Shown here one piece after another: positions 1-64,000 of a stretch of DNA of 64,000 bases; the first letter of the stretch is position 1, and the number at the start of each line of letters is the position of its first letter. The DNA comes from Myxococcales bacterium 68-20. GTDB lineage: Bacteria > Myxococcota_A > Polyangia > Polyangiales > Polyangiaceae. A model generated the notes under the pieces. The model was not told where the DNA came from, searched no databases, and saw nothing but the letters and a program-made list of their open reading frames with translations. The DNA is taken from contig MKVQ01000009.1 in assembly GCA_001899635.1 (NCBI GenBank), forward strand, positions 1-64,000, given 5' to 3'. The translations under genes were made by a program, and so were the position numbers.

Positions 1-124
1 TGTCCTCGATCACTCGCCCCACGTCACGATGCTTCAGGACATCCGGCAACTACGCTGAAGATTAGATGAACCGGTGGCGGTGACGGACGGAACGGAGGCG
101 TCTCGCTCGCCGCCCGTCACGCGT

Positions 125-166
125 GCTGCAGCCTCGAGATCGATCGCCAGGCGTCTCGAGAGCAGC
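125..166 (+). other. Strong stem-loop upstream of the IS110 transposase
   Basis: Two nested perfect stems lie here. The inner arms are CTCGAGA (133-139) and TCTCGAG (154-160) around a 14-nt loop; the outer arms are GCTGC (125-129) and GCAGC (162-166). A smaller GCCG/CGGC hairpin follows near 172-181. In IS110-group elements the non-coding left end, just 5' of the transposase, encodes a bridge RNA that begins with a stem-loop. Position and fold fit that, but the identity as bridge RNA is inference. No other gene is visible between 1 and 295. Confidence 0.4.
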
Positions 167-295
167 CCGCGCGCCGTTCGGCGGTCAGGCACGACGAAAG
201 TGACGAGCCTCCCGCCAGCAGTCGAAACTGCCAACATCCCCGCGTGCTCAGTGGCACAAGATGCCCGAAGGCAGGGGACCCAAGGGAGGCTCGTC

Positions 296-1480
296 ATGCG
301 CAGCGTAGGACTGGATTTGGGGGTACGCCACATCGCGTATTGCGAGGTCGCCGATGGGAAGGTCGTCGATCGAACCACGGTAAAATCTCTATCGCAGCTG
401 GTCTCCCGAATCGGCCCCGACTGCCCGGCCGCTCGCGTTGCCTTCGAAGCCTGCCGAGAAGGCTGGCACGTGCACGACAAGCTCGTCGAGTGGGGCCACG
501 ACCCGCGCATGCTGGACACGACGCGCGTTCGGCAGATCGGCGTCGGGCAGCACAAGCGGAAAAACGACGCCATCGATGCCGAGGTCATTGCTCTGGCCGT
601 CGACGCTCGACGCATTCCCGAGGCCCACGTTCTGTCTCCCGACCGTCGTACCCTACGCGCGCAACTGAGCGTACGCGGGGCGCTCGTCGAGACCCGTTCT
701 CAGTACGTGACGACGATTCGAGGGCTGGCCCGCGCTGCCGGCGTGCTCTTGCCAAGCTGCGATCCGGAGAACTTCGTCGCGAAGCTGGAAAAGAGCGCTC
801 TGGACGACTCGACGCGCACTCTTGTGGCTCCGCTGGTGACGATACTGCGCACGCTCGAGACCGAACTCGATCGCGTCGAGCAGACGCTGTCGGGCTTCGC
901 CGAAAGAGATCCTATTCTCAATCTGTGTGCGACGGTGCCGGGTGTGGGCCTGATCGTCGCGGCGACCTACGTGTCCGTCATCGACGACGCAAAGCGCTTC
1001 AAGAATGCACATGCCGTCGGCGCATACCTCGGGCTCGTCCCCAGCGAGGCGACGACGGGAGGCCCGGACAAGCGTCGTCTCGGATCCATCACGAAGCACG
1101 GAAACCGCATGGCCCGCGCCATGCTCGTACAGGCAGCGTGGACGATCCTGCGCCTGCGAGACCGCGATGATCCGCTGAAGCGGTGGGCCGAGCAGTTGGT
1201 CAAGACGCGCGGCAAGCGAATTGCCGTCGTGGCTCTCGCGCGGAAGCTGGCGGGCGTCCTCTGGGCAATGTGGCGAGACGGCACCGTCTACGATCGCGCA
1301 ATGCAGGCCGAGCAAACGGCAGGAGGCGTCAGACTTTCAGCGCGCCAACAACAACATCGAGCTGATGTCCTCGAGCGCGCGGCAAAAAAGCTACAGCGCA
1401 AGGCCGGCGTCACCGACCCCCAACGCCCTGCTCGACGCGTGAAGCGCCGTGCAGCTTCTTCGGAGATGAGTCTGGTGTAG
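296..1480 (+). CDS. IS110 family transposase
   Basis: A 394-residue DEDD-type recombinase that would insert and excise its own element. The N-terminal RuvC-like domain shows the four acidic residues D7 (GLDLG), E51 (AFEAC), D91 and D94 (KNDAIDAE). The C-terminal Transposase_20 region has VPGVG, a YLGLVPSE block and GSITKHGN, where S264 is the expected nucleophilic serine. I chose the ATG at 296 because AAGGGAGG lies about 8 bases upstream and the family starts at the RuvC strand; a longer open frame starts at 74 but its extra residues are unlike the family. The frame is intact, so the copy may be active. No terminal inverted repeats are expected for this family and none were found, so the element ends are not defined. 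Confidence 0.93.
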   Translation: MRSVGLDLGVRHIAYCEVADGKVVDRTTVKSLSQLVSRIGPDCPAARVAFEACREGWHVHDKLVEWGHDPRMLDTTRVRQIGVGQHKRKNDAIDAEVIALAVDARRIPEAHVLSPDRRTLRAQLSVRGALVETRSQYVTTIRGLARAAGVLLPSCDPENFVAKLEKSALDDSTRTLVAPLVTILRTLETELDRVEQTLSGFAERDPILNLCATVPGVGLIVAATYVSVIDDAKRFKNAHAVGAYLGLVPSEATTGGPDKRRLGSITKHGNRMARAMLVQAAWTILRLRDRDDPLKRWAEQLVKTRGKRIAVVALARKLAGVLWAMWRDGTVYDRAMQAEQTAGGVRLSARQQQHRADVLERAAKKLQRKAGVTDPQRPARRVKRRAASSEMSLV

Positions 1481-1577
1481 CAAAGGCGAATCCTCTCATC
1501 TCGGATGTGCGCCCCGAGCGCGTTGACATGAGCACCCATCTGGAAGCGATGAACGCGACCCCTGTGTAGAAGCGACC

Positions 1578-1602
1578 CACCCCCGCTTCGGCGAAAGGGG
1601 GG
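1578..1602. other. GC-rich hairpin downstream of the transposase
   Basis: CCCCC (1580-1584) and GGGGG (1598-1602) flank a GCTTCGGCGAAA loop. It lies about 100 bases after the transposase stop and could terminate its transcript or mark the right end of the element. It lacks a clear T-tract. Confidence 0.3.
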
Positions 1603-1789
1603 CTCCGAACTTCGTTCTGAAAATTGCGTCTCGCTCCGCTTCTCGAACCCAATCCTGCGTCTCGGACATTGCTGGCGACCATCGCCGTCCGACGAACGCG
1701 AAGAGTCAATCGAGAGGTAGCTCGCCGTCATGTGCTGAGTGGCCACCCGTCACCGTTCAACCGGCCATCGGGCCGTACAGGAGACCTCC

Positions 1790-1950
1790 ATGTCCAACGC
1801 CCACGACGAGAAATCCGAGCCTCACCGTCCCAAGAAGAAGGTGCATGCCGAGACCTTGCGCCGGCCACCGGTTCAGAGTCACAGGGGGGGCCCTCGTGGT
1901 CGACGCAGCCCCCGGGAGACTTGCACGAAGATGTCCCCGGGCCGTTCACC
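1790..1950 (+). pseudogene. Decayed RiPP-like leader peptide
   Basis: An ATG with a good ribosome site (CAGGAG, 1778-1783) starts a short hydrophilic peptide, MSNAHDEKSEPHRPKKK, followed by VHAETLRR. The pattern of lysines then hydrophobic-x-x-ETLR-R resembles the leaders of class I lanthipeptide-type precursors annotated in myxobacteria and Bacteroidetes, which continue as a leucine-rich step and then GG. Here the expected continuation, TGSESQGG, is present but in the +1 frame from about 1866, as if one base had been lost. The uninterrupted frame runs on to 2410 with arginine-rich filler typical of a shadow frame. No modification enzyme is nearby. Both the assignment and the frameshift are inference. 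Confidence 0.25.
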
Positions 1951-2244
1951 ACCGGTCGAACGCGCGCTCGCCGAGCGTTCATGCCGACAGCGCCCGAGCA
2001 GCGAGCGAGCAACGCCCTTGACTGCGGTCTATATACCGAGATTCTGCAGCGTCGTCGGCTTACACACCACGCGAGCTCGGCGCCGGCCCGACGCGCTGAC
2101 CGCGTGTGACCGGCGCTCTCCTCAGCAAAACGCGGGGCGGCTTCTCGTATCAGGCCCCGCCAATCGGCCGATGCGGACGCCAAACGCGTTCATATCCCAC
2201 GTCGTCATGACGACGAAGATCGTGAAGAGCGGTCGCGGCGCCGC

Positions 2245-2988
2245 TCATCTCGACTGCGCCATCGCCACCGCGTCGGGTCCCGCTGGGAATCGGAGCTGCC
2301 CCGACGTGTCGTTCGCGGCACGGTACACGGCCTCGGCTACGTCGGATTCCTTCGTCACCACTTCCTGCTGTGTGAATGCAGCAAGCACTCGCTTGGCGAA
2401 CGGCGCGTAGGGTTCCGGAGCCACTTCTTGGATCCGCGGTCCCGCGTTTCGTGCGAAGCCCGTGGTCGGGCAGTATCCGGGCTCGACCAGCTTGACCCGC
2501 ACGTTCAAGTCTTCGAGCTCGAACGCGAGCGATGCCGTGAAACCTTCGACGGCCATCTTGCTTGCCGTGTACACGGCGACGAGCGGCATCGGCGCCAGCG
2601 TCACGCTCGACGTCACGTTCACCACCACGCCCGACCTCCGCCTGCGAAGCTGAGGCAGCACCGCTTGCGTCATCGCCATCACACCGAGGGTGTTGGTCTC
2701 GAACACCTCGCGCGCGATCCGCATCGGCGTCGCCTCGAAGGCCCCGATGGCCCCGATGCCGGCGTTGTTGACGAGCGCGTCGATGGGCCCGCTCGCCTCG
2801 AGCGCGGCTGCGATGCTATCGGGCTTCGTAACGTCGAGCGGCAGAACCCGGAGTCGTTCGGACCGGGGCAGAACGTCTTCGCGCGGATGTCGCATCGTGG
2901 CGATCACGCTCCAGCCTTGCGCGTGGAAGTACCGCGCGGTTTCGAGGCCATAGCCAGACGAACAACCGGTGATGAGCACCGTTTTCAT
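2245..2988 (-). CDS. SDR family NAD(P)-dependent oxidoreductase
   Basis: A 247-residue classical short-chain dehydrogenase, expected to oxidise or reduce a carbonyl or alcohol substrate with NAD(P) in the cytoplasm; the substrate cannot be told. It has the cofactor glycine motif TGCSSGYG at residues 7-14, NNAG near 90, the catalytic Ser region (VTSSVT) and YTASK. The C-terminal part has the PGYCPT lid typical of SDRs. It is a close paralogue of the next gene upstream (3251-4069), with the same motifs and the same direction, separated by about 260 bases in which I see no gene. It is probably co-regulated with that paralogue by the divergent winged-helix regulator at 4278. Confidence 0.92.
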   Translation of the reverse strand: MKTVLITGCSSGYGLETARYFHAQGWSVIATMRHPREDVLPRSERLRVLPLDVTKPDSIAAALEASGPIDALVNNAGIGAIGAFEATPMRIAREVFETNTLGVMAMTQAVLPQLRRRRSGVVVNVTSSVTLAPMPLVAVYTASKMAVEGFTASLAFELEDLNVRVKLVEPGYCPTTGFARNAGPRIQEVAPEPYAPFAKRVLAAFTQQEVVTKESDVAEAVYRAANDTSGQLRFPAGPDAVAMAQSR

Positions 2989-3250
2989 GATCAGACTCCG
3001 GGTCAGATGTTGTTGATGTGTCGTCGGCGCAAGCCGGTCAGAGCGGCGTGCGTGTTGCGCTCGACGAAGTCGCTGACGTCTTCGTGCCAGCGACCGATGC
3101 GAGTATGCGAAGCCGACGCGCGACGAGCACGCTATGCGTGGTGAAGCGCCGTGAAGCGCTCAGCGAACGTGCGGTTCACCACTTTTCACGGGCCTTAGCG
3201 CGAGCTTTCCCCGAGATCCCTCTTGCTCGGAGCGGTGCGCTCTCGAATGC

Positions 3251-4069
3251 TCACGCATCGGCTTTCGGACCAACGGCAGCTCGCATCTGCTCGAGGTAAT
3301 CGTCGCCGGGAAAGACGCGACGCATCGCGAACAGCTCCTCGGCGTCGGGTCCCGCCGGATAACGAAGGCGCTTGCTCCCGTCGGTCGCGGCGAGCCACAC
3401 CGCCTGCGCGACGCCGGAGGCGGCCGTGCTCTTCGCACCTTCGTGCCCCTGCATGATCTGATTCACGTACGGTGCATATGCCTCGGGCACCAGGCCCTTC
3501 ATGCGGTCCACGGCGTTCGCGATGAAGCTCGTCGACGGACCGTAACCGGGCTCGACGATCTTCGTGCGGATGCCGAAGAACGAGAGCTCGTAGGACAGCG
3601 ACTCGGTGAAGCCCTCGATCGCGCACTTGCTCGCGGCGTAGGGAGCGACGAGCGGCATCGGCGCGATGGTGACGCTCGACGTGACGTTGATGAGCGTCCC
3701 CGAGCGACGCGCGCGGAAGTGGGGAACGACGGCCTGCGTGACGGCCATGACGCCGAACGTGTTCGTCTCGAAGAGCTCGCGGGTCGTCTGCTCCGGCGTA
3801 GCCTCGAAGGCCGAAAGCAGTCCGATGCCTGCGTTGTTGACGACGACGTCGAGCCCGTCGAATGCGGCGATCGCATCGCGCACCGCGGCGGCGATCGAAG
3901 CGCGGTCGGTCACGTCGAGTCGGAGCGCGCGGAGCCGCTCGGAGGCAGGGAGGTCCGTCCTTTCGGGTGAGCGCATCGTGGCGACGACGTTCCAGCCGCG
4001 TTCGAGGAAGAGGAGGGCCGTGGCGCGGCCGTAGCCAGAGGAGGAACCGGTGATGAGCACGTTCTTCAT
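3251..4069 (-). CDS. SDR family NAD(P)-dependent oxidoreductase (paralogue)
   Basis: 272 residues; a classical SDR with TGSSSGYG at residues 7-14, the DVTDRAS turn near 52, NNAG near 80, TSSVT and YAASK. It shares long runs with the neighbouring SDR (SSVT-APMPLVA-Y-ASK, and a C-terminal YPAGPDA versus FPAGPDA), so the two arose by tandem duplication. It is about 25 residues longer. The start at 4069 is the ATG directly before the first beta strand (KNVLITG). The 208-base gap to the divergent regulator holds the presumed control region. Substrate unknown. Confidence 0.92.
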   Translation of the reverse strand: MKNVLITGSSSGYGRATALLFLERGWNVVATMRSPERTDLPASERLRALRLDVTDRASIAAAVRDAIAAFDGLDVVVNNAGIGLLSAFEATPEQTTRELFETNTFGVMAVTQAVVPHFRARRSGTLINVTSSVTIAPMPLVAPYAASKCAIEGFTESLSYELSFFGIRTKIVEPGYGPSTSFIANAVDRMKGLVPEAYAPYVNQIMQGHEGAKSTAASGVAQAVWLAATDGSKRLRYPAGPDAEELFAMRRVFPGDDYLEQMRAAVGPKADA

Positions 4070-4277
4070 GCAATGGACCGTAAGGTGCCGCCCCAGGACG
4101 GGCTATAACGCCTCGTCCAGGTTTCATTCGCGCTCGTCTGACCACCAACGCCACGATCGGCTCGCGTCCCCATCTCGGAGCGCCGTCGACACCGCCTGGT
4201 TTGGACGCTCACGAATGAAATTCGGACGGAAAACGATAGATCTGTCCGCCGCGTGACCGGTATTCACGTCGGAAGCA

Positions 4278-7100
4278 GTGGAAGCAGGCAGCGAAACGGC
4301 TCACGTCCTCCTTTTCGGCCCGTTCTCCCTGCACCCTCGCGAGCGCCGGCTCGAGCGCGATGGGCAGCCGGTGAGGATCGGGAGCCGTGCGCTGGACGTT
4401 CTCGTCATCCTGACCGCGCGGGCGGGCGAGCTCGTGACGAAAGAGGAGCTCATTGCCCGAGTCTGGCCCGACACCGCCGTGGAGGAGAGCGGCATCCGGG
4501 TTCATGTAGCTGCGCTTCGAAAGGCCCTCGGAGACGGCTCTGGCGGCGCGCGCTACGTCGCCAATGTTCCCGGTCGAGGGTACTCGTTCGTCGCGCGTGT
4601 CGAGCGGTCCACGTCGCTCGGGCCGGGCGCGGGCAGCGCACGCGCGCTTGGAAGCGAGCTGCCGGCGCGCCTCGAGCGGCTCCTCGGCCGTGACGCGACG
4701 ATTCGCGCGATCATCGAGCAGGTTCGCACGAGTCGGTTCGTCAGCATCGTCGGGCCGGGCGGAATGGGGAAGACGACGGTCGCCGTAGCGTTGGCGCATG
4801 CGGTGCTCGAAGAGTTCGCGGGAGACGTCTGTTTCGTCGACCTTGGCTCGCTACGCGATCCTCTCCAGGTAGCGTCGGCGCTTTGCTCTGCGTTGGGGTT
4901 CGTGCCGGCGTCCGAGGATCTTGCGGCCAGCCTGCCCGCCTTCTTGCGAGATCGACGAACGCTCGTGGTGCTCGATAGCTGTGAGCATCTGATCGACACG
5001 GTGGCTCCGCTGGCGGAGAGACTCGTCGGCGCCGCAGGCGTTCATGTTCTTGCAACGAGTCGTGAGGCCCTCCGCGTCGAGGGGGAACATGTCCATCGAC
5101 TGGCTCCCCTCGCGAGCCCCCCCGAGGGGTCCACGATCGCGGCAACGGAGGCGCTTGCCTTTCCTGCCGTGGGGCTGTTCGTCGAGCGTGCAACCGCCAG
5201 CGGCACGCGGTTCGTGCTGAGCGATGAAGACGCGCCCGTCGTGTCGGATCTTTGTCGCAAGCTCGACGGCATTGCGTTGGCCATCGAGTTCGCTGCCGGA
5301 CGTGTCGAGGCATACGGGCTCCGCGGAACAGTGTCCCTCCTCGAGAACCGTTTCAAGCTGCTCTGGCACGGACGCCGAACAGCCCTTCCTCGGCATCAGA
5401 CGCTCAGTGCTCTGCTCGACTGGAGCTACAACCTGCTCGATGGGAGAGAGCGGCGCGCACTACGCCGGCTCTCCATCCTGGTCGGCCTCTTCTCCCTCGA
5501 GGACGCGGTCGGCATCCTGGACGAGGAGGACGCGATCGGCACATTGGGGAGCCTGGTAGAAAAATCCCTGGTCTCAGTCGACACGAGAGGGAGCGACGGC
5601 CCCCGCTATCGACTGCTCGATACGACCCGCGCCTACGCCCACTCGAAGCTGTCAGACGCCGGCGAAGTCCAGGAGCTCGCGAAGCTTCACGCGCAGCACG
5701 TCTGCTCGATGCTCGAGCGCGAGCGCAACCCCGACCGAGAGGTGCCAGCTCGTTCGCTCGCGAGTCATCTCGGCAATGCACGAGCGGCGCTCGAGTGGAG
5801 CCTCTCGAATGGCGGCGATCACAGGCTAGCCGTACGCCTCGCCACCGCAGCCGTCCCGCTCTTCATGGAGCTGTCGCTGCTGCGTGAGTGTATGCGATGG
5901 GCGGAAGGGGCCATGGCCTTCCTCGAGCTTTCGGACCGCGGGACGCGGCGCGAAATGGACCTTCGGGCTGCGCTCGGCGTCGCGGCCATGTTCACTAGAG
6001 GGAATGGGTCCGAGGTGAGAGAGGCGCTCTCGAGCGCGCTCGCCGTGGCCGAGGAGGTCGACGAACCACACGAACAGCTTCGCTTGCTCGGCGCGCTCAA
6101 CATTCTCCTGACGCGAACCGCGGAGTGGCGAGAGGGACTTCTCGTCGGACAGAGGAGCGAGTCGGTCGCTGCCCGGCTGGGCGACGACCCAGCGGCACGC
6201 AGCCTCGCGGACTGGATGATCGGTACGTGCCGCCATCTTCTCGGGGATCAGGCAGGAGCAGAGGCGCGATGCCGTTCTGCCCTCGAGCCCACGCCGATCT
6301 CGCGAAGTACCGCGATGCTCCATTTCGGATTTGATCACCGAGTTCGAGCCCTCATCGTGTTGGCGCGAGCGTACTGGCTCCTCGGCCGGGTGGACGACGC
6401 ACTCCGCGTGGCGGAGCAAGCGATTCGAGATGCCGCAGAGATCGGCCAACCGACGACCGTCGCGATATCTCTTGTCTGGACCTCGTCCGTCTATGTCTGG
6501 TGCGGCGATTTCGAGCGTGCGGATGACGTCGTGGAGCGTCTCATCGTCCACGCCGAGAAGCACGCTCTCGGCCCGTACATCCCGCTCGCGCTCGGACTTC
6601 GGGGCGAGCTATCGGTGAAGCGGGGCAACTTCGCGGGGGTCGAAGTCCTTCGGAAGGCCGGTGAGACGCTCCGCGCGGGCCATCACGACCTTCTCCAAAC
6701 CGTCTTCGCGACGGCCATTGCAGAGGGGCTCGCCAGAGCCGGTCGGTTCGACGACGCCCTCAGAACGATCGACGATGCACTGGCATCGACGAAGCGAAAC
6801 GACGGGGCGTCCTTCGATCTACCGGAGATGCTCAGGCTCAAAGGACGCGTGCTCCTGACGATGCCGTCGCCCGACCAGGCGCTCGGCGAACGCTGCCTTC
6901 GGCAGGCGCTGGACCACGCGAGGGAGCAGAGTGCGCTCGGCTGGGAGCTCCGCGCCGCCACCGGGCTGGCCGATCTCTACGCGCGGCGAGCCGACAAGAC
7001 GGCGGCGCGAGCGATCCTCGAGCCGGTCTACACCCGGTACGCTCAAGGGCTCGGAACGGCGGACGTGCTCGCGGCCAAAGACCTTCTGTCCACACTCTAG
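4278..7100 (+). CDS. Winged-helix regulator with STAND-type ATPase and TPR repeats
   Basis: A 940-residue transcription regulator. Residues about 8-105 form an OmpR/PhoB-like winged helix (RRLERDGQPV, LTARAGELVTKEEL, the VHVAALRKALG recognition helix, and GRGYSFVA). Next comes a P-loop NTPase of the NB-ARC/STAND kind: Walker A GPGGMGKTT near 158-166, Walker B LVVLDSCEHL near 230, and the sensor ATSREALR. The C-terminal half from about residue 480 is helical and TPR-like (repeated ARA-x-x-LLG, EGLARAGRFDDAL). Such proteins bind a ligand, oligomerise with ATP and then act on DNA. The GTG start at 4278 has GGAAG five bases upstream. It is divergent from the two SDR genes, so it probably controls them, or itself; that is inference. 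Confidence 0.88.
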   Translation: MEAGSETAHVLLFGPFSLHPRERRLERDGQPVRIGSRALDVLVILTARAGELVTKEELIARVWPDTAVEESGIRVHVAALRKALGDGSGGARYVANVPGRGYSFVARVERSTSLGPGAGSARALGSELPARLERLLGRDATIRAIIEQVRTSRFVSIVGPGGMGKTTVAVALAHAVLEEFAGDVCFVDLGSLRDPLQVASALCSALGFVPASEDLAASLPAFLRDRRTLVVLDSCEHLIDTVAPLAERLVGAAGVHVLATSREALRVEGEHVHRLAPLASPPEGSTIAATEALAFPAVGLFVERATASGTRFVLSDEDAPVVSDLCRKLDGIALAIEFAAGRVEAYGLRGTVSLLENRFKLLWHGRRTALPRHQTLSALLDWSYNLLDGRERRALRRLSILVGLFSLEDAVGILDEEDAIGTLGSLVEKSLVSVDTRGSDGPRYRLLDTTRAYAHSKLSDAGEVQELAKLHAQHVCSMLERERNPDREVPARSLASHLGNARAALEWSLSNGGDHRLAVRLATAAVPLFMELSLLRECMRWAEGAMAFLELSDRGTRREMDLRAALGVAAMFTRGNGSEVREALSSALAVAEEVDEPHEQLRLLGALNILLTRTAEWREGLLVGQRSESVAARLGDDPAARSLADWMIGTCRHLLGDQAGAEARCRSALEPTPISRSTAMLHFGFDHRVRALIVLARAYWLLGRVDDALRVAEQAIRDAAEIGQPTTVAISLVWTSSVYVWCGDFERADDVVERLIVHAEKHALGPYIPLALGLRGELSVKRGNFAGVEVLRKAGETLRAGHHDLLQTVFATAIAEGLARAGRFDDALRTIDDALASTKRNDGASFDLPEMLRLKGRVLLTMPSPDQALGERCLRQALDHAREQSALGWELRAATGLADLYARRADKTAARAILEPVYTRYAQGLGTADVLAAKDLLSTL

Positions 7101-7120
7101 TCCGACCTTCGGGAGGATGT

Positions 7121-7146
7121 GCGGTGTGCTACTTCGAGCACACCGC
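7121..7146. terminator. 10-bp perfect hairpin after the regulator
   Basis: Perfect arms GCGGTGTGCT (7121-7130) and AGCACACCGC (7137-7146) enclose an ACTTCG loop, 20 bases after the stop of the regulator gene. It lies between convergent genes, so it can act on both strands, although there is no T-tract. Confidence 0.55.
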
Positions 7147-7150
7147 CTAG

Positions 7151-7168
7151 TCCGAACTTCGGTTCGGA
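7151..7168. repeat. TTCG-tetraloop hairpin, second repeat unit
   Basis: Arms TCCGAAC (7151-7157) and GTTCGGA (7162-7168) flank a TTCG loop. The text TAGTCCGA-CTTCGG-GGA-GATGTG occurs at 7098-7122 and again at 7148-7177, and the hairpin core GTGCT-ACTTCG-AGCAC occurs at 7126-7141 and again at 7208-7223. The region is therefore a short tandem duplication of a hairpin unit. Confidence 0.5.
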
Positions 7169-7207
7169 AGGATGTGCCGGACGCGCCTCGCGGTCCTCGA
7201 AGGAGGG

Positions 7208-7223
7208 GTGCTACTTCGAGCAC
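7208..7223. terminator. Second copy of the ACTTCG hairpin
   Basis: GTGCT and AGCAC flank the same ACTTCG loop as the hairpin at 7121. It lies just before the convergent SnoaL-like gene stop at 7237 and probably serves as terminator for that strand. Confidence 0.4.
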
Positions 7224-7236
7224 ACGGCCTAACTAC

Positions 7237-7608
7237 TCACTCGTAGGGCTCGTTGCGCAGGATCAAGAGCTGATCGATCTTGCCCGTGTCGATCGAGAAG
7301 TAGAAGCTCACCACGAGCGGGTCCGGCAGACCGCGTCGCTCGAAGGCCCCGTCGACTGTTGCCTCCACGACAGCGTGGCTGTGGTTGTTGCGGACGCGTC
7401 TGATCCGCATCGCGAGGCGCTGCCCAACGACGTCGCGGGCAATCCATTCGGCGATTGCTGCGCTGCCCCAGTACTCTCGAAGCTGGTCGTTCACCATCGC
7501 TCCTTCGGCGAACACGGAGAGCAAAGCCGGTCCGTCACCTGCGTTGATGGCGTCGATCGCGGCAGCTACGGGCGCTGCAAGCTGAAAGCCCGCAGAGGCG
7601 GGAGACAT
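7237..7608 (-). CDS. SnoaL/NTF2-like protein
   Basis: 123 residues with the layout of the nuclear transport factor 2 superfamily: an N-terminal helix with AAPVAAAIDAINAGD, the central FAEGAMVND strand, a GSAAIAEW helix, and C-terminal strands ending in VVSFYFSIDTGKIDQL. Members are small cone-shaped cytoplasmic proteins that act as isomerases, cyclases or ligand carriers; this one cannot be assigned. The ATG at 7608 gives the usual family length. A longer open frame reaches 8166, but those residues look like shadow sequence. It is convergent with the regulator and divergent from the region holding a decayed SnoaL-like sequence. Confidence 0.75.
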   Translation of the reverse strand: MSPASAGFQLAAPVAAAIDAINAGDGPALLSVFAEGAMVNDQLREYWGSAAIAEWIARDVVGQRLAMRIRRVRNNHSHAVVEATVDGAFERRGLPDPLVVSFYFSIDTGKIDQLLILRNEPYE

Positions 7609-7858
7609 CGTAGGCCCCCTTTGAGTGGTGCGACCGGGTCGAAGGTTTCGGGAACGCCCCAAGCATGCATCTCGCGAGGCGAGTCGGCGCGTTAACGGGC
7701 GTGAAGAGTCGTTAACACAGCCGTTACCGCGACCTGACTTCACGCCGCGCGGGAAGACGCTGCTTTTGCGCTCCCCGCAAGGGGCCATCGTCACCTGACT
7801 CGATCGTTCACGACGTTTCACGGCACTCAACGAGCGATTCGGTCCGGCCCCCGGCAGA

Positions 7859-8440
7859 GTGCACGCCATGGCTGGAAGCGCTGGTGCCCCCGTCGGGGCC
7901 CCCGGAGCGACGCTCACCCCCGATGTCGAGCGCGATGCGAGCGAGCGAGGGGTCGTCATCCGACGCAACGTCGTGGAGCGCTGGCGGGGGCTCGACCACC
8001 GGCTACGCGCACGAGTCGCGGCGATCCTTTCCGCGAGAGTACACCCCGGACTCGTCAGCATCGTCGACGACAAGCTTCCAGATGCCTTTGCACACGACCT
8101 GGCCACGGGAGGGCATCTCTTCCGCTCCGCTTTCCCGGAGCTCACTCGCGAAGTCGCCTCAGTCACCTCTTGCCCCGACTCGGTCGACGTCGTCGTGGCG
8201 TGCGAGGGGCGTCAGACCGGTCCCTTCTACGGTCTGATCGCCCCGACCCTGCGCCACGTGCAGTTCGAGCTTGCACATCGATTCGCGCTCGACGTCGACC
8301 AAGGGTGGCTCGCGCATCGGATCCGCATCGACATCAGACGCATCGTCGCGCAGCTCGGCGCAGACGGACGGTGTCGCGAGCAAAGGGTAGCGCTCGACGA
8401 ACGAAGCCCGAAGCCCGAAGCCCGGGTCTTTGTCGGCGCG
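7859..8440 (+). pseudogene. Possible decayed SnoaL-like ester cyclase
   Basis: This + frame contains pieces that read like an ester cyclase: RRNVVERWRGLDHRLR, then LFRSAFPELTREV, VVVACEGRQTGPFYGLIAPT (compare the usual GTHxGPFxGxxPTG) and IRIDIRRIVAQLGA. The order and spacing fit the family, but the N-terminal part is poor, no stop follows where the family ends, and the frame runs on as a shadow of the next gene to 9847. It is either a decayed copy or a chance resemblance. The gap from 7609 to 8468 holds nothing else I recognise. Confidence 0.3.
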
Positions 8441-8468
8441 GTGGCCGCTCACGTGAAGGTCCCTCCCG

Positions 8469-9815
8469 ATGGTTCCGCACCTCCACACGTCGACCTCAGC
8501 CCGGCAGCACTGGGGACTGCTTTTCGCGCTCCTCCTCGCAACGACGCCGTCGGCGGCCTCGGAAGCGAAACGGGCGCCACAGGACTATGGGCGCCCGGAG
8601 GAGCGATCCGCCGACAAGGCCCTGCTCTGGGGGCCACGGGTCGTGTTCTTCCCGCTGTGGCTCACGACCGAATACGGCCTTCGCCGTCCACTCGGCGCGG
8701 TGGTGCAGGTCGCGGAGCGCGAGCAGTGGCCGAAGGAGATCGTCGACTTGTTCACCTTTGGCGATCGGCGGCAGATCACGATCTTCCCGTCGGCGCTGTT
8801 CGATTTCGGACTCCTGCCGAGCGTGGGTTTCAACGCGCAATGGCGGTACTTCGTGACGGATCCCAATACGGTCCGTCTCCACTTCGGCACCTGGGGTCCG
8901 GACTGGGTAGCGATCCGCTTCGTCGACTCCTATGCCCTCTCGAAGAACGAGAGCATCGCGCTCGACGGACGCCTGGTCCGACGCCAGGACAGCTACTTCT
9001 TCGGCTTCGGGCCGCGGAGCAGCGCCGATGCGAGCTCACGCTACCGCTCGGAACACGACGAGGCGTCGTTCGCGTACGAGGCAAGGATGTGGCGCTCGAG
9101 CGCGTTCCAAGCACGGAGCGGCGTCCGCAGGGTCTCGCTCGGCGACGAGACCTGCTGCGATGCCCCGTCCGTGTACGACAGCGTCTCGCGCGGGCTCTAC
9201 CCACGACCGCCCGGCCTCGGCGAGAGCTGGGTCGCCGGCTTCGAGCACGTCTCGATCACGCTCGACTCGCGGAAGCCGCGCCCCGAGGAAGGCACCGGCG
9301 TGCGCCTGACGTTCCATTGCGAGGGCGTCGCGGCACCCGGCGAGACCACGCGACGCGCGTGGGTCAAGTACGGAGCGGAGGTAGGCGCGTTCGTCGACCT
9401 CACGGGGACGCAGCGCGTGATCTCGGTCGGCGCGGCAGTCGAGCTCGCCGACCCGCTCTCGGGCACCATTCCCTTCCCGGAGCAGGCCACGCTCGGAGGC
9501 GCTCGGCCGATGCGCGGATACGTCCCGAACAGGCTCGTCGATCGAAGCTCGTTTGTCGCGCACCTCCACTACACGTGGCCGATCTGGGTCTACCTCGACG
9601 GCGTGATCCAGGTGGATGTCGGAAACGTCTTCGGTGCGCGGCTCGACGGCTTCGATGCGCGCCCGTTCCGACTGAGCTCGTCGATCGGTGTGCGGTCGAA
9701 CGGCAACCGCGATTCCGGGTTCGAGCTGCTCGTCGGAGGCGCGACCGATCCACTCGACCAGGGACTTCACGTCAGCTCGCTCCGCTTCGTCGTGGGGTCA
9801 CATCATGGCTTCTAG
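8469..9815 (+). CDS. POTRA-less Omp85-like outer-membrane barrel
   Basis: 448 residues. A signal peptide covers residues 1-31 (LLFALLLATTPSAAS). The rest is beta-rich with alternating aromatic residues. The C-terminal third shows Omp85/BamA hallmarks: the lid-loop MRGY motif in ARPMRGYVPNRL, then LHYTWPIWVYLDGVIQVDVGNVFG, and a final strand ending in F. BamA and TamA have several POTRA domains before the barrel; here there is no room for any. It overlaps the next gene by 11 bases, so it is translationally coupled to the lipoprotein with a kinase-like signature. Partner and substrate are unknown. Confidence 0.75.
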   Translation: MVPHLHTSTSARQHWGLLFALLLATTPSAASEAKRAPQDYGRPEERSADKALLWGPRVVFFPLWLTTEYGLRRPLGAVVQVAEREQWPKEIVDLFTFGDRRQITIFPSALFDFGLLPSVGFNAQWRYFVTDPNTVRLHFGTWGPDWVAIRFVDSYALSKNESIALDGRLVRRQDSYFFGFGPRSSADASSRYRSEHDEASFAYEARMWRSSAFQARSGVRRVSLGDETCCDAPSVYDSVSRGLYPRPPGLGESWVAGFEHVSITLDSRKPRPEEGTGVRLTFHCEGVAAPGETTRRAWVKYGAEVGAFVDLTGTQRVISVGAAVELADPLSGTIPFPEQATLGGARPMRGYVPNRLVDRSSFVAHLHYTWPIWVYLDGVIQVDVGNVFGARLDGFDARPFRLSSSIGVRSNGNRDSGFELLVGGATDPLDQGLHVSSLRFVVGSHHGF

Positions 9816-11559
9816 CTCGCGTCGCTTTGTCCTGCTTCTCATCCTGAGCGTCGCCGCGTGCGCCCACGACGATCCGCGCCGCTTCCCGCTCGCGCCGCCA
9901 GTGATGCGCGACCAAGACCTCGATCCGGTCGCCACCGGATGCCGCCGCGACGCGAACGCCAAGGATGGCCGTCAGCTGGTGTGCGCCCCCGAGGACTACG
10001 AGTCCTCGTTCTCGTGGGACGCCGTCGACAACACGATCTTCCGGCCTCTATCGAAGTTCTTCCAGGCCGACGCCGCCTCTGAGGCGAAGAACGTGAACGC
10101 CTTCGACGAGGTCCCCGACTCGAGCTGGTTCGTCAACCGCATCGGTGCGCATCCGATGTCGCCGGAGGAGGCTGCACGCGGCTATTGCCCCGAAGGCCCT
10201 GAGCTCGCGGCGAACCCCTCCGACGGAAGCTGGCTGATCGACCGCGGCAAGGACAACGGCGCCAACCCGGGCTTCCGCGTCGCGGTCGGAGGGACGAAGT
10301 TCATGTTCAAGACGGACGACGATCAGATCGAGCGCGCGACCGCGGCGACGGCGATCGCCTCGCGCCTCTACTACGCCGCCGGCTGGTGGGCCCCCTGCGA
10401 TGCCGTCGTCTACTTCAAGCGATCGGCTCTTCGTCTGACGCCCCAACTCACGGTCAAAGCCAACGTCGGGCCCGCTCGCCCGTTCGACGAGGCAGCGCTC
10501 GAGCGGGTTCTGGCCAGGACCGGGCGGCGCGGCGACCTCGATCGCGCGACGGCTTCGCGCTGGCTGCCCGGGCGCCCGCTCGGTCCATTCACCTACGAAG
10601 GCAAGCGCGCCGATGATCCATCGGACGTCATCGACCACGAAGATCGCCGCGATCTCCGTGGCGCACGCGTGATCGCGGCATGGCTCAACCACTTCGACTC
10701 GCGCGAGCAGAACACGATGTCGACATGGATGCCGGTCGATCCGAAGAACCCTCGCAGCACGGGCCACGTCCGACACTGGTACATCGATCTCGGGGATTGC
10801 TTCGGAAGCGAGTGGACCGTCGATGGTTTCTCCAGACGTCACGGCTACTCCTACGTTCTCGACTTCGGCGCCATCGCCGAGGATTTCGCCACGCTCGGCC
10901 TCGTCGAGCGTCCATGGGACCGCGCGACCCGCACGCCGGGCGCGGAGATCTTCGGCTACTTCACGGCCGCGCACTTCGATCCCGACAGGTGGCGCGGCGA
11001 GTACCCGAACCCCGCGTTCATGCGCATGACCGAGCACGACGCCGCCTGGGCGGCGCGCATCATCGCCCGCTTCACCCCCGAACACGTCTCCGCGGCCGTC
11101 CACGTCGGCGACTTCACCAACCCCGAGCACGAGCGCTTCCTCGTGCGGGTGCTCCTCGAGCGCCAGCGCCTCCTCCTCCTCCGCTATTTCTCGAAGCTGT
11201 CTCCGCTCACCGACCTCAGCGCCGACGGAACGCGCCTCTGCGCGGTCGATCTCGCACGGCAGACGGAAGTCTTTTCGGCGAACGCCTTCCGCTACTCCGC
11301 GAGCGTGCGGCGCGGCCGCGGGTCTCGATCCGACGCGCGCATCGACGTAGAAGGGAACGGGCGCGTCTGCGTTGCCCTCGGCGCACGGGACCTGCGGAGC
11401 CTGCCCGACGATGCGCCCGATCGCTACGTCGTCATCTCGATCGCGAACGGCACGGGCTCCGGGCCGCTCGTAGTCCATGCATACGACCTCGGCCCGATGC
11501 GAGGGATCCGACTCGTCGGGATGGATCGCCACTTCCCTGACCTCGCGGGAGCACCATGA
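9805..11559 (+). CDS. Lipoprotein with an atypical kinase-like signature
   Basis: 584 residues. A lipoprotein signal peptide ends in the lipobox VAAC (Cys19). I do not recognise a named family, but the middle carries a kinase-like set: a conserved lysine in KFMFKTDD (K169), an ASRLYYAAGWWAP helix, the loop NHFDSREQN (H296, D298, N303) and YIDLGDCFG (D328). The last two resemble the catalytic and metal-binding loops of PI3/4-kinase, HipA and Fam20-type kinases (D-R-x-x-x-N then HIDFG-x-FLG). If right, it is a kinase on the periplasmic or outer surface. The start at 9805 has a lipoprotein signal and overlaps the barrel gene; the end overlaps the next ATG (ATGA). Function is inference. Confidence 0.6.
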   Translation: MASSSRRFVLLLILSVAACAHDDPRRFPLAPPVMRDQDLDPVATGCRRDANAKDGRQLVCAPEDYESSFSWDAVDNTIFRPLSKFFQADAASEAKNVNAFDEVPDSSWFVNRIGAHPMSPEEAARGYCPEGPELAANPSDGSWLIDRGKDNGANPGFRVAVGGTKFMFKTDDDQIERATAATAIASRLYYAAGWWAPCDAVVYFKRSALRLTPQLTVKANVGPARPFDEAALERVLARTGRRGDLDRATASRWLPGRPLGPFTYEGKRADDPSDVIDHEDRRDLRGARVIAAWLNHFDSREQNTMSTWMPVDPKNPRSTGHVRHWYIDLGDCFGSEWTVDGFSRRHGYSYVLDFGAIAEDFATLGLVERPWDRATRTPGAEIFGYFTAAHFDPDRWRGEYPNPAFMRMTEHDAAWAARIIARFTPEHVSAAVHVGDFTNPEHERFLVRVLLERQRLLLLRYFSKLSPLTDLSADGTRLCAVDLARQTEVFSANAFRYSASVRRGRGSRSDARIDVEGNGRVCVALGARDLRSLPDDAPDRYVVISIANGTGSGPLVVHAYDLGPMRGIRLVGMDRHFPDLAGAP

Positions 11560-13091
11560 GCCAACGCACGAGCGGAAGACCGTCGTCCACTGACGGCGAA
11601 GGACACGCCCCGATGAGCAACACGGAATACCAGAACACCACGCTCGACCGCACGCTGCGCGCGATCGTCGCCGCCGACCGTCTCCAACTTTCGGATTCTG
11701 CCTCCGGCAAACAACTCCTCCACCGCCGCCTCACTCTCTTCTACGGATACTTCGCACTGCTCGACGTGCTTGCCGTCATTGCGGGCCGAATGAATGTCGA
11801 CCACCGCGCGGTCGGATTCATCCTGAACGTCCAGAATGCTCACGCGATCGTCCTCTGTGTCGTGTTCGCGGCGTTGCGGTTCCGCATCCGCGAAGGACAA
11901 GTACACCTCATGTACGCGCTCGACATCTTGGCGACCATCGCCACTGCGGGAACCGCCGCCGTCGCACTCTCTGCCGTGTCGCACGTCGCGACCGTCGATG
12001 TTACGGCCGTCGCATTCTTCGTCCTCTTCTTCGTGGTGCGCGCCGCGCTCGTCCCGAGCAAGCCGTGGGTCGCGACCGCGGTCGCCGGGTTCTCGACGAT
12101 ACCGTTCACGTTTGGCCTCGCAGTCATGTATCGCCGTGCCGGTGTTGCGATCGTCCCGGACGCCGACGCAGCAACGCTCGCTTCGCTGCGAAGCATGGTC
12201 GCCGGGGTCGGTGGCGTCTATCTCGTAGCGAAGACGATCTATGGCCTTCGGAGCGCGGTGGAGAAGGCCGTGCAGCTCGGGCAGTACGTCGTCCACGAGA
12301 AGATCGGCGAGGGAGGTATGGGGGCGGTCTATCGCGCGAGTCACGCGATGCTCAGGCGGCCGACGGCGATCAAGGTGATCCCACCGGATCGGGCGGGAGA
12401 GACCGCCACCGCACGCTTCGAGCGGGAGGTCATGACCACGAGCCGTCTCACGCATCCCAACAACGTCGCGATCTACGACTTCGGTCGAACGCAGGGTGGC
12501 GTCTTCTACTACGCCATGGAGCTCCTCGACGGCGAAGACCTTGCACGGCTCATCGAGCGCGAAGGGCCGCAATCGGTCGAGCGGACGCGTCACATCCTCC
12601 GGCAGGTCGCTGCGGCACTCGCCGAGGCTCATGACGCCGGCCTCGTCCATCGTGATGTGAAACCGCAGAACGTCATGCTGTGCACGCGCGGGGGCATGCG
12701 CGACTTCGTGAAGGTCGTCGACTTCGGGCTCGTAAAGGACGTAGGAGCAGCGTCGGACCTGAAGATCACGAGCGAGCGTGCGATCACCGGTACGCCCCTA
12801 TACATGGCACCGGAGTCGATCCTCTCACCGGAGACCGTCGGACCGGCTGCAGACATCTACGCCGTCGGTTGCGTCGCCTACTTCCTCCTCACCGGGCGCA
12901 CTCCATTCGAAGGGGACAACCTCGTCGAGATCTGCGCCGCCCACGTGCACACCGTCCCCGAGCCGCCGTCGACGTACGCGCCCGAAGTTTCGCCGGAGCT
13001 GGACGGACTCATCCTCCGCTGCCTCGAAAAGACCCCGAACGCTCGGCCGACGACGCGCGAGCTCGAGGCCGCATTCGCCGGCACAGCGTGA
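11556..13091 (+). CDS. Membrane Ser/Thr protein kinase (Hanks type)
   Basis: 511 residues. Five or six hydrophobic segments fill residues about 60-240, so the sensor part is in the membrane and, unusually, at the N-terminus. The kinase domain covers about 245-508: glycine loop GEGGMGAVYRA (near 251), AIKV lysine (near 273), HRDVKPQN (near 365), VDFGLVKD (near 388) and GTPLYMAPE (near 412). All catalytic residues are present. It starts at the ATG overlapping the previous stop (ATGA), so it is coupled to the lipoprotein gene, and is followed after 15 bases by the phosphoesterase. Myxobacteria carry many such kinases, but most have a C-terminal sensor. Confidence 0.94.
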   Translation: MSQRTSGRPSSTDGEGHAPMSNTEYQNTTLDRTLRAIVAADRLQLSDSASGKQLLHRRLTLFYGYFALLDVLAVIAGRMNVDHRAVGFILNVQNAHAIVLCVVFAALRFRIREGQVHLMYALDILATIATAGTAAVALSAVSHVATVDVTAVAFFVLFFVVRAALVPSKPWVATAVAGFSTIPFTFGLAVMYRRAGVAIVPDADAATLASLRSMVAGVGGVYLVAKTIYGLRSAVEKAVQLGQYVVHEKIGEGGMGAVYRASHAMLRRPTAIKVIPPDRAGETATARFEREVMTTSRLTHPNNVAIYDFGRTQGGVFYYAMELLDGEDLARLIEREGPQSVERTRHILRQVAAALAEAHDAGLVHRDVKPQNVMLCTRGGMRDFVKVVDFGLVKDVGAASDLKITSERAITGTPLYMAPESILSPETVGPAADIYAVGCVAYFLLTGRTPFEGDNLVEICAAHVHTVPEPPSTYAPEVSPELDGLILRCLEKTPNARPTTRELEAAFAGTA

Positions 13092-13106
13092 GGAGCGTGG
13101 ACGACC

Positions 13107-14264
13107 ATGGGCCGCTGGACTCCGCTCGTCTTGTTCCTCCCCGTCGGTCTGACGCTCGTCATCGGCGGTCACTACTACCTCTGGGCGCGACTCGTCCGCG
13201 ACGTCGGCTTCTCCCCCACGACGGAGCACGCGCTGACCGCGCTCGTCCGCGTCTTCGCGGCGAGCATTCCACTGGGCGTGGTCACGAGCCGCCTGGTGTC
13301 CACCCGGTGGTCCGTGTGGTGGGTCGCCCCCGTCTACCTCTGGATCGGCGTGTCGTTCCTCCTGTTGCTCTCCGTAGCGACGACGGATGCGCTGCGCCTC
13401 GCGTACTCCGTTGCGACCACTCGTCCCGCATTCGGCAGTCAGAATGCCGTTGCGAGCGTCAGCGCCTTCGCCGCCATCGCTCTGGGCCTCGGTATCAGCG
13501 GCTGGGCGCTCTGGGAGGGTCGCAAACTCCGCGTCAAGCGCGTGGAGATTCCGTTGAGGAAGCTGCCCCAAGCACTCGACGGGCTACGCATCGTTCAACT
13601 GTCGGACGTTCACGTCGGCCCCACCATTGGTCGCAAGCTCATCGAGCAGATCGTGAGGACGGTGAACGACCTTGCCCCGGATATCGTCGCGATCACAGGC
13701 GACCTCGTGGACGCTAGCGTCGATGATCTCGAGGAGCACGTCGCTCCCCTTGCCGACCTCGCATCCACGTTCGGCACCTTCTTCGTGACGGGCAACCACG
13801 AGTACCACGCGGGCGCTCCCGAGTGGTGTGAGCACCTTGGCAAGCTCGGCGTGCGCGTCTTGCGTAACGAGTGCGTCGCGCTCGAACGCGACGGGCACAT
13901 TCTTCATCTAGCGGGCATCGACGACTACGAGTCGGTCCACTTCGACCTTGGCCACCGGGCTGACCTGCCGAAGGCCGTGGCGGGCAGAGACCGGAGTCGC
14001 CCACTGATCCTCCTGGCGCACCAGCCGAGAGCCATTCACGAAGCGGTACGGCATGCGGTCGATCTGCAGCTATCAGGGCACACGCATGGAGGTCAGCTGT
14101 GGCCGTTGAATTGGCTCCTGCGTCTGGGACAACCCGTGGTCGCGGGGCTTGCCAAGTTTGGCGAGACGTTCGTGTACGTCAGTCGAGGAACCGGCTACTC
14201 GGGACCTCCGATGCGCCTCGCCGCTCCGTCAGAGATCACCGATATCGTCTTACGGGCGGCCTGA
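13107..14264 (+). CDS. Membrane-anchored metallophosphoesterase
   Basis: 385 residues. About four hydrophobic segments occupy residues 5-145; the calcineurin-like phosphoesterase domain follows. It has every metal motif: SDVHVG (near 166), GDLVD (near 198), GNHEYH (near 229) and GHTHGGQ (near 324). The layout matches YkuE/YaeI-type membrane phosphoesterases, some of which act on lipids such as UDP-diacylglucosamine. The domain probably lies on one face of the inner membrane. GAGGAG (13089-13095) precedes the ATG. It is last in the barrel, kinase-like lipoprotein, kinase operon and could reverse a phosphorylation made there; that is inference. Confidence 0.9.
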   Translation: MGRWTPLVLFLPVGLTLVIGGHYYLWARLVRDVGFSPTTEHALTALVRVFAASIPLGVVTSRLVSTRWSVWWVAPVYLWIGVSFLLLLSVATTDALRLAYSVATTRPAFGSQNAVASVSAFAAIALGLGISGWALWEGRKLRVKRVEIPLRKLPQALDGLRIVQLSDVHVGPTIGRKLIEQIVRTVNDLAPDIVAITGDLVDASVDDLEEHVAPLADLASTFGTFFVTGNHEYHAGAPEWCEHLGKLGVRVLRNECVALERDGHILHLAGIDDYESVHFDLGHRADLPKAVAGRDRSRPLILLAHQPRAIHEAVRHAVDLQLSGHTHGGQLWPLNWLLRLGQPVVAGLAKFGETFVYVSRGTGYSGPPMRLAAPSEITDIVLRAA

Positions 14265-14328
14265 CGCACGAGGCCTATCGCCAACTCTCTCGACCGCGCG
14301 CGTCGTGCTGAACCAAGGACACAGCCAC

Positions 14329-15285
14329 TCAGGTACGCACGGAGCGCGCGAACCCGCTGGGCGAGCATCCGGAGTGACGCGTAAACGCGGTGCTGAACGC
14401 ACTCGCGGACTGGTACCCGATCATCTCGGCGACCTCCGCGAGCGGGGTGCGCTCGCGACGAAGCACGTCCTTTGCGATCGCGATGCGCCACTCGAGAAGG
14501 TACTCCATCGGTGGCATCCCGACTTTTCGCGTGAACCGCTCGGCGAAGGCCGCTCGCGACATGCCCGCCGTGCGCGCGAGGTCAGCAACGGTCCATCTGT
14601 GCGCCACGTCGTCGTGCATGCGTCGAAGCGCACGAGCTAGCTCCGGGTCAGCGAGGCCTGCAAGCAGCCCTCGCTGTTGATTCTTTGCTTCGGAGGGTCG
14701 AAAGCGCAGCGCCTCGATGAGGAGCACTTCGACTAGCCGCTCGAGGATCAAGTCTCGCCCCGGACGGCGTGCGGTGGCCTCGTCGCCGAGTTGTTCGACG
14801 ATTCGACGCAGGCGCGTGGCTCCCGGCTCATCGCGCCGGATATGGATCATCGACGGCAAGAAACTGACGACAAGCTGCGCGTTCGTCCGATCGAAGCGAA
14901 AGTAGCCGCCGAGCTGGCGCATCGTTGGTGGACCTGCCTTCGTGCCGTGTCGCAGCTCCGCAACGTGTGTCGTCGGCTTGATGAACGTCGGCTTAATCGC
15001 GAGATCGCTCGCCATCGTGAAGCCGGGGGTGCCCGGCAGGAGGACGAAGTCGCCCTCTTCGAGCTTGACTGGACCGACCCCGTCGACATCGAGGAAGCAC
15101 GACCCCTCGAGCATGAGGCAGAATCCCGGATCTTCGTGCGCGGCGTAGCGCACGCTCCAGCGACCCGCGCCGCTTATGATCTTGGAGAGCACGGTCTTCG
15201 GATGCAGGAGCGAGATGACGGCAGCCAGCGGATCCGACATGTCGTGCCCCGGCGAAGAGGACGTCTCAGACGATCGCGAATGCAT
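14329..15285 (-). CDS. AraC family regulator with cupin domain
   Basis: 318 residues from the first ATG, or 303 from the second ATG at 15240; neither has a strong ribosome site, and the second fits the family better (MSDPLAAVISLL). The N-terminal cupin_6-type sensor runs to about residue 200 (SGAGRWSVRYAAHEDPGFCLMLEG, GDFVLLPG). The C-terminal AraC domain has two helix-turn-helix units (WTVADLARTAGMSRAAFAERF and PLAEVAEMIGYQSASAFSTAF). This subfamily often sits next to an oxidoreductase, MFS or GST gene and controls it. Here it is divergent from the GST gene at 15686. Confidence 0.9.
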   Translation of the reverse strand: MHSRSSETSSSPGHDMSDPLAAVISLLHPKTVLSKIISGAGRWSVRYAAHEDPGFCLMLEGSCFLDVDGVGPVKLEEGDFVLLPGTPGFTMASDLAIKPTFIKPTTHVAELRHGTKAGPPTMRQLGGYFRFDRTNAQLVVSFLPSMIHIRRDEPGATRLRRIVEQLGDEATARRPGRDLILERLVEVLLIEALRFRPSEAKNQQRGLLAGLADPELARALRRMHDDVAHRWTVADLARTAGMSRAAFAERFTRKVGMPPMEYLLEWRIAIAKDVLRRERTPLAEVAEMIGYQSASAFSTAFTRHSGCSPSGFARSVRT

Positions 15286-15292
15286 GATGGAT

Positions 15293-15685
15293 AGCGCATC
15301 ATAGCTCGTCTTTGGTCATGCCATACCCTTCTGCCATCGAGGTGCCGAGCTCGTCACCCGCAAGCGGCGCGGCGAAAGCGTTCGGCTAGCTCAGGGCTGT
15401 TCAGCTCGCCGCGCCCGCGACCGCCCACTCCGACAAGGGCGGGCCGGGATCGGTGCTGATCGCAACGAGGACATCCTGCATCGTGCCCCCTCACCGACCG
15501 CGACGACAGCCCGGGTCGAGACGCTATCGGCAGACGAGCTCGCTCGGCAAGGGGCGAGAGGTCAGGCCTTGCGCGTCCTCGGTCTTCGGCGATGAGCCCG
15601 TGCGCCGTTCGGAGGTTCCTGAGGTGTGGCAAGAGTACATTTTTGACACTTGCATATCGCAAGTGGTTCGGTGAGAGATTCCACG
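15293..15685. other. Gap between AraC regulator and GST genes
   Basis: No convincing gene. Frames on both strands here are arginine-rich shadows. The last 60 bases are AT-richer than the surroundings and hold an operator-like dyad (15647-15665). Confidence 0.5.
15647..15665. promoter_or_regulatory. Operator-like dyad before GST
   Basis: CACTTGC and GCAAGTG, 7-bp perfect arms with a 5-base spacer (ATATC), centred 30 bases before the GST start codon. A TTGACA box (15643-15648) overlaps its left edge, as a -35 element would. AraC-type regulators usually bind direct repeats, so a different dimeric regulator is possible. Confidence 0.45.
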
Positions 15686-16345
15686 ATGGCACTCGCGCTC
15701 TACGGACATCCCTTTTCCTCGTACACGCAGAAGGTGCTCATCGCGCTCTACGAGAACGGCACGCCCTTCGAGTTTCGTTGCATCGGGCCGGATACGCCGC
15801 AGCACTCGGCCGAGTGGCTGCGACGCTGGCCACTGCGCAAGTTCCCACTGCTGGTGGACGGCGAGCGCAACATCACCGAGACCAGCATCATCATCGAGTA
15901 TCTGCAGCTCGCTCATCCCGGGCCGGTGCAGTTGCTGCCTGCGGCCCCGATGGACGCGCTCGATGTGCGCTTCCTCGACCGCTTCTTCGACCTGCACGTC
16001 ATGAACGCGGCACAGCACGCGGTAGACGGTGCACTGACGGGTGACCAGGTGAAGCGGCAGGAAGGCCTGGCGCTTTCCAAGGAGAAGCTGGAGCGCGCCT
16101 ACGCCTGGCTCGAAGGGCAGCTCTCGGGCCGGACCTGGGCCGCGGGTGCGGAATTCACGCTGGCAGACTGCGCGTCCGCGCCTTCACTGTTCTACGCGGA
16201 CTGGACGCACCGGATCTCGGACGCCTTTCCAGCGCTGAGCGCCTACCGCGCGCGGTTGCTTGCCCGCCCGTCCTTCGCCCGAGCGGTGAACGAGGCGCGG
16301 CCATTCCGACCAAACTTCCCCCTCGGAGCGCCGGATCGAGATTGA
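15686..16345 (+). CDS. Glutathione S-transferase family protein
   Basis: 219 residues. The N-terminal thioredoxin fold is seen in LYGHPFSSYTQKVLIALYENG, with the cis-proline strand KFPLLVDGERNITETSIIIEYL holding the TES glutathione site. The all-helical C-terminal domain (residues about 90-215) contains TWAAGAEFTLADCASAPSLFYADW, the usual N-capping box region. It would conjugate glutathione to, or reduce, an electrophile in the cytoplasm. The ATG at 15686 directly precedes the first strand; a longer frame from 15650 lacks a ribosome site. Divergent from the AraC regulator. Confidence 0.9.
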   Translation: MALALYGHPFSSYTQKVLIALYENGTPFEFRCIGPDTPQHSAEWLRRWPLRKFPLLVDGERNITETSIIIEYLQLAHPGPVQLLPAAPMDALDVRFLDRFFDLHVMNAAQHAVDGALTGDQVKRQEGLALSKEKLERAYAWLEGQLSGRTWAAGAEFTLADCASAPSLFYADWTHRISDAFPALSAYRARLLARPSFARAVNEARPFRPNFPLGAPDRD

Positions 16346-16404
16346 TGCCATATTCGGCGCGGGAGTTGGCACCTATCGAAGTCGGAATTGGGTCGGGGAC
16401 CTCA

Positions 16405-17112
16405 TCACCATGAGGATGCCCACTCACAGAATCGAACGGCGACGGAAACGGCCACTACCGTGGCGACCTTGCTACCGAGCGACCAATTCGTCGAAGTCCA
16501 GAGTCTTCGGCCACCGAGAAGGACCGCGATGAGGATGACCGCATGGACAGCCGACTGGATGACCCCGGTGATGAGGTCGTCCCAAGCGAAGGCTTCCTCG
16601 AGCACGATGAAGAACGCGCCGGGAGCCTGACCGAACCACGAGTGCCATGCGATGAGGGCACCCAAGAGGATCAAGGTGCAGGCGGGTGCGTAGAGGAGGA
16701 CCGTCACGACACCCGCGAAGACCACCTGCCGGAGAAATTCCGGTGAAGGTTCGGGAGCGGCAGCACGTGCCGATCCGTCCAGCATGACCAGCGTGATGAG
16801 CGTGCCGGATGCTCCGGCAGCCCGGCTACCAAGCTCTCGCGTGACCGCAAGCTCCAAGACCCTGGGCAGCAAGTCGAGCGAGTTGAAGCGGGCAAACGAC
16901 GCTCCGAGGCCGATGCACTGAAGCGCGCCGAGCGCGAGGCAGCCGGAGATGAGGAGGAGCACGGTCAGGACCACTGGCCGATGGCGTCGCGGCACCCGTT
17001 CTCGCAGGCGTCGAATCAACGCCCCGCAGGCCCGGAACAACCGAGGGAGGAGCACGAGGGCCACGATGCTCATTCCAGCCACGAGCACGGCCCCGCCAGG
17101 GCCGATCGTCAT
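16405..17112 (-). CDS. Membrane protein of unknown function
   Basis: 235 residues with about five hydrophobic segments (near 5-25, 48-70, 130-165, 185-205 and 215-228) separated by basic loops such as RLRERVPRRHRP. I recognise no family motif. The hydrophobic pattern, the regular codon use and the fit between neighbours support a real gene. It stands alone between the GST and MFS genes. Confidence 0.65.
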   Translation of the reverse strand: MTIGPGGAVLVAGMSIVALVLLPRLFRACGALIRRLRERVPRRHRPVVLTVLLLISGCLALGALQCIGLGASFARFNSLDLLPRVLELAVTRELGSRAAGASGTLITLVMLDGSARAAAPEPSPEFLRQVVFAGVVTVLLYAPACTLILLGALIAWHSWFGQAPGAFFIVLEEAFAWDDLITGVIQSAVHAVILIAVLLGGRRLWTSTNWSLGSKVATVVAVSVAVRFCEWASSW

Positions 17113-17349
17113 CGAAGCCTCGCGCTGATGGTCATGTTGCCGCGCGGAGCCTAGCCGGGCAGGCTACGAAACGTCGAGGGCACCGCGGCATCATGACTCG
17201 ACCGCAGGCGTGTTCGTCAGAAGCGAAGGCCCCACGCTGGCGTAGCGGAACGGTTGGTTGGATGATGGGCAGGAGCTCGACTGGTCCGACGATCACGATC
17301 GCGGTCGTGTTCAGCATCGGCCTTCTTGCGGAGAGGGGAGCACTTGCCC

Positions 17350-18537
17350 ATGAAGGCGCGCCAGGTTCCGCCGGTCGTCAAGCGCCTCGGCTGGGTGTCG
17401 TTCTTCACCGACGCAGCGAGCGAGATGATCTACCCGCTCCTGCCCGCGCTACTGAGCACCTTCGGGGCGGCTGCCGTATGGCTCGGCGCGATGGAGGGCA
17501 TCGGCGAAGCGGTCAGCGCGCTTGCGAAGTGGCGTATCGGCTCGGTCGTCGATCGCGGCGGTCAGCGGAGGAAGCCGCTCATCGTCGCTGGCTACGGGCT
17601 CGCAACGCTCGTCCGACCGCTCATCGCGTTGGCGACCGCCGGCTGGCACGTCGTCGTGTTTCGATCGATCGATCGGGTCGGCAAAGGCATCCGGGGTGTG
17701 CCTCGCGACGCGCTCGTCGCGGAGTCCACCGCCTACGAGGCACTCACGACCGCGTACGCATTTCACCGGATGATGGACAATGCGGGCTCCGTCCTCGGGC
17801 CGATCCTTGCGTTTGCGCTCATGCAGGGGTTCGGGCTTTCCCTCCGCACCGTCATCGCGCTTGCACTCGTGCCGGGGCTCGCCGCGGTCGCGACGCTCGT
17901 GTTCGGAGTTCACGAAGACCCGCAGGGACCAGAGCCTCCGCGCGTCGAGAAGCCGATTGTGCGTTCAGGTAGCCCGCTCGCTACGCCGGTGCGCCGATAC
18001 CTCGTCGTCATCGCGCTCTTCACGTTGGGCGCGTCGGCCGACTCGTTCCTGTTGCTGCGTGTCATCGATCTCGGGCTCGAGGCCGCGTATGCCCCCCTCG
18101 TCTGGATTGTGTTGTCGGGCGTCAAATCGCTCTCCAACATGCCGGGCGGATGGCTTGGCGATCGGCTTGACGCACGACGCACACTCGCCTTCGCGTGGGG
18201 GTTCTACGCGGCGATCTACTTGGTCGCCCCTCACATCACTGGGGCGCTGACGTTCGCAGCCGTCATCGTGATCTACGGCATCTACCATGGCCTCGCCGAG
18301 GGCAGCGAGCGCGCGCTCCTCGCGCAGCTTGCGCCGCCGGAGACCATTGGTCGCGCGTTCGGCGCGCTCCATGCCGTGACGGGTCTCGCTGTCCTCCCTG
18401 CGAACCTGCTCTTCGGCGCGCTCTATCTCCGCCACGTCACGCTCGCATTCACCTTCAGCGCAGCATGCGCGCTCGTTGCGGCCGTACTCCTCCTCGCTAT
18501 CGTACCGGCGCCACGGCCCGCTCCGCGCTCCGACTAG
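17350..18537 (+). CDS. MFS transporter
   Basis: 395 residues, about twelve membrane segments. The N-terminus has GWVSFFTDAASEMIYPLLP, typical of a bacterial MFS subgroup of unknown substrate, and the loop GSVVDRGGQRRKPLIVAGYG is the MFS signature between helices 2 and 3; GDRLDARRTLAFAWG is its mirror in the second half. The ATG at 17350 has GGAGAGGGGAG about 10 bases before it; an in-frame TTG at 17326 is less likely. It is not clearly in an operon. Confidence 0.88.
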   Translation: MKARQVPPVVKRLGWVSFFTDAASEMIYPLLPALLSTFGAAAVWLGAMEGIGEAVSALAKWRIGSVVDRGGQRRKPLIVAGYGLATLVRPLIALATAGWHVVVFRSIDRVGKGIRGVPRDALVAESTAYEALTTAYAFHRMMDNAGSVLGPILAFALMQGFGLSLRTVIALALVPGLAAVATLVFGVHEDPQGPEPPRVEKPIVRSGSPLATPVRRYLVVIALFTLGASADSFLLLRVIDLGLEAAYAPLVWIVLSGVKSLSNMPGGWLGDRLDARRTLAFAWGFYAAIYLVAPHITGALTFAAVIVIYGIYHGLAEGSERALLAQLAPPETIGRAFGALHAVTGLAVLPANLLFGALYLRHVTLAFTFSAACALVAAVLLLAIVPAPRPAPRSD

Positions 18538-18658
18538 GCCCGCCCGACCCGACCCGAGCGTTCGGTGCGGCCAGGGAGCGGCGGTCTTCGAACATCGTGC
18601 GCACGGCTTCCTGCCACGCGGTGGCGTCGAGCCGGACAGAGGCTACATTTCGAGGAGC

Positions 18659-19105
18659 ATGCAAGCGCATCTCCAATCGCTGGCAGATACCCTCGTCCTC
18701 GGAGCGCTCCTCGAAGAGGTTCGCGCACGCTACGGGCGCTACGAGCTCGTCGATCACTGGACGCAGGGCGAGTTCCATCACGACGTCGGCGTTCGCCTAC
18801 CGGACGAGGTCGTCCTCGTCGTGGCGACCAACTGCAACGGCGGCGTGAAGGAGGTCCTCGCGTTCGCCAAGGTGCCCGATCGCTGGGCGCTCTGGCACTG
18901 GCGGTGCCCCCATGTCGACGACTTCACCGGCGAGCTGCCACCGATCCTCGGGAGGGCGATCACCCACCACTGGTTCGATCCCTGCGCCCTTCTCGTGCCC
19001 GAAGCGCGCAGCGAGCTACGTGAGGAGTTCCGCGAACGTCAGCGCGGCGGCGGCTGGCAGATGGCCCACGGGCCGCGCGCCTGCGGCTCGTCGCGAAAGC
19101 CGTAA
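18659..19105 (+). CDS. Conserved hypothetical protein
   Basis: 148 residues. No family recognised. It is a soluble acidic/basic mix with a possible alpha-beta fold (VRLPDEVVLVVATNCNGGVKEVLAFAKVPDRWALWHWRCPHVDDFTGELPP). The ATG at 18659 is preceded by GAGGAG at 18652-18657. It sits 120 bases after the MFS gene and 190 bases before the cobalamin-binding-type gene, all on the + strand. Confidence 0.6.
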   Translation: MQAHLQSLADTLVLGALLEEVRARYGRYELVDHWTQGEFHHDVGVRLPDEVVLVVATNCNGGVKEVLAFAKVPDRWALWHWRCPHVDDFTGELPPILGRAITHHWFDPCALLVPEARSELREEFRERQRGGGWQMAHGPRACGSSRKP

Positions 19106-19293
19106 GCGACACCAGCTCACAGCGACAGAAAGCTCGCCCCCGCCGAGAAGCGATGGCGCAAACCCGGCCGCCGATTGCAGGCTCGCCTGAGTTGGCCTAC
19201 GAGCGGCACCATGCTGCCTACGCTGCTCGTCGCCCCGTGCGTGGTTCGTCGCGTCGTCACCAACGACCTCGCGGTCGTGTGAGGATCGGGGTC

Positions 19294-20220
19294 ATGATGC
19301 GTGTCGTATCGCTGTTGCCCTCCGCCACCGAGATCATCTGCGCGCTCGGGGCCGAAGACGAGCTCGTCGGCATCTCGCACGAATGCGATTTCCCGGACAT
19401 CATCCGCGATCGTCCCGTGCTCACGAGCGCGCGCATCGCTTCGCATGCTTCGAGCAAGGCGATCGACACGGCGGTGCGCGAGGTCGTCCGCGACGCCCTG
19501 AGCATCTATGCGGTCGACGAAGAGAAGCTCGCCGCGCTCGCTCCGGACGTGATCGTCACACAAGACCTCTGTGAGGTATGCGCCGTCTCCCTCGACGACG
19601 TGCGCAGGGCGGTGGCCCGTCTCGCCCATCGCGATGCGGTGGAAATCGTGAGCCTCAGCCCGACGCGGCTCGAGCACGTGTGGAACGACATCGAGACCGT
19701 CGCGAAGGCCCTCGGGAGGGCGGAACGAGGCTCGGAGGTTCGCCGCGAGCTCGAAGCACGCACCCAGGCGATCGCCGCCCGGGCGGCACAGGCGGCGTCT
19801 CGCCCGCGCGTCGTCTCGATCGAATGGCTCGATCCGATCATGCTCGGTGGGACCTGGATGCCGGAGCTCATCGAGCTCGCCGGCGGGGTCGCCGTCGGCG
19901 CTCGACCGGGAGAGCTCGCCCCGACGGTCTCACGAGCCGAGCTCGCGGCGCTCGCGCCCGACGTCGTGGTCGTCAAACCGTGCGGCTTCACGGTCGAGAG
20001 AACGATGCAGGAGCGGGACATCGTCGAGTCGATTGCCTCCGCCGTCGGGCACAGCGCGCGGGTCTACGTGTCCGACGGGAACGCGTTCTTCAATCGCCCC
20101 GGCCCCCGTCTCGTCGAGTCGCTCGAGATCACGGCGGCGTGCGTCCATCCGGAGCTCTTCGCAGACTTCGCCGAGAAGCACGCCAGCGTGATCAAGGCGG
20201 TGCCCACGCCTGCTGCGTAG
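19294..20220 (+). CDS. Cobalamin-binding-type periplasmic-fold protein (BtuF-like)
   Basis: 308 residues with the Fe3+/B12 binding-protein fold (PF01497): N-lobe VVSLLPSATEIICALGAEDELVGISHECDFP, the APDVIVTQDLCEVCAVS strand, and C-lobe GGTWMPELIELAGG, APDVVVVKPCGF and SDGNAFFNRPGPRLVESLEI. No signal peptide is present at the ATG at 19294, which is the usual state of this subfamily, often annotated as cobalamin-binding protein and of uncertain location. No ABC permease is adjacent. It is convergent with the MbnH gene, 22 bases away. Confidence 0.85.
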   Translation: MMRVVSLLPSATEIICALGAEDELVGISHECDFPDIIRDRPVLTSARIASHASSKAIDTAVREVVRDALSIYAVDEEKLAALAPDVIVTQDLCEVCAVSLDDVRRAVARLAHRDAVEIVSLSPTRLEHVWNDIETVAKALGRAERGSEVRRELEARTQAIAARAAQAASRPRVVSIEWLDPIMLGGTWMPELIELAGGVAVGARPGELAPTVSRAELAALAPDVVVVKPCGFTVERTMQERDIVESIASAVGHSARVYVSDGNAFFNRPGPRLVESLEITAACVHPELFADFAEKHASVIKAVPTPAA

Positions 20221-20242
20221 CCGTCGACCGCACGACTGCTCC

Positions 20243-21469
20243 TCACTCTCCGAAGAACGGGCTCTCGGGCTCCGGGTTCGAGAAGCGCGGGTCGGTGAGG
20301 AAGTCGTGATCGGTCAACGCGTCGAGGAACGCGATGAGATCGCGTACGTCATCGTCGTCGAGCGTCATGCCACCGAGGCCGCGTTCCTTGTTCGGGCTCT
20401 CGCGGCCGTCACCGGCGAGTGGTCCCTCGTCGATCAGGCGCCCGCCGCGCTGGTAATGGTCGATGACCTCCACGAGCGTGGCGACGCTGCCGTCGTGCAT
20501 GTACGGCCCGGTCACCGAGGCGTTCCGGAGCGACGGCGTCCTGAACTTCCCGCGATCGGCGGGGTTGTCGGTCACCTCGAAGAGCCCCTGGTTGCCGGCA
20601 GGATAGGCGCCGGTGCCGCCGACGTTGTAGAGCCCCACGTTCGTGTAGACCACCTCGTCGAACGGCGCCCGCTCGTGCGTGACGTCGTTCGTGAACGTGA
20701 TGCCGTTGTGGCAGTGGTGGCAGACGGCGCCCTTGTAATCGGTGTTGAAGATCTCCACGCCACGCATCGCCGCGTACGACATTGCGCTCGTGTCGCCGCG
20801 TCGGAAGCGATCGATCGGGGCGTTCATCGAGACGAGGGCTCGCTCGAACGAGGCGATCGCGCGGATGATCTCGTCCCAACCGAGCTCGTCCGACTCCGGG
20901 AACGCCTCGGCGAGGAGCGCGCGGTATCGATCGTCGGCGCGGAGCGCTGCGAGTGCGGCGGCGCGCACGGCGTCCGTCGTGAGCCCCATCTCCACCGTCG
21001 GCGCGCCTTCCCCGAAGAGCGGGCCGCGTATCTGCGCCTCGAGCGACGCGAGCGACGGTGCCGCCCAGTTGTAGCGCGCGTGATAGCCCGCGTTCGCGAG
21101 GCTCGGAGCGTTCCGAGGGTGCGGCTGTCCGTCGACCCCCACGGGGTTCTTCGCGCCGCTCGCGAACGCGAAGCGCTGCACGTGACACGTCGCGCAGGAG
21201 ACCTTCCCGTTCGACGACAGACGCCGGTCGTAGAAGAGCCGTCGCCCGAGCGCGACCTTCGCGTGCGTCATCGGGTTCTCCGCAGGCACGACAGGTCGAG
21301 GAATGTCGGCGGGCAGGCCCCAGTCGTAAGCTCCTTCGCCTGGCGGCGGAGACGACGCGTGCCCCCGTCCACTACCCTTCGTCGAGTCAGCGCCTGGAGC
21401 GCAGCCTGCGACCATCGCCGCCGCGAGGCATACGACGGCGAGGACCGCAGAGAGCAGGCGGTGCGTCAT
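20243..21469 (-). CDS. mbnH: MbnH-type di-heme enzyme (lipoprotein)
   Basis: 408 residues of the cytochrome c peroxidase/MauG superfamily. A lipobox (VAGC, Cys23) replaces the usual plain signal peptide. Heme 1 site is C92-AT-C95-H, heme 2 site C250-HH-C253-H. The fold blocks are ALGRRLFYDRRLSSNGKVSCATCH, RNAPSLANAGY, GCC-type FGEGAPTVEMG, GVEIFNTD and RTPSLRNASVTGPYMHDGS. In methanobactin operons MbnH forms a bis-Fe(IV) state and converts a tryptophan of its partner MbnP to kynurenine. Its partner gene is directly upstream with an ATGA overlap. No methanobactin gene is nearby. Periplasmic or membrane-attached. Confidence 0.88.
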   Translation of the reverse strand: MTHRLLSAVLAVVCLAAAMVAGCAPGADSTKGSGRGHASSPPPGEGAYDWGLPADIPRPVVPAENPMTHAKVALGRRLFYDRRLSSNGKVSCATCHVQRFAFASGAKNPVGVDGQPHPRNAPSLANAGYHARYNWAAPSLASLEAQIRGPLFGEGAPTVEMGLTTDAVRAAALAALRADDRYRALLAEAFPESDELGWDEIIRAIASFERALVSMNAPIDRFRRGDTSAMSYAAMRGVEIFNTDYKGAVCHHCHNGITFTNDVTHERAPFDEVVYTNVGLYNVGGTGAYPAGNQGLFEVTDNPADRGKFRTPSLRNASVTGPYMHDGSVATLVEVIDHYQRGGRLIDEGPLAGDGRESPNKERGLGGMTLDDDDVRDLIAFLDALTDHDFLTDPRFSNPEPESPFFGE

Positions 21470-22518
21470 GGAGCGCGGAAGACCGTCTGCGTTCCCGACG
21501 GACGCCCGGTGTCGTAGGCGAGCCCGAGGTTCGGGTAGAACTTCCCGCAGCGCTCCGCGCCGAGCGTGGGCCCGAGATTGCCGGCGTGCAGCGGACCGAA
21601 GCAGTCGATCCGGCCGCTGTCGTTCAGGTCGGCGGGTCCCGCCGTGCCAAGGTCGGAGTAGCCCGCGAAGAGGTTCGTCACGTCGACGACGACCTCGTGC
21701 TGCGCCGGATCGAACCCTCCCTCGCGCTCGACCGTGATGAGCGGGCGGTTCGGCTTCGTGCATGTTTCCTCGTCGGCCGGCGGCGCTCCGCCGTCGCCCG
21801 TCGCGTTGTTGCAGACGGTGCGGAGCATGATGAGGTTGTGGTCACTGTTGCCAGTCGCTCCCGTCGTCGACGAGTAGAAGCTCGCACGTAGGAACTGCCG
21901 ACCGTCCGCGATTCCGTGATCCATGCCCGTCAAGCTCAGCGGCGAGGGCGCGACCGCGGTGTCCGTGTGGTTCAGGCTCGGCGGAACACCGATCTTGAAG
22001 CGCACTCCGCGGAACGGCCCCGCCGCGGCGGGTGTTCCTCGGAGCACGGTGTTCGTATCCGCCGACTTCGCCTTGCCGAAGATCACGAACGCGCACTCGG
22101 CCGTCGCGTCCTCGAAGTCGAGGAGCGCAACACCTTGGTGCTGCCACTTCCCGTCATCGGCGAGCTGGAACGGGACGGGGGAACCGTCCGCGGCGAGGAG
22201 CGCGACGTCGTACACGTAGAGGCGCAAGTCCCCCGGCCTCACGTCGGTGAGGTTGCCGACCCTGAGATTCGACGAGCCGCACTTCCATTCCTTGCCGTCG
22301 CCGTCGCTCGCCTTGAAGCGGATGGTCGTCTCCCCCGCTCCGCCCGAGTCCACCGTCGCGCCCCCGTCCGTGTCGGACGCGTCGGGCGTGACGGACGCAT
22401 CGAACGCACCACCGTCCGGAGTCCCGCGACTTGCCCCGCTGTCGTCGTCGCCACACGCGAAGAGGGAGAAAGAGGCGGTCGCGGCGAGGAGGAGGACGAT
22501 GCAGTGGGACGTTCGCAT
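21466..22518 (-). CDS. mbnP: MbnP-type four-Cys metal-binding lipoprotein
   Basis: 350 residues; lipobox LFAC (Cys22) and a long Asp/Gly/Ser linker to about residue 62. The rest matches the metallo-mystery-pair four-Cys family: IRFKASDGDGKEWKC (C80), LRLYVYDVALLAADG, the GVALLDFED strand, C142, GVRFKIGVPPSLNHTD, and GGFDPAQHEVVVDVTNLFAG, with C236, C253, C306 and C324. Relatives bind copper. The segment that in other members, as I recall, carries M-x-W-x-W-x-x-G is here MDHGIADG, without tryptophan; only W78 and W125 remain. It is translated first, overlapping mbnH by ATGA. Confidence 0.85.
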   Translation of the reverse strand: MRTSHCIVLLLAATASFSLFACGDDDSGASRGTPDGGAFDASVTPDASDTDGGATVDSGGAGETTIRFKASDGDGKEWKCGSSNLRVGNLTDVRPGDLRLYVYDVALLAADGSPVPFQLADDGKWQHQGVALLDFEDATAECAFVIFGKAKSADTNTVLRGTPAAAGPFRGVRFKIGVPPSLNHTDTAVAPSPLSLTGMDHGIADGRQFLRASFYSSTTGATGNSDHNLIMLRTVCNNATGDGGAPPADEETCTKPNRPLITVEREGGFDPAQHEVVVDVTNLFAGYSDLGTAGPADLNDSGRIDCFGPLHAGNLGPTLGAERCGKFYPNLGLAYDTGRPSGTQTVFRAP

Positions 22519-22547
22519 GCGCCACTCGTAGCATTAACCTAGAGAAT

Positions 22548-22568
22548 CGTGTCACGCCTCGTCACACG
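22548..22568. promoter_or_regulatory. Operator-like dyad upstream of mbnP
   Basis: GTGTCACG and CGTCACAC, 8-base arms with one mismatch and a 3-base spacer, centred about 40 bases before the mbnP start codon. The AT-richer TTAACCTAGAG between the dyad and the gene could contain the -10 region. Regulator unknown. Confidence 0.35.
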
Positions 22569-22662
22569 ACGAATGCCGGCGCTCGGCCGCAAATCTTGCT
22601 GCCCGAGCGGCGCGAGGTTCATTTGCCCGGGCATTACCCTGCTTCCAGGTGCCACCAGTTAT

Positions 22663-23118
22663 TCATTTCGTGCTACGCATGCACGCTCCCCACGGCCCGG
22701 CTCTGGCCCGAGCCGGCTGCGGCCACGAACCCGTGGAGGCGTAGGACGTCGTCGACGCCCCCGCGCTGACGGACGCGCCACGCTGACCGCATCTCGCCCG
22801 TGCGATGCTGTACGGGTAGCGGCGCTTGAGGAAGTAGCCGTTGAACAGCTTCAGCGCCTCCAGGTTCTCGACCTCCTGGAGCGCGAGGATGTCCGGATCG
22901 TTCTCCACGATGACCTTCGCGGTGAGCTTTCGAGCAGCCTTCGAGATCGGTCCGAACTCTTCGAGTCGAACACCGAGCATCAAGATGCTGCCCCCGCCTT
23001 CCTCGAACTGCTTCTTGTCGACCTTCTTCCCGAAGCGCGAGCCACGCTCCTTGTCGAGCAGGCGGTAGCGAAGGAACAGGTTCTCCGTGTTGAACGTCCC
23101 GACCGTGATCTTCGGCAT
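22663..23118 (-). pseudogene. Truncated endonuclease/exonuclease/phosphatase protein
   Basis: The first 105 residues (23118 down to about 22803) are a good N-terminus of the EEP superfamily: ITVGTFNTENLFLRYRLLD, KLTAKVIVENDPDILALQEVENLEALKLFNGYFL. A full enzyme needs about 250-350 residues including the later D-x-N and D-H metal motifs. After RRYPYSI the frame becomes unrelated serine/arginine-rich sequence and stops at 22663. The 3' part has therefore been lost by deletion or rearrangement. The remaining fragment cannot be catalytic. The stretch 22569-22802 shows no other gene. Confidence 0.75.
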
Positions 23119-23241
23119 GATCCCCCCTCGTTCGACTGCAGGGTACGTGGCCCACGCTCGAAGAAAAGAGTGCCGCTCACCGGCAGCTCGTGCGACTTCG
23201 ACGCGCACGCCGAGCTCGCTCGGTGAGAACGCCTCGATCCG

Positions 23242-24540
23242 TCATTCCGCCGCTGCCGCGCTCTCGATCCGGACCGCGAGCACACGTCGCTCCGTCGCCT
23301 CGACGACCTCGATCGTGACATGCGGCGTGACCCGGAAGCGTGCGCCGACCGCAGGGAACGTACCGGCCAGGGACACCGCAAAGCCCGCGATCGTCTTCCA
23401 GCCGGGCCCCTCCGGCAGCTCGATGGCGAGCTCTCGATTGACCTCGTGGATCGGGACTTCTCCGCGCACCACGACGCTCCCATCCGACAGTCGGCGAAAG
23501 CGCTCCACCGGTGTGTCGTGCTCGGCGAAGATCTCTCCGACCAGCTCTTCGAGGACGTCCTCCATCGTGACGAGGCCCGTCACGGTGCCGTCCTCGTTCA
23601 CGACCAGCGCGAGATGGTCGCGCCTCTGTTGCATCTCGACGAGCACGTTCGCGGCGAGCGCGCCCTCGGGCACGAAGAGCCCAGACCGCACGATGTCTCG
23701 CACGGCCCCCTCACCGCTGGCGGCGAGCCGTATGAGGTCGCGTCCGGTCACGTAGCCGACGATGTCGTCGGGCACTTGCCCGTAGACCGGGATGCGACTG
23801 TGGGGCCGGCTGAGGAGCAGGTTGCGGACGTCCTCGAGGGACGCGTCTCGAGCGAGCGTGACCATGTCCGCGCGTGGGACCATGAGGCCGCCGACGCGCA
23901 CGTCGCCGAACTCCAGGGCGCGCGAGGCGATCTCGCCGCTTCGCGCGTCGAGCGAGCCGACGGTCGCCGCCTCGTCGACGAGCTGCTGGAGCTCCTCCTT
24001 CGACAGCCGCGCCTCCGTGAACGTCGTTCGATCGCGGAAGAGCCGGAGCACCACGTTGGAGCTCGCAGTCAGGAACCAGACGATCGGCTGGGCGAGCCAC
24101 GCGAGGGCCGCGAGCGGTCGCGCCGCGAGGAGCGCGTACCGCTCCGAGGATCGAAGGGCGAGCGACTTCGGCACGAGCTCACCCAGGACGAGGGTGAGAT
24201 ACGAGATGAGCGAGATGACCAACGCGAGGCCGAGCTTGTCCGCCGCCTCGGCCTTGACCCCCACGCGTTCGAGCGCGTGGGAGAACGCGCGCGCGACGGT
24301 CGCTCCACCGAACGCTGCCGCCGTCGCGCCGATGACCGTGATCCCGACCTGCACCGTGGCGAGGAAACGCTCCGGCTCCGCCCGCATCCCGAGGAGCGCT
24401 CGAGCCGCGCCGTTGCCTTCGGCGGCGAGCTCCCGGAGGCGTGTCTTGCGAACCGAGAGGATCGCGATCTCGGTCGCAGCGAACAGACCGTTGGCGAGGG
24501 TGAGCGCCACGATGACGAGCAGCTCCGTCCACATGCTCAT
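23242..24540 (-). CDS. CNNM/CorC-type hemolysin family protein
   Basis: 432 residues. The DUF21/CNNM membrane domain covers residues about 1-185 (LTLANGLFAATEIAILSVRKTRLRELA, LVLGELVPKSLALRSSER). A CBS pair follows (VGGLMVPRADMVTLARDASLEDVRNLLLSRPHSRIPVYG; LALVVNEDGTVTGLVTMEDVLEELVGEIFAEHD), then the CorC_HlyC domain at the C-terminus. Relatives move Mg2+ or other divalent ions across the inner membrane, gated by nucleotide binding. I prefer ATG 24540 (MSMWTELL); the frame could also start at 24567. Divergent from the lipoprotein at 24720. Confidence 0.92.
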   Translation of the reverse strand: MSMWTELLVIVALTLANGLFAATEIAILSVRKTRLRELAAEGNGAARALLGMRAEPERFLATVQVGITVIGATAAAFGGATVARAFSHALERVGVKAEAADKLGLALVISLISYLTLVLGELVPKSLALRSSERYALLAARPLAALAWLAQPIVWFLTASSNVVLRLFRDRTTFTEARLSKEELQQLVDEAATVGSLDARSGEIASRALEFGDVRVGGLMVPRADMVTLARDASLEDVRNLLLSRPHSRIPVYGQVPDDIVGYVTGRDLIRLAASGEGAVRDIVRSGLFVPEGALAANVLVEMQQRRDHLALVVNEDGTVTGLVTMEDVLEELVGEIFAEHDTPVERFRRLSDGSVVVRGEVPIHEVNRELAIELPEGPGWKTIAGFAVSLAGTFPAVGARFRVTPHVTIEVVEATERRVLAVRIESAAAAE

Positions 24541-24719
24541 CCATCGCTGCTTACCGCCCCGCATCACGCGCCGCCAGCACTGGAACCGGGCGTCGTCGAG
24601 CGCGAGCCGACGTTGCCAGCGGACGTCGCAATCTCCGATGCGCCCTCGGTGCCGAGCCTCGAGCTCGAGTCGAGCTCGACAAGAGACGACGGACGTGTGC
24701 TTTCATCGATGCTAGAGTC

Positions 24720-25517
24720 ATGGTGGTGCGAGCTCCGTTCGCCATCGTCTGTGTTGCGCTCGGCGGCTGTCTCGCCACGGCCGACCTCAGCGGGCTCTCG
24801 ACCCCGCCGTCGACGCTCGACGCATCGGGAGACGCCGCCGACGGCGGTGGCTCGTCCACGAACGAGGGCGGCGGTCCGCCTGACGCGACGCCGGGCGACG
24901 CCGATGTCGGCCTCGGCCCCACGTTCTTCGACGACTTCTCCCGCCCGGACGGCCCCGTCGGGAATGGATGGGTCGAGAAGACGAACGACGTGTTCACCCT
25001 CGTGGGCGGCCGACTCGTGGTGAAGGACTGCGACTACCGGGACAGCTTCCTCCGTCGGCCCGTCGATGAAGCGGCACGCGACGTCGAAAGCAGCGTCGAG
25101 TTCATCTACCGCGTCAGCGCTCCCACCAATGATCCCGCGGTGGCGTTGCGCATCCAGGCCGAGACGCTCTCGACTCCGCGCGCCTTCAAGGCGTACGGCA
25201 TCTTCGTCGACGACGGACAGTCGCTCACCATCTCGAGGCAGGACGGCGACACTTTCGCGACGCTCGCGAAGCAACCGTTTGCAGAGCCACTCGCGAGGAA
25301 CAGTACCTATCGCCTCAAAGCGAGCATCCGTGGAGCTCCGCCCCAGCTCACCGGAGTCGTCGAGCGCCTCGACGGCGCGACCTGGACCGAGATCGCGCGC
25401 GGCGCGTTCACCGACACGTCGAACCGACGCATCGACGAGGCCGGGTTGATCGGTCTCCAGGGAGACGACACGGTCTCGTTCGACTACGACAACTTCGAGT
25501 ACACGCGCCTCGATTGA
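24720..25517 (+). CDS. Lipoprotein with a LamG-like domain
   Basis: 265 residues. Lipobox LGGC (Cys17), then an Asp/Gly/Ser linker rich in DGG to about residue 68. The rest is beta-rich and resembles the concanavalin/LamG-like fold: FFDDFSRPDGPVGNGWVEKTNDVFTLVGGRLVV at the start and VSFDYDNFEYTRL at the end, as in many surface proteins that bind carbohydrate. No catalytic motif seen. Anchored to a membrane, probably the outer one. Confidence 0.7.
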   Translation: MVVRAPFAIVCVALGGCLATADLSGLSTPPSTLDASGDAADGGGSSTNEGGGPPDATPGDADVGLGPTFFDDFSRPDGPVGNGWVEKTNDVFTLVGGRLVVKDCDYRDSFLRRPVDEAARDVESSVEFIYRVSAPTNDPAVALRIQAETLSTPRAFKAYGIFVDDGQSLTISRQDGDTFATLAKQPFAEPLARNSTYRLKASIRGAPPQLTGVVERLDGATWTEIARGAFTDTSNRRIDEAGLIGLQGDDTVSFDYDNFEYTRLD

Positions 25518-25530
25518 GCCGCAGGGGAGC

Positions 25531-25551
25531 CAGCGCGCGACACGCGCGCTG
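25531..25551. terminator. 9-bp hairpin between convergent genes
   Basis: Perfect arms CAGCGCGCG and CGCGCGCTG with an ACA loop fill most of the 34-base gap between the lipoprotein stop and the ArsC-like stop. Probably bidirectional; no T-tract. Confidence 0.55.
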
Positions 25552-25908
25552 TCATCGTCGGAGCAGCTCTTCGACCTTCTCGGGCGGTCGCGCAATCACC
25601 GCGCGATCGCCGACGATGACGATCGGGCGCTCGAGGAGGCTCGGGTGCTGGACCAGGGCGTCGAGCAGCGCATCACGACTCGCGGACGCAAGCCCGAGCT
25701 CTTCGTAGAGGCGCTCACCGGTTCGCATCATCGTGCGAGGATCGTCGGTCCGAAGCAGCACCATCAATCGTTCGAGCTCCGCACGCGAGGGAGCGACGGT
25801 CAGGTACTCGCGGTACGTAGGCGTGACGCCTTCGCCCTCGAGGAGCGTCCGCACCTTCTGACACTTGCTGCAGCTCGGATTGAAGTAGACCTCGCACGCG
25901 CGTTCCAT
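25552..25908 (-). CDS. ArsC/Spx-like arsenate reductase family protein
   Basis: 118 residues, thioredoxin-like ArsC fold. The N-terminus EVYFNPSCSKCQKVRTLLEGEGV carries C13 in the place of the ArsC catalytic cysteine and also C16, giving a CxxC pair that classical plasmid ArsC lacks. The C-terminal SLLERPIVIVGDRAVIARPPEKVEELL holds the conserved ERPIV arginine region. It could reduce arsenate with glutathione/glutaredoxin, or be a YffB-type protein of other function. An ArsB-like transporter lies 2 kb away but is not in the same operon. Confidence 0.82.
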   Translation of the reverse strand: MERACEVYFNPSCSKCQKVRTLLEGEGVTPTYREYLTVAPSRAELERLMVLLRTDDPRTMMRTGERLYEELGLASASRDALLDALVQHPSLLERPIVIVGDRAVIARPPEKVEELLRR

Positions 25909-26331
25909 CGTCCGGCCATTCTAGTCACGTCGCGCGTGGCGTGGCGCGGAGCGCGTGACACCTCGCGCGCGCTCACCGGTACGGCGACTCCGAGATGGAA
26001 CCAGCACGCGCTCAGCCCAGCCGTGAGACGCGAATGAATTCCACGCTCACTGCCCGTCTTCAGTCAGGCCGAACGTCGAATCGAGTCGAGCTTCGCGGGA
26101 GGCCGGCACGACGCGAGGCTCCAACGCCACGCGTTCACTTAGCTTTGCGGGCTAGCCCGCCACGCGAGGCGGCCTTCGACACGCTCGCTTTCCGATTTGG
26201 AAAGGCTCCGTTTCCGGGCGACGGCATTGTCGAGCTTGGCGGCGGCGGGCAAAAGGTGCCGTCGCGTGGCGTGAGGGGCACACGCAAACGCGGCGCGCGG
26301 GACCTGGGACGGGATCAGGGAGGAGTGACCA
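25909..26331. other. 423-base gap before the metalloprotease lipoprotein
   Basis: No gene recognised. It holds a 14-bp perfect palindrome, GCGGGCTAGCCCGC, at 26147-26160, and a weak ribosome site, GGGAGGAG, at 26320 just before the next start. The palindrome may be a regulatory site or a small terminator. Confidence 0.45.
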
Positions 26332-27921
26332 ATGCGAGCATCGACGGGACTCGGGCTCATCGCGATCGTCAGTGTCTTCGCATGCACGACGAGCGGCGTC
26401 TCGGAGACCACGACGACCACGCCTGGCGGCGCAGCGGGAGAGACCGAATCGAGCACGGACCCGACCACGCCCGAAGGCTCCGCCGATCCGACCGATCCCG
26501 AGAAGGCGCCGTCACCGCTCGTCTCGAACATCGCCGTCACGGGTGTCGCCGTGTTCCAGGGGGTGCAGGTCGACGTCGTGAAGGGCGGCGCGTACGTCTC
26601 TGCGACGAAGCGCAAGGCGCCGGTCGTCGCGCGGCGGCCCGGGATGATCCGCGTCTACGTCGAGCCGGGCGCCGGATGGGAGACGCGCGAGGTCACCGCC
26701 GAAGTGCGTCTCGTCACGGACGACGAGAAGTTCCCGATCCTCCGCGAGACGAAGAAGATCAGGGGCGCGTCGAAGGACGAGGACCCGAAGTCGACGTTCA
26801 ACCTCGAGGTCCCCGCCGAGAGCCTCCCGCCGGGCGTCACCTTCCAGGTCGTGCTCACCGCGCCCGACGGCGAGCAGGTGAAGGATCGCGAGAAGAGCCA
26901 GGCGCGCTTCCCGCGCGACGGATCGTTCGAGGACCTCGGCGCGGAGCTCTCCGGCAAGCTCAAGGTCGTCATCGTCCCCGTGCGGTACGACGCCGACGGG
27001 TCGGGCCGCACGCCCGACCTCGGACCGACCCAGCTCGAACGCTACAAGAAGACGCTCATGCAGCGTTACCCGACGTCCGAAGTCGAGGTCACGACGCACG
27101 CACCGTATCCGTGGACGACGACGATCGCGGGCAACGGCACCGGCTTCTCCTCGGTGCTCCGCGCGATGCACCAGCTCCGTCAGAAGGACAAGGTCGCCAA
27201 CGACGTCTACTACTATGGCCTCCTCGCTCCGACGACGTCGATGAGCGCCTTCTGTCAGGGCGGATGCGTTGCCGGGCTCAGCACCGTCGCCGACGAGAAC
27301 ACCCCCGTGCTCCGGGCGAGCGTCGGCATCGGCTTCGTCGGCCAGGACGCCGCGAACACGATGGCGCACGAGATCGGTCACGCTCACGGTCGCGAGCACG
27401 CGCCGTGCGGCGGCGCGTCGGGCGTCGATCCCGGCTACCCGTATCCGCAGGCGCAGCTCGGCGTTTGGGGCTACGACATCTTCGAGAAGACGCTCATCTC
27501 GCCGACGAAGGGTCGCGACATGATGGGCTACTGCCCCAACGAGTGGGTGAGCGACTACACGTACAACGCTCTGTTCGAGCGCATCACCGCCATCCGCACG
27601 GAGAAGAAGGTCCTCAGCGCGCAGTCCGGCTCGAGCGCGAGCCTCGAGCGGGCCTCGCGCTACCGAATCGCATCGGTGGGAGCCGCGGGCGAGCTCACGT
27701 GGGACGGCGCCAGCGAGATCGATCTCGACGACGACATCACGGGCGGCTCCGTCGTCTCTGCACGCTTCCTCTCCGCGAGCGGAGCCGAGATGGCGACGCG
27801 ATCGGCGCGCTTCTACCGCTTCGATCACCTGCCGGGCGGCTTCCTGTTCGTACCGCAGGAGACGAGCCTCCAGTGGAAGTCGCTCCGCGTCGACGGCTAC
27901 CCTGAGCAGCTCACGCGCTGA
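26332..27921 (+). CDS. Metzincin-type zinc protease lipoprotein
   Basis: 529 residues. Lipobox VFAC (Cys18) and a Thr/Pro/Glu-rich linker to about residue 65; then a beta-rich domain (VTGVAVFQGVQVDVV, MIRVYVEPG). The catalytic region has HEIGHAHGREH (H346, E347, H350, H356), matching HExxHxxGxxH, and a possible Met-turn in GRDMMGYC near 395. The cysteine after the third His (HAPCGG) recalls M66-like secreted proteases. It is expected to be surface-anchored and to cut extracellular proteins. GGAGGAG (26320-26326) precedes the ATG. It stands alone. Confidence 0.82.
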   Translation: MRASTGLGLIAIVSVFACTTSGVSETTTTTPGGAAGETESSTDPTTPEGSADPTDPEKAPSPLVSNIAVTGVAVFQGVQVDVVKGGAYVSATKRKAPVVARRPGMIRVYVEPGAGWETREVTAEVRLVTDDEKFPILRETKKIRGASKDEDPKSTFNLEVPAESLPPGVTFQVVLTAPDGEQVKDREKSQARFPRDGSFEDLGAELSGKLKVVIVPVRYDADGSGRTPDLGPTQLERYKKTLMQRYPTSEVEVTTHAPYPWTTTIAGNGTGFSSVLRAMHQLRQKDKVANDVYYYGLLAPTTSMSAFCQGGCVAGLSTVADENTPVLRASVGIGFVGQDAANTMAHEIGHAHGREHAPCGGASGVDPGYPYPQAQLGVWGYDIFEKTLISPTKGRDMMGYCPNEWVSDYTYNALFERITAIRTEKKVLSAQSGSSASLERASRYRIASVGAAGELTWDGASEIDLDDDITGGSVVSARFLSASGAEMATRSARFYRFDHLPGGFLFVPQETSLQWKSLRVDGYPEQLTR

Positions 27922-27988
27922 GCAGGCTCATCCGCTGCACTGACGACCCCGTGCTGGCTGGCCGAGCGACCTTGGTCGTCGTGCACGT

Positions 27989-29275
27989 TCACGGATCGGC
28001 CCAGGAATCGACGACGGCGAACGCGGCGACGGCGAGGAAGAGGACGATCGGCGTCAGCCAGAGCGCGATCTTCGTCATCTCGACGGCCGCGACGCGTTCG
28101 CCCTTCTTCCGCGCGACATCGAGCACGAGCAGCGTCGCGAGCGACCCCGTCGGCAGGATCGTCGCTCCGATGTCGAGGCCGAGCAGCGCACCGAACATGC
28201 TCGCCCGATCGGCGCCCGCCTCCTGGAGCACGCTCCGAGCAACGAGCGCCGCGGGAAGGTTGTTCATGAGGTTCGACGCCGCCCCCGTCGTCGCCGACGT
28301 GAGGAGTGCGCGAACGACCGAGTGATCCGGCGCTCTCGCGACCCACGACGCCGCGGTCGTGACGATGCCGAGGTTCTCGACTCCCCGGACCACGACGAAC
28401 AGCCCGATCACCAGTGGAAAGAGCCCCCAAGAGATCTCGCGCAGCGTGCGGGCAGTGACGCGCCGACGACGAACGCCGACTACGGCAAGCGCGGCGACGC
28501 CACCAAAGGCGACGACGTACGGCTCCACGTGTGCGGCGGAGGCCACGAAGTAGCCGACGACGACGAGAGCCAGCACCGCAACGGCGAAGCGAAAGTAGCG
28601 ACGGTCGGGGATGGCCGAGGATGGGGCGGCGAGGTCCTTCGACTCGAAGCAATGCAGCTCGGCGCTGAATCGCCACCTCAACAGGAAGTAGGTGACGCCA
28701 ACCGCTACGAGCTGAGGCGCCATCATCCGCACCGCGAAGCGCTCGAACGGGATCCGGAAAGCGTCCGCGAAGAGGAGATTGGTGAGATTGCTCATCGGGA
28801 GCGCGAGCGAGGCAATGTTGGCGACGAAGGCGGACGCGATGACGTAGGGTCGAGCGGGAAGTCGCAATCGCTTCACGAACGCGAGCACGATCGGCGTCAA
28901 CATCACGGCGGTCGTGTCGAGCGAGAGCACGGTGGTGACGAGCGCTCCGAGGCCGAACACGTTCCGGAAGAGCCGCCTGCCGTCACCGCACGCACGATGT
29001 CCGGCATGAAGCGCCGCCCACTCGAAGAAGCCACTGACCTCGAGCAGCGCGGAGAGGAGGAGCAGCGCCAGGAGGAAAAGGAGCGCGCTCCGTGAAGCCC
29101 ACACCATCGCGAACGCCTGCTCGGGCGTGACGAGGTCGAGCAGGATCATCGCGGTGGCCCCGAGCACGGGCCAACATGCCTCGTTCCACCCGCGCGGCTT
29201 CACGAGCACGAGAGTCAGCGTGCCGGCGAAGATTCCGAGTGTGCCGACGAGGCCGAGCGCAACCATCGCGTTCAT
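27989..29275 (-). CDS. ArsB-like anion/arsenite permease
   Basis: 428 residues with 10-12 membrane segments, of the ion transporter superfamily that includes ArsB, NhaD and SLC13. ArsB-like signatures are ANIASLALPMSNLTNLLFADAF (first re-entrant region) and NLMNNLPAALVA with ALLGLDIGATILPTGSLATLLVLD (second). These are close to the ArsB patterns LPVSNLTNL and LTPVGSLATLL. It probably exports arsenite or antimonite using the proton gradient, but the substrate is inferred. No ArsA or ArsR is nearby. Confidence 0.85.
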   Translation of the reverse strand: MNAMVALGLVGTLGIFAGTLTLVLVKPRGWNEACWPVLGATAMILLDLVTPEQAFAMVWASRSALLFLLALLLLSALLEVSGFFEWAALHAGHRACGDGRRLFRNVFGLGALVTTVLSLDTTAVMLTPIVLAFVKRLRLPARPYVIASAFVANIASLALPMSNLTNLLFADAFRIPFERFAVRMMAPQLVAVGVTYFLLRWRFSAELHCFESKDLAAPSSAIPDRRYFRFAVAVLALVVVGYFVASAAHVEPYVVAFGGVAALAVVGVRRRRVTARTLREISWGLFPLVIGLFVVVRGVENLGIVTTAASWVARAPDHSVVRALLTSATTGAASNLMNNLPAALVARSVLQEAGADRASMFGALLGLDIGATILPTGSLATLLVLDVARKKGERVAAVEMTKIALWLTPIVLFLAVAAFAVVDSWADP

Positions 29276-29425
29276 CCTGGAAGAGGCCCCTCTTCAGTGG
29301 GGAGTCACTCGAGAGCCCTCGACGGAGGAGTGAGCTCGCCGTCCGGCGACTCGGGGCTCGGTACGAGCGATGCACGGTCGGTGCGCACGGCGTGGAGGGA
29401 ACCGCAGACGAAGGATCGAGCAGGC

Positions 29426-29908
29426 ATGAATCCAAGCTCCCCCTCGGTCTCGGTGGCCGAGTACACAGCTCGAGGACCGTATACGGTCGGCCCCAAGGAG
29501 CCGCTCGGCAACGCGCGACGCCTGATGGAGAAGTACGGGCTGCAGGATCTGCCTGTTCGCGCGGGAGGCAAGCTCGTCGGGCTCCTCTCCGCACGGGAGC
29601 TGAGGCTCGTGTGGACGCTCGTGCATCCACCCCCGCAGTCGCTCACGGTCGAGGATGCGATGGCGCCCGATCCGTACACGGTCGCGCCGGACACGCCCCT
29701 CGACGAGGTCGTCCGCGTGATGGCCGCGCGTCACGTCGAAGCCGCCGTCGTGCTCGACGGCGGCCAGGTCTTCGGCGTCTTCGCGGCGGAAGACGCGATG
29801 CGCGCCCTCGCGGACGCGCTCGAGGGAAGGTTCGCGCGTACAGGCCATCGAACGCGGCCGATGGCAGCGCAACCGCAACGGCCGTTGCGAGGCCGGCCGA
29901 CGCGCTGA
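29426..29908 (+). CDS. Two-CBS-domain protein
   Basis: 160 residues: two CBS motifs in tandem (residues about 12-65 and 75-130), GPYTVGPKEPLGNARRLMEKYGLQDLPVRAGGKLVGLLSARELR and MAPDPYTVAPDTPLDEVVRVMAARHVEAAVVL. Such stand-alone pairs bind adenine nucleotides and act as energy sensors. The C-terminal 25 residues are a basic tail. The ATG at 29426 follows a CAGG; a longer frame from 29297 overlaps no neighbour but lacks a family match. A similar CBS protein lies at 41277. Confidence 0.87.
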   Translation: MNPSSPSVSVAEYTARGPYTVGPKEPLGNARRLMEKYGLQDLPVRAGGKLVGLLSARELRLVWTLVHPPPQSLTVEDAMAPDPYTVAPDTPLDEVVRVMAARHVEAAVVLDGGQVFGVFAAEDAMRALADALEGRFARTGHRTRPMAAQPQRPLRGRPTR

Positions 29909-29930
29909 CGTTGCTCCGCGCTGCTCCTCA

Positions 29931-29955
29931 CGACGACGGCCATTCACCGTCGTCG
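29931..29955. terminator. 9-bp hairpin between convergent CBS and CFA genes
   Basis: Perfect arms CGACGACGG and CCGTCGTCG with a 7-base loop (CCATTCA). It sits 22 bases after the CBS stop and 24 bases before the CFA stop, as a bidirectional terminator would. Confidence 0.55.
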
Positions 29956-29979
29956 CGCGCGAACATTCGATGCGGGCGG

Positions 29980-31245
29980 TCAGGATGGCTCGACACGCGA
30001 GCGGAGCGGAAACGTCGGGATCCTCCCGATCACCGGCCGCGGGCGGTCGCGCTCGTAGAGGAACTCGCGCGTGAGCGGATACTCGTCGACGAGACCGTTG
30101 GACATCGTCATCTGGACGAGGTTGAGGTGGCCCGAGCGGAAACCGGCCACGACGCTCGCGAGATAGAAGTCCCACGTGCGCATGAACTGGTCGCCGTAGC
30201 TCATCTTCCGTTTGATCGTGTCGTAGTTCGCGAGGAAGTTCTTCCGCCAGTGGTGCGCCGTCATGGCGTAATGCCGGCGGAGGTTCTCGACGTCGAGCAC
30301 GTTGAATCCCCGATCGACGGCCCGCTTCGTCGCTCCCTCGAGCGAAAAGAACCAGTAGCCCGGGAATACGTGCTTCTCGACGAACGGGTCGCTCCCGCTC
30401 GCCTCCTTCATCTTCGAGATGCAGTGCGTGAGCACGATCCCCCCCGGAGCGCTCAGGGACTTCAGCTTGTCGTAGAAGGCGTCCGCGCGGCGCTCCCCGA
30501 CGTGGCACATCATACCGACCGAGACGATCCGCTCCCACTTGGACCGGTCGTCGAGCTCCAGATAGTTCGACGTGCGCACGTCGACCCGAAGCTTGCGTGC
30601 GCGCGCCTGCTCGCGAATGTACTTCGCCTGGTTGTCACAAATCGTGATGCCGAGGCATTCCACGCCGTAGCGCTCGGCCGCGTGGAACATCAGATGGCCC
30701 CAGCCGCATCCGATGTCGAGGAGGCGCTGCCCCTTGCGCAGATCGAGCTTCTTCACCGTGTGAGCGATCTTCTGCTCCTGGGCCTGGTCGAGCGTGTCCT
30801 CGGGCGTCCGGAAGTAGCCGCACGAGTACTGGAGCTTCTTGTCGAGGTAGTGGCGGTAGAAGGCGTCGCCTCGGCCATAGTGATGCTCGACGTCGGCCTT
30901 CTCCTGCTTCAGCGACCGCGTGAGCGCGGTGCCGACCCAGTCCCTGATGAGCGACGAGCGGAACGGCTCGCGGAGGCCGATCTCGAAGAGTGTGGTGAGC
31001 GCATCCTCGAGGTCACCTTCGACGACGACGTCCCCCGCAGCGTATGACTCGCCCAGCCCGAGCGTCGTTTGCAGGACCGTGCGCACGAAGGCGGTGCGCG
31101 TCTTGAAGTGGAGCACGAACTCGGGAGTTCCCGCGGCAGCGCCGAACCGCCAACGCTCTCCGTTCCAGAAGAGCATCTCGAACGGCTTTCCGGCATGCGT
31201 GCGTTGAATCCTCTCGAGAGTTCGCCTGAACAACAACATCGTCAC
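29980..31245 (-). CDS. Cyclopropane-fatty-acyl-phospholipid synthase family protein
   Basis: 421 residues. The SAM-binding fold starts near residue 165 with RLLDIGCGWGHLMFHAAERYG; further family motifs are DVEHHYGRGDAFYRHYLDKKLQYSCGYF, VSVGMMCHVG and the C-terminal NLRRHYAMTAHHWRKNF. It would add a methylene to unsaturated membrane lipids, or methylate them. The N-terminal region (VLHFKTRTAFVRTVLQTTLGLGESYAAGDVVVEGDLEDAL) is the usual CFA N-domain. Convergent with the CBS gene. Confidence 0.93.
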   Translation of the reverse strand: MTMLLFRRTLERIQRTHAGKPFEMLFWNGERWRFGAAAGTPEFVLHFKTRTAFVRTVLQTTLGLGESYAAGDVVVEGDLEDALTTLFEIGLREPFRSSLIRDWVGTALTRSLKQEKADVEHHYGRGDAFYRHYLDKKLQYSCGYFRTPEDTLDQAQEQKIAHTVKKLDLRKGQRLLDIGCGWGHLMFHAAERYGVECLGITICDNQAKYIREQARARKLRVDVRTSNYLELDDRSKWERIVSVGMMCHVGERRADAFYDKLKSLSAPGGIVLTHCISKMKEASGSDPFVEKHVFPGYWFFSLEGATKRAVDRGFNVLDVENLRRHYAMTAHHWRKNFLANYDTIKRKMSYGDQFMRTWDFYLASVVAGFRSGHLNLVQMTMSNGLVDEYPLTREFLYERDRPRPVIGRIPTFPLRSRVEPS

Positions 31246-31388
31246 CCCTCCCTGGTCGAGCCCTCAATTGGTACGACGCGACCGCCGAGGGTCAAGGAAT
31301 CACGACGTATGCGGCGCTTCGCTGCGCGTCGCGAGCGCGCACACGCGAACGCGACGCGACTTCCTTGCGCAGTGCGCGGCGACGCGTC

Positions 31389-31452
31389 TCGTCCGGGCTC
31401 CGGACGACGCGCGACGGATCGCGCCTCGCGGCATTTTCGTCACTAGTGACGA
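31389..31452. promoter_or_regulatory. Two dyads between CFA synthase and a membrane protein gene
   Basis: TCGTCCGG and CCGGACGA (31389-31407, 3-base loop) and a 16-bp perfect palindrome TCGTCACTAGTGACGA (31437-31452). They lie upstream of the CFA synthase start (31245) and just after the stop of the 31846-31514 gene. The first may be a terminator for that gene, the second an operator. No gene is visible in 31246-31513. Confidence 0.4.
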
Positions 31453-31513
31453 GGCAGCGCGTGGACCAGCGGCGCGGACGCATGGTGCTCGTGCTCGCGG
31501 TTTCGGAGCGGAG

Positions 31514-31846
31514 CTAGGCGACCTCGACAGGCTGCGATGAGCCCGCCGCTTCCGCCCGCTTCTCCACGTCGGGGGAGCTCTCCTCGCGCTCGTCGAAACG
31601 GAGCGCACCGGTGCTGACCCAGAGGAGGACGAGCGCGAGCGGCATTGGCGGGAGGTACACCGCGAGCGTCTCCGGCCCCAGCGCAACGACGAGGACGACG
31701 CCGAGCGCAACGAGGACAAGGGTCAACGCCGCCGCGACCATCCTCCGACGTCGCACGACCGGATGCACCGGCGCCTCGAGCACGAGACGCATACGACGAA
31801 GCTCGTCACTGAAGAAGCCGCTCAGTGCCCGTGTAGCCATGCCCAC
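31514..31846 (-). CDS. Small two-TM membrane protein
   Basis: 110 residues with two hydrophobic segments (near 37-57 and 66-83) after a basic amphipathic N-terminus (GFFSDELRRMRLVLEAPVHPVVRRRRM), and a hydrophilic acidic C-terminus. No family recognised. The membrane pattern makes it likely to be a real gene. Confidence 0.55.
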   Translation of the reverse strand: MGMATRALSGFFSDELRRMRLVLEAPVHPVVRRRRMVAAALTLVLVALGVVLVVALGPETLAVYLPPMPLALVLLWVSTGALRFDEREESSPDVEKRAEAAGSSQPVEVA

Positions 31847-31959
31847 CGGCGCTGCGAGGGTCGTGCCCTCGCACGCGAGCCGAAGGAGAGCGCCGCCGCG
31901 CGATCCTTCGGCTCAGCCCGCCAGCGTCGGCAGAAACGCCACCGACGCCGGCGACACAC

Positions 31960-33255
31960 TCACTGAGGCCGGCTCGGCAGGCTCGTCGGATTGGCGCCCT
32001 TCAGCTGCCTGATCGAGTCCCAGAGGAGCTGCTTCGCGTAGGTCGGGTTGTGAACGCCGAAGTCCTTGCTCCGGGCGATGATGAGATAGTTGTAGAGCGC
32101 ACCTGCCTCGGGAGCGGCGGCAGGGCTTCCGGGGCGGACCGTGTCGAGGTGGAACTGGTTGTCGGCGAGGTCCTCGTCCGAGAGGTTCGCGTAGGGCGCC
32201 GCGGCCGAGCGCGTGAGCCTGCCAGCGTCGTTCAGCAGCGTGCGGAGCTCGCGGAGGCCACTGCGCACGATCGACTGACCACCCTGGATGTCGAACGTCG
32301 TGCCCGTGTACTGCGTGTGGCACGTCTTGCAGAACGCGACCGTCGGCTTCATCGTGTGGTCGGGCGCGTTCGCGTTCGTCGCGACGGGCTGCATGTGGCA
32401 CGACACGCAGGCGTTCGCGACCGTGGCGTGGGCCGAGCTGCCGTATGTCTGACCTGCGAAGTGGTAGCCACCCTTGCCGGAGTAGACGTCCGCCTGCGGC
32501 CCGTCATGCGGGCCCCAGCGCGTCGAGAGCGAGTTCGACGCCGTGATGTAGAGCGAGACGTCCTTGCGCGACTTGTGACAGAACACGCAGACGTTGCCCG
32601 CGCGGTAGGCGAGCTCCTGCCCGGTCGGGATGCCTGCCGAGGCGTCAGCGGTCTTCTCGAGGATGACCGTGTCGTTCACGCCGCCCGGGACGCGCAACGG
32701 AGCCTGACCGGCGAGGTACTTCCCGGTGACGTGCGGGTCGTTGGTCGAGTCGAAGGCGTGGCAGGTCGAGCAGTGGATCCGACCGATCGTCGTCGCACCG
32801 CCGTAGCCGATCTCCGTGATCGCGCCCGACGCCGCCTTGAAGTTGATGTGGCCCTTGGCAACGTCCGCCGGAACGCCCGCGTCGGGAGCAACGGTGTACT
32901 TGTTCGCGACGCGCTGCTGGATACCGTCGATCGCGTGGCAGTTTCCGCACGCGCCCCCGCCGACCTCGTTGTTCTGCGGATGAGAGTGGTTGCTGAAGCG
33001 CCATTGATCGACGACGCCACCGAAGGTATGGCACGGCGTCGTGCACGCTCCGCTGAGGACACCGCCGCCGTCGGCGACCGTGCCGGGGGTGCCTTGAGCC
33101 CCCGGCGGCCCCGCAGGCCCCGGCGGCCCGGCCGGACCGGTGGCTCCCGGCTCGCCTTTCGCACCGTCCTCTCCACTACCGCACGCGGCGAGGCCTGCTC
33201 CCGCGCCCACGACGCCGACGATGAATGCGAGTCCGATGAAGCGGGTGAGAGTCAT
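31960..33255 (-). CDS. Multiheme cytochrome c lipoprotein with collagen-like stalk
   Basis: 431 residues. Lipobox LAAC (Cys25) is followed at residues 31-60 by ten Gly-X-Y triplets, a collagen-like segment. The rest holds five CxxCH sites (CGNCH, CSTCH, CVFCH, CVSCH, CKTCH) and a CxxxCH (CTTPCH), with several extra histidines for axial ligation. It is a predicted electron carrier on the outer membrane. ACGGAGG four bases before the ATG at 33255 supports this start strongly. It is divergent from the 13-site cytochrome, with which it shares the short intergenic region. Confidence 0.88.
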   Translation of the reverse strand: MTLTRFIGLAFIVGVVGAGAGLAACGSGEDGAKGEPGATGPAGPPGPAGPPGAQGTPGTVADGGGVLSGACTTPCHTFGGVVDQWRFSNHSHPQNNEVGGGACGNCHAIDGIQQRVANKYTVAPDAGVPADVAKGHINFKAASGAITEIGYGGATTIGRIHCSTCHAFDSTNDPHVTGKYLAGQAPLRVPGGVNDTVILEKTADASAGIPTGQELAYRAGNVCVFCHKSRKDVSLYITASNSLSTRWGPHDGPQADVYSGKGGYHFAGQTYGSSAHATVANACVSCHMQPVATNANAPDHTMKPTVAFCKTCHTQYTGTTFDIQGGQSIVRSGLRELRTLLNDAGRLTRSAAAPYANLSDEDLADNQFHLDTVRPGSPAAAPEAGALYNYLIIARSKDFGVHNPTYAKQLLWDSIRQLKGANPTSLPSRPQ

Positions 33256-33310
33256 GATCCTCCGTGAAGCGGCGTCGCGCATTGGGCTCGGCCTTGCATC
33301 GACCGCGCCA

Positions 33311-34828
33311 GTGCGTCCGCTCCTTATCATGCTCGCGCTTGGCGGTGTGTTCGCTGCTTGCGAGACGCCCCGCGAAACGCGACGCGAGACGACTACGTAT
33401 ACGGGCCAGGTCCAAGCGCTGCTCGAGGCGCGATGTCTGCGCTGCCACGCAGGTCTTGCGCCGGCGGGCGGATGGTCGGCCGGCTCCTACCTCGAAGCGA
33501 TCGGGTGCACGGACTCCGGTGACCCCGCCACGATCGCGCGGGATGGAGCAGGGACCGCGCCGATCACGGCTGTGCTTGATCGGAGCGACCATGCGGGGCT
33601 CGTGAGCCATGCCGAACGCGCCGTCCTCTCTTCCTGGGTCTCCGCCGGAGCGCCACGAAGCGGCGGCGGCGTGCACGGAGCGGCGTTCGCCGACCCGCGC
33701 TCTCCGGAGAGCCACGGCAGGCTCCTCCGAGCGAAGCACTACGCCCCGATGCTCGATGCGAACGATCCCGACGCGTGCGGCACTTGCCACGAGGGGGTCG
33801 CGGCACGCCGAGGCGACGTCCGTCTCGCGGCCCCCGGTGCGCCGTCCTGCACGAGCTGCCATTCCGAGCAGGAAGGCCCGCTCGCGTGCGGCACATGTCA
33901 CGGAGACGGCGCGCGTGCCTACCCGCCCCGGAACCGTTGCTTCTTTCCCGCCGATCCCAAAGACCGCGCGCACGCCGCGCACGCCGGGACGAGCGCGTCG
34001 CGCGCCACGGGGCTCCCTTGCTCGACGTGCCATCCGGAGCCGAAGACGGGCGCGCCGGCCGGCGTCCACGCCAACGGGTGGGTGGACGTCTGGTTCGACT
34101 ACGCGGTCGCCGGACGCGAGGCGCGCTTCGACGCTGCCAGCAAGAGCTGCTCGGGCACCTGCCACGCACGCGGAGGCGCCCGGCCGGCGCCGGCGTGGAG
34201 CGATGCGCCGATGACGTGCAACGACTGCCATTCGTCGCCGCCGCCCGACCACTATCGCGGTGCGTGCACGAGCTGCCACCACGAAGCGAACGCCGACGGC
34301 ACCGCGCTCACCAAGCCCGTGCTCCACGCGAACGGCAAGGTCGACCTCGGTGACGGAAGCGGGCGCTGCGGTTCGTGCCATGGCCAGGGCGACGATCCCT
34401 GGCCGAAGACCGGCGCGCACCAGGCGCACGCCCGCCCGAAGGATGCACGCGCGGTCGCGTGCGAGACCTGCCACGCCGTCCCGAGCGGAGCCGCTCGTCA
34501 TCCCGAAGGCAAAGGCGCAGCCACCGTGCGCCTCGCTGGCCTCGCGACGCGCGGCGGACGGCGCGCCTCGTTCGATCCGGTGACGAAGACCTGCGCCGGC
34601 ACCTACTGCCACGAAGGCGCCGGAGCGCTCAGCCCGTCACCGCGATGGACCGACACGACCGCTACGACCTGCACGTCGTGCCATGGGACGCCTCCGCCTG
34701 CACCTCACGTCCAGACAACGACGTGTGGTGGCGCGGCCTGTCACGAAGGCCGTACGACCGGCCTCCAGATGACGCCGGCCGGGCGGCTCGTCCACGTCGA
34801 CGGGGTCGTCGACCGCGGCAGCCTCTGA
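33311..34828 (+). CDS. CxxCH/CxxxxCH multiheme cytochrome lipoprotein
   Basis: 505 residues. I chose GTG 33311, which gives a clean lipoprotein signal (VRPLLIMLALGGVFAAC, Cys17); an upstream ATG at 33254 would overlap the divergent gene's start codon, and ATG 33329 gives a shorter signal. Heme sites: ten CxxCH, one CxxxCH (CSGTCH) and two CxxxxCH (CAGTYCH, CGGAACH). The mixture of CxxCH and CxxxxCH in repeats with SSPPP and GTPPP spacers is known from Geobacter-type outer-surface cytochromes. Predicted to be exposed or periplasmic and to carry electrons. Confidence 0.85.
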   Translation: MRPLLIMLALGGVFAACETPRETRRETTTYTGQVQALLEARCLRCHAGLAPAGGWSAGSYLEAIGCTDSGDPATIARDGAGTAPITAVLDRSDHAGLVSHAERAVLSSWVSAGAPRSGGGVHGAAFADPRSPESHGRLLRAKHYAPMLDANDPDACGTCHEGVAARRGDVRLAAPGAPSCTSCHSEQEGPLACGTCHGDGARAYPPRNRCFFPADPKDRAHAAHAGTSASRATGLPCSTCHPEPKTGAPAGVHANGWVDVWFDYAVAGREARFDAASKSCSGTCHARGGARPAPAWSDAPMTCNDCHSSPPPDHYRGACTSCHHEANADGTALTKPVLHANGKVDLGDGSGRCGSCHGQGDDPWPKTGAHQAHARPKDARAVACETCHAVPSGAARHPEGKGAATVRLAGLATRGGRRASFDPVTKTCAGTYCHEGAGALSPSPRWTDTTATTCTSCHGTPPPAPHVQTTTCGGAACHEGRTTGLQMTPAGRLVHVDGVVDRGSL

Positions 34829-34883
34829 CCGCACGCGTCTGACTGGACGAGCGTCAGGCTCGATCAGGATGCAGCTAAACGGG

Positions 34884-34910
34884 CCGAGCATGATTTCGAA
34901 TCATGCTCGG
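34884..34910. terminator. 12-bp bidirectional terminator hairpin
   Basis: Perfect arms CCGAGCATGATT and AATCATGCTCGG with a TCG loop, in the 86-base gap between the convergent cytochrome genes ending at 34828 and 34915. It is the strongest hairpin in the window. Confidence 0.75.
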
Positions 34911-34914
34911 TCAT

Positions 34915-36876
34915 TCAGTGGCGGAAGAGGTGGCAGCCCTTGCACAGCTGCGCCTCGGGCTGGTGGTTTCGCTTGTCCGCGTGGCAGCTGCCGGTGCACG
35001 TCGCCCGATCCGAACGCGGCGGCGCATGCGCGCTGTGGCATGTCTCGCACTGCGCGTGAGCGCTGACGGAGTGGAGCCCTTCCAGAGAAGGACGCGAGTG
35101 ACAGGTGGCACAGGTCGGAGGCCGCTCGACGCCCTTCGGCCCGTGCGCACGATGGCACGTGGTGCAGCCCTGCGCGGCGTTCGCGTGAAGCGCATTCGCC
35201 TTGTTGTCGTGGCAGCTCGTGCACGAAGCGTGGTTTCCGAGCGATCCCGAATGCGCATCGTGACAGCTCGTGCACGTCGCATGACCCGCATGCGCCGTCT
35301 TCGCCTGCTCAGCATGACAGCCGCCGCACGACGGCTTCGCCACCGGAGCGTGGGCAGTACCGTGACACGCATTGCAGCTCGCGTGTCCGGGCCGCACGCT
35401 CGTCGCCTTCGCTTTCTCCACATGGCATCCCGCGCAGAGGCGCGCGCCCGAGGCCGCGAGATGGAACGCGTGCGGCGCGTGGCACGAGGTGCACGCCGTT
35501 CCCTTGGCGTGGAGCCCATGATCGTCCTTCGCGCTCGTGTGGCACGAGGTGCACGCCGCCGTGCTGGCCGGCGAGGCAGGATGACCGGCATGCGGCGCCG
35601 CCTGTGACCGCGTCGCCGCCGGGGCTCCACCACGGCCGTGCGGCGCATGGCATCCGGTACACGCCTGCTCTCCCTTCGCCGAAGCGATCGCCGGGTGTGA
35701 GGGCTTCGTGCTCTCGTGGCAGCGAACGCATGCTTGTCCGGCCGACACGTTCGGACGATGGGGATCGTGGCAGCTCGAGCACTCCGCGTGCGCAGCAACG
35801 CGCGGCGTGCCGATGACCGTGACGTTCGAGTGGCAGCTCGTCGCGCACGACGACTTCGCCTCCGCCGGCGCGTGCGGCGTGTGACACCCCGTGCACGCAG
35901 CATGTCCCGCCACCGTGCTCACGGCGCGGTGGTCCGCATGGCAGCCTTCGCAGGCGCGAACGTCGGCGCGACGCGCGCGATGCGGCTCGTGACACGTCAC
36001 GCACGCCTCGTGACCGGCGACCCGCGCGCCGCGAGGGGCGACGTGCGGGGCCGTCTTCGCGAGAGCACCGAACGCGGCCCGGTGCGGCGAGCGCCCGGGA
36101 GGCGAGCCCGCCACGCCGCCGTGGGCGCTGACGTGACATCCCTCGCACGTGCCGCGAGCAGCCTCCTTGCCGGAATGCGGAGCGTGGCACATGGTGCAGA
36201 CTTGTCCCGGCGAGGCCTTACGTGGGTCGAGTTCGAGCGCGCCGACTTCCGTTAGCGCGGGCGTCCCCGCTTCGCGGACGAAGGCAAGGACCGCCGCGTC
36301 GAGCGAGAGCTCCATCGAGGCATCGACGCTCGGAGCGGGCGCGTGGGCCTCGAAACCTCCGTGCGCGGCGCTCATGCCCTGGTGGCAGGTCGTGCAGTCG
36401 GCGAGCACGGCTCGATCTTTCCCGTGCACGCTGTGGCACGCGCCGCAGGGAAGCTCGGTGGACGCATGATGATCGAGCGCAGGAGCGTCGGGCGCGCGCG
36501 TCGTGCGCGTCACGTTGGAGTGGCACTCGTTGCAGGTCGCCGCCGGCCGTCCCGCCCCGAATGCGTGGCACGACAAGCACGTCGTCGGGGATTGATCTCC
36601 GCCGCGATGGTGGGTGTCGGTCTCGCGCGCGTGACACTTCGCGCACGCGACCTCCGTGGGCGCCGCGTCCAGGCTCGTGTGGCACTCCGTGCACGCGATC
36701 TTCTTCGAGCCGACATGGAGGACGTGCATCGGCGCTTCGCGCGCCGTCTGCCAGGTCGTGGGCACCTGCTCCACCGGAGAGAGCGGTGGTGTGTAGTCTC
36801 GGATCGCGACGACCGCGAGCACCGCAGCGACCACGAGAGCGAGGACCAGGAGCGCGAGCGCGCGACGCCCCTTCAT
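34915..36876 (-). CDS. 27-heme membrane-anchored cytochrome c
   Basis: 653 residues. One N-terminal membrane segment (residues 5-27, LALLVLALVVAAVLAVVAI) without a cleavage site, then a long chain of heme sites: 25 CxxCH and two CxxxCH (CATSCH, CTGSCH), with spacing of about 15-35 residues. Many sites come with HAxCxxCHxPH or GHAxCxxCH, as in tandem-repeat cytochromes where each heme gets a histidine from a neighbour. The protein may form a nanowire-like periplasmic bridge. The ATG at 36876 overlaps the previous stop (ATGA), which fixes the start. Confidence 0.9.
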   Translation of the reverse strand: MKGRRALALLVLALVVAAVLAVVAIRDYTPPLSPVEQVPTTWQTAREAPMHVLHVGSKKIACTECHTSLDAAPTEVACAKCHARETDTHHRGGDQSPTTCLSCHAFGAGRPAATCNECHSNVTRTTRAPDAPALDHHASTELPCGACHSVHGKDRAVLADCTTCHQGMSAAHGGFEAHAPAPSVDASMELSLDAAVLAFVREAGTPALTEVGALELDPRKASPGQVCTMCHAPHSGKEAARGTCEGCHVSAHGGVAGSPPGRSPHRAAFGALAKTAPHVAPRGARVAGHEACVTCHEPHRARRADVRACEGCHADHRAVSTVAGHAACTGCHTPHAPAEAKSSCATSCHSNVTVIGTPRVAAHAECSSCHDPHRPNVSAGQACVRCHESTKPSHPAIASAKGEQACTGCHAPHGRGGAPAATRSQAAPHAGHPASPASTAACTSCHTSAKDDHGLHAKGTACTSCHAPHAFHLAASGARLCAGCHVEKAKATSVRPGHASCNACHGTAHAPVAKPSCGGCHAEQAKTAHAGHATCTSCHDAHSGSLGNHASCTSCHDNKANALHANAAQGCTTCHRAHGPKGVERPPTCATCHSRPSLEGLHSVSAHAQCETCHSAHAPPRSDRATCTGSCHADKRNHQPEAQLCKGCHLFRH

Positions 36877-37925
36877 TGCGCGTGGCAAGCCCGGCAAGGC
36901 TGGTCGCGCGTCATGTCCAACGCGCTCGCGAAGCCTCGACCATGAGGGTTACCGCCGGGACCACCGACGCGGTGGCAGCCGACGCAGAGCGCCTCGCCCG
37001 CGCCGCCGTGACAGCTCGCGCACGACATCGGATCCATGCGCGCGGCGCGTCCGTGCTCGCCGCCACGCGCGCGAACCCAGTCGGGCGGATGCGGGTTCCG
37101 CGAGATCCCGCCACCGAACGCAGAGCGCCCGCGCTTCGCGTGGCAGTCGAGACAGAAGCGCTCGCTGTCGTGACACGTCGTGCAGAGCCCCGGGTTCGAG
37201 CGCGCCTCGTCCGAGTGGCGCGACGCGAACCCAGCGCGATGGAGACCGGTCAGGCTCGGACGATCGAAGCCGAGCTTCCACGGAAGCGCGGCGACGGTGA
37301 TGCCATGGCAGCTCGCGCAGAAACCCTCTCCGTGACACGTCGCGCACAGATCGCGCGCAGATGCGGCGCGGACGCCGTGCTCGCGGACGAAGTCGCCCTC
37401 GTGGAAGACATGGCTCGACGGCCGCGCGAGCTCGGAGGGCAGGTCGACGTGACAACCTTCGCAGTCGCGCGTCGTCCACTGATCCTTGTGGTTGTGGCAC
37501 GAGAGGCACTGCGCCATCGGCGGACGCAGCGTGGTCTGCTCCGACTTGCCGGCCGCGGCATGGCAAGGCACGCATTGCCCGCCAAGCTTCGGCACGTGCC
37601 TCTCGTGCGAGAAGCGAAGGTGCTCGCGCGCGAGGCGGTTCTCTTCGCGCGTGTGGCTCTGGCCATGGCATGTCCCGCATGGCCGCGAGTCGTGCGGGCG
37701 CGTGTGGCAGCCGACGCACTTGGCCGGCTCGGGGATGTGGAGGGGACCGGTGTCGCCGGCGTGCGTGATCCCTTCGTGACACGTCGTACAGCCGATGCCG
37801 GCGAGAGAGTGGCTTCGGTGCTCGAACGGACGTTGGGTGTCGCGCGGCTTGATCCCGAGCAGCCCCGCGCAGGCCGCGAGCGACAGGAGGGACACGAGAA
37901 GCGCGAAACGCAGGAGCGGGCTCAT
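36873..37925 (-). CDS. 13-heme cytochrome c lipoprotein
   Basis: 350 residues. Lipobox LAAC (Cys19), then 13 CxxCH sites (CTTCH, CVGCH, CGTCH, CVPCH, CLSCH, CEGCH, CATCH, CASCH, CTTCH, CLDCH, CASCH, CVGCH, CRACH). Histidines such as FEHRSHSL and RFSHERH are probable distal ligands. Its start overlaps the barrel gene's stop and its stop overlaps the 27-heme gene's start, so all three are made together. In porin-cytochrome complexes a multiheme cytochrome sits inside or against the barrel; this is the candidate. Confidence 0.9.
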   Translation of the reverse strand: MSPLLRFALLVSLLSLAACAGLLGIKPRDTQRPFEHRSHSLAGIGCTTCHEGITHAGDTGPLHIPEPAKCVGCHTRPHDSRPCGTCHGQSHTREENRLAREHLRFSHERHVPKLGGQCVPCHAAAGKSEQTTLRPPMAQCLSCHNHKDQWTTRDCEGCHVDLPSELARPSSHVFHEGDFVREHGVRAASARDLCATCHGEGFCASCHGITVAALPWKLGFDRPSLTGLHRAGFASRHSDEARSNPGLCTTCHDSERFCLDCHAKRGRSAFGGGISRNPHPPDWVRARGGEHGRAARMDPMSCASCHGGAGEALCVGCHRVGGPGGNPHGRGFASALDMTRDQPCRACHAQ

Positions 37926-39145
37926 GGTGACGTACGCCCCCTCACCGGCGGCTCTCCGAACGCATACGAGACGCGCGCGAGCGCGTGCAACGACTCGCGA
38001 TACTCCGGGCCCACCGACGCTTCGAGCGCGGTGGCGACTTCCCATCCGCTCGGCGACCGCCATGCGATCGCTCCGAGCGCCCAGGGCCAGAGCGCACCTC
38101 GTCCACGCGGCTCGTCGGGGCGTACGAGCTCGATCTCCGTGGCGACGCGAAATGCGCTCGAGAGCGGCAACGAGGCGATCGCTCGCGCGCCGACCCACCG
38201 CGCGCCGGCGAAGTCCACGCGGCGCGCCTCGAGCCCGATCGAGCCGGCCCACTCGTCGTCGAGCGCGAGCGTCGCTCGACCGAGGCCCTGGCCACCGACC
38301 TCGTCCCCTTGCACCTGCACGCTGCCCGTCGCGACGAGCTCGAGGCGCGGGAAGGCACGCCAGCGCGCGGTGGCGCCGGTGCTCGTCGCCGCGAAATCGC
38401 CGAGGACGGAGAAGAGCGACGTCCTCGGCAAGAGCCGCCCGGGGGACCGGTGCGTCGTGAAGACCTCCGCGCGAACGTCGTCCTTTTGCACGCTGACGGA
38501 GGCGAGCGCATCGGTCGGTGCACGCGCGATGACGTCGAATGCGGCACGAGCCGCCGCGGTGAGCCACGGCGCGGGCGTCAGGGCGAGATCGGCTCCGACC
38601 TCCTCGTCGTCGCGCTGCCCGCCGCGCCGGCGGACTGCGTAGGAACCTCCGAAGGTCGCAACATCGCCGACCGACTGACCGAGACGCCCGCCGGCCGTCC
38701 AGTCGAAGGTGTCGTAGGCGAAGCCGCGAACGACGGGGACACCTCCGAACGCCTCGACCGTCGTCCCGCCGAACGCGCGCATGAGCCCGCGGACGCCGTC
38801 CAAGTGGACCGGCCGCACCGCCCCCATCGTGACGATCATCCTGCCCGTCCGGAGCTCGGAGCCCGTCGCCGCATCGCGCGCGCGCACCGACAGCGTGACC
38901 ACGTCACCGGTCGCGCCGACCGGTTGCGAACCACCGGTAGCACCGAGCCACGTCACCGTCTCCGCGGAAAGCCAGGGACGGAGACGGTCTTCACCGCTGA
39001 GGACCACCAGTCCGACGGGCGACCGAGTCTGCACCAGCGCATCGCCACGCAGGCGAAGCGGCTCGGCGATGGCCGGCCTGGCCCAGGCGAGCGCGACCGC
39101 GAGAACGAGCGCGGCGTCGATCTTGCTCCTGGTAAGAAAGGACAT
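37922..39145 (-). CDS. Outer-membrane beta-barrel, partner of the cytochromes
   Basis: 407 residues. A cleavable signal peptide (LVLAVALAWARPAIA, cut near residue 27) precedes a beta-rich protein with repeated alternating strands (TVEAFGGVPVVRGFAYDTFDW; ARWRAFPRLELVATGSVQVQGDEV; WEVATALEASVGPEYRESLHALARVSYAF). Size is near that of Geobacter Omb-type porins and far below MtrB or PioB. It has no heme site. It is first in a three-gene coupled operon with two multiheme cytochromes, hence the conduit proposal. The start codon lies on the same CATG as the start of the divergent gene. Confidence 0.75.
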   Translation of the reverse strand: MSFLTRSKIDAALVLAVALAWARPAIAEPLRLRGDALVQTRSPVGLVVLSGEDRLRPWLSAETVTWLGATGGSQPVGATGDVVTLSVRARDAATGSELRTGRMIVTMGAVRPVHLDGVRGLMRAFGGTTVEAFGGVPVVRGFAYDTFDWTAGGRLGQSVGDVATFGGSYAVRRRGGQRDDEEVGADLALTPAPWLTAAARAAFDVIARAPTDALASVSVQKDDVRAEVFTTHRSPGRLLPRTSLFSVLGDFAATSTGATARWRAFPRLELVATGSVQVQGDEVGGQGLGRATLALDDEWAGSIGLEARRVDFAGARWVGARAIASLPLSSAFRVATEIELVRPDEPRGRGALWPWALGAIAWRSPSGWEVATALEASVGPEYRESLHALARVSYAFGEPPVRGRTSP

Positions 39146-39809
39146 GGTCGCGGAGAGCGGAATCGACTGGATAGGTTGGGCGTCAGCGGCGAGCGCAGTG
39201 GCCGCCGCGGGCATCCTCGTCATGCATCTTGTGCGCCGGCCGAGCCTGGCGGGCGAACGGGGACGTAACACGAAACTCTGGCTGCTTCTCGGCCTTGGTG
39301 TCTTCCCGATCACGTCGGCGGGGACGGCGAACATCGCCGGCTTCAAGGCGACCCAGTCACGCGAGTTCTGCGGGTCCTGTCACGTGATGGAACCTCACGC
39401 CGGGGACTCCAACGATCCGAACAGCATCTCCCTCGCCGCGGTGCACGCACGGAACCAGACCTTCGGGCACGACAACTGCTACGCGTGCCACAAGGACTAC
39501 GGCATGTACGGCTACGTGCTGACGAAGATGGGCGGCATGCGTCACGTCTACCTCTACCTCACCGAGTACCACGACATGCCGCTCGAGGAATCGAAGCACG
39601 ACATCCGTATCCTCCGCCCGCTTCCGAACGCCAACTGCATGGCCTGCCACACGACGACCGCGCCCCGCTGGCTCTCGATCGGCGACCACGCGTCCTCGCT
39701 CGAGGCCGTCCGCAACGGGACGGTGTCGTGCGCGAGCGCGGGCTGCCACGGCTACGCGCATCCAATGACGAAGCTCGGCAAGGAGCTCGACGCGGGAGCG
39801 CTGCAATGA
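39144..39809 (+). CDS. NapC/NrfH-type tetraheme quinol dehydrogenase
   Basis: 221 residues. Two hydrophobic segments (near 8-30 and 44-66), then GFKATQSREFCGSCHVMEPH, the NapC/NirT/NrfH hallmark. Heme sites: C76-H80, C112-H116, C165-H169 and a CxxxxCH (C196-ASAG-C201-H202). The family takes electrons from membrane quinol and passes them to periplasmic cytochromes. This fits the divergent 27-heme/13-heme/barrel operon as its electron source. ATG 39144 is preceded by AAGAAAGGAC; it shares CATG with the opposite start codon. Confidence 0.87.
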   Translation: MVAESGIDWIGWASAASAVAAAGILVMHLVRRPSLAGERGRNTKLWLLLGLGVFPITSAGTANIAGFKATQSREFCGSCHVMEPHAGDSNDPNSISLAAVHARNQTFGHDNCYACHKDYGMYGYVLTKMGGMRHVYLYLTEYHDMPLEESKHDIRILRPLPNANCMACHTTTAPRWLSIGDHASSLEAVRNGTVSCASAGCHGYAHPMTKLGKELDAGALQ

Positions 39810-40069
39810 AGCTCGGCGCGGCGCTGGCGCGCGTGAAAGCAATCCCGAGCGAGAGCCTCGTGCGCGCGGCCTGCATCCTCGGCCTCGTCGCGCTGCCGCT
39901 CATGGTCGGCTCCGTGTTCGTCCCGACTGTGTGGCCGGTGCTCGTCGCCCTCTCGGTCGGCCAGGCCCTCGGTACCCTCTCGTTCGTTCTCTACCTCGTC
40001 GCCATCGCGCGCGACCTCGACATCGTGCGACGCCTGCGGTCACCGAGGAGACACGAAGAAAGACACTGA
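39806..40069 (+). CDS. Small two-TM protein coupled to the tetraheme gene
   Basis: 87 residues, starting at an ATGA overlap with the quinol dehydrogenase stop. Two membrane segments (near 22-43 and 47-70), a basic C-terminus (RRLRSPRRHEERH) and no heme motif. No family recognised. Position suggests an assembly or anchoring factor for the tetraheme protein. Confidence 0.65.
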   Translation: MKLGAALARVKAIPSESLVRAACILGLVALPLMVGSVFVPTVWPVLVALSVGQALGTLSFVLYLVAIARDLDIVRRLRSPRRHEERH

Positions 40070-40142
40070 TCGATCGTCTCCCGCAACGAGCGATCGGCGG
40101 ATCGAGAAGGGTCGGCGAGTCCCGCCCCTTCCGGATGCGGAT

Positions 40143-40601
40143 TCAGCCGTCGATTTGATCGACGCGAGGCTCGGCGCCGAGCGCCTCGGCGTTGAGCAGC
40201 CGCTCCTCTTCGTCGGCCATGTCCTGCTCGAAGCGCTGGAAGAACCAGACGACCTCGTCCGCGAGATCTTCGACGTTCCTGACGCCGTCCTCGGCGTCCT
40301 CCACGAGCGCGACGAGCACCGAACGCTGTTCGGCGTGCTCCTGGAAGAGCCGCTCGACGCGTACGGGACCCCACGCATCCACCTCGCGCATGAGCGGGAC
40401 GATCACCTCTTCCTCGTACTGGAAGTGGCGCTCGACCTCCGTGCAGAGCTGACCAAGGACGTCCCGGATCACCGGCCGGTGCTTCTCGTCACGCTCGGCT
40501 GCGCGCGCGACGGCGATGAGCGCTCGACACAAGCTGCGCAGCACCGCGTGGTCGCTGGAGATACGCTTGCGAATTTCTACCCTCGCGATCATCGAGCTCA
40601 A
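40143..40601 (-). CDS. Hemerythrin-like protein
   Basis: 152 residues, one hemerythrin/HHE four-helix bundle. Ligands visible: H18 (SSDHAVLR), H59 and E63 (VERHFQYEEE), H89 (LFQEHAEQR); the last canonical position reads FEQDMADEEERLL, with an Asp in place of a His. Relatives bind a di-iron centre that senses oxygen or NO, or helps repair iron-sulfur centres. The start codon is TTG at 40601, supported by AAGGAGG six bases before; the first internal ATG is only three codons later. It follows the universal stress gene by 48 bases in one operon. Confidence 0.83.
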   Translation of the reverse strand: MSSMIARVEIRKRISSDHAVLRSLCRALIAVARAAERDEKHRPVIRDVLGQLCTEVERHFQYEEEVIVPLMREVDAWGPVRVERLFQEHAEQRSVLVALVEDAEDGVRNVEDLADEVVWFFQRFEQDMADEEERLLNAEALGAEPRVDQIDG

Positions 40602-40649
40602 GGCGTACCTCCTTCCGCTGACCAGGACCGTGGTGGTGAGGAGCCGCGA

Positions 40650-41099
40650 TCAAGTGCCCCTAGCTTCACGCAATGTAAGAACGGGAATCGAAGATGTGCG
40701 AACGACGCTCTCAGCGACGCTGCCGATCAGCGCCCGAGCGATGCCTCGACGTCCGTGCGTTCCCATGACGATGAGATCGGCCCCGACCTTCTTCGCGGCC
40801 GACAGCACCGCATCGCGCGGATCCGCTTGCTCGAGGAACGTGTGGAGCTCGACGTTCCGCGACGCATGTTTCTTGGCGAGCTCGTCGAGCGCCTTCTGCG
40901 CGGCGTCGATGATCCGCGACGCCATCTCGGCCGAGATCGTCATCGTGCCGTCGGGGAAGCCGACGAGCGGAAGCTCGAACGCGTGAACGACGTGCACCGC
41001 CGCGCCGAGCTTCGCGGCGAGCTCCACGGCGTAGTCGAGCGCGACACCGGCCGCTTCACTGAAGTCCGTGGGAACCAGGATGTTCTTGGGAGGGATCAT
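40650..41099 (-). CDS. Universal stress protein
   Basis: 149 residues, one USP domain: NILVPTDFSEAAGVALDYAVELA at the N-terminus and LIVMGTHGRRGIARALIGSVAESVVRTSSIPVLTLR, with the ATP-binding pattern G-x2-G-x9-G-(S/T). Probably an ATP-binding homodimer acting under stress. ATG 41099 gives the normal USP start; an upstream ATG at 41141 adds residues unlike the family. A -24/-12 promoter lies 14 bases before. It leads the operon with the hemerythrin-like gene. Confidence 0.9.
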   Translation of the reverse strand: MIPPKNILVPTDFSEAAGVALDYAVELAAKLGAAVHVVHAFELPLVGFPDGTMTISAEMASRIIDAAQKALDELAKKHASRNVELHTFLEQADPRDAVLSAAKKVGADLIVMGTHGRRGIARALIGSVAESVVRTSSIPVLTLREARGT

Positions 41100-41112
41100 T
41101 GCCTCTGCCACG

Positions 41113-41128
41113 AGCAAGGGCCTTGCCA
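41113..41128 (-). promoter_or_regulatory. Sigma-54-type -24/-12 element before the USP gene
   Basis: On the minus strand it reads TGGCAAG-N4-TTGCT, close to the sigma-54 consensus TGGCACG-N4-TTGCA, with the required GG to GC spacing. The predicted start of transcription is only a few bases before the ATG at 41099, so the mRNA would be almost leaderless. The element is also a near-perfect palindrome (GCAAGG-G-CCTTGC). Confidence 0.5.
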
Positions 41129-41250
41129 CGGCTGAAAACACGGCAGTTCCTCACAGCGCCGTAGCCGGAGACGCAACTTTTGCGCGCACGTGCAGAATGC
41201 GCGCTCCCCACCGCCCAGCTGCGCACCAGAGCTTCGACGCGTTCGCCCCG

Positions 41251-41266
41251 TGGCAGTCGTTTTGCA
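41251..41266 (+). promoter_or_regulatory. Sigma-54-type -24/-12 element before the CBS gene
   Basis: TGGCAGT-N4-TTGCA, with the invariant GG and GC at correct spacing. It ends 11 bases before the ATG at 41277, which again implies a leaderless message or a later start (ATG 41355). Confidence 0.55.
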
Positions 41267-41276
41267 CTTGCTTTCG

Positions 41277-41717
41277 ATGATGAGACCGAGCGCGGATCCG
41301 AACAGCTCGAGCGAACCGAGCTACATCTCCCGGACCACGAAGATCCGTCAGGTGATGACGCTCTCCCCGCACACCATTGGCAGCGACCAAAAGCTGACGC
41401 TCGCTCACAAGATGATGCGCGAGTACCACCTCCGTCACCTCCCCGTGCTCCGAGCCGGCGAGCTCGTCGGAGTCCTCTCCGAGCGCGACCTCTTCTTCCT
41501 CGAGTCCGTTGCCGGGGTGGACGTCGACATCGACGCGGTGTCGGAGGCGATGACCGCGGACGTCTACACGGCGCATCCGGAAGACTACGTCCGCGACGTC
41601 GCGCGCGTCATGTCGCTTCGGAGGTACGGCTGCGCCGTCGTGATGGAGGATAGCCGGCTCCTCGGCATCTTCACAGCCACGGACGCGCTCCGGTATCTTG
41701 CCGAGGCTCTCGTCTAG
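41277..41717 (+). CDS. Two-CBS-domain protein
   Basis: 146 residues. First CBS motif: IRQVMTLSPHTIGSDQKLTLAHKMMREYHLRHLPVLRAGELVGVLSERDLFFLES; second: VSEAMTADVYTAHPEDYVRDVARVMSLRRYGCAVVMEDSRLLGIFTATDALR. Such proteins sense adenine nucleotides. Starts are possible at ATG 41277, ATG 41280 or ATG 41355 (VMTLSP); the position of the -24/-12 element favours a later one. Related to the CBS protein at 29426. Confidence 0.87.
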   Translation: MMRPSADPNSSSEPSYISRTTKIRQVMTLSPHTIGSDQKLTLAHKMMREYHLRHLPVLRAGELVGVLSERDLFFLESVAGVDVDIDAVSEAMTADVYTAHPEDYVRDVARVMSLRRYGCAVVMEDSRLLGIFTATDALRYLAEALV

Positions 41718-41889
41718 CCTCCCGCCCCGAACCCACGTGGGCTCGGACTCGGGAACGACTCGTGCGTGCTGCGTCACCGGTCGACATCGCCGCTGAATCA
41801 CGCGGTCCTCACCCCTCACGTGGGACCGCGCGATGCGACGGCGAACCCCTGGACCCGGCACACGAGCGCCACGCCTGAAGAGGAAACTG

Positions 41890-42312
41890 ATGAAGAAGAT
41901 CCTTACCTGCCTCGATACTTCACCGCGTGCACCGCACGTACTGGCTGCTGCAGTCGATCTGGCACGGCGCACCGGCGCCCGGCTCACGCTCTTCCGGAGC
42001 GTCGGCCTCCCGCCCGAGCTTGCGCATGACGACGTCTTCGGTGTCAGCCCGAACAAGCTCGTCGACAAGCTCCTCGACGCCGCCAAGGAGAGCCTCGCGC
42101 GCCACCGCGCCGATGTCCCGCCGGAGCTCCTCGACGGAATCGAGGCCCGTGTCGGCGTTCCGTGGAACGCAATCTGCGCCGAGGCCACCGCGATCGAAGC
42201 CGACCTCATCATCATCGGCTCGCACGGCTACGGCGGCATCGACCGGATCCTCGGCACGACGGCGGCGAAGGTCGTCAACCACGCCGACCGCTCCGTCCTC
42301 GTCGTGCGATGA
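41890..42312 (+). CDS. Universal stress protein
   Basis: 140 residues. KKILTCLDTSPRAPHVLAAAVDLARRTGARLTLFRSV at the start and DLIIIGSHGYGGIDRILGTTAAKVVNHADRSVLVV at the end give the USP fold and ATP site. GAAGAGGAAACTG precedes the ATG. In front, 41718-41889 holds no gene but a CCCACGTGGG palindrome (41732-41741). It is convergent with the NnrS gene. Confidence 0.9.
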   Translation: MKKILTCLDTSPRAPHVLAAAVDLARRTGARLTLFRSVGLPPELAHDDVFGVSPNKLVDKLLDAAKESLARHRADVPPELLDGIEARVGVPWNAICAEATAIEADLIIIGSHGYGGIDRILGTTAAKVVNHADRSVLVVR

Positions 42313-42333
42313 CGGTGCGCGCCTCGTCTACCC

Positions 42334-43554
42334 CTACCCCGCGCGCCCGTCGGCGCGTGGGGTGACGAGGATCGGCGCGTAGACGATCGCGTAGACCACG
42401 AAAGACGCGCTCCAGAGCACACCGGCAAAGACGAGCGACGCGAGGTACTGCTCCGGCAGGAGGGGCGCGGCGACCCGGATGGCGGCCGCGAGCGTCATCG
42501 CCGCGAACGCCGCGACCATCGGTGTCCCCACCGCGAGCGGTCGTCCGGTGTGCCCGAGCGCAACGCGCGCCATCATCCCCAGAGTGAGCGCGCCGATGGC
42601 CCCCGCCGTCAGCGCGTGCGTCGCCATCGACGAATAGACGCCGCCGGTGGCCTCCCCCGCCGCACGAAGGAGCAGCCCCAGCGGGATCCAGGCGTAGCCG
42701 ACGTGGAGGATCCAGAGCAGCGGCTGACGGAGCACGTGCTGGGTCCCCCAGCGGAACGCACGAGCTACCGCGACCACGCCTGCGAGGCCCGCGAGCACCG
42801 CGAAGATCGCCCGATCGAGCGCGAGGCCGCCGAACGCATCCATTGCGGTCAGCAACGCCATGAGCCCGATCGTGAGCGCCTCGAGCGCCGGGATCGATCG
42901 GATCCCGTCACGGCCCGTGGCGTTCCGGGTGAACATCGGCACCACGCGTCCCGCGATGATGAGCATGAGCAGGACGACGACGTCGACTGCGACGAGAGCA
43001 CCTCGCCGCTGCCACCCGGGCGCGACGCCGAGCGTATCGAGGTGCGTCATCAGGTTGGCCGCGAACAGCGCCGCCAGCACGGCGAGCATCACGAAGTTGC
43101 GCCGATTCCGAGTCGCCACGAGCGGGCGAGCGAGCACGACCGCAAGCGCGGGAAGGAACGCGAGGTCCACGATCACGGGCACGAGCGGCGGCAGGAGCGA
43201 GGCCATGCTCATCGCGACGCGCCCCGCGATCCAGAGCACGCCAAGCAACGCGAGAGGCGTTCCGACGGCGGTCTCGCGCTGGGTCCAGTTGCCGACCGCG
43301 GTCAGGAGGAAGCCGGCAATCACAGCGACCGTGAAGCCGAACACCATCTCGTGCGCGTGCCAGTACATGGGCGAGAAGCGGCTCGCCGGCTGGATGACTC
43401 CCTCGAGCGCCAGCAGCCAGAGCGGCACCATCAGCGCGCCGAAGACGGAGGCCAGGAGGAAGAACGGACGGAAGCCCTTGGCGAAGAGCGAAAAGCGCCC
43501 GCCCGAAGACGACGACTGCGAAGGAGCCCCGTTGATCGATAGTGCGTGTGCCAT
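42334..43554 (-). CDS. nnrS: NnrS family membrane protein
   Basis: 406 residues, about 12 membrane segments. Hallmarks are FAKGFRPFFLLASVFGALMVPLW, YWHAHEMVFGF, GFLLTAVGNWTQR, and GHTGRPLAV. The conserved histidines (HAHE) may bind heme-copper or iron. NnrS members protect cells from nitric oxide, keeping iron from being trapped in dinitrosyl complexes. It starts 3 bases after the hemerythrin-like gene stops, so the two share a message. Confidence 0.93.
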   Translation of the reverse strand: MAHALSINGAPSQSSSSGGRFSLFAKGFRPFFLLASVFGALMVPLWLLALEGVIQPASRFSPMYWHAHEMVFGFTVAVIAGFLLTAVGNWTQRETAVGTPLALLGVLWIAGRVAMSMASLLPPLVPVIVDLAFLPALAVVLARPLVATRNRRNFVMLAVLAALFAANLMTHLDTLGVAPGWQRRGALVAVDVVVLLMLIIAGRVVPMFTRNATGRDGIRSIPALEALTIGLMALLTAMDAFGGLALDRAIFAVLAGLAGVVAVARAFRWGTQHVLRQPLLWILHVGYAWIPLGLLLRAAGEATGGVYSSMATHALTAGAIGALTLGMMARVALGHTGRPLAVGTPMVAAFAAMTLAAAIRVAAPLLPEQYLASLVFAGVLWSASFVVYAIVYAPILVTPRADGRAG

Positions 43555-43557
43555 GAC

Positions 43558-44049
43558 TCACCCCAGGCGGTGCAGCGGTCCGTCGTAGTACTTCGCGAGT
43601 GGAACGGGGGGCTGCGCGTGCATCCGCGCGACGATGGCCGGTGCCTCCTCGCCGGCGAGCGCGTCACACTCGGCGTAGAGTCCATGTGGCCCCTCCTCGA
43701 GATCGTTGTGACTCCCGAGCACCTCTCGCAGCGAGGCGATGATCGCGCGACTCGGCGAGCGGCAGAGCAGCTTGGCGATCGCGCTGTGGTCCACCCGAAG
43801 CTGCGCGGCCATCGGGAGCGGCTCGCCCCGCTTCGCTCGCGCGAACGGGAGGAGGACCTTCTCCTCCATCGCGATGTGTCGGAGCAGGCCGCCGCGAAAC
43901 CGCGTGTACGCGTCCTCGTCGATCGTCCCGTCGTCACGCTCGGCAGCGCCGAGGAGGCGGTCGAGCTCGACGTGGTCCGCCGTCATCATCGTCTCGATGG
44001 GTCCGACCGATGGTGCAGCCGTGCTGGGGCGAGTGACCATGCCCGCCAC
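43558..44049 (-). CDS. Hemerythrin-like protein (operon with nnrS)
   Basis: 163 residues with a full set of ligands: H26 (ADHVELD), H58 and E62 (HIAMEEKVLLP), H88 (VDHSAI), H114 (LGSHNDLEEGPH) and E118. Predicted di-iron protein that binds oxygen or NO. The ATG at 44049 is close to a -24/-12-like element; the ATGATG at 43989 (MMTADHVEL) may be the true start, giving 143 residues. Directly upstream of nnrS. Confidence 0.85.
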   Translation of the reverse strand: MAGMVTRPSTAAPSVGPIETMMTADHVELDRLLGAAERDDGTIDEDAYTRFRGGLLRHIAMEEKVLLPFARAKRGEPLPMAAQLRVDHSAIAKLLCRSPSRAIIASLREVLGSHNDLEEGPHGLYAECDALAGEEAPAIVARMHAQPPVPLAKYYDGPLHRLG

Positions 44050-44052
44050 GCA

Positions 44053-44067
44053 TCAAGCGTCGTGCCA
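44053..44067 (-). promoter_or_regulatory. Weak sigma-54-like element before hemerythrin-nnrS
   Basis: On the minus strand it reads TGGCACG-N4-TTGA. The -24 half is perfect, but the invariant GC of the -12 half is GA, so it is only a candidate. Placement relative to the start codon is like that of the two stronger elements. Confidence 0.3.
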
Positions 44068-44178
44068 CGAGCCCGTCGCGCAGGTCTCGGACTTCGTTGG
44101 AGCTCCGCGATCGAGCTCCGCCGCTCGACGCACCACTTGCGCGCCGCCGCAGATCCTGCGCCGGCGCCGTCGTCTCGC

Positions 44179-45171
44179 TCAGCGCGCGACGAGGACGAGG
44201 GCGTCGTCGTTCGCGCGCCCGAAGCGCTCGATGATGCGCTGGGCGATGACGATCGGATGCTGGCGTAGCAGCGCCAGCTCCCCCTCGATCGACAGCCGCG
44301 ACCCGATGCCGTCGGTGGCGAGCACGACCAGATCGCCGTCCCCGAGCGCGACGGTCTCGCTCCGCGGCTTTGCGGGCGGGCGCACGCTTCCACCGATGAC
44401 GGCAGACGAGCCACCGAAGCGGCGTGCGCTTCGCGGCGAACAGACCTGCACGTCGATGTTGCCGACGGAAGCCGTCTCGAGCGCCGATGTGTCTTCTGCT
44501 ACGCGAGCGATCGCCATCACGACGCCTCGAGTGCGCCCCAGCTCGCCGTGAGCGGCATCGAGGATGGCAACGGGCGTCTCGCTCGCGCGCTCGAAGAACA
44601 CCTTCATCGCGGCGTGTGCAGCTTCGTGTGCCGGCGGGCCGTGACCGAGACCGTCACACACGCCGAGGACGAGGGCCCCGTCGATCCGACGGAACGAGGC
44701 GTGATCGCCGCTGACCTTCTCGCCGGCGATCGGTCGCCCGTAGACGCCTACCTCGCGACGGCGAGGAGCCGCTCGATCGAAGAGACGGGCCACGATCCGC
44801 GTGCCTTCGCCGAGGCGGACGTCGAAGTCGACCTCGGACGACAGGCGGCGCACGCTGCCGATCCCGACGCCGAGCGTCCCCTCGGCGCGCGGAAGCGCAT
44901 CGAGGGCCGCCGCGACGTCGACCAGGCCAGGGCCGCGATCCGCAGCGATGAGCTCGAGCCCAAGATGCTCGCCTCTCGTGACCGCGCGGGCCGCGATGCG
45001 TCCGCCGCGCGCGTGGCGGAGGTGGTTGCGGCCGATCTCCGTCGCTACGAGCAATGCGCGGTCGGTGACCTCGGACGGGACGGAGACCTCGCTCGCGACC
45101 GCGCGGACGCGATCGCGAACGACGGTGAGGGAGGCCTCGTCGAGCACGAAGACGGCCTCGAGATCACGCAT
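44179..45171 (-). CDS. HATPase - SpoIIE/PP2C phosphatase fusion (RsbX-like)
   Basis: 330 residues. Residues about 10-130 form a GHKL ATPase like RsbW/RsbT (LLVATEIGRNHLRHARGG, AADRGPGLVD, GVGIGSVRRLSS). Residues about 145-328 form a PP2C-type domain (RIDGALVLGVCDGLGHGPPAHEAAHAA, VVLATDGIGSRLS), with the metal aspartates. It would reset phosphorylated RsbR and RsbS, the job of RsbX in Bacillus. ATG 45171 has GAGGAG five bases before and lies 11 bases after the rsbT stop. Last gene of the stressosome operon. Confidence 0.85.
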   Translation of the reverse strand: MRDLEAVFVLDEASLTVVRDRVRAVASEVSVPSEVTDRALLVATEIGRNHLRHARGGRIAARAVTRGEHLGLELIAADRGPGLVDVAAALDALPRAEGTLGVGIGSVRRLSSEVDFDVRLGEGTRIVARLFDRAAPRRREVGVYGRPIAGEKVSGDHASFRRIDGALVLGVCDGLGHGPPAHEAAHAAMKVFFERASETPVAILDAAHGELGRTRGVVMAIARVAEDTSALETASVGNIDVQVCSPRSARRFGGSSAVIGGSVRPPAKPRSETVALGDGDLVVLATDGIGSRLSIEGELALLRQHPIVIAQRIIERFGRANDDALVLVAR

Positions 45172-45182
45172 CCACTCCTCGA

Positions 45183-45596
45183 TCAGAACCGCTTCCACTT
45201 GGTCACCGTGACGCGCGTCCCCTCGCCCACGACCGACTCGATGACGAAGACGTCCACGAGCCGCTTGCTCCCCGAGAGCCCGAGCCCCATCGACCGAGCG
45301 GTGCTGTAACCGCCCGAGAGGACGCGCTGGATGTCCGGGATTCCGGGCCCCGAGTCGACGAAAGCAATCCGGATGCCCGTGCGAAGCCCATCGGATACCT
45401 CCTCGATCGTGGCGCTCCCCCCGTGCCCATGGACGAGGACGTTGCGACCGAGCTCGCTGGCCGCGGTCGTGATCGCCGCGATCGCGAACGTGTCGAACTT
45501 GCGCATCTCTGCGATCTCGCGCACGCGACGCCGGACCGAGAGGACGTCGTCCTCCGACGCAAGCCTCATCGAGTGAACCGCGAGGACCTCGAGCAT
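45183..45596 (-). CDS. rsbT: RsbT-like switch kinase
   Basis: 137 residues, small GHKL ATPase: ASELGRNVLVHGHGG (N box), VDSGPGIPDIQRVLSGGYSTARSMGLGLSGSKRLVD (G1 and G2 boxes). In stressosomes RsbT phosphorylates RsbR and RsbS, leaves the complex and activates the next protein in the chain. Its ATG shares one base with the rsbS stop (TGATG). Confidence 0.9.
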   Translation of the reverse strand: MLEVLAVHSMRLASEDDVLSVRRRVREIAEMRKFDTFAIAAITTAASELGRNVLVHGHGGSATIEEVSDGLRTGIRIAFVDSGPGIPDIQRVLSGGYSTARSMGLGLSGSKRLVDVFVIESVVGEGTRVTVTKWKRF

Positions 45597-45970
45597 CAGG
45601 TCCCTCGGCGTTTGGGCACGACATGGCCGAGCAGCTCGAGCCCGTCGTCCACGTTGAGCGCGGTTCGCACGCCCTCCATCGCATACCCCATGCGGATGAG
45701 CGTGGCCGAGACCTCGGGGCGCATGCCGACGAGGACGGTGCTGGTGCCCATGAGCTTCGCCATCCGCCCGGTCTCGGCGACGATCCGGGCGACGTAGCTG
45801 TCGACCGTGTCGAGCCCGCTGATGTCGATCAACAGCCCCGTGGAGCCGGTCTTCTCGATCGCCTCGAGCACGTCTTCCTGGAATGCGTCGGCGACGGCAT
45901 CGCGCAGGTCGATGTGGACGGTCGTGAGGAGCGTGGGACCGATGCGGAGGATGGGGATCTGGCCCCGCAT
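45596..45970 (-). CDS. rsbS: RsbS-like stressosome scaffold (STAS)
   Basis: 124 residues, one STAS domain: GLLIDISGLDTVDSYVARIV. S58, in VDSY, matches the phospho-acceptor Ser59 of Bacillus RsbS. It co-assembles with RsbR. Start ATG 45970 overlaps the rsbR stop by one base (TGATG). Confidence 0.92.
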   Translation of the reverse strand: MRGQIPILRIGPTLLTTVHIDLRDAVADAFQEDVLEAIEKTGSTGLLIDISGLDTVDSYVARIVAETGRMAKLMGTSTVLVGMRPEVSATLIRMGYAMEGVRTALNVDDGLELLGHVVPKRRGT

Positions 45971-46962
45971 CACACAGGCGTCCCCACAGGCGTGACGGGG
46001 ACGGGCGACGCGGGGGGCGCGGCCGATGCCCCCGGCGTGATGGCCGTGATCGCCTTGCCGACGATACCGAGCGCAAGCTCGATCCCGTCGCTCAACCGGC
46101 TCACGGTGTGCATCGTCGAGACGTCGACGCCGAGCTGCACCATCGTACGCGCGACCTGCGCGGTGATCCCGGTGAGGATCGTCTGCGCGCCGAGCAGACG
46201 CACGGCAGCGGTCGTCTTGAGGAGGTGGTCGGCGACGCGCGTGTCGACGACGGGTACGCCGGCGATGTCGATGATGATGCACTTCGCCTGGGTGTCGACG
46301 ACGTGGAGCAGGACGCTCTCCATCACCTGCTGCGCGCGATGGCTGTCGAGCGCTCCGACGAGCGGCAAGAGCAGGACGCGATCGTAGACGCGGATGACCG
46401 GCGTCGAGAGCTCCCGAATCGCTGCCTGATGACGGCCGAGCGCATCGAGGTTCGCGGCGATGTACGTGTCGATCGCCAGCGCGACGTCGAAGAAGACGAT
46501 CCGCTGGATGCTCCCGAACGCCTCGCGAACGGCGGCCTCGTCCTTCAGCTCGTCGTAGAGCCGGTCGAAGATGAGCTGCAGGTACTGACGGTACGCCCCG
46601 AGGTACCACTTGGGCGCGAGCCCGATCCGCTCGTGAGCGGCGCCGACGCGCAGGCGATCCTCGACGTACGCGGCATCGCAGCGACCGCTGAAGAGGCCGA
46701 GGAAGTAGTCGCGCTGGGTGCTCTTCACGCGCCGGATGGTGGCCTCGTCACCGAAGAACTTGAGCGTCTCCGGGTGACCGAGGAGCAGCGCGTAGAACTC
46801 CTCGACGATGCCGTCGGTGACCTTCTCCGCGAACGGCCGGAGCGCGGCGAGGCGAACGAGGTCCTCGTCGCTGAGCTTGAAGAACGCGCGGCGGCTCCGA
46901 ATCTCGGCCTCGTCAAGGGCGAGAATCGTCATGTACTTGCGATGATCGGTCATGTCCCTCAT
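45970..46962 (-). CDS. rsbR: Globin-coupled RsbR stressosome sensor
   Basis: 330 residues. Residues about 20-175 are a sensor globin: LRVGAAHERIGLAPKWYLGAYRQY contains the proximal His110 of globin-coupled sensors. Residues about 185-300 are a STAS domain with VPLVGALDSHRAQQ... wait-free motif pairs: S207 (position of Thr171 in Bacillus RsbRA) and T241 in VVDTRV (Thr205). Heme in the globin should sense O2 or NO and set the kinase RsbT free. Start ambiguous between ATG 46962 and ATG 46953. First in the four-gene operon; divergent from the histidine kinase with 44 bases between. Confidence 0.9.
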   Translation of the reverse strand: MRDMTDHRKYMTILALDEAEIRSRRAFFKLSDEDLVRLAALRPFAEKVTDGIVEEFYALLLGHPETLKFFGDEATIRRVKSTQRDYFLGLFSGRCDAAYVEDRLRVGAAHERIGLAPKWYLGAYRQYLQLIFDRLYDELKDEAAVREAFGSIQRIVFFDVALAIDTYIAANLDALGRHQAAIRELSTPVIRVYDRVLLLPLVGALDSHRAQQVMESVLLHVVDTQAKCIIIDIAGVPVVDTRVADHLLKTTAAVRLLGAQTILTGITAQVARTMVQLGVDVSTMHTVSRLSDGIELALGIVGKAITAITPGASAAPPASPVPVTPVGTPV

Positions 46963-47006
46963 GGGTTGCTTGACGCCTGCAACATACTTCCACATACCAT
47001 GCCGCG

Positions 47007-48203
47007 GTGCCCGATAGAGCCATCGACGCACTCGGCCGGTTTGCGCGTGTCGTGTCCGATGCGGACGCGGCCCATGACGTGCTGGCCTTGCTCGCAGACG
47101 CGCTCTTCGAGCACGTCTGCCCGGACGGCGTCGCCGTCTACGTCCTCGAGATGGACGGCAAGCTGCGCCTCTCGGCCGAGCGCGGGGTCGGACCGGCCGC
47201 GAACCTCGAGGTGGATCTCGACGACGTCGGCACCCTCGCAGAGAGGGTGCGCGCCGCGTGCGGCCCGTCTTATGTCGCCCACCTGAATCGTCCGCTCGTC
47301 GCCGGGGCGAGCCTCTACGGCGACGTCGTCATGCTCCGTAAGGACCACGAGGAGCCTCGGCTCACGCTGGTCGACGGGCTCATCGATCTGGCGGCGGTCG
47401 CGCTCAGCACCGCCGCCCACGTGGAGCTGCTCGAGCGGCAGTTCGCCGAGCTACGCGAACAGCAGGAGATGCTGGCGCGCTCCGAGAAGCTGCGCGCCCT
47501 CGGGCAGATGGCCGCCGGTGTCTCGCACGATCTCAGGAACATCCTGAATCCGCTCTCGCTCCACCTCCAGGTGATCACGCGCGCTCTCGACCGCGGCAAC
47601 GTCGCCGATGCGAAGGAGAGCGCCGTCGAGATGAAAGCGGTCCTCCACCGCGGGCTCCAGACGATCGAGCGACTACGTGACTTCAGCCGCCAGTCGAAGG
47701 AGACGAAGAGCGAGCTCGTCGAGCTCGACCAGCTCGCGCAGGAGGCGATCGCGATCGGCAAGGCAAGAGGCGCCTCGGGAGGCCGCGAGGCGACGATCCG
47801 CGAGGAGCTCGCGGCACCGCCGCAGGTCATGGCGGTCGGCAGCGAGATCGTGAGCGCCCTCGTGAACCTCATCGTGAACGCCATCGACGCGATGGTGGAG
47901 AAGGGCACCGCGATCGTCGTCCGAAGCGGCCAGGACGCCAACACCTCGTGGATCGAGGTATCGGACGACGGCCCGGGCATGTCGGCAGAGGTGGCGGAGC
48001 GCGCCTTCGACCCGTTCTTCACGACAAAGGGCCAGGACGGCACGGGCCTCGGCCTCGCCATGGTCTACGCGACCATGCAGCGGCACGGAGGCAACGTGAC
48101 CCTCGAAACCGCGCCCCAGCAAGGGACCACGATACGGCTCTGCTTCCCCGTGCACGGACCGCTGTCCGGCCGCGCAGGCATTGCGCCCTCGCGCAAGTCG
48201 TGA
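47007..48203 (+). CDS. GAF sensor histidine kinase
   Basis: 398 residues, soluble. A GAF-like region covers about 10-145. A coiled segment leads to HisKA, VSHDLRNILNPLSLHLQ, with the phospho-acceptor H174. The HATPase_c domain has N box NLIVNAIDAM, SDDGPGMSAEVAERAFDPFFTTK and GTGLGLAMVYATMQRHGG. No receiver domain is present and no response regulator is adjacent. GTG 47007 is the only sensible start. Divergent from rsbR, so the two may be co-regulated. Confidence 0.9.
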   Translation: MPDRAIDALGRFARVVSDADAAHDVLALLADALFEHVCPDGVAVYVLEMDGKLRLSAERGVGPAANLEVDLDDVGTLAERVRAACGPSYVAHLNRPLVAGASLYGDVVMLRKDHEEPRLTLVDGLIDLAAVALSTAAHVELLERQFAELREQQEMLARSEKLRALGQMAAGVSHDLRNILNPLSLHLQVITRALDRGNVADAKESAVEMKAVLHRGLQTIERLRDFSRQSKETKSELVELDQLAQEAIAIGKARGASGGREATIREELAAPPQVMAVGSEIVSALVNLIVNAIDAMVEKGTAIVVRSGQDANTSWIEVSDDGPGMSAEVAERAFDPFFTTKGQDGTGLGLAMVYATMQRHGGNVTLETAPQQGTTIRLCFPVHGPLSGRAGIAPSRKS

Positions 48204-48318
48204 CGTTCGCATCGGTCGCGCTCGCCTAGCGCCGCGCGTTCGACCGCAAGCCGCGCGCGCCTGCGAGCCGATGCGCAAGCCGCGCGCGCCGATCGTCGAC
48301 ATCGACGATGTTCGTGCG

Positions 48319-48334
48319 CGGCACGAGCAGTGCA
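48319..48334 (+). promoter_or_regulatory. Sigma-54-type -24/-12 element before the Zn-tailed USP
   Basis: CGGCACG-N4-GTGCA, with invariant GG and GC correctly spaced. It ends 25 bases before the ATG at 48359, leaving room for the GGAG ribosome site at 48346-48349. Confidence 0.5.
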
Positions 48335-48358
48335 GTGCTTCCGGGCGGAGAAACAATC

Positions 48359-48979
48359 ATGAAGCCCGAGACCGCGAACCGCACAGTCATCATCGCTGCC
48401 CTCGATCGCTCGCCGGCGACGGATCAGGTCATCCAAACGGCGGCCTCCCTCGCGTCCAGGATCGACGGCGCCGAGCTCCATCTCGTCCACACCGTCGACG
48501 CGGGGAACCCGCCGGGCGCGACGGCCATCGCCCTGACCGAGACGTTCCGTGAAGCGCACGCGTTTCTCGACGAGAGCGCCGGGCGGATCGCCGCGCACTT
48601 CCCCGGAGGGATCGTCACCCATCTCGCCGCGGGGGACCCTGCACGCGAGATCATCCAGCTGGCCGCCGACGTGGAGGCAGACCTCATCGTGGTCGGGACG
48701 CATGGGAAGAAGACGCTCGAGCGGATCCTCATGGGCTCGGTGTCTCTGGCGGTCGTGAAGAAGGCGCCATGCGCGGTGCTCGTCGCTCGTCCGAAGGAGA
48801 CCGAGGCGTCGCCGGAGATCGAGCCGCCGTGCCCGAAGTGCCTCGAGACCCAGCGGGAGAGCCAGGGTCGAACGCTCTGGTGCGAGCAGCACACGGGCCG
48901 TCATGCCAAGGCGCGATTGCACTACGAGACGCCGCAGCCGTTCGCCCTCGGCAGCACGTTCTTCCGTTCCGACACCTGA
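48359..48979 (+). CDS. Universal stress protein with a C-terminal Cys/His tail
   Basis: 206 residues. The USP domain covers about 8-145 (TVIIAALDRSPATDQVIQTAASLAS; LIVVGTHGKKTLERILMGSVSLAVVKKAPCAVLVARP). A further 55 residues hold CPKC, then C-E-Q-H 14 residues on, a pattern of C-x2-C and C-x2-H that could bind zinc. The tail ends with TPQPFALGSTFFRSDT. I know no standard USP with this tail, though it is found in myxobacteria-like genomes. GGAG precedes the ATG. Confidence 0.82.
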   Translation: MKPETANRTVIIAALDRSPATDQVIQTAASLASRIDGAELHLVHTVDAGNPPGATAIALTETFREAHAFLDESAGRIAAHFPGGIVTHLAAGDPAREIIQLAADVEADLIVVGTHGKKTLERILMGSVSLAVVKKAPCAVLVARPKETEASPEIEPPCPKCLETQRESQGRTLWCEQHTGRHAKARLHYETPQPFALGSTFFRSDT

Positions 48980-49208
48980 CACCTCGTCGCCAATGGTCGA
49001 GCGCTCGTCGCGCTCGCGCTTCGCGCTCCTCACCGAGCTCGACAACGTCGCGCGCGCGCGCTCAGCCTCGGCTGCGCGTGAAGCGCGCGCGATCGGCGCC
49101 GCCCACGCAATCTCCACGGCGGCGTGACGGATGTGTCCGGTCTCGATCGTACGGCTCGTCCATTCGCCGAGCGCGGAGGTACGGAGCCGCGATGCTAAGA
49201 GCAACCGC

Positions 49209-50900
49209 ATGCGCAGTGCAGGCATCATTGGTTGCGTAGGAGTCCTCGCATTCACGCTGGTCGCTTCGTGCGGCTCGGATCGCGAAGGCTTCTCGACCAG
49301 CACGAACGGTACTCCGCCCGCCTTCGGCTCCGACGCCGGTCCGACCGGCAGTCTCGGCGAGCCGGGCCCGGGCGAGACACGTGACCCGGTGAATTGCGAC
49401 GCGGCGGCGGAGTCGAAGTCGTACGTCGGCTGTGACTACTGGCCGACGGTAACGCCGAACCCGGTGTGGTCCATCTTCGACTATACGGTCGTCGTCGCGA
49501 ACACCGGCGCGGCGGACGCGACGATCACGGTGACGGGACCGAGCGACACGCACAAGCAGACGGTCGTCCCCGCGGGCGAGCTCCGGAAGATCTTCCTGCC
49601 CTGGGTGAAGGAGCTGAAGGGAATCGACTCCGACGCGTGCGGCGCTTCGAAGAGCCTGGATCAGTCGGTGGTCGTCTCCGGAGGTGCCTATCACCTCGTG
49701 AGCAGCTCTCCGGTCATCGTCTACCAGTTCAACGCGCTGCAATACAAAGGGAAGGGCGGAGAGGGCCCCGACGGCCCGAAGGACTGGTCGACCTGTCCAG
49801 GCTCGACGATCAAGTGCGGCAAGCGCACGATCGGATGTTTCTCGTTCTCGAACGACGCATCACTGCTGCTCCCGAGCACGGCGATGACGAACACGTATCG
49901 TGTGATGGGGTTCAAGGGCGCATCCGCGGCTCCCTGGCCCGGAGCGCCCGGCGTCTCCGGAACCGTCCTCTCGATCACGACGACCCAGCCCGATACATCG
50001 GTCACGGTGTCTCTCGCCCCCACGGCGAAGGTCATCGCCTCGGTGAACGGCCAGGAGATCCCCGCGACCGACGGCGGCGGGACGATCACCCTGAAGCTGC
50101 CGAACGCCGGTGACGTCGCCGCGCTCGTCACCGACAAGGGCCAGGAGTTCGACTTCAGTGGCTCGCTCGTCCACGCGACGAAGCCCGTCCAGGTGATCAC
50201 GAGCGTGCCCTGCATCGACATCCCGGCCGACAAGATGGCCTGCGATCACATCGAGGAGACGGTGCTGCCCGCCGAGACGCTCGGGAAGCGCTACGTCGTC
50301 ACCCCGCCGACCGGCCCCAAGGGCAACGCGGTGAGCCACCATGTTCGCCTCTACGGCAACAAGGACGGCACCACGCTCTCGTACAGCCCGTCGAAGCCGC
50401 CGAACTGCCCCGACACGCTCGAGGCCGGCCAGGTCGCGGACTGCGCGATCATCGGCGCGGAGGAGCCGTTCGAGGTAACCGGCACTGCCGAGTTCGGCGT
50501 CGCGACGTTCCTCCTCGGCGCCATGGCCTACGACTGGACCATGGTCGACAAGCGGGGCGATCCCTCGCAGAGCCACTACGCAGCGATCGAGCAGTGGCGC
50601 ACCAAGTACGTCTTTCTCGCGCCGAACGACTACCCGGTTCTCTACGCGGACATCACCGCGCCCGTAGACGCGGCGATCCAGATCGACGGAGCGCCGATCG
50701 AGGCGCCGTGGACGCAGATCGGCGAGGGCCCCTACGGCGTTCACCGAGTCGATCTCACGAAGAGCGGAGGCGACGGTGCCCACACGTTGACGGCGGAGAA
50801 GCCCGTCGGCGTTCAGGTCATCGGCTTCGGCGACAACACCAGCTTCCAGTACCCCGCTGGACTGGACCTGAAGCTCATCTCGGCTGCCCCGGTGAAGTGA
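49209..50900 (+). CDS. IgGFc-binding-type lipoprotein
   Basis: 563 residues. Lipobox VASC (Cys20) and a Gly/Ser/Pro-rich linker. The remainder is the beta-rich IgGFc_binding (PF17517) type: YDYTVVVANTGAADATITVTGP, SSPVIVYQFNAL, GFKGASAAPWPG, SGSLVHATKPVQVITSVPCID, HHVRLYGNKDGTTLSYSP and GVQVIGFGDNTSFQYPAG. Named for a mucin-binding protein; in myxobacteria function is unknown, probably surface adhesion. Start ATG 49209; an alternative frame from 49131 adds non-signal residues. Confidence 0.82.
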   Translation: MRSAGIIGCVGVLAFTLVASCGSDREGFSTSTNGTPPAFGSDAGPTGSLGEPGPGETRDPVNCDAAAESKSYVGCDYWPTVTPNPVWSIFDYTVVVANTGAADATITVTGPSDTHKQTVVPAGELRKIFLPWVKELKGIDSDACGASKSLDQSVVVSGGAYHLVSSSPVIVYQFNALQYKGKGGEGPDGPKDWSTCPGSTIKCGKRTIGCFSFSNDASLLLPSTAMTNTYRVMGFKGASAAPWPGAPGVSGTVLSITTTQPDTSVTVSLAPTAKVIASVNGQEIPATDGGGTITLKLPNAGDVAALVTDKGQEFDFSGSLVHATKPVQVITSVPCIDIPADKMACDHIEETVLPAETLGKRYVVTPPTGPKGNAVSHHVRLYGNKDGTTLSYSPSKPPNCPDTLEAGQVADCAIIGAEEPFEVTGTAEFGVATFLLGAMAYDWTMVDKRGDPSQSHYAAIEQWRTKYVFLAPNDYPVLYADITAPVDAAIQIDGAPIEAPWTQIGEGPYGVHRVDLTKSGGDGAHTLTAEKPVGVQVIGFGDNTSFQYPAGLDLKLISAAPVK

Positions 50901-50938
50901 GCGCGTCGAACGACGTCGCGCCGAGACGCGTACGTCGT

Positions 50939-51000
50939 TCACATCACGAGCGCGGCGGAGCCCTCGACCTTCCCTTCGCGGAAGGCACGAGGGCTTCGTC
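50939..51000 (-). pseudogene. Relic of an alcohol dehydrogenase 3' end
   Basis: The last 60 bases match the 3' end of the zinc alcohol dehydrogenase at 61678 (GAGCCCTCGACCTTCCCTTCGCG is shared, as is CGAGGGCTTCGT). Read on the minus strand it gives EALV, then a one-base loss, then REGKVEGSA-LVM and the TGA. Upstream (51001-51206) there is no more similarity and no gene. It is a relic of a duplication or recombination. Confidence 0.6.
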
Positions 51001-51206
51001 GTGTCCCCGCCGGTCATCGCGGCTACGTGGCAGTCCGGTCCACGTCCGGCGTCATCGGGTCGCCACGAACTGGACCCACGACCATGTCACGACTGGACCT
51101 TTCGCGGGCCCATCGGCGCACTAGAACTCGCTTCCGCGAGACACGACCTCGTCGCCGTCAGCGCCACCCAATGAGAGCTGGGCGCAAACCGCGCAAAGGA
51201 GAAGCT

Positions 51207-51656
51207 GTGACAACTGTACGAGAAGCAGTCTTTTCAGACTTCGAATCCTGGCTGCCCCTGTGGAAGGGGTATCAAGAGTTCTACAAAATCAGCATTCCTC
51301 TCGAGGAGACCAAGATCACCTGGGCCCGCTTCTTCGATCCTGGTGAGCCCATGCGAGCCGCGCTGGCATTCGACGGCACGACAGCCGTTGGCATGGTGAC
51401 GATGATCGTCCACCGCTCAACCTGGACCACGAAGAACTTTGCCTATCTCGAAGATCTCTACACTGAACCCAATCAGCGAGCCCGTGGCGTGGGGCGTTCC
51501 CTCATCGAGTGGGTCAGGGACCGAGCTCTCGAGCTGAACTGCTCTCGACTCTATTGGCACACGCACAAGACCAATGAACGCGCTCGAGGCCTGTACGACA
51601 AGCTGGCGGAAGAGGCGGGCACCGTCGAGTACCGAATGGCATTGAGCTCGAAATGA
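51207..51656 (+). CDS. GNAT family N-acetyltransferase
   Basis: 149 residues. GNAT fold: VREAVFSDFESWLPLWKGYQEFYKI, YLEDLYTEPNQRARGVGRSLIEWVRDRA (acetyl-CoA loop RARGVGRSL) and LYWHTHKTNERARGLYDKLAEE. It transfers an acetyl group to an unknown amine. The GTG at 51207 has AAGGAG six bases before it. Base use is less GC-rich at codon third positions than in its neighbours, so it may have been acquired by transfer. Confidence 0.9.
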   Translation: MTTVREAVFSDFESWLPLWKGYQEFYKISIPLEETKITWARFFDPGEPMRAALAFDGTTAVGMVTMIVHRSTWTTKNFAYLEDLYTEPNQRARGVGRSLIEWVRDRALELNCSRLYWHTHKTNERARGLYDKLAEEAGTVEYRMALSSK

Positions 51657-51937
51657 GCCACGCCCCACACCATCACCCAATTCAATCCTGACGTCGACAC
51701 GGAGCCGGGCGCCGCTTCGGCATCCGGCTCGACGCCCCCGTCAGCCCAGTCGAGGGTAGCTGGGATTGACCCGCGTTCGATCGTAGAGGGTGCGCTCGAG
51801 CTATAACGGTGCTCACTTGGGATTGACCTCCGATTCACGCCCGCCCGTTGAACGAGCGGGCGGGAATCTCCGGTCAAAGCGAGTTCGTGTGAGCCGACCG
51901 CTTCGAGCTTTCAGGATCGGCGCAACTGAGTTGCGCC

Positions 51938-53728
51938 TCAGTGCACGTCGGCTTGATTGATCGGACGAAGCCCGACCGCTGCGGGCAGGGCATAGCTCGT
52001 ACATCCCGTGCCTCCCTTCCCTACGCCGCTGCCCCAGCCCCAGACCGTCACGCCGAACGGCGCCTTGCTCGCGATCTCGTGGCGGCCGTTGCGGCATGCC
52101 CCCTGGTCGACGCCGCCGGTGACGAGATCGAGCCGTGTGTACTCGTAGCGATCCCCGAGCGGCGACCACCCATCGAGCGCGCCGGCACAGTCGAGCTCGA
52201 CGTCTTCGAAGGCACCCGACGCTGCGCGAACGCGGACGACGACGAGATGGGTCGTCGGATAGGTCGGATCGGAGAAGAACACGTAGCTCTGGGCGAGCTG
52301 CTCGGGGGGCACGAGGCTCGTGAACTCCGGGTCGCCGGGGCAGCCGTGCTCGGCGCTCGGATCGACGGTGAGGCAGCCCGTCATGTACTCCGCGACGTAG
52401 AACGGGTGCGCCGAGTCCTGGCTGCGCACGACGAACGGCGTCCGCGATTCGATGATGACGTCGGAGCCGAGATCGAGCGTCGCCGGCGCGCCTTCGGGGG
52501 GCGCGGGCAGATAGGTCAGCGTGGTCCCGTCGACCGCGCCGATGACGCGGAACGCATGCGTCTCGTTTGCCGCCGGGACGCGGTCGCGATGCCCGACGGC
52601 GACGTATTCGGAGCCGAGGGCGGGCACGGGGACGAGCTGCTGGTGCGAAGCATCGCAGGGTGCGCCCCAGCAGCGGGTGCCGGCGATCGCCATGAAGGGC
52701 TGTTCGCTCGTGAGCGCGACCGCCGAGAGGTCGACCGGCTGCACGAGGTGATGGACCTCTCCTGCGCGCAGCTGGATCGTGTGAGCCTGGCCGATCGCGA
52801 GCGGAGGTACCGTGCCGGCGCCGGGGAGGCGACGCGCAAGCGGCCGCATCGTGACGGCTGTGTCGACCTCGGCGACGAGGTCGAGCCACGAGCGCTCAGT
52901 GATCGGCGCGGCTCCGCCGGCGACGGCCGTGAGGTACTTCGTTCCCCACGCGTTGATTGGAAGCAGCGTCGATGCTCCCGTCACGTAGCTATCGGCACCG
53001 CCGTACGGATAGATGTCGGACGCGCCGACGGGCTGCGTGGTGGTGATCACGAACGCAAGACCCGGCCCGGTATCCCGCGGCTGGCTCGACGTCGCCTTCA
53101 CCGCCGGCTCGGCCGGGCACGGACGATACTCCTGTGCGCTCGGGCCCGTGCCGGGAACGAAGCCGTGAGGGCCGGCGAGGAACGCGATGGCGAGCGTCGA
53201 CGGGGGAATGCGCCCGTCCGGGAGCTCCGTGTACCGGACGGCGCTCCCCGATCCCTCGGGGACGTACACGAACTTGCGTCCGTCGAGCTCGAGAGCGCCA
53301 TAGCGGAGCCTCACCTCGGCTGGATGGGGAGTCGTGTTGTTCAAGAATACCGCGAAGCAGCCCTGCGCTCCGAGGTACGCATCGGGCACGGTCGTGTAGA
53401 ACGCGCATCCCTCGGATGATTGCTTCGCCTTCGCCGCCTCGCACAGGTCCGGCGCACAGCTGCCGTCGTGGCAGCCGGCGACTCCGCACTCCGTGAGGAT
53501 GCTGCCGTCGCAGCGAACGACGCTGCGGCCGTCGGCGCTGCAGCCGCAGCTGACCTCGCTCAGCGGCGGGGGCGCCGTCCCTCCGTCTTCGTTCTCGACC
53601 TCGCGCGGGTCCTGGAACGCCGGTCGTTCGAGCGTGCTGCACGCGCCGAGGACCATGGCCAAGGCCGCCGCGAACACCGTCGCCCGGACGAGCCCCGGCC
53701 GCGAGGCGAGCTCAATCGAGATCGGCAT
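51938..53728 (-). CDS. IgGFc-binding-type lipoprotein
   Basis: 596 residues. Lipobox LGAC (Cys30). Cys-rich segment SCGCSADGRSVVRCDGSILTECGVAGCHDGSC, then CEAAK with the family start (SSEGCAFYTTVPDAYLGAQGCFAVFLNN). The central and C-terminal blocks, such as HHLVQPVDLSAVALTSEQPFMAIAG, FRVIGAVDGTTLTYLPAPPEGAP and GVTVWGWG, match the neighbour. Its start overlaps the previous stop by 17 bases. Confidence 0.85.
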   Translation of the reverse strand: MPISIELASRPGLVRATVFAAALAMVLGACSTLERPAFQDPREVENEDGGTAPPPLSEVSCGCSADGRSVVRCDGSILTECGVAGCHDGSCAPDLCEAAKAKQSSEGCAFYTTVPDAYLGAQGCFAVFLNNTTPHPAEVRLRYGALELDGRKFVYVPEGSGSAVRYTELPDGRIPPSTLAIAFLAGPHGFVPGTGPSAQEYRPCPAEPAVKATSSQPRDTGPGLAFVITTTQPVGASDIYPYGGADSYVTGASTLLPINAWGTKYLTAVAGGAAPITERSWLDLVAEVDTAVTMRPLARRLPGAGTVPPLAIGQAHTIQLRAGEVHHLVQPVDLSAVALTSEQPFMAIAGTRCWGAPCDASHQQLVPVPALGSEYVAVGHRDRVPAANETHAFRVIGAVDGTTLTYLPAPPEGAPATLDLGSDVIIESRTPFVVRSQDSAHPFYVAEYMTGCLTVDPSAEHGCPGDPEFTSLVPPEQLAQSYVFFSDPTYPTTHLVVVRVRAASGAFEDVELDCAGALDGWSPLGDRYEYTRLDLVTGGVDQGACRNGRHEIASKAPFGVTVWGWGSGVGKGGTGCTSYALPAAVGLRPINQADVH

Positions 53729-55562
53729 AGCTCACCTGGTTCACGGGACGGAACCCGGCGCCTGCAGGGTATCCGTAGCTGATGCGGCGGGTGTTGACGC
53801 CGTCCATTCCTCCGTCCGTCAGTCGGCCAACGCCCGTCGCGCGCGAGCCCCAGCCCCACATCGTCGCGGCGAACGGCTCGGCGCTCTGCATCGCCTGGCG
53901 CGCGCTGCTGCAGCCGTGCTGCGGAGCGAAGTTCCCTCGCATCAGATCGATGCGCGTGTACTCGTACTCTCCGTCCGGAGCGATCGGTGACCAGCCGTCG
54001 AGGACGCCTGCGCATTCGAGCGTGACATCGGCGAACCCGTTCGCTCCTCGCTTCCGGACGACGACGAGGTGAGCTTCGGGGAGCGTCGGATCGTACGCGA
54101 ACCGGTAGCTTCGGAGGAACTGGACATCGGCGAGCACCGGCACGACCTCGGGCCCTCCGCGGATGTCGTCGGCGCCCACGCCGGGATCGAGGTACGGCCC
54201 TGCGCCCGTCATGTAGGCGAAGAGCGCGAAGGGATGCTCGGCGTCCTGGCTCGCGACCACGAACGGCGCCGACGCGGCGAACTCGACGTATTGACCGCGG
54301 TCGAGCGTCACCGGCGCACCCGCGGGCGCACTCGGCTGGTACCGGAGCGTCGTGCCGTCGACCGCCCCGACGACGCGCCACACGGGCGACTCGGGGGTGC
54401 CCTCGTAGCGATCGCGGTGGCGCACGGCCGGGTAGACGTGACCGAGCGAAGAGACGGGCCAGAGCTGCGTGTGGGCGAGATCGCGGCTCGGGACTCCGGT
54501 CGGCACCTGGAGCGGTGCGCCGGAGAAGACCCCGACCGGCTTGTTGGAATGGACGAGGCTGCCGCTCAGGTTGCCGAGCTGACGAATCTGGATCGTCTCG
54601 CCCCGTCGAAGCGCATAGGTGGGACGTTCGCCGGCCTGGCCGCCGGCCACGGTGGGAGCTCCGAGCAGCCGCTGGCTCGGCTGGAGCTCGACGACCGTGC
54701 CGTCTTCGGCCGCCGCGATCTGGAGCCAGCCCGCTGCCGCGGGCGACAGGTTCGCCGTGTCGGCGGGCACGCTGACGACGTAGTCGGTGCCCCACGCGCT
54801 CGTCGACGCGAGCAGCGCGCCGCTCCGCCCGCCACCTCCGGTGTCGAACGTGTCGCTCGAGAACGGCTCGATGGCGTGGATCTGTACCGGCGCGCCCGCC
54901 GTCACCACGAACGCGGGCGTCCGGCCCGTCGTCGCGATCCCGACATCGCGGAAATCCCAGATCCGATCGCCCTTCAGCGGTACGAGGCCGCGTTCGCACT
55001 GGAGCCCTCGTCCGACGACTTCGGTCTCGAGGCCCACAAGCGCGAGGACAGCCGTCGTGCCGGGCGGGATCTCGTCACCGGCGATCGGCGCAAACCCCTC
55101 CACGCTGCGCATCTTGCCCGTGACGTCGAGGGCCTCGCCGTCGTAGCGCACGTCGATCTTCGCCGGCTGGCTCCAGACGTTGGTGATGAACAGCGCGTGA
55201 CAGCCGGAGCTCCCGTTGTTGATGACGCGCGGGACGACGTACGAGCAGCCGATGTTGCTCCGATTCGCCTCGGCCGCTTCGCAGGCAGGGACGCACCGTG
55301 CGCCGCTCCCGCACGCCAGCGCGCCGGTGCATCGCTCACGGAGCTCCCCTTTGCAGTCGACGACGTCGCGGAGATCTTCGGAGCATCGCAGCGGACACTC
55401 GGCTGCGGGCGGCTCTGCATCGGGCGGCGCGAGCGGCGGAGGCGCCGGCGGCTCGGCCGGTGGATCGGCGTAACCGCCTGATGCTCGCGAGCTGCAATGG
55501 AAAGAGATCGCAGAGGCGGAGAGGAGGCAGCACGCCTCGATGATCCTGCGGAGCTTCATCAT
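53712..55562 (-). CDS. IgGFc-binding-type lipoprotein
   Basis: 616 residues. N-terminus MMKLRRIIEACCLLSASAISFHCSS gives a lipoprotein signal (Cys23), then a Pro-rich linker and a Cys-rich segment (CPLRCSEDLRDVVDCKGELRERC). Block matches to the downstream paralogue: CEAAEANRSNIGCSYVVP, LHSNKPVGVFSGAP, VWRVVGAVDGTTLRYQPSAPAG, MWGWGS. It is 17 bases downstream of the propeller lipoprotein gene stop and part of the ECF operon. Confidence 0.85.
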   Translation of the reverse strand: MMKLRRIIEACCLLSASAISFHCSSRASGGYADPPAEPPAPPPLAPPDAEPPAAECPLRCSEDLRDVVDCKGELRERCTGALACGSGARCVPACEAAEANRSNIGCSYVVPRVINNGSSGCHALFITNVWSQPAKIDVRYDGEALDVTGKMRSVEGFAPIAGDEIPPGTTAVLALVGLETEVVGRGLQCERGLVPLKGDRIWDFRDVGIATTGRTPAFVVTAGAPVQIHAIEPFSSDTFDTGGGGRSGALLASTSAWGTDYVVSVPADTANLSPAAAGWLQIAAAEDGTVVELQPSQRLLGAPTVAGGQAGERPTYALRRGETIQIRQLGNLSGSLVHSNKPVGVFSGAPLQVPTGVPSRDLAHTQLWPVSSLGHVYPAVRHRDRYEGTPESPVWRVVGAVDGTTLRYQPSAPAGAPVTLDRGQYVEFAASAPFVVASQDAEHPFALFAYMTGAGPYLDPGVGADDIRGGPEVVPVLADVQFLRSYRFAYDPTLPEAHLVVVRKRGANGFADVTLECAGVLDGWSPIAPDGEYEYTRIDLMRGNFAPQHGCSSARQAMQSAEPFAATMWGWGSRATGVGRLTDGGMDGVNTRRISYGYPAGAGFRPVNQVSYADLD

Positions 55563-55579
55563 GGACCTCGTCGAAGGGG

Positions 55580-56950
55580 TCAACGTGGCGTCAGCCGACG
55601 GAGCACGGGTGTCTGTTGATTGGTCGCCCCGAGATGACCGACGTAGTCGAGCCAGAGGAGGCTGCCGTCGACCACGACCGGCGCGTGCATCACCACTGCG
55701 CCGGGGACGTCGCCGAGTGTGTCCGTGCGACCTGTGGTGGCGACGCGCGTGACGGGGCCGTTCGCGCCGGGGATCATCGTCAAGAGCGAGTGCGTCTCGT
55801 CGTCGAGCTCGGGTCCTCGACCGTTCGTCCAGAAGAGGCGAGCTCCGTCGAAGGCGATTCCTGTCGGCATCGCGCCCGCGCCGTGCAGCTGCTCGATCTT
55901 GTTCGTCGCGCCAGTCCACCGGAAGACGGCGCGGTCGCCGTACTGGTCGGGACCGTCCCAGCAAGCGCCGGCGGCCCACGCGATCCCGTCTCCAGTCGTC
56001 ACGATGGCACGGACATCCTCGCTCGAGGCGATGTCGGTGCGCTCCATGGTCGTCAGGTCGAGGCGCGCGATCGGTAGAGAGCCCTGCCCGCAGAAGCCGT
56101 ACTCGGCGAAGTACAGCGAGTCTCCCTCGACGGCGATCGCGCTGACGCCTTGGGTGAGAAGCTCCTCGATCGTGCCGTCCGCGAACGCCAGACGACGAAC
56201 GCCGCTCCGATTCCCGATGTAGAGGTGCGTCGCCGACCGTGCGAAGTCCGTCTGGAGCCCCCCCGGGACGGGAAGAAGCGTTGCGACGCCGCCGTCGAGG
56301 TCTCCCTTCGGCATGACGAAGACGGAGCCTCTCGTCGCGTAGTAGATGTGCGTGTCGGTGACGACCATCCCGGGCTTGCCGTTATTCACCGTCGCGATGC
56401 GAGTGAATGGCCAGAGCGTCGCGCGCGGAGCTCGGAGGATCGCACGCTCCGTGAGCACGTAGACGAAGTCGTCGTCGAACGCGATCGCTTCACCTCGGCT
56501 CATGAGCGGCGTGCCGTCGAGGAGCGGGAAGTCCTCGATGACGCGGCATGCCCCGATCGCGCAGCTGGCGGTCGCGCCGGGGCTCGAGGCGTCGCCGCCG
56601 GCGTCGAACGCGCTCGAGGCGATGCTGCATGCGTTGCCACACGCGCCGCAGTGAAGGACGTCGGTCTGGAGATCAACGCAGGCGTCGTCGCAGAGCGCCG
56701 AGCGCTCCTTCGGACACTGACATCCGCCGTCGTAGCAGAACGAAAATGCCGGGCAGACGAGCTCGCCGCACGTCGGTCGGGGCGCGCCGGTGTCCGGTGA
56801 CGTGCCGTCCGGCGGTGTCAGAGGCAGGCCCGCCTCCGCCTCTTGCGAGGGAGGCGGGAGTTGATTGATGTCTCCGACCGTGACCGCTTCGGCGGCGCAG
56901 GCGACGAGCGCGATCGAGAGTACGAGGATGGGCCTTCGTCGTATGAACAT
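55580..56950 (-). CDS. Lipoprotein with a Cys-rich segment and beta-propeller
   Basis: 456 residues. Lipobox LVAC (Cys18). Residues about 60-140 are Cys-rich (CGELVCPAFSFCYDGGCQCP, DVLHCGACGNAC), a pattern frequent in myxobacterial surface proteins. The rest is a beta-propeller with repeats of about 45 residues (AIAFDDDFVYVLTERAILRAP, GMVVTDTHIYYATRGSVFVMP, LYIGNRSGVRRLAFADG). Probably surface binding. Function unknown. Confidence 0.78.
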   Translation of the reverse strand: MFIRRRPILVLSIALVACAAEAVTVGDINQLPPPSQEAEAGLPLTPPDGTSPDTGAPRPTCGELVCPAFSFCYDGGCQCPKERSALCDDACVDLQTDVLHCGACGNACSIASSAFDAGGDASSPGATASCAIGACRVIEDFPLLDGTPLMSRGEAIAFDDDFVYVLTERAILRAPRATLWPFTRIATVNNGKPGMVVTDTHIYYATRGSVFVMPKGDLDGGVATLLPVPGGLQTDFARSATHLYIGNRSGVRRLAFADGTIEELLTQGVSAIAVEGDSLYFAEYGFCGQGSLPIARLDLTTMERTDIASSEDVRAIVTTGDGIAWAAGACWDGPDQYGDRAVFRWTGATNKIEQLHGAGAMPTGIAFDGARLFWTNGRGPELDDETHSLLTMIPGANGPVTRVATTGRTDTLGDVPGAVVMHAPVVVDGSLLWLDYVGHLGATNQQTPVLRRLTPR

Positions 56951-56971
56951 CTCGGTTCTCCGTTGGGATCT

Positions 56972-57802
56972 TCAGCGCGCCGAACCAGGGCGTGCCCCCT
57001 CGAGGAGGTCCTTCATTCGACGAGCGACAGGCGCGCCCGCGCGATCGCGAACGAACGGCTCCGCCACGCGCTCGGCCTCGCTCCTCCGGCCTGCGGCGAC
57101 GAGCGCCTCGACGCGGAGCAGCGCGGACTCCTCCGCGAAGGGCGTCGCCGGGTACTTCCGCCCGTGGTCGTCGAGCACGGACATCGCCGCGTCCGGCGCG
57201 CTACGGACGAGGGCACGCGCGCGATCGAGCATCGCGAGCTCCTCGGCGAGCGTCCTCGCGCTCCCCGTCGAGGCGGGCGCCGGCGGAGCTCGATGCGTGG
57301 CGGGCGCAGCCGGCGGCCGCGAGGTGAGCGCGTGGTGCGGAGATCGAGGAGCATCCGGCAGGTCTGCCGCCGCGAGCACGGGAGCAGGAGGAGCCGCGAC
57401 GTCCGGCGAGCGAACGATCGATGCGACCGGACCCGCGATCGAAACGGCTGGCTCGCTCGCCTCGGACATCCGCGGGCCCGCGCCTGAACCGGAGAACTGC
57501 CTGATGGAGAGCGCTCCGGTGAGCGCGATCGTTCCGGCGAACAGCACGAGCTTCGCGGTGGTCGACCCGGCCAGGGAGCTCCATCCGTTCGCGGCGATGT
57601 CTCGAGTCGCCTCGGCGATGTCTCCGCCGGCGGCATGCCCAGGTCCGCTCTGCGGGTCGCCGCCAGCGGCGATCGTCGCCGCCGACGCCCCGAGACCGAC
57701 GCGTTCGAGCTCGCGCTCGAGCGCACCTGGGTCCGGCCGATCCTCGCGTGCCGATTCGAGGAGCATGCGCGCGTCTTGATCGAGAAAGGGCAGCTCCTTC
57801 AT
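56972..57802 (-). CDS. Single-TM TPR-like protein, probable anti-sigma partner
   Basis: 276 residues. N-terminal cytoplasmic part of about 80 residues, a membrane segment (TAKLVLFAGTIALTGALSI), a Pro/Ala-rich linker and a C-terminal helical region (ELAMLDRARALVRSAPDAAMSVLDDHGRKYP... and SALLRVEALVAAGRRSEAERVA) like tetratricopeptide repeats. In myxobacteria such proteins follow ECF sigma genes and are thought to hold sigma at the membrane. Its ATG overlaps the sigma stop (ATGA). Confidence 0.72.
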   Translation of the reverse strand: MKELPFLDQDARMLLESAREDRPDPGALERELERVGLGASAATIAAGGDPQSGPGHAAGGDIAEATRDIAANGWSSLAGSTTAKLVLFAGTIALTGALSIRQFSGSGAGPRMSEASEPAVSIAGPVASIVRSPDVAAPPAPVLAAADLPDAPRSPHHALTSRPPAAPATHRAPPAPASTGSARTLAEELAMLDRARALVRSAPDAAMSVLDDHGRKYPATPFAEESALLRVEALVAAGRRSEAERVAEPFVRDRAGAPVARRMKDLLEGARPGSAR

Positions 57803-58395
57803 CGGCGTTCTCCCGTGGACGGAAGACGGGCTCTGGCCGCCGCCTCGGCGAACTGTTCTCGGGCGCGCCGGAGCCTGGAAGCCGCAGTGCCCGGAGGGAT
57901 CTGGAGCGACTCGGCGATCTTCGCGGTCGTCCATTGCTCGACCTCGTGCAGGACGAGCACGACGCGCAGATCGGGATCGAGCGTGTTGAGGACTTTGTCG
58001 AGCATCGCTCGACACTGCTTCTGCTCGAGAAGCTCCTCCGGCGACGGCGCGGCCGACGCGAGCTCCTCGATCGGTGTCGCCACCTGGTTACGGACGCGCG
58101 CTTGCTCTGCACGTCGAAATTCGGACGCGACGCGGACGCAGACCTGGATGGCGAACGCCTGCTCCTTCTCGGGCGCGATCTCGCCGAGGCGGCGCATGAC
58201 CACGTCGATCACGCGTGAGACGGCCTCGTCCGTCCGGTTCGAGGGAACACCGAAGCGGCGGACGCTTCGCCAGAGCAGCGCATGATGGCTCTCGATGAAG
58301 CGCCGGAGCCGAGCTCTACCGGCGGACGCTTCGGCCTCTTCTTTCGCGTCGGCGACGCAAGGAGGCGCTGTGGGGTATGACTCGACGCGGATCAT
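57799..58395 (-). CDS. ECF-type RNA polymerase sigma factor
   Basis: 198 residues. Sigma region 2 is divergent but present (ESHHALLWRSVRRFGVPSNRTDEAVSRVIDVVMRRLGEIAPEKEQAFAIQVC). Region 4: LDPDLRVVLVLHEVEQWTTAKIAESLQIPPGTAASRLRRAREQF. It should direct transcription of its own operon of envelope lipoproteins. Its stop overlaps the TPR-like gene start. Confidence 0.88.
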   Translation of the reverse strand: MIRVESYPTAPPCVADAKEEAEASAGRARLRRFIESHHALLWRSVRRFGVPSNRTDEAVSRVIDVVMRRLGEIAPEKEQAFAIQVCVRVASEFRRAEQARVRNQVATPIEELASAAPSPEELLEQKQCRAMLDKVLNTLDPDLRVVLVLHEVEQWTTAKIAESLQIPPGTAASRLRRAREQFAEAAARARLPSTGERR

Positions 58396-58437
58396 CCTCG
58401 CCTTGCGCGTTCCATGGGGCAGGTTCGCGACGATTGA

Positions 58438-59451
58438 TCACGGAATCGGCAACATCGCTCCCAGACCGATCGAGACCGCCACGCTGCGGAGGCCCTCGAG
58501 GCGAGCGAGATCCCGCTCGATTCGATAACCGGTGACGGGGACCAGAGCAAAGGCGTCCAGCTCGAGGTCGACGCCGCCGAGCGATGCGGAGAGCCTCAGC
58601 CCTGCGCCGGCGTCGAGCCAGGCGAGCGCGTGATGCGCCTCGAAGGACCGCGCAGCCGTGATCGACGTGAGGAAGAGCCCGGGGTCCACCCGGCCGCAAA
58701 GCCCAGCCGTGATGCGCTCCCGTCGAACGTTCCGGCACGCATCCAGCGGGATGGTCAGCCAGCGATGTTGCACGCTGCCAAGCTCGACCGTATTCCGCGC
58801 CCACGTGAGGCGAACGCCTCCGCGCAGCTCCGTCCCGCCGGCGCCGAGCGTGACACCGCCCGCCGCCGTGACGTCGAGCGCGGGTCGGCTCACGAAGCCG
58901 AGCACCACGCCCGAGCGCCAGCCGGCCCGGAGGCGTGAAGCCTTCGACGCTGGGAGAGCGACCGCCGGCGGCCTGGTGGTCGGCGGGACGTCGGCGGGTC
59001 GAGTAGGTCGGGGCGCCACCGCCGGCGGAGGCGCGGCCGCCGGCGAGAGCCGGACGACCTCGGGCTCCGCTTCGAGCCACGAGCTCGCGACGAATGCGAG
59101 CGCCTGCACGATCTCCGTGCAGCTCGTCCCCTCGATGTCACGTTCATCGCGGCCGGATGCACCCTCGAACGTCGCGTGTCCGATGAAGCCGTCTCGCGCG
59201 GCGTCGATACGCACGTGCAACACCGCCGGGGCGCCTCGCTGGACGACCACCGGTCTCCGCACGCGCAGGGCGAGCTCCGAGCCGAGCGTCTCCACGGACA
59301 CCGGCGCGCTCGAGGCGCAGATGCTGGCGGAGATGTCGAGCTCGAGTTGGAGAGGCTCCTCCGCCGACGCGACGCCGGCGGCGAGCATCACCACGCAAAG
59401 GCCGGCGCTCGCGATGATGCGTCGGATCGAAGCAGAGGACCGAACCCGCAA
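58438..59451 (-). CDS. Secreted protein of unknown function, ECF operon
   Basis: 337 residues with a cleavable signal (GLCVVMLAAGVASA, cut near 30). Residues 30-140 are a small beta-rich domain (LELDISASICASSAPVSVETLGSELALRVRR), then a Pro-rich linker (residues 140-175) and a beta-rich C-terminal domain that looks like an outer-membrane barrel (GWRSGVVLGFVSRPALDVTAAGGVTLGAGG). No family recognised. It lies 42 bases upstream of the sigma gene in the same direction and may be in its operon. Confidence 0.65.
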   Translation of the reverse strand: MRVRSSASIRRIIASAGLCVVMLAAGVASAEEPLQLELDISASICASSAPVSVETLGSELALRVRRPVVVQRGAPAVLHVRIDAARDGFIGHATFEGASGRDERDIEGTSCTEIVQALAFVASSWLEAEPEVVRLSPAAAPPPAVAPRPTRPADVPPTTRPPAVALPASKASRLRAGWRSGVVLGFVSRPALDVTAAGGVTLGAGGTELRGGVRLTWARNTVELGSVQHRWLTIPLDACRNVRRERITAGLCGRVDPGLFLTSITAARSFEAHHALAWLDAGAGLRLSASLGGVDLELDAFALVPVTGYRIERDLARLEGLRSVAVSIGLGAMLPIP

Positions 59452-59559
59452 GGAGACGAGACTCTAACAGCCTCCCGGCCGGCGCGATCCCGTCGACCTG
59501 GCACCACCTCCGAGCTCACAGAAGCCTTGTCGCCGACAGAGCGTGCGCGGTGCGCGGAG

Positions 59560-61377
59560 TCAGCTCGCGTCGACGGCCGCGGCGGCGTCGGCGTTCAGCG
59601 CCCTTCCCTCGCGGCGCGGTGTCGTGAGCGGCGTGGGCTTCTGGACGTTGCCGTGGAGGAGGACCTTGCCGGCATCGAGGCCGCCCGTCATCTCGAGCTG
59701 GAAGCGCTCGGCGTCGCGGCGGCGGACCTCGGCGACGACCTCCGCGGCCTCCTCCGGCGAGAGCCCCAGCGCCTCGAGGGCCGCGCCGCCGAAGAGCATC
59801 GCCGACTCGAACGTCTCGCGGACCTGCACGTCGACGCCGGCGTCCACCAGGTCCCGCGCGTGCTGTCGGTCGTACGAGCGCGCGAGGAGGCGCGCCTGCG
59901 AGAACTCGTGGTGGACGAGCTCGACGATGCGTTTCGTCGCCGACTTGTCGTCGACGCAGACGGCGACGAGCTGCGCCTCGTGCGCGCCCGACGCCCGGAG
60001 CACGTCGAGCCGCGTGCCGTCGCCGTAGTAGACCTTGAAGCCGAAATCGGACGCGCTGCGGATCATGTCGACGTCATTGTCGATGATCGTGACGTCGACA
60101 CCGCGCGCGAGGAGCGACTGACTGACGACCTGACCGAAGCGGCCGAAGCCGATGAGCAGCGCGCGGCCGTGGAGATCGTTCGCCTCCTCGATGCCGTCGA
60201 ACGACGCGCGCGCCTTCGGGATGAGCCGGCGTGCCACCAGCGTCACGAGGGGCGTCAGTGCCATCGATAGGATGATGACCGCGCTCATGTTGGCGTTCAC
60301 CGTCGGGTCGATGACCTTGCTCGAGACCGCCGCCGCGAAGAGCACGAAGGCAAACTCGCCCCCTTGCGCCATGAGAACGGCGCGGTCGAGCGCGTCTTCG
60401 CGGCTCGCGCCCATGAGCCGCGCGACGACGAAGATGCAGAGCGCCTTCACGACCATCATCGCGACGACCGCCGCGAGGACGAGCTTCCAGCTGCCGGCGA
60501 CGACCGACAGATCGAGCGCCATGCCGACGCCGAGGAAGAAGAGGCCGAGCAGGAGGCCGCGAAACGGCTCGATGTCGGCTTCGAGCTGGTGACGGAACGT
60601 CGACTCCGAGAGGAGGACTCCGGCCAGGAACGCGCCCATCGCCATCGAGAGGCCGCCGACCTGCATCAGGAGCGCCGCACCGAGGACGACGAGGAGGGCC
60701 GCTGCCGTCATCACCTCGCGCGCCTTCGCGGCGGCGAGGAGCCGGAAGAGCGGGTTCAGCAGAAAGCGGCCGGCGGCGACCAGGAGCACGATGGCGCCGA
60801 GCGCCATGCCGATCGAGAGCAAGCGCGACCCGCTCGCGTGCGCGGGGACCTCCGGTGACAGGAACGCGACGAGCGCGAGGAGCGGGACGATCAGGAGATC
60901 CTCGAACAATAGGATCGAGACGATCTTCTGGCCGCGCGGGAGCGAGACGTCGCCACGTTCGCCGAGCAGCTGCATGACCACCGCCGTCGACGTGAGCACG
61001 AAGCCCATCGCGCCGACGAAGGCCGTGGCGGGCGGCATCCCGAACGCGAGCAGCACGCCGGTGAGGAAGATCGCGCAGACGACGATCTGCAGCGTGCCGA
61101 GGCCGAAGATCTCGCGCCGCAGGCTCCAGAGGTGCGAAGGGCGCATCTCGAGCCCGATGACGAACAGGAACATCACGACGCCGAGCTCGGCGACGTGGAG
61201 GATGCCCTCGGGATCGCCGATCAAGCCGAGACCGAACGGTCCGATCACGACCCCCGCCGTGAGATAACCGAGCACCGAACCGAGCCCGAGCCGGCGGAAG
61301 AGCGGCACGGCCACTACCGCCGCGCCGAGCAGCGCGACCACCTTGCCCAGATCTCCCGCGCTGCTCTCGACGCTCAT
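59560..61377 (-). CDS. KefB/KefC-type monovalent cation:proton antiporter
   Basis: 605 residues, CPA2 family. The membrane domain (residues 1-385) has GLGSVLGYLTAGVVIGPFGLGLI, LGVVMFLFVIGLEMRP and GAMGFVLTSTAVVMQLL, as well as SILLFEDLLIVPLL. The TrkA-N domain starts at about 405 (RALLIGFGRFGQVVSQSLLARGVDVTIIDND), an NAD-binding site. Relatives release K+ in exchange for H+ under electrophile or acid stress. No KefF or KefG ancillary gene is adjacent. Confidence 0.93.
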   Translation of the reverse strand: MSVESSAGDLGKVVALLGAAVVAVPLFRRLGLGSVLGYLTAGVVIGPFGLGLIGDPEGILHVAELGVVMFLFVIGLEMRPSHLWSLRREIFGLGTLQIVVCAIFLTGVLLAFGMPPATAFVGAMGFVLTSTAVVMQLLGERGDVSLPRGQKIVSILLFEDLLIVPLLALVAFLSPEVPAHASGSRLLSIGMALGAIVLLVAAGRFLLNPLFRLLAAAKAREVMTAAALLVVLGAALLMQVGGLSMAMGAFLAGVLLSESTFRHQLEADIEPFRGLLLGLFFLGVGMALDLSVVAGSWKLVLAAVVAMMVVKALCIFVVARLMGASREDALDRAVLMAQGGEFAFVLFAAAVSSKVIDPTVNANMSAVIILSMALTPLVTLVARRLIPKARASFDGIEEANDLHGRALLIGFGRFGQVVSQSLLARGVDVTIIDNDVDMIRSASDFGFKVYYGDGTRLDVLRASGAHEAQLVAVCVDDKSATKRIVELVHHEFSQARLLARSYDRQHARDLVDAGVDVQVRETFESAMLFGGAALEALGLSPEEAAEVVAEVRRRDAERFQLEMTGGLDAGKVLLHGNVQKPTPLTTPRREGRALNADAAAAVDAS

Positions 61378-61677
61378 CGGCTTGCTGCCTCCGCGCCATC
61401 ACGACGCGTCCGATCGCCGAGGTACCACGCGGTGGCGTGAGATTCCACTGGCGCGCGGAGGACAAAGACGATGGGCGTCCTCACCGGCTCCCATTGCCAC
61501 GTCGAACCACGTCGTGGCCGCGAGCACGTCCCCTCGCAGACCACTCGCGCGACGACGCGCGCCGACTTCGCCGAGGGAGGGCATCACCCGTCGAACAGCT
61601 GATCGACCTCTCCGCGGCCATCATCTCGGCCCCGCCAAGATGTATATCAAGCCCCCCCTGCGTGACTCGCGATCAGC
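61378..61677. other. 300-base gap before the alcohol dehydrogenase stop
   Basis: No gene or clear hairpin recognised. It separates the antiporter start (61377) from the alcohol dehydrogenase stop (61678); the antiporter promoter must lie here. Confidence 0.4.
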
Positions 61678-62676
61678 TCACATGACGAGCACGGCAGAGC
61701 CCTCGACCTTCCCTTCGCGGAGGCGCACGAGGGCTTCGTTCGCAGCTTCGAGTGGGTGCTGCTCGAAGCGCGTCCGCAGAGGGATCCGGTCGCTCAACCC
61801 CAAGAGCTCGGTCGCGTCCTTGCGCGTGTAGTTGGAGACGCTGACGAGGTTTCGCTCCCACCAGAGGAGGTCGTACGAAAAGCTCGGGACACGGTCGAGG
61901 TGGATCGCGTTGATCGCGACGGTCCCGCCCCGTGCCGCAGCGCGCAGCGCGGCGATCACGACGTCACCGGCAGGCGCGAACGTGACCGTCGCGTCGAGCG
62001 GCTCGGGAGGAGGGTCGTCGTAGCCACCGGCCCAGACGGCGCCCATCGCTCGCGCCCGAGCTTGCTCTTCGATCGAGCGCGTCGCGACGAACACGCGACA
62101 GTTCCAGTAGCGCGCGACCTGGAGCGCGAGCAGGGCCGACGCTCCGAAGCCGTAGAGCCCGACGCGCATCCCCGGCCTCACACCGGCGCGACCGAGCGAA
62201 CGAAAGCCGATGACCCCACCGCAGAGCAGCGGCGCTGCCGACGCGGCATCATCGAAGCCCGCCGGCACGGGGAACGCGAACGATGCGTTCACGATCGCCC
62301 GCGTGGCGTAGCCGCCGTCGATGTCCCAGCCGGTGAAGCGGGCCTGCTCGCAGAGGTTCTCCTTCCCCGCGACGCACTGGATGCACACCCCACATGCAGA
62401 GCCGAGCCAGCCCGCCGCCGCGCGATCCCCCACCGACCAGCTCGAGACGCGAGCCCCGACCGCGACCACCTCTCCGACGATCTGGTGGCCGGGCACGATG
62501 GGAAGGCGGCGCGCGGGCAGGTCGCCCTCGGCGAGCTGGAGGTCCGTCCGGCAGACGGCGCAAGCTCGGACGGCGATCGCGATCTCGTCCTCGCCCGGTA
62601 CGGGATCGGGCACCTCCTCGAGGCTCAGCGGCGCCTCCTCGGCGCGCCTCGGTGCACGGAGGATCATCCGCTTCAT
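61678..62676 (-). CDS. Zinc-binding alcohol dehydrogenase family protein
   Basis: 332 residues, MDR family. Catalytic zinc ligands: C-R-T-D in VRACAVCRTDLQLAEG, GHQIVGEVV; structural zinc: ACGVCIQCVAGKENLC. The dinucleotide fold is VGLYGFGASALLALQVARYW, with GFGASA instead of GxGxxG. It oxidises alcohols or reduces aldehydes with NAD(P). ATG 62676 (MKRMILRAP) is preferred; a longer frame from 62802 adds non-homologous residues. Confidence 0.9.
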   Translation of the reverse strand: MKRMILRAPRRAEEAPLSLEEVPDPVPGEDEIAIAVRACAVCRTDLQLAEGDLPARRLPIVPGHQIVGEVVAVGARVSSWSVGDRAAAGWLGSACGVCIQCVAGKENLCEQARFTGWDIDGGYATRAIVNASFAFPVPAGFDDAASAAPLLCGGVIGFRSLGRAGVRPGMRVGLYGFGASALLALQVARYWNCRVFVATRSIEEQARARAMGAVWAGGYDDPPPEPLDATVTFAPAGDVVIAALRAAARGGTVAINAIHLDRVPSFSYDLLWWERNLVSVSNYTRKDATELLGLSDRIPLRTRFEQHPLEAANEALVRLREGKVEGSAVLVM

Positions 62677-62785
62677 GACGACCGACGGCTGCACGCGACG
62701 TTCCGCGCTCGGAAGAGCTGCACCGCCGCCGCAGCAGGCACGCGTGCTGCTTCTTCGCATCGAGTGAGAAGGAGGTGATGAAGCA

Positions 62786-62974
62786 ATGACTGGCCCACGC
62801 AAGCCGAGGCCGAAGTTCCTTGGGTCGGGCGAGGAACATTCGATCGAACACGCGGAAGAGACGGAGAACGCGGTTCACGAGGACGAGCTCGTCGGTACCT
62901 GCGCACACGGCGCGTCCCCGGATCTCCGGGCAGAGGAACCCTTCGGCGAAACGCGAGGCTCGACCGAGACGTGA
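62786..62974 (+). CDS. Small hydrophilic ORF with a near-perfect Shine-Dalgarno
   Basis: 62 residues, acidic C-terminal half (SIEHAEETENAVHEDELVG). AAGGAGGTGAT at 62769-62779 is a full complement of the 16S rRNA 3' end, 7 bases before the ATG, the strongest ribosome site in the window. No family is recognised. It is divergent from the alcohol dehydrogenase gene and ends 54 bases before the next stop. Likely translated, but not certain. Confidence 0.5.
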   Translation: MTGPRKPRPKFLGSGEEHSIEHAEETENAVHEDELVGTCAHGASPDLRAEEPFGETRGSTET

Positions 62975-63027
62975 GGCTCGGTCACTCGTCCATGTGCACG
63001 ACGCTGCCCAGCTGAGCCGAGGTCGCG

Positions 63028-64000
63028 CTACCCGACGAGACCTCGCGGCCAGGTGGCGATCTCGCGCTTCGCCTGCGCGAGCGCGTCGTCCGCCGTGCCC
63101 GACGTGTCGACGCGGATGTGCTCCGCCGGCGCGAGCTCGACGATCGGCTCGTAGCCGGCGGCGAAGGCGTCGAGGATCTCGGGGGTCGCGTCCGAGACGT
63201 GGGCCCTGCCCTGACGTGCCTCGAGCCTCGCACGGCACACCTCCATCGGAGCCGTACACTCGAGCAAGCGGAACGGAACGCCGTGCGCCTGCGCGATCTC
63301 CCGCGCCGCGGCGCGGGCCGCGGCCGTGCGAAAGGACGCGTCGATGATCACTGGCCGACCGGACGCGAGCACGAGCCCCGCACGTCGCAGCACCTCGGCG
63401 TAGACGCGCGTGCTGAACGCTTGGTCGTACGCGCCCTGCCACGCGCCGGCGGCCGCGGGTGCGGTCGGGGCGACGCCGATCATGTGCTTGCGCGTTCGAT
63501 CCGCGTCGACCACCGGCGCGCTCAGCTCCTCGCCGAGACGCTCGGCAAGGGTGCTCTTTCCCGACGCGATGCCTCCGGCCACGGCGACGACCACCGGCTC
63601 CAGCACCGACCGCCGACGCGCAGCCTCTGCGAGGAGCAGATACCGCCGCGCCTCCGCTCGTGCGGCCTCGGCAACGTGCTCCGGGGCCCCAGGGCTCGTC
63701 GCCGTCGACGCCGCGATCTTCGCGCGTACGCAGGCGCGGTAGCTCTCGTAGAAATCGAGCACGCGATAGAGGTCGAAGTCGTTCGCCGCGCGTGCATACA
63801 TCGCGACGAAGCGCTCGGCGAGGTCGACTCGCCCGAGCCGTGCGAGGTCCATCGCGAGGAACGAAACGTCGGCGCAGACGTCGGCGAAGCGATAGCGATC
63901 GTCGAACTCGATCCCGTCGATCACCTCGAAGTCGCTCGCGTGGAAGAACACGTGCTCGAGCCTGAGATCGCCGTGTCCGTCGCGAACGGCTCCAGCGAGC
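63028..64000 (-). CDS. Phosphotransferase - P-loop kinase fusion (5' end missing)
   Basis: The gene runs past the window end, so the N-terminus is absent. The visible part starts with VRDGHGDLRLEH, the Brenner-type catalytic loop of aminoglycoside phosphotransferases, then IDGIEFDDRYRFADVCADVSFLAMDLARLG. A P-loop kinase follows: VVVAVAGGIASGKSTLAERLGEEL near residue 150 of the visible part, with RPVIIDASFRTAAARAAAREIAQ. This two-domain layout is known as a bifunctional aminoglycoside phosphotransferase/ATP-binding protein; substrate unknown. Confidence 0.87.
   Translation of the reverse strand, partial: LAGAVRDGHGDLRLEHVFFHASDFEVIDGIEFDDRYRFADVCADVSFLAMDLARLGRVDLAERFVAMYARAANDFDLYRVLDFYESYRACVRAKIAASTATSPGAPEHVAEAARAEARRYLLLAEAARRRSVLEPVVVAVAGGIASGKSTLAERLGEELSAPVVDADRTRKHMIGVAPTAPAAAGAWQGAYDQAFSTRVYAEVLRRAGLVLASGRPVIIDASFRTAAARAAAREIAQAHGVPFRLLECTAPMEVCRARLEARQGRAHVSDATPEILDAFAAGYEPIVELAPAEHIRVDTSGTADDALAQAKREIATWPRGLVG

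Follow-up and report, generated by a model that had tools for sequence, protein, structure and literature searches.

A putative porin-cytochrome electron conduit with a 27-haem membrane-anchored cytochrome in the Myxococcota

Introduction

Anaeromyxobacter, itself a myxobacterium, carries a close described counterpart of the locus analyzed here. Its Pcc clusters (group IV) consist of two genes, one for a porin and one for a periplasmic cytochrome carrying 12 haem motifs; the counterpart cytochrome of Kuenenia has 14 haem motifs, and the cytochromes from Anaeromyxobacter and Kuenenia are 338-344 aa long (PMC4245776). PCC3 clusters combine a porin with a long periplasmic cytochrome (median 21 haems) that has been suggested as capable of spanning the periplasm, their extracellular cytochromes have a median of 34 haems versus 21 for the periplasmic ones, and the proposed wire cytochromes have 22-39 residues per haem (PMC5566968).

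Here we analyze a locus of Myxococcales bacterium 68-20 within a stretch of 64,000 nucleotides (contig MKVQ01000009.1, positions 1 to 64,000; hereafter the window), for which the original prediction was a conduit from quinol to the cell surface.

Results

Two divergent, coupled gene groups

All five genes noted earlier are present. On the minus strand, chained by 4-base overlaps, lie the genes for the outer-membrane barrel (37922-39145; 407 aa with a signal peptide), a 13-haem lipoprotein that is a proposed plug or wire inside the barrel (36873-37925; 350 aa, 13 CxxCH motifs) and a 27-haem cytochrome that is a proposed periplasmic cable (34915-36876; 653 aa, 25 CxxCH and two CxxxCH motifs, N-terminal transmembrane (TM) anchor); the motif counts are as claimed, and the overlaps agree with the coupled three-gene operon that had been described. 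On the plus strand, the NapC/NrfH-type tetrahaem gene (39144-39809) starts divergently from the barrel gene, the two start codons sharing one CATG (39144/39145), and its stop is overlapped by the start of the gene for a small protein (39806-40069; 87 aa, two predicted TM helices), a proposed partner of the NrfH-type protein. The predicted coupling of a divergent NapC/NrfH-type gene to a small membrane protein was borne out by these overlapping genes, the two helices and a PF03264 match (40.9 bits, cut-off 24.1). In 1000 shuffles of each protein, at most three CxxCH motifs were obtained (on average 0.45 in the 27-haem cytochrome and 0.18 in the 13-haem lipoprotein), so the motif counts are non-random and a chance origin was ruled out.

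The barrel, a guess in the original prediction, is supported by an AlphaFold2 model (pLDDT 87.6, pTM 0.79) with an N-terminal helix and 22 strands. TonB-dependent receptors, which likewise have 22 strands, were the top VIA-align matches to the model (Z up to 19.8), and fold searches returned general outer-membrane barrels, with MtrB not among the best 50 matches listed. Since the barrel protein matched no Pfam or NCBIfam family at E 0.01, an MtrB-type barrel was rejected. A plasmid search with the barrel gave no match.

In an alignment of 11 13-haem proteins, lipobox Cys19 is kept in all 11, and ten invariant and one near-invariant histidines lie outside the CxxCH motifs; these are candidate second ligands for most of the haems. 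The 13-haem protein did not match the MtrA/DmsE-family model TIGR03508 at E 0.01, and its profile weakly matched 6r2q chain A (E 6e-4), which we take to be MtrA; the match table labels the chain otherwise.

The probable quinol module

The haem-1 signature CxxCHxM is typical of NapC/NrfH/NirT quinol dehydrogenases and was found in 39/39 NrfH-type proteins. These dehydrogenases have four CxxCH motifs; the window protein departs from this pattern in having three CxxCH motifs and a fourth motif of the form Cx4CH; the Cx4CH motif is shared by 38 of the 39. The window protein matched NrfH 2j7a (E 1.3e-6) and scored 37.4 bits with the NrfH equivalog TIGR03153, below its cut-off of 134.2. Judged by its sequence, it is probably a quinol dehydrogenase. 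The 87-aa small protein had no Pfam match and was found at 36 of 81 loci (the window and the best 80 of 120 relatives), always in the same locus and on the same strand as NrfH.

The 27-haem cytochrome and its relatives

The 27-haem protein has Pfam c7/c3 domains, and the best PDB relative of its family profile is the 16-haem cytochrome 1z1n (E 1.9e-22). Its AlphaFold2 model was poor and uninformative (pLDDT 67, pTM 0.37). At 24.2 residues per haem, it falls within the range given for proposed wire cytochromes (PMC5566968), which supports its reading as a cable. For comparison, 38 family members were hand-picked from 47 candidates, with truncated and divergent rows left out of the haem counts and start codons set by a rule that may be off. 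In this alignment, 23 haem positions are present in 38/38 rows. No row holds two of three alternative two-haem modules, an exclusivity that is suggestive only, because the modules follow clades. A haem total statistically held at 27 was rejected, the variance in optional haems being equal to that of shuffles (P 0.485).

A plain TM anchor is present in about 21 of the 38 big cytochromes, among them that of the window, and a lipobox in about 17 (a script scored 22 and 16, and L073 was judged a lipoprotein by eye); by the script scoring, anchor type changes seven times on the tree. In E. coli, Asp at +2 is the inner-membrane retention residue, and lipoproteins with Gly or Ser at +2 go to the outer membrane. 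Several lipoprotein-type big cytochromes carry +2 Gly or Ser, and the lipoprotein forms in the window's own clade (L029, L030, L033) carry +2 Asp. The predicted tie of the 27-haem protein to the inner membrane would fit the window's TM anchor but, with roughly 17 lipobox forms, is not supported as a conserved rule.

Linkage across genomes

Relatives were collected by a contig scan, of which the best 80 of 120 were taken and the 40 weakest left out, giving 81 loci with the window. By title, these 80 comprise 68 Myxococcota, three Pseudomonadota, one Actinomycetota, one Bdellovibrionota and seven without a phylum. Barrel and 13-haem genes are neighbors on one strand at 79 of the 81 loci, the arrangement of a porin-like gene beside a multihaem gene that generally marks Pcc clusters; the exceptions are L073, which is cut at its 5´ side and has no barrel match, and L064, where the barrel lies beyond the distance range. 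An initial survey had found a 12-13-haem frame at 12/12 barrel loci. The original prediction, for which loss of linkage would have been fatal, holds on this point.

The big cytochrome was found at 46 and NrfH at 39 of the same 81 loci. At 42 of the 46, the big cytochrome is the next gene downstream; in L031, L097 and L102 it lies elsewhere in the locus, and in L047 the open frame runs on. Among 46 loci with enough flank, 27 have both the big cytochrome and NrfH, 15 neither, two only the big cytochrome and two only NrfH (Fisher p 3e-8, ignoring kinship). This p value is inflated because the loci are phylogenetically related: on the 13-haem tree, all big-cytochrome loci fall within one clade of 51 rows, with two changes and two independent pairs, so the co-occurrence rests on few independent events. 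In a survey of 140 genomes drawn evenly, the big cytochrome was present in 16 (threshold E 1e-30) and the 13-haem family in 47; in 14 of the 16, the same contig carries a 13-haem gene no more than about 5 kb away.

The gene set also varies. In L110, NrfH and the small protein accompany a big cytochrome, and the 19.9 kb contain no barrel. At five loci (L112, L115, L116, L022 and L031), a 27-34-haem relative comes after a 9-haem cytochrome, and L031 has Rieske and cytochrome b genes by Pfam; in L068, genes of the molybdopterin and NrfD families, one of each, come after the big cytochrome. In L117, L119, L120 and L122, the 13-haem gene precedes a 30-haem relative and no quinol module was recognized, and the big cytochromes of L118, L121 and L125 have no barrel, 13-haem or NrfH match nearby. 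The cultured Minicystis rosea DSM 24000 (L054) carries on one strand an OmcA/MtrC decahaem cytochrome (TIGR03507, 442.9 bits, cut-off 209.3), a GSu-type cytochrome, the barrel, the 13-haem protein, a 26-haem cytochrome, NrfH and the small protein.

Probable surface cytochromes and neighboring genes

The five predicted genes stand, and the locus is larger than first described, with two more multihaem genes at 31960-34828. One (33236-34828, plus strand) encodes a 10(+3)-haem GSu_C4xC/C2xC cytochrome (TIGR01904, 66.6 bits, cut-off 27), a probable surface protein of the conduit system, and the other (31960-33255, minus strand) a collagen-like 6-haem lipoprotein with five CxxCH and one CxxxCH motifs, a probable surface cytochrome. 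The 6-haem protein had a cytochrome c552 match below the cut-off (21.1 bits versus 24.1) and scored 15.3 bits with the OmcA/MtrC-family model TIGR03507, below the cut-off of 209.3; PF22113 gave three weak matches elsewhere in the genome and zero in the window. The 6-haem gene adjoins the conduit in the nearest relatives, and the 10(+3)-haem gene likewise lies beside it in relatives. Among the best 80 of 120 relatives, tblastn matched the GSu-type cytochrome (E 1e-8) at 60 loci (the weaker matches may represent multihaem cytochromes of other kinds) and the 6-haem lipoprotein at 15, the weakest perhaps also other cytochromes. A GSu-type gene (at least six CxxCH motifs and one Cx4CH) was present in 40 of the 46 well-flanked loci. 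Both proteins probably belong to the conduit.

On the other side lies an oxygen/NO-related neighborhood (40143-46995) with two hemerythrins, two Usp, CBS and NnrS proteins and a stressosome-like set (all by Pfam), the last including a protoglobin-STAS protein (45970-46995, minus strand). Protoglobin-STAS and RsbT-like homologues are near the conduit in L026 too. By tblastn, NnrS and the second hemerythrin went unmatched in the flanks, some of them short, that were fetched for the best 80 of 120 relatives. These neighbors possibly serve regulation, outside the conduit proper. The genome holds six COX1-family genes, which fits the predicted aerobic host; anaerobic use is still compatible.

Discussion

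The gene anatomy fits the predicted quinol-to-surface conduit, and the linkage across genomes is strong. We consider it moderately probable that these genes specify a modular electron conduit across the cell envelope in which the 27-haem chain bridges the inner membrane to the barrel. Inner-membrane quinol would be oxidized by the NapC/NrfH-type tetrahaem protein with its two-helix partner, which would pass electrons to the 27-haem protein, anchored to a membrane at its N-terminus and carrying them across the periplasm to the 13-haem lipoprotein seated inside the 22-stranded barrel. From the barrel exit, electrons would reach an outside acceptor by way of the 10(+3)-haem GSu_C4xC cytochrome and the 6-haem collagen-like lipoprotein, with the OmcA/MtrC decahaem among the surface cytochromes in relatives. 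We infer this docking order, the direction of flow and the bridging of the periplasm. An extension, which we offer tentatively as possible rather than probable, is a separable Myxococcota cable module: a quinol dehydrogenase (the NrfH-type and small two-helix proteins, or a cytochrome b/9-haem set) and one very long anchored cytochrome that would need no soluble periplasmic carrier between inner membrane and barrel, with 23 core haems fixed and 27 reached three ways by a two-haem unit at one of three sites, as though periplasmic width dictated the length of the chain.

The position of the 27-haem protein could be read differently, the conduit standing while this protein serves as an antenna at the outer membrane or surface and soluble periplasmic cytochromes do the bridging. 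The lipobox forms, some with +2 Gly or Ser, would suit such a role, as would the 30-haem relatives that accompany barrel and 13-haem genes without a quinol module and the extracellular location of the haem-richest PCC3 cytochromes (PMC5566968). We nevertheless judge it unlikely, given the plain TM anchor of about 21 of the 38, the window's among them, the +2 Asp of lipoproteins in its own clade, and the L110 gene, which neighbors NrfH and the small protein in a place where no barrel gene is close. That the big cytochrome often adjoins quinol-oxidizing genes, once without a barrel, favors a cable linking the inner membrane with the barrel.

The same anatomy might instead run inward, taking electrons from an outside donor such as Fe(II) into the quinone pool. 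Direction is unreadable from sequence, and CymA of the Mto pathway has been proposed to reduce quinones in an Fe(II)-oxidizing organism (PMC6295460); the oxygen/NO-related neighbors and the presumably heterotrophic host would better suit an electron sink, and inward flow appears quite unlikely. That the multihaem proteins form a periplasmic electron buffer, or feed a periplasmic nitrite/NO reductase, with no extracellular transfer, is suggested by the nearby NnrS, hemerythrins and protoglobin-domain protein and by the sub-cut-off c552 match of the 6-haem protein. This we find very improbable: coupling of the barrel and 13-haem genes extends to 79 of the 81 loci, GSu-type or OmcA/MtrC-type cytochromes accompany the barrel, and NnrS and the second hemerythrin went unmatched in the relatives' fetched flanks.

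Myxococcota are known chiefly as aerobic predators. If the proposed bridging conduit is correct, part of the phylum possesses a complete respiratory connection to the cell exterior, some supposedly air-breathing predators could make electrical contact with minerals or other cells, and one polypeptide could do the work of the diffusing periplasmic cytochromes that serve extracellular electron transfer. As the whole set is carried by Minicystis rosea DSM 24000, a strain with a DSM number whose genome is complete, a covalent haem chain bridging the periplasm is directly testable.

Compared with known systems, the locus resembles Mtr/Mto/Pio in its barrel with a multihaem cytochrome and its NapC-family quinol dehydrogenase (CymA in those systems), and the OmcA/MtrC surface decahaem of Mtr was found in the Minicystis relative. 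It differs in that neither the barrel nor the 13-haem protein matches an MtrB or MtrA/DmsE model at E 0.01. Mtr systems use small periplasmic carriers, in place of which one large cytochrome is encoded here. HmcA-like 16-haem and c3-type cytochromes are related to the big cytochrome through 1z1n, yet the proteins here have 23-27 haems, a membrane anchor and linkage to barrel and NrfH.

The original statement that known conduits use other architectures was overstated, as the Anaeromyxobacter Pcc (12 haems) and PCC3 (about 21 haems) clusters are close systems (PMC4245776, PMC5566968). A search of open-licence PMC papers alone found no description of the present gene set, which is weak as evidence of absence. 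By gene order, motifs and size, Anaeromyxobacter Pcc has the same anatomy as the barrel and 350-aa 13-haem protein; in comparison with Anaeromyxobacter and Geobacter Pcc, the locus adds a 23-27-haem anchored cytochrome, the NapC/NrfH-type protein and the small two-helix protein. With PCC3 it shares a porin, haem-rich cytochromes with few residues per haem and an inner-membrane redox protein, but most porins of PCC3 far exceed this barrel in size (up to 42 predicted strands, against 22 in the model here), and its inner-membrane protein is a putative di-haem b protein with five helices rather than a tetrahaem NapC/NrfH type (PMC5566968). The motif of that five-helix protein, WX3HX13H, occurs in no frame of window positions 27000-50000. 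The locus is a real and apparently undescribed form of porin-cytochrome conduit.

Gene organization and encoded proteins

The original prediction of a coupled operon for an outer-membrane barrel (37922-39145), a 13-haem lipoprotein (36873-37925) and a 27-haem protein (34915-36876), all on the minus strand, was borne out by gene calling with codon statistics, translation and start-site reading: four-base overlaps join each gene to the next. Haem-motif counts were far above those in 1000 shuffles. The predicted divergent pair was also found, comprising a NapC/NrfH-type gene (39144-39809, plus strand; translation and Pfam), which is missing from the codon-statistics gene calls because of its overlap, and a gene for an 87-aa two-helix protein (39806-40069, plus strand). 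The divergent start codons of the barrel and NapC/NrfH-type genes overlap within a single CATG (39144-39145), leaving zero intergenic space for promoters. Divergent open frames, there of the large cytochrome (our term for the 27-haem protein and its relatives of varying haem number) and NrfH, also overlap at L110, a locus in a relative. The genome containing the window comprises 11.9 Mb in 52 contigs.

Neither Pfam nor NCBIfam gave a match for the barrel at E 0.01, and a PDB sequence search returned nothing below E 0.09. Its AlphaFold2 model, from a 44-row alignment (pLDDT 87.6, pTM 0.79), predicts an N-terminal helix and 22 strands; Foldseek matches to the model were generic outer-membrane barrels, and the top VIA-align rows were TonB-dependent receptors (Z 19.8, rmsd 4.7 over 340 residues). 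Eleven aligned 13-haem proteins (29-52% identity to that of the window) all share the lipobox cysteine, and 11 histidines that are not part of a haem motif vary little or not at all among them. Searched against the PDB, the 13-haem profile matched the c7-type protein 3ov0 best (E 3.4e-25) and 6r2q chain A, which we take to be MtrA, weakly (E 6e-4). The NrfH-like protein of the window matches NrfH of PDB 2j7a (E 1.3e-6).

Conservation of the gene set

A genome-contig scan with the 13-haem alignment gave 81 loci, the window plus the best 80 of 120 relatives; 68 of these 80 are titled Myxococcota, including the complete genome of Minicystis rosea DSM 24000. Among the matches listed, the closest named 13-haem relatives are MAGs titled Labilithrix sp. 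(86-87% identity). The barrel and 13-haem genes are conserved together, as expected: 80 of the 81 loci have a barrel match, in 79 directly upstream of the 13-haem gene on the same strand. The large cytochrome, scored as present at a profile score of at least 240 bits, was found in 46/81 loci, a NrfH-like gene in 39/81, and the small protein in 36/81, always with NrfH on the same strand of the same locus. Among the 46 of these 81 loci that were well flanked (at least 3.5 kb downstream and at least 5.5 kb upstream), 27 have both large cytochrome and NrfH, 15 have neither, two (L055, L068) have only the cytochrome and two (L079, L089) only NrfH. Both L055 and L061 carry the large cytochrome with no NrfH match within the stretch seen.

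In the 13-haem protein tree, every large-cytochrome locus falls in one 51-row clade (support 97). The remaining 30 rows, with loci titled Archangium and Myxococcaceae among them, form the other clade, where the large cytochrome is absent and three rows have a NrfH-like match. The association with NrfH thus stems from few independent events. The Fisher value for the pair is not to be taken at face value.

Two complete conduit copies lie on two contigs (L029, L030) of one MAG record (bin.11). The window's own genome has a second, distant pair of barrel (37 bits) and 13-haem (483 aa) genes (L109, 9600-12675; G000:C1, about 222100-225200), with the large cytochrome absent beside it; 13-haem relatives scoring like this copy are present in other genomes of the family.

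Position of the large cytochrome

Among 140 evenly drawn genomes of the phylum, with both queries at E 1e-30, 16 carried the large cytochrome and 47 a member of the 13-haem family. The 13-haem gene lies within about 5 kb in 14 of the 16; the two genes are on different contigs in genome G077, and genome G093, with a large cytochrome, gave no 13-haem match at E 1e-30. G093 encodes a 42-haem relative of the large cytochrome (L111, 8736-11873), close to smaller multihaem proteins.

Loci with separated parts are instructive. At L110, the large cytochrome gene is divergent from an adjoining NrfH and small-protein pair, and no barrel was matched within 19.9 kb; at L113, L097 and L102 this trio adjoins a more distant barrel/13-haem pair. 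A 33-34-haem relative directly follows a 9-haem cytochrome at L112, L115, L116 and L022, as does a 27-haem relative at L031, preceded by Rieske and cytochrome b genes (Pfam), while at L068 the large cytochrome gene is followed by molybdopterin-family and NrfD-family genes. These arrangements are evidence that the large cytochrome belongs to the quinol side. Evidence against this comes from 30-haem relatives that follow the 13-haem gene of a barrel pair where a recognised quinol module is absent (L117, L119, L120, L122), which would fit a different placement, with the 27-haem protein as an outer-membrane or surface cytochrome of the same conduit, and from three further loci (L118, L121, L125) that have a large-cytochrome relative alone, all other partners being absent. 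The 30-haem loci slightly raised our estimate for a surface placement, which we nevertheless regard as improbable, and slightly lowered that for the quinol-side route.

We favor this quinol-side route as the best reading, with reasonable though far from full confidence. The NrfH-type pair would oxidise quinol, and the electrons would run along the 27-haem chain with its membrane anchor, into the 13-haem protein inside the barrel and out via surface cytochromes to an acceptor beyond the cell. The genes and their linkage, the haem motifs and a predicted barrel fold are what the analysis shows; the docking of these proteins, the direction of flow and the bridging of the periplasm are inferences.

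Architecture of the large cytochrome

The 27-haem protein carries c3/c7 domains (Pfam), and the best PDB match of the large-cytochrome profile is a 16-haem cytochrome. In an alignment of 38 hand-chosen relatives, all rows share 23 haem positions. Beyond these, 32 rows have a two-haem unit at columns 981/1009, three other sites hold a two-haem unit in 8, 9 and 3 rows, and two rows carry one extra haem at the N-terminus. Totals are 27 haems in 20 rows, 26 in 2, 25 in 10 and 23 in 6. The three alternative sites are never occupied two together in one row; 27 haems are thus reached by three different routes. On a tree built without the unit columns, 2, 3, 2 and 2 changes account for the four units, with gain and loss indistinguishable. 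Permuting haem units across the 38 rows did not show the total to be significantly constrained (P 0.485), so a fixed chain length is an idea rather than a result. At the 7-9 Å per haem of cytochrome wires, 27 haems would extend about 20 nm, near periplasm widths. The N-terminal anchor is a plain TM helix in some relatives and a lipobox in others, having switched repeatedly (7 changes as scored); that of the window is TM-type.

Further cytochromes and neighboring genes

The five genes first noted stand, but the set is larger, with two more cytochrome genes west of the 27-haem gene. These encode a 10(+3)-haem GSu_C4xC cytochrome (TIGR01904) and a collagen-like 6-haem lipoprotein, with tblastn matches at E 1e-8 in 60/80 and 15/80 loci, respectively, of the best 80 of 120 relatives; weaker matches are perhaps other multihaem cytochromes. 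Of the 46 well-flanked loci, 40 have a GSu-type cytochrome, defined by at least six CxxCH and one Cx4CH. At L054 (Minicystis rosea), the order on one strand is OmcA/MtrC-family decahaem, GSu-type, barrel, 13-haem, 26-haem, NrfH and small protein. Directly upstream of the barrel/13-haem genes at L099, L101 and L103 is a protein with 28 CxxCH and 7-8 Cx4CH (about 1290 aa as read at L018 and L019, which are the same loci), likely a giant surface cytochrome of another lineage.

A stressosome-like cluster (44179-46995) lies a few kb from the conduit and encodes a SpoIIE phosphatase with an ATPase domain, an RsbT-like ATPase, STAS and protoglobin-STAS; protoglobin-STAS and RsbT-like homologues are also near the conduit at L026. 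Between them, 40143-44040 encodes two hemerythrin-domain proteins, two Usp, a CBS protein and NnrS. Hemerythrin 1 recurs at L024 and L025, and NnrS had no match in the fetched flanks, some of them short, of the best 80 of 120 relatives. This oxygen/NO-related neighborhood, only partly seen in relatives, suggests conduit use under low oxygen. The genome has six COX1-family genes, one on the window's contig, as would suit a respiratory chain that is mainly aerobic or branched.

Comparison with known conduits

The original view that known conduits are built otherwise was overstated. As outlined in excerpts of one report, the two-gene Pcc clusters of Anaeromyxobacter, encoding a porin and a 12-haem cytochrome, resemble the barrel/13-haem outer-membrane half in anatomy (PMC4245776), a likeness by description that perhaps reflects common descent. 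A haem-rich cytochrome spanning the periplasm was already anticipated for PCC3, again according to excerpts (PMC5566968). The literature searched yielded neither a conduit combined with a Cx4CH-type NapC/NrfH protein and small partner, nor the spread of this combination in Myxococcota, nor the modular haem register, and we therefore rate the system as a variant of known conduits.
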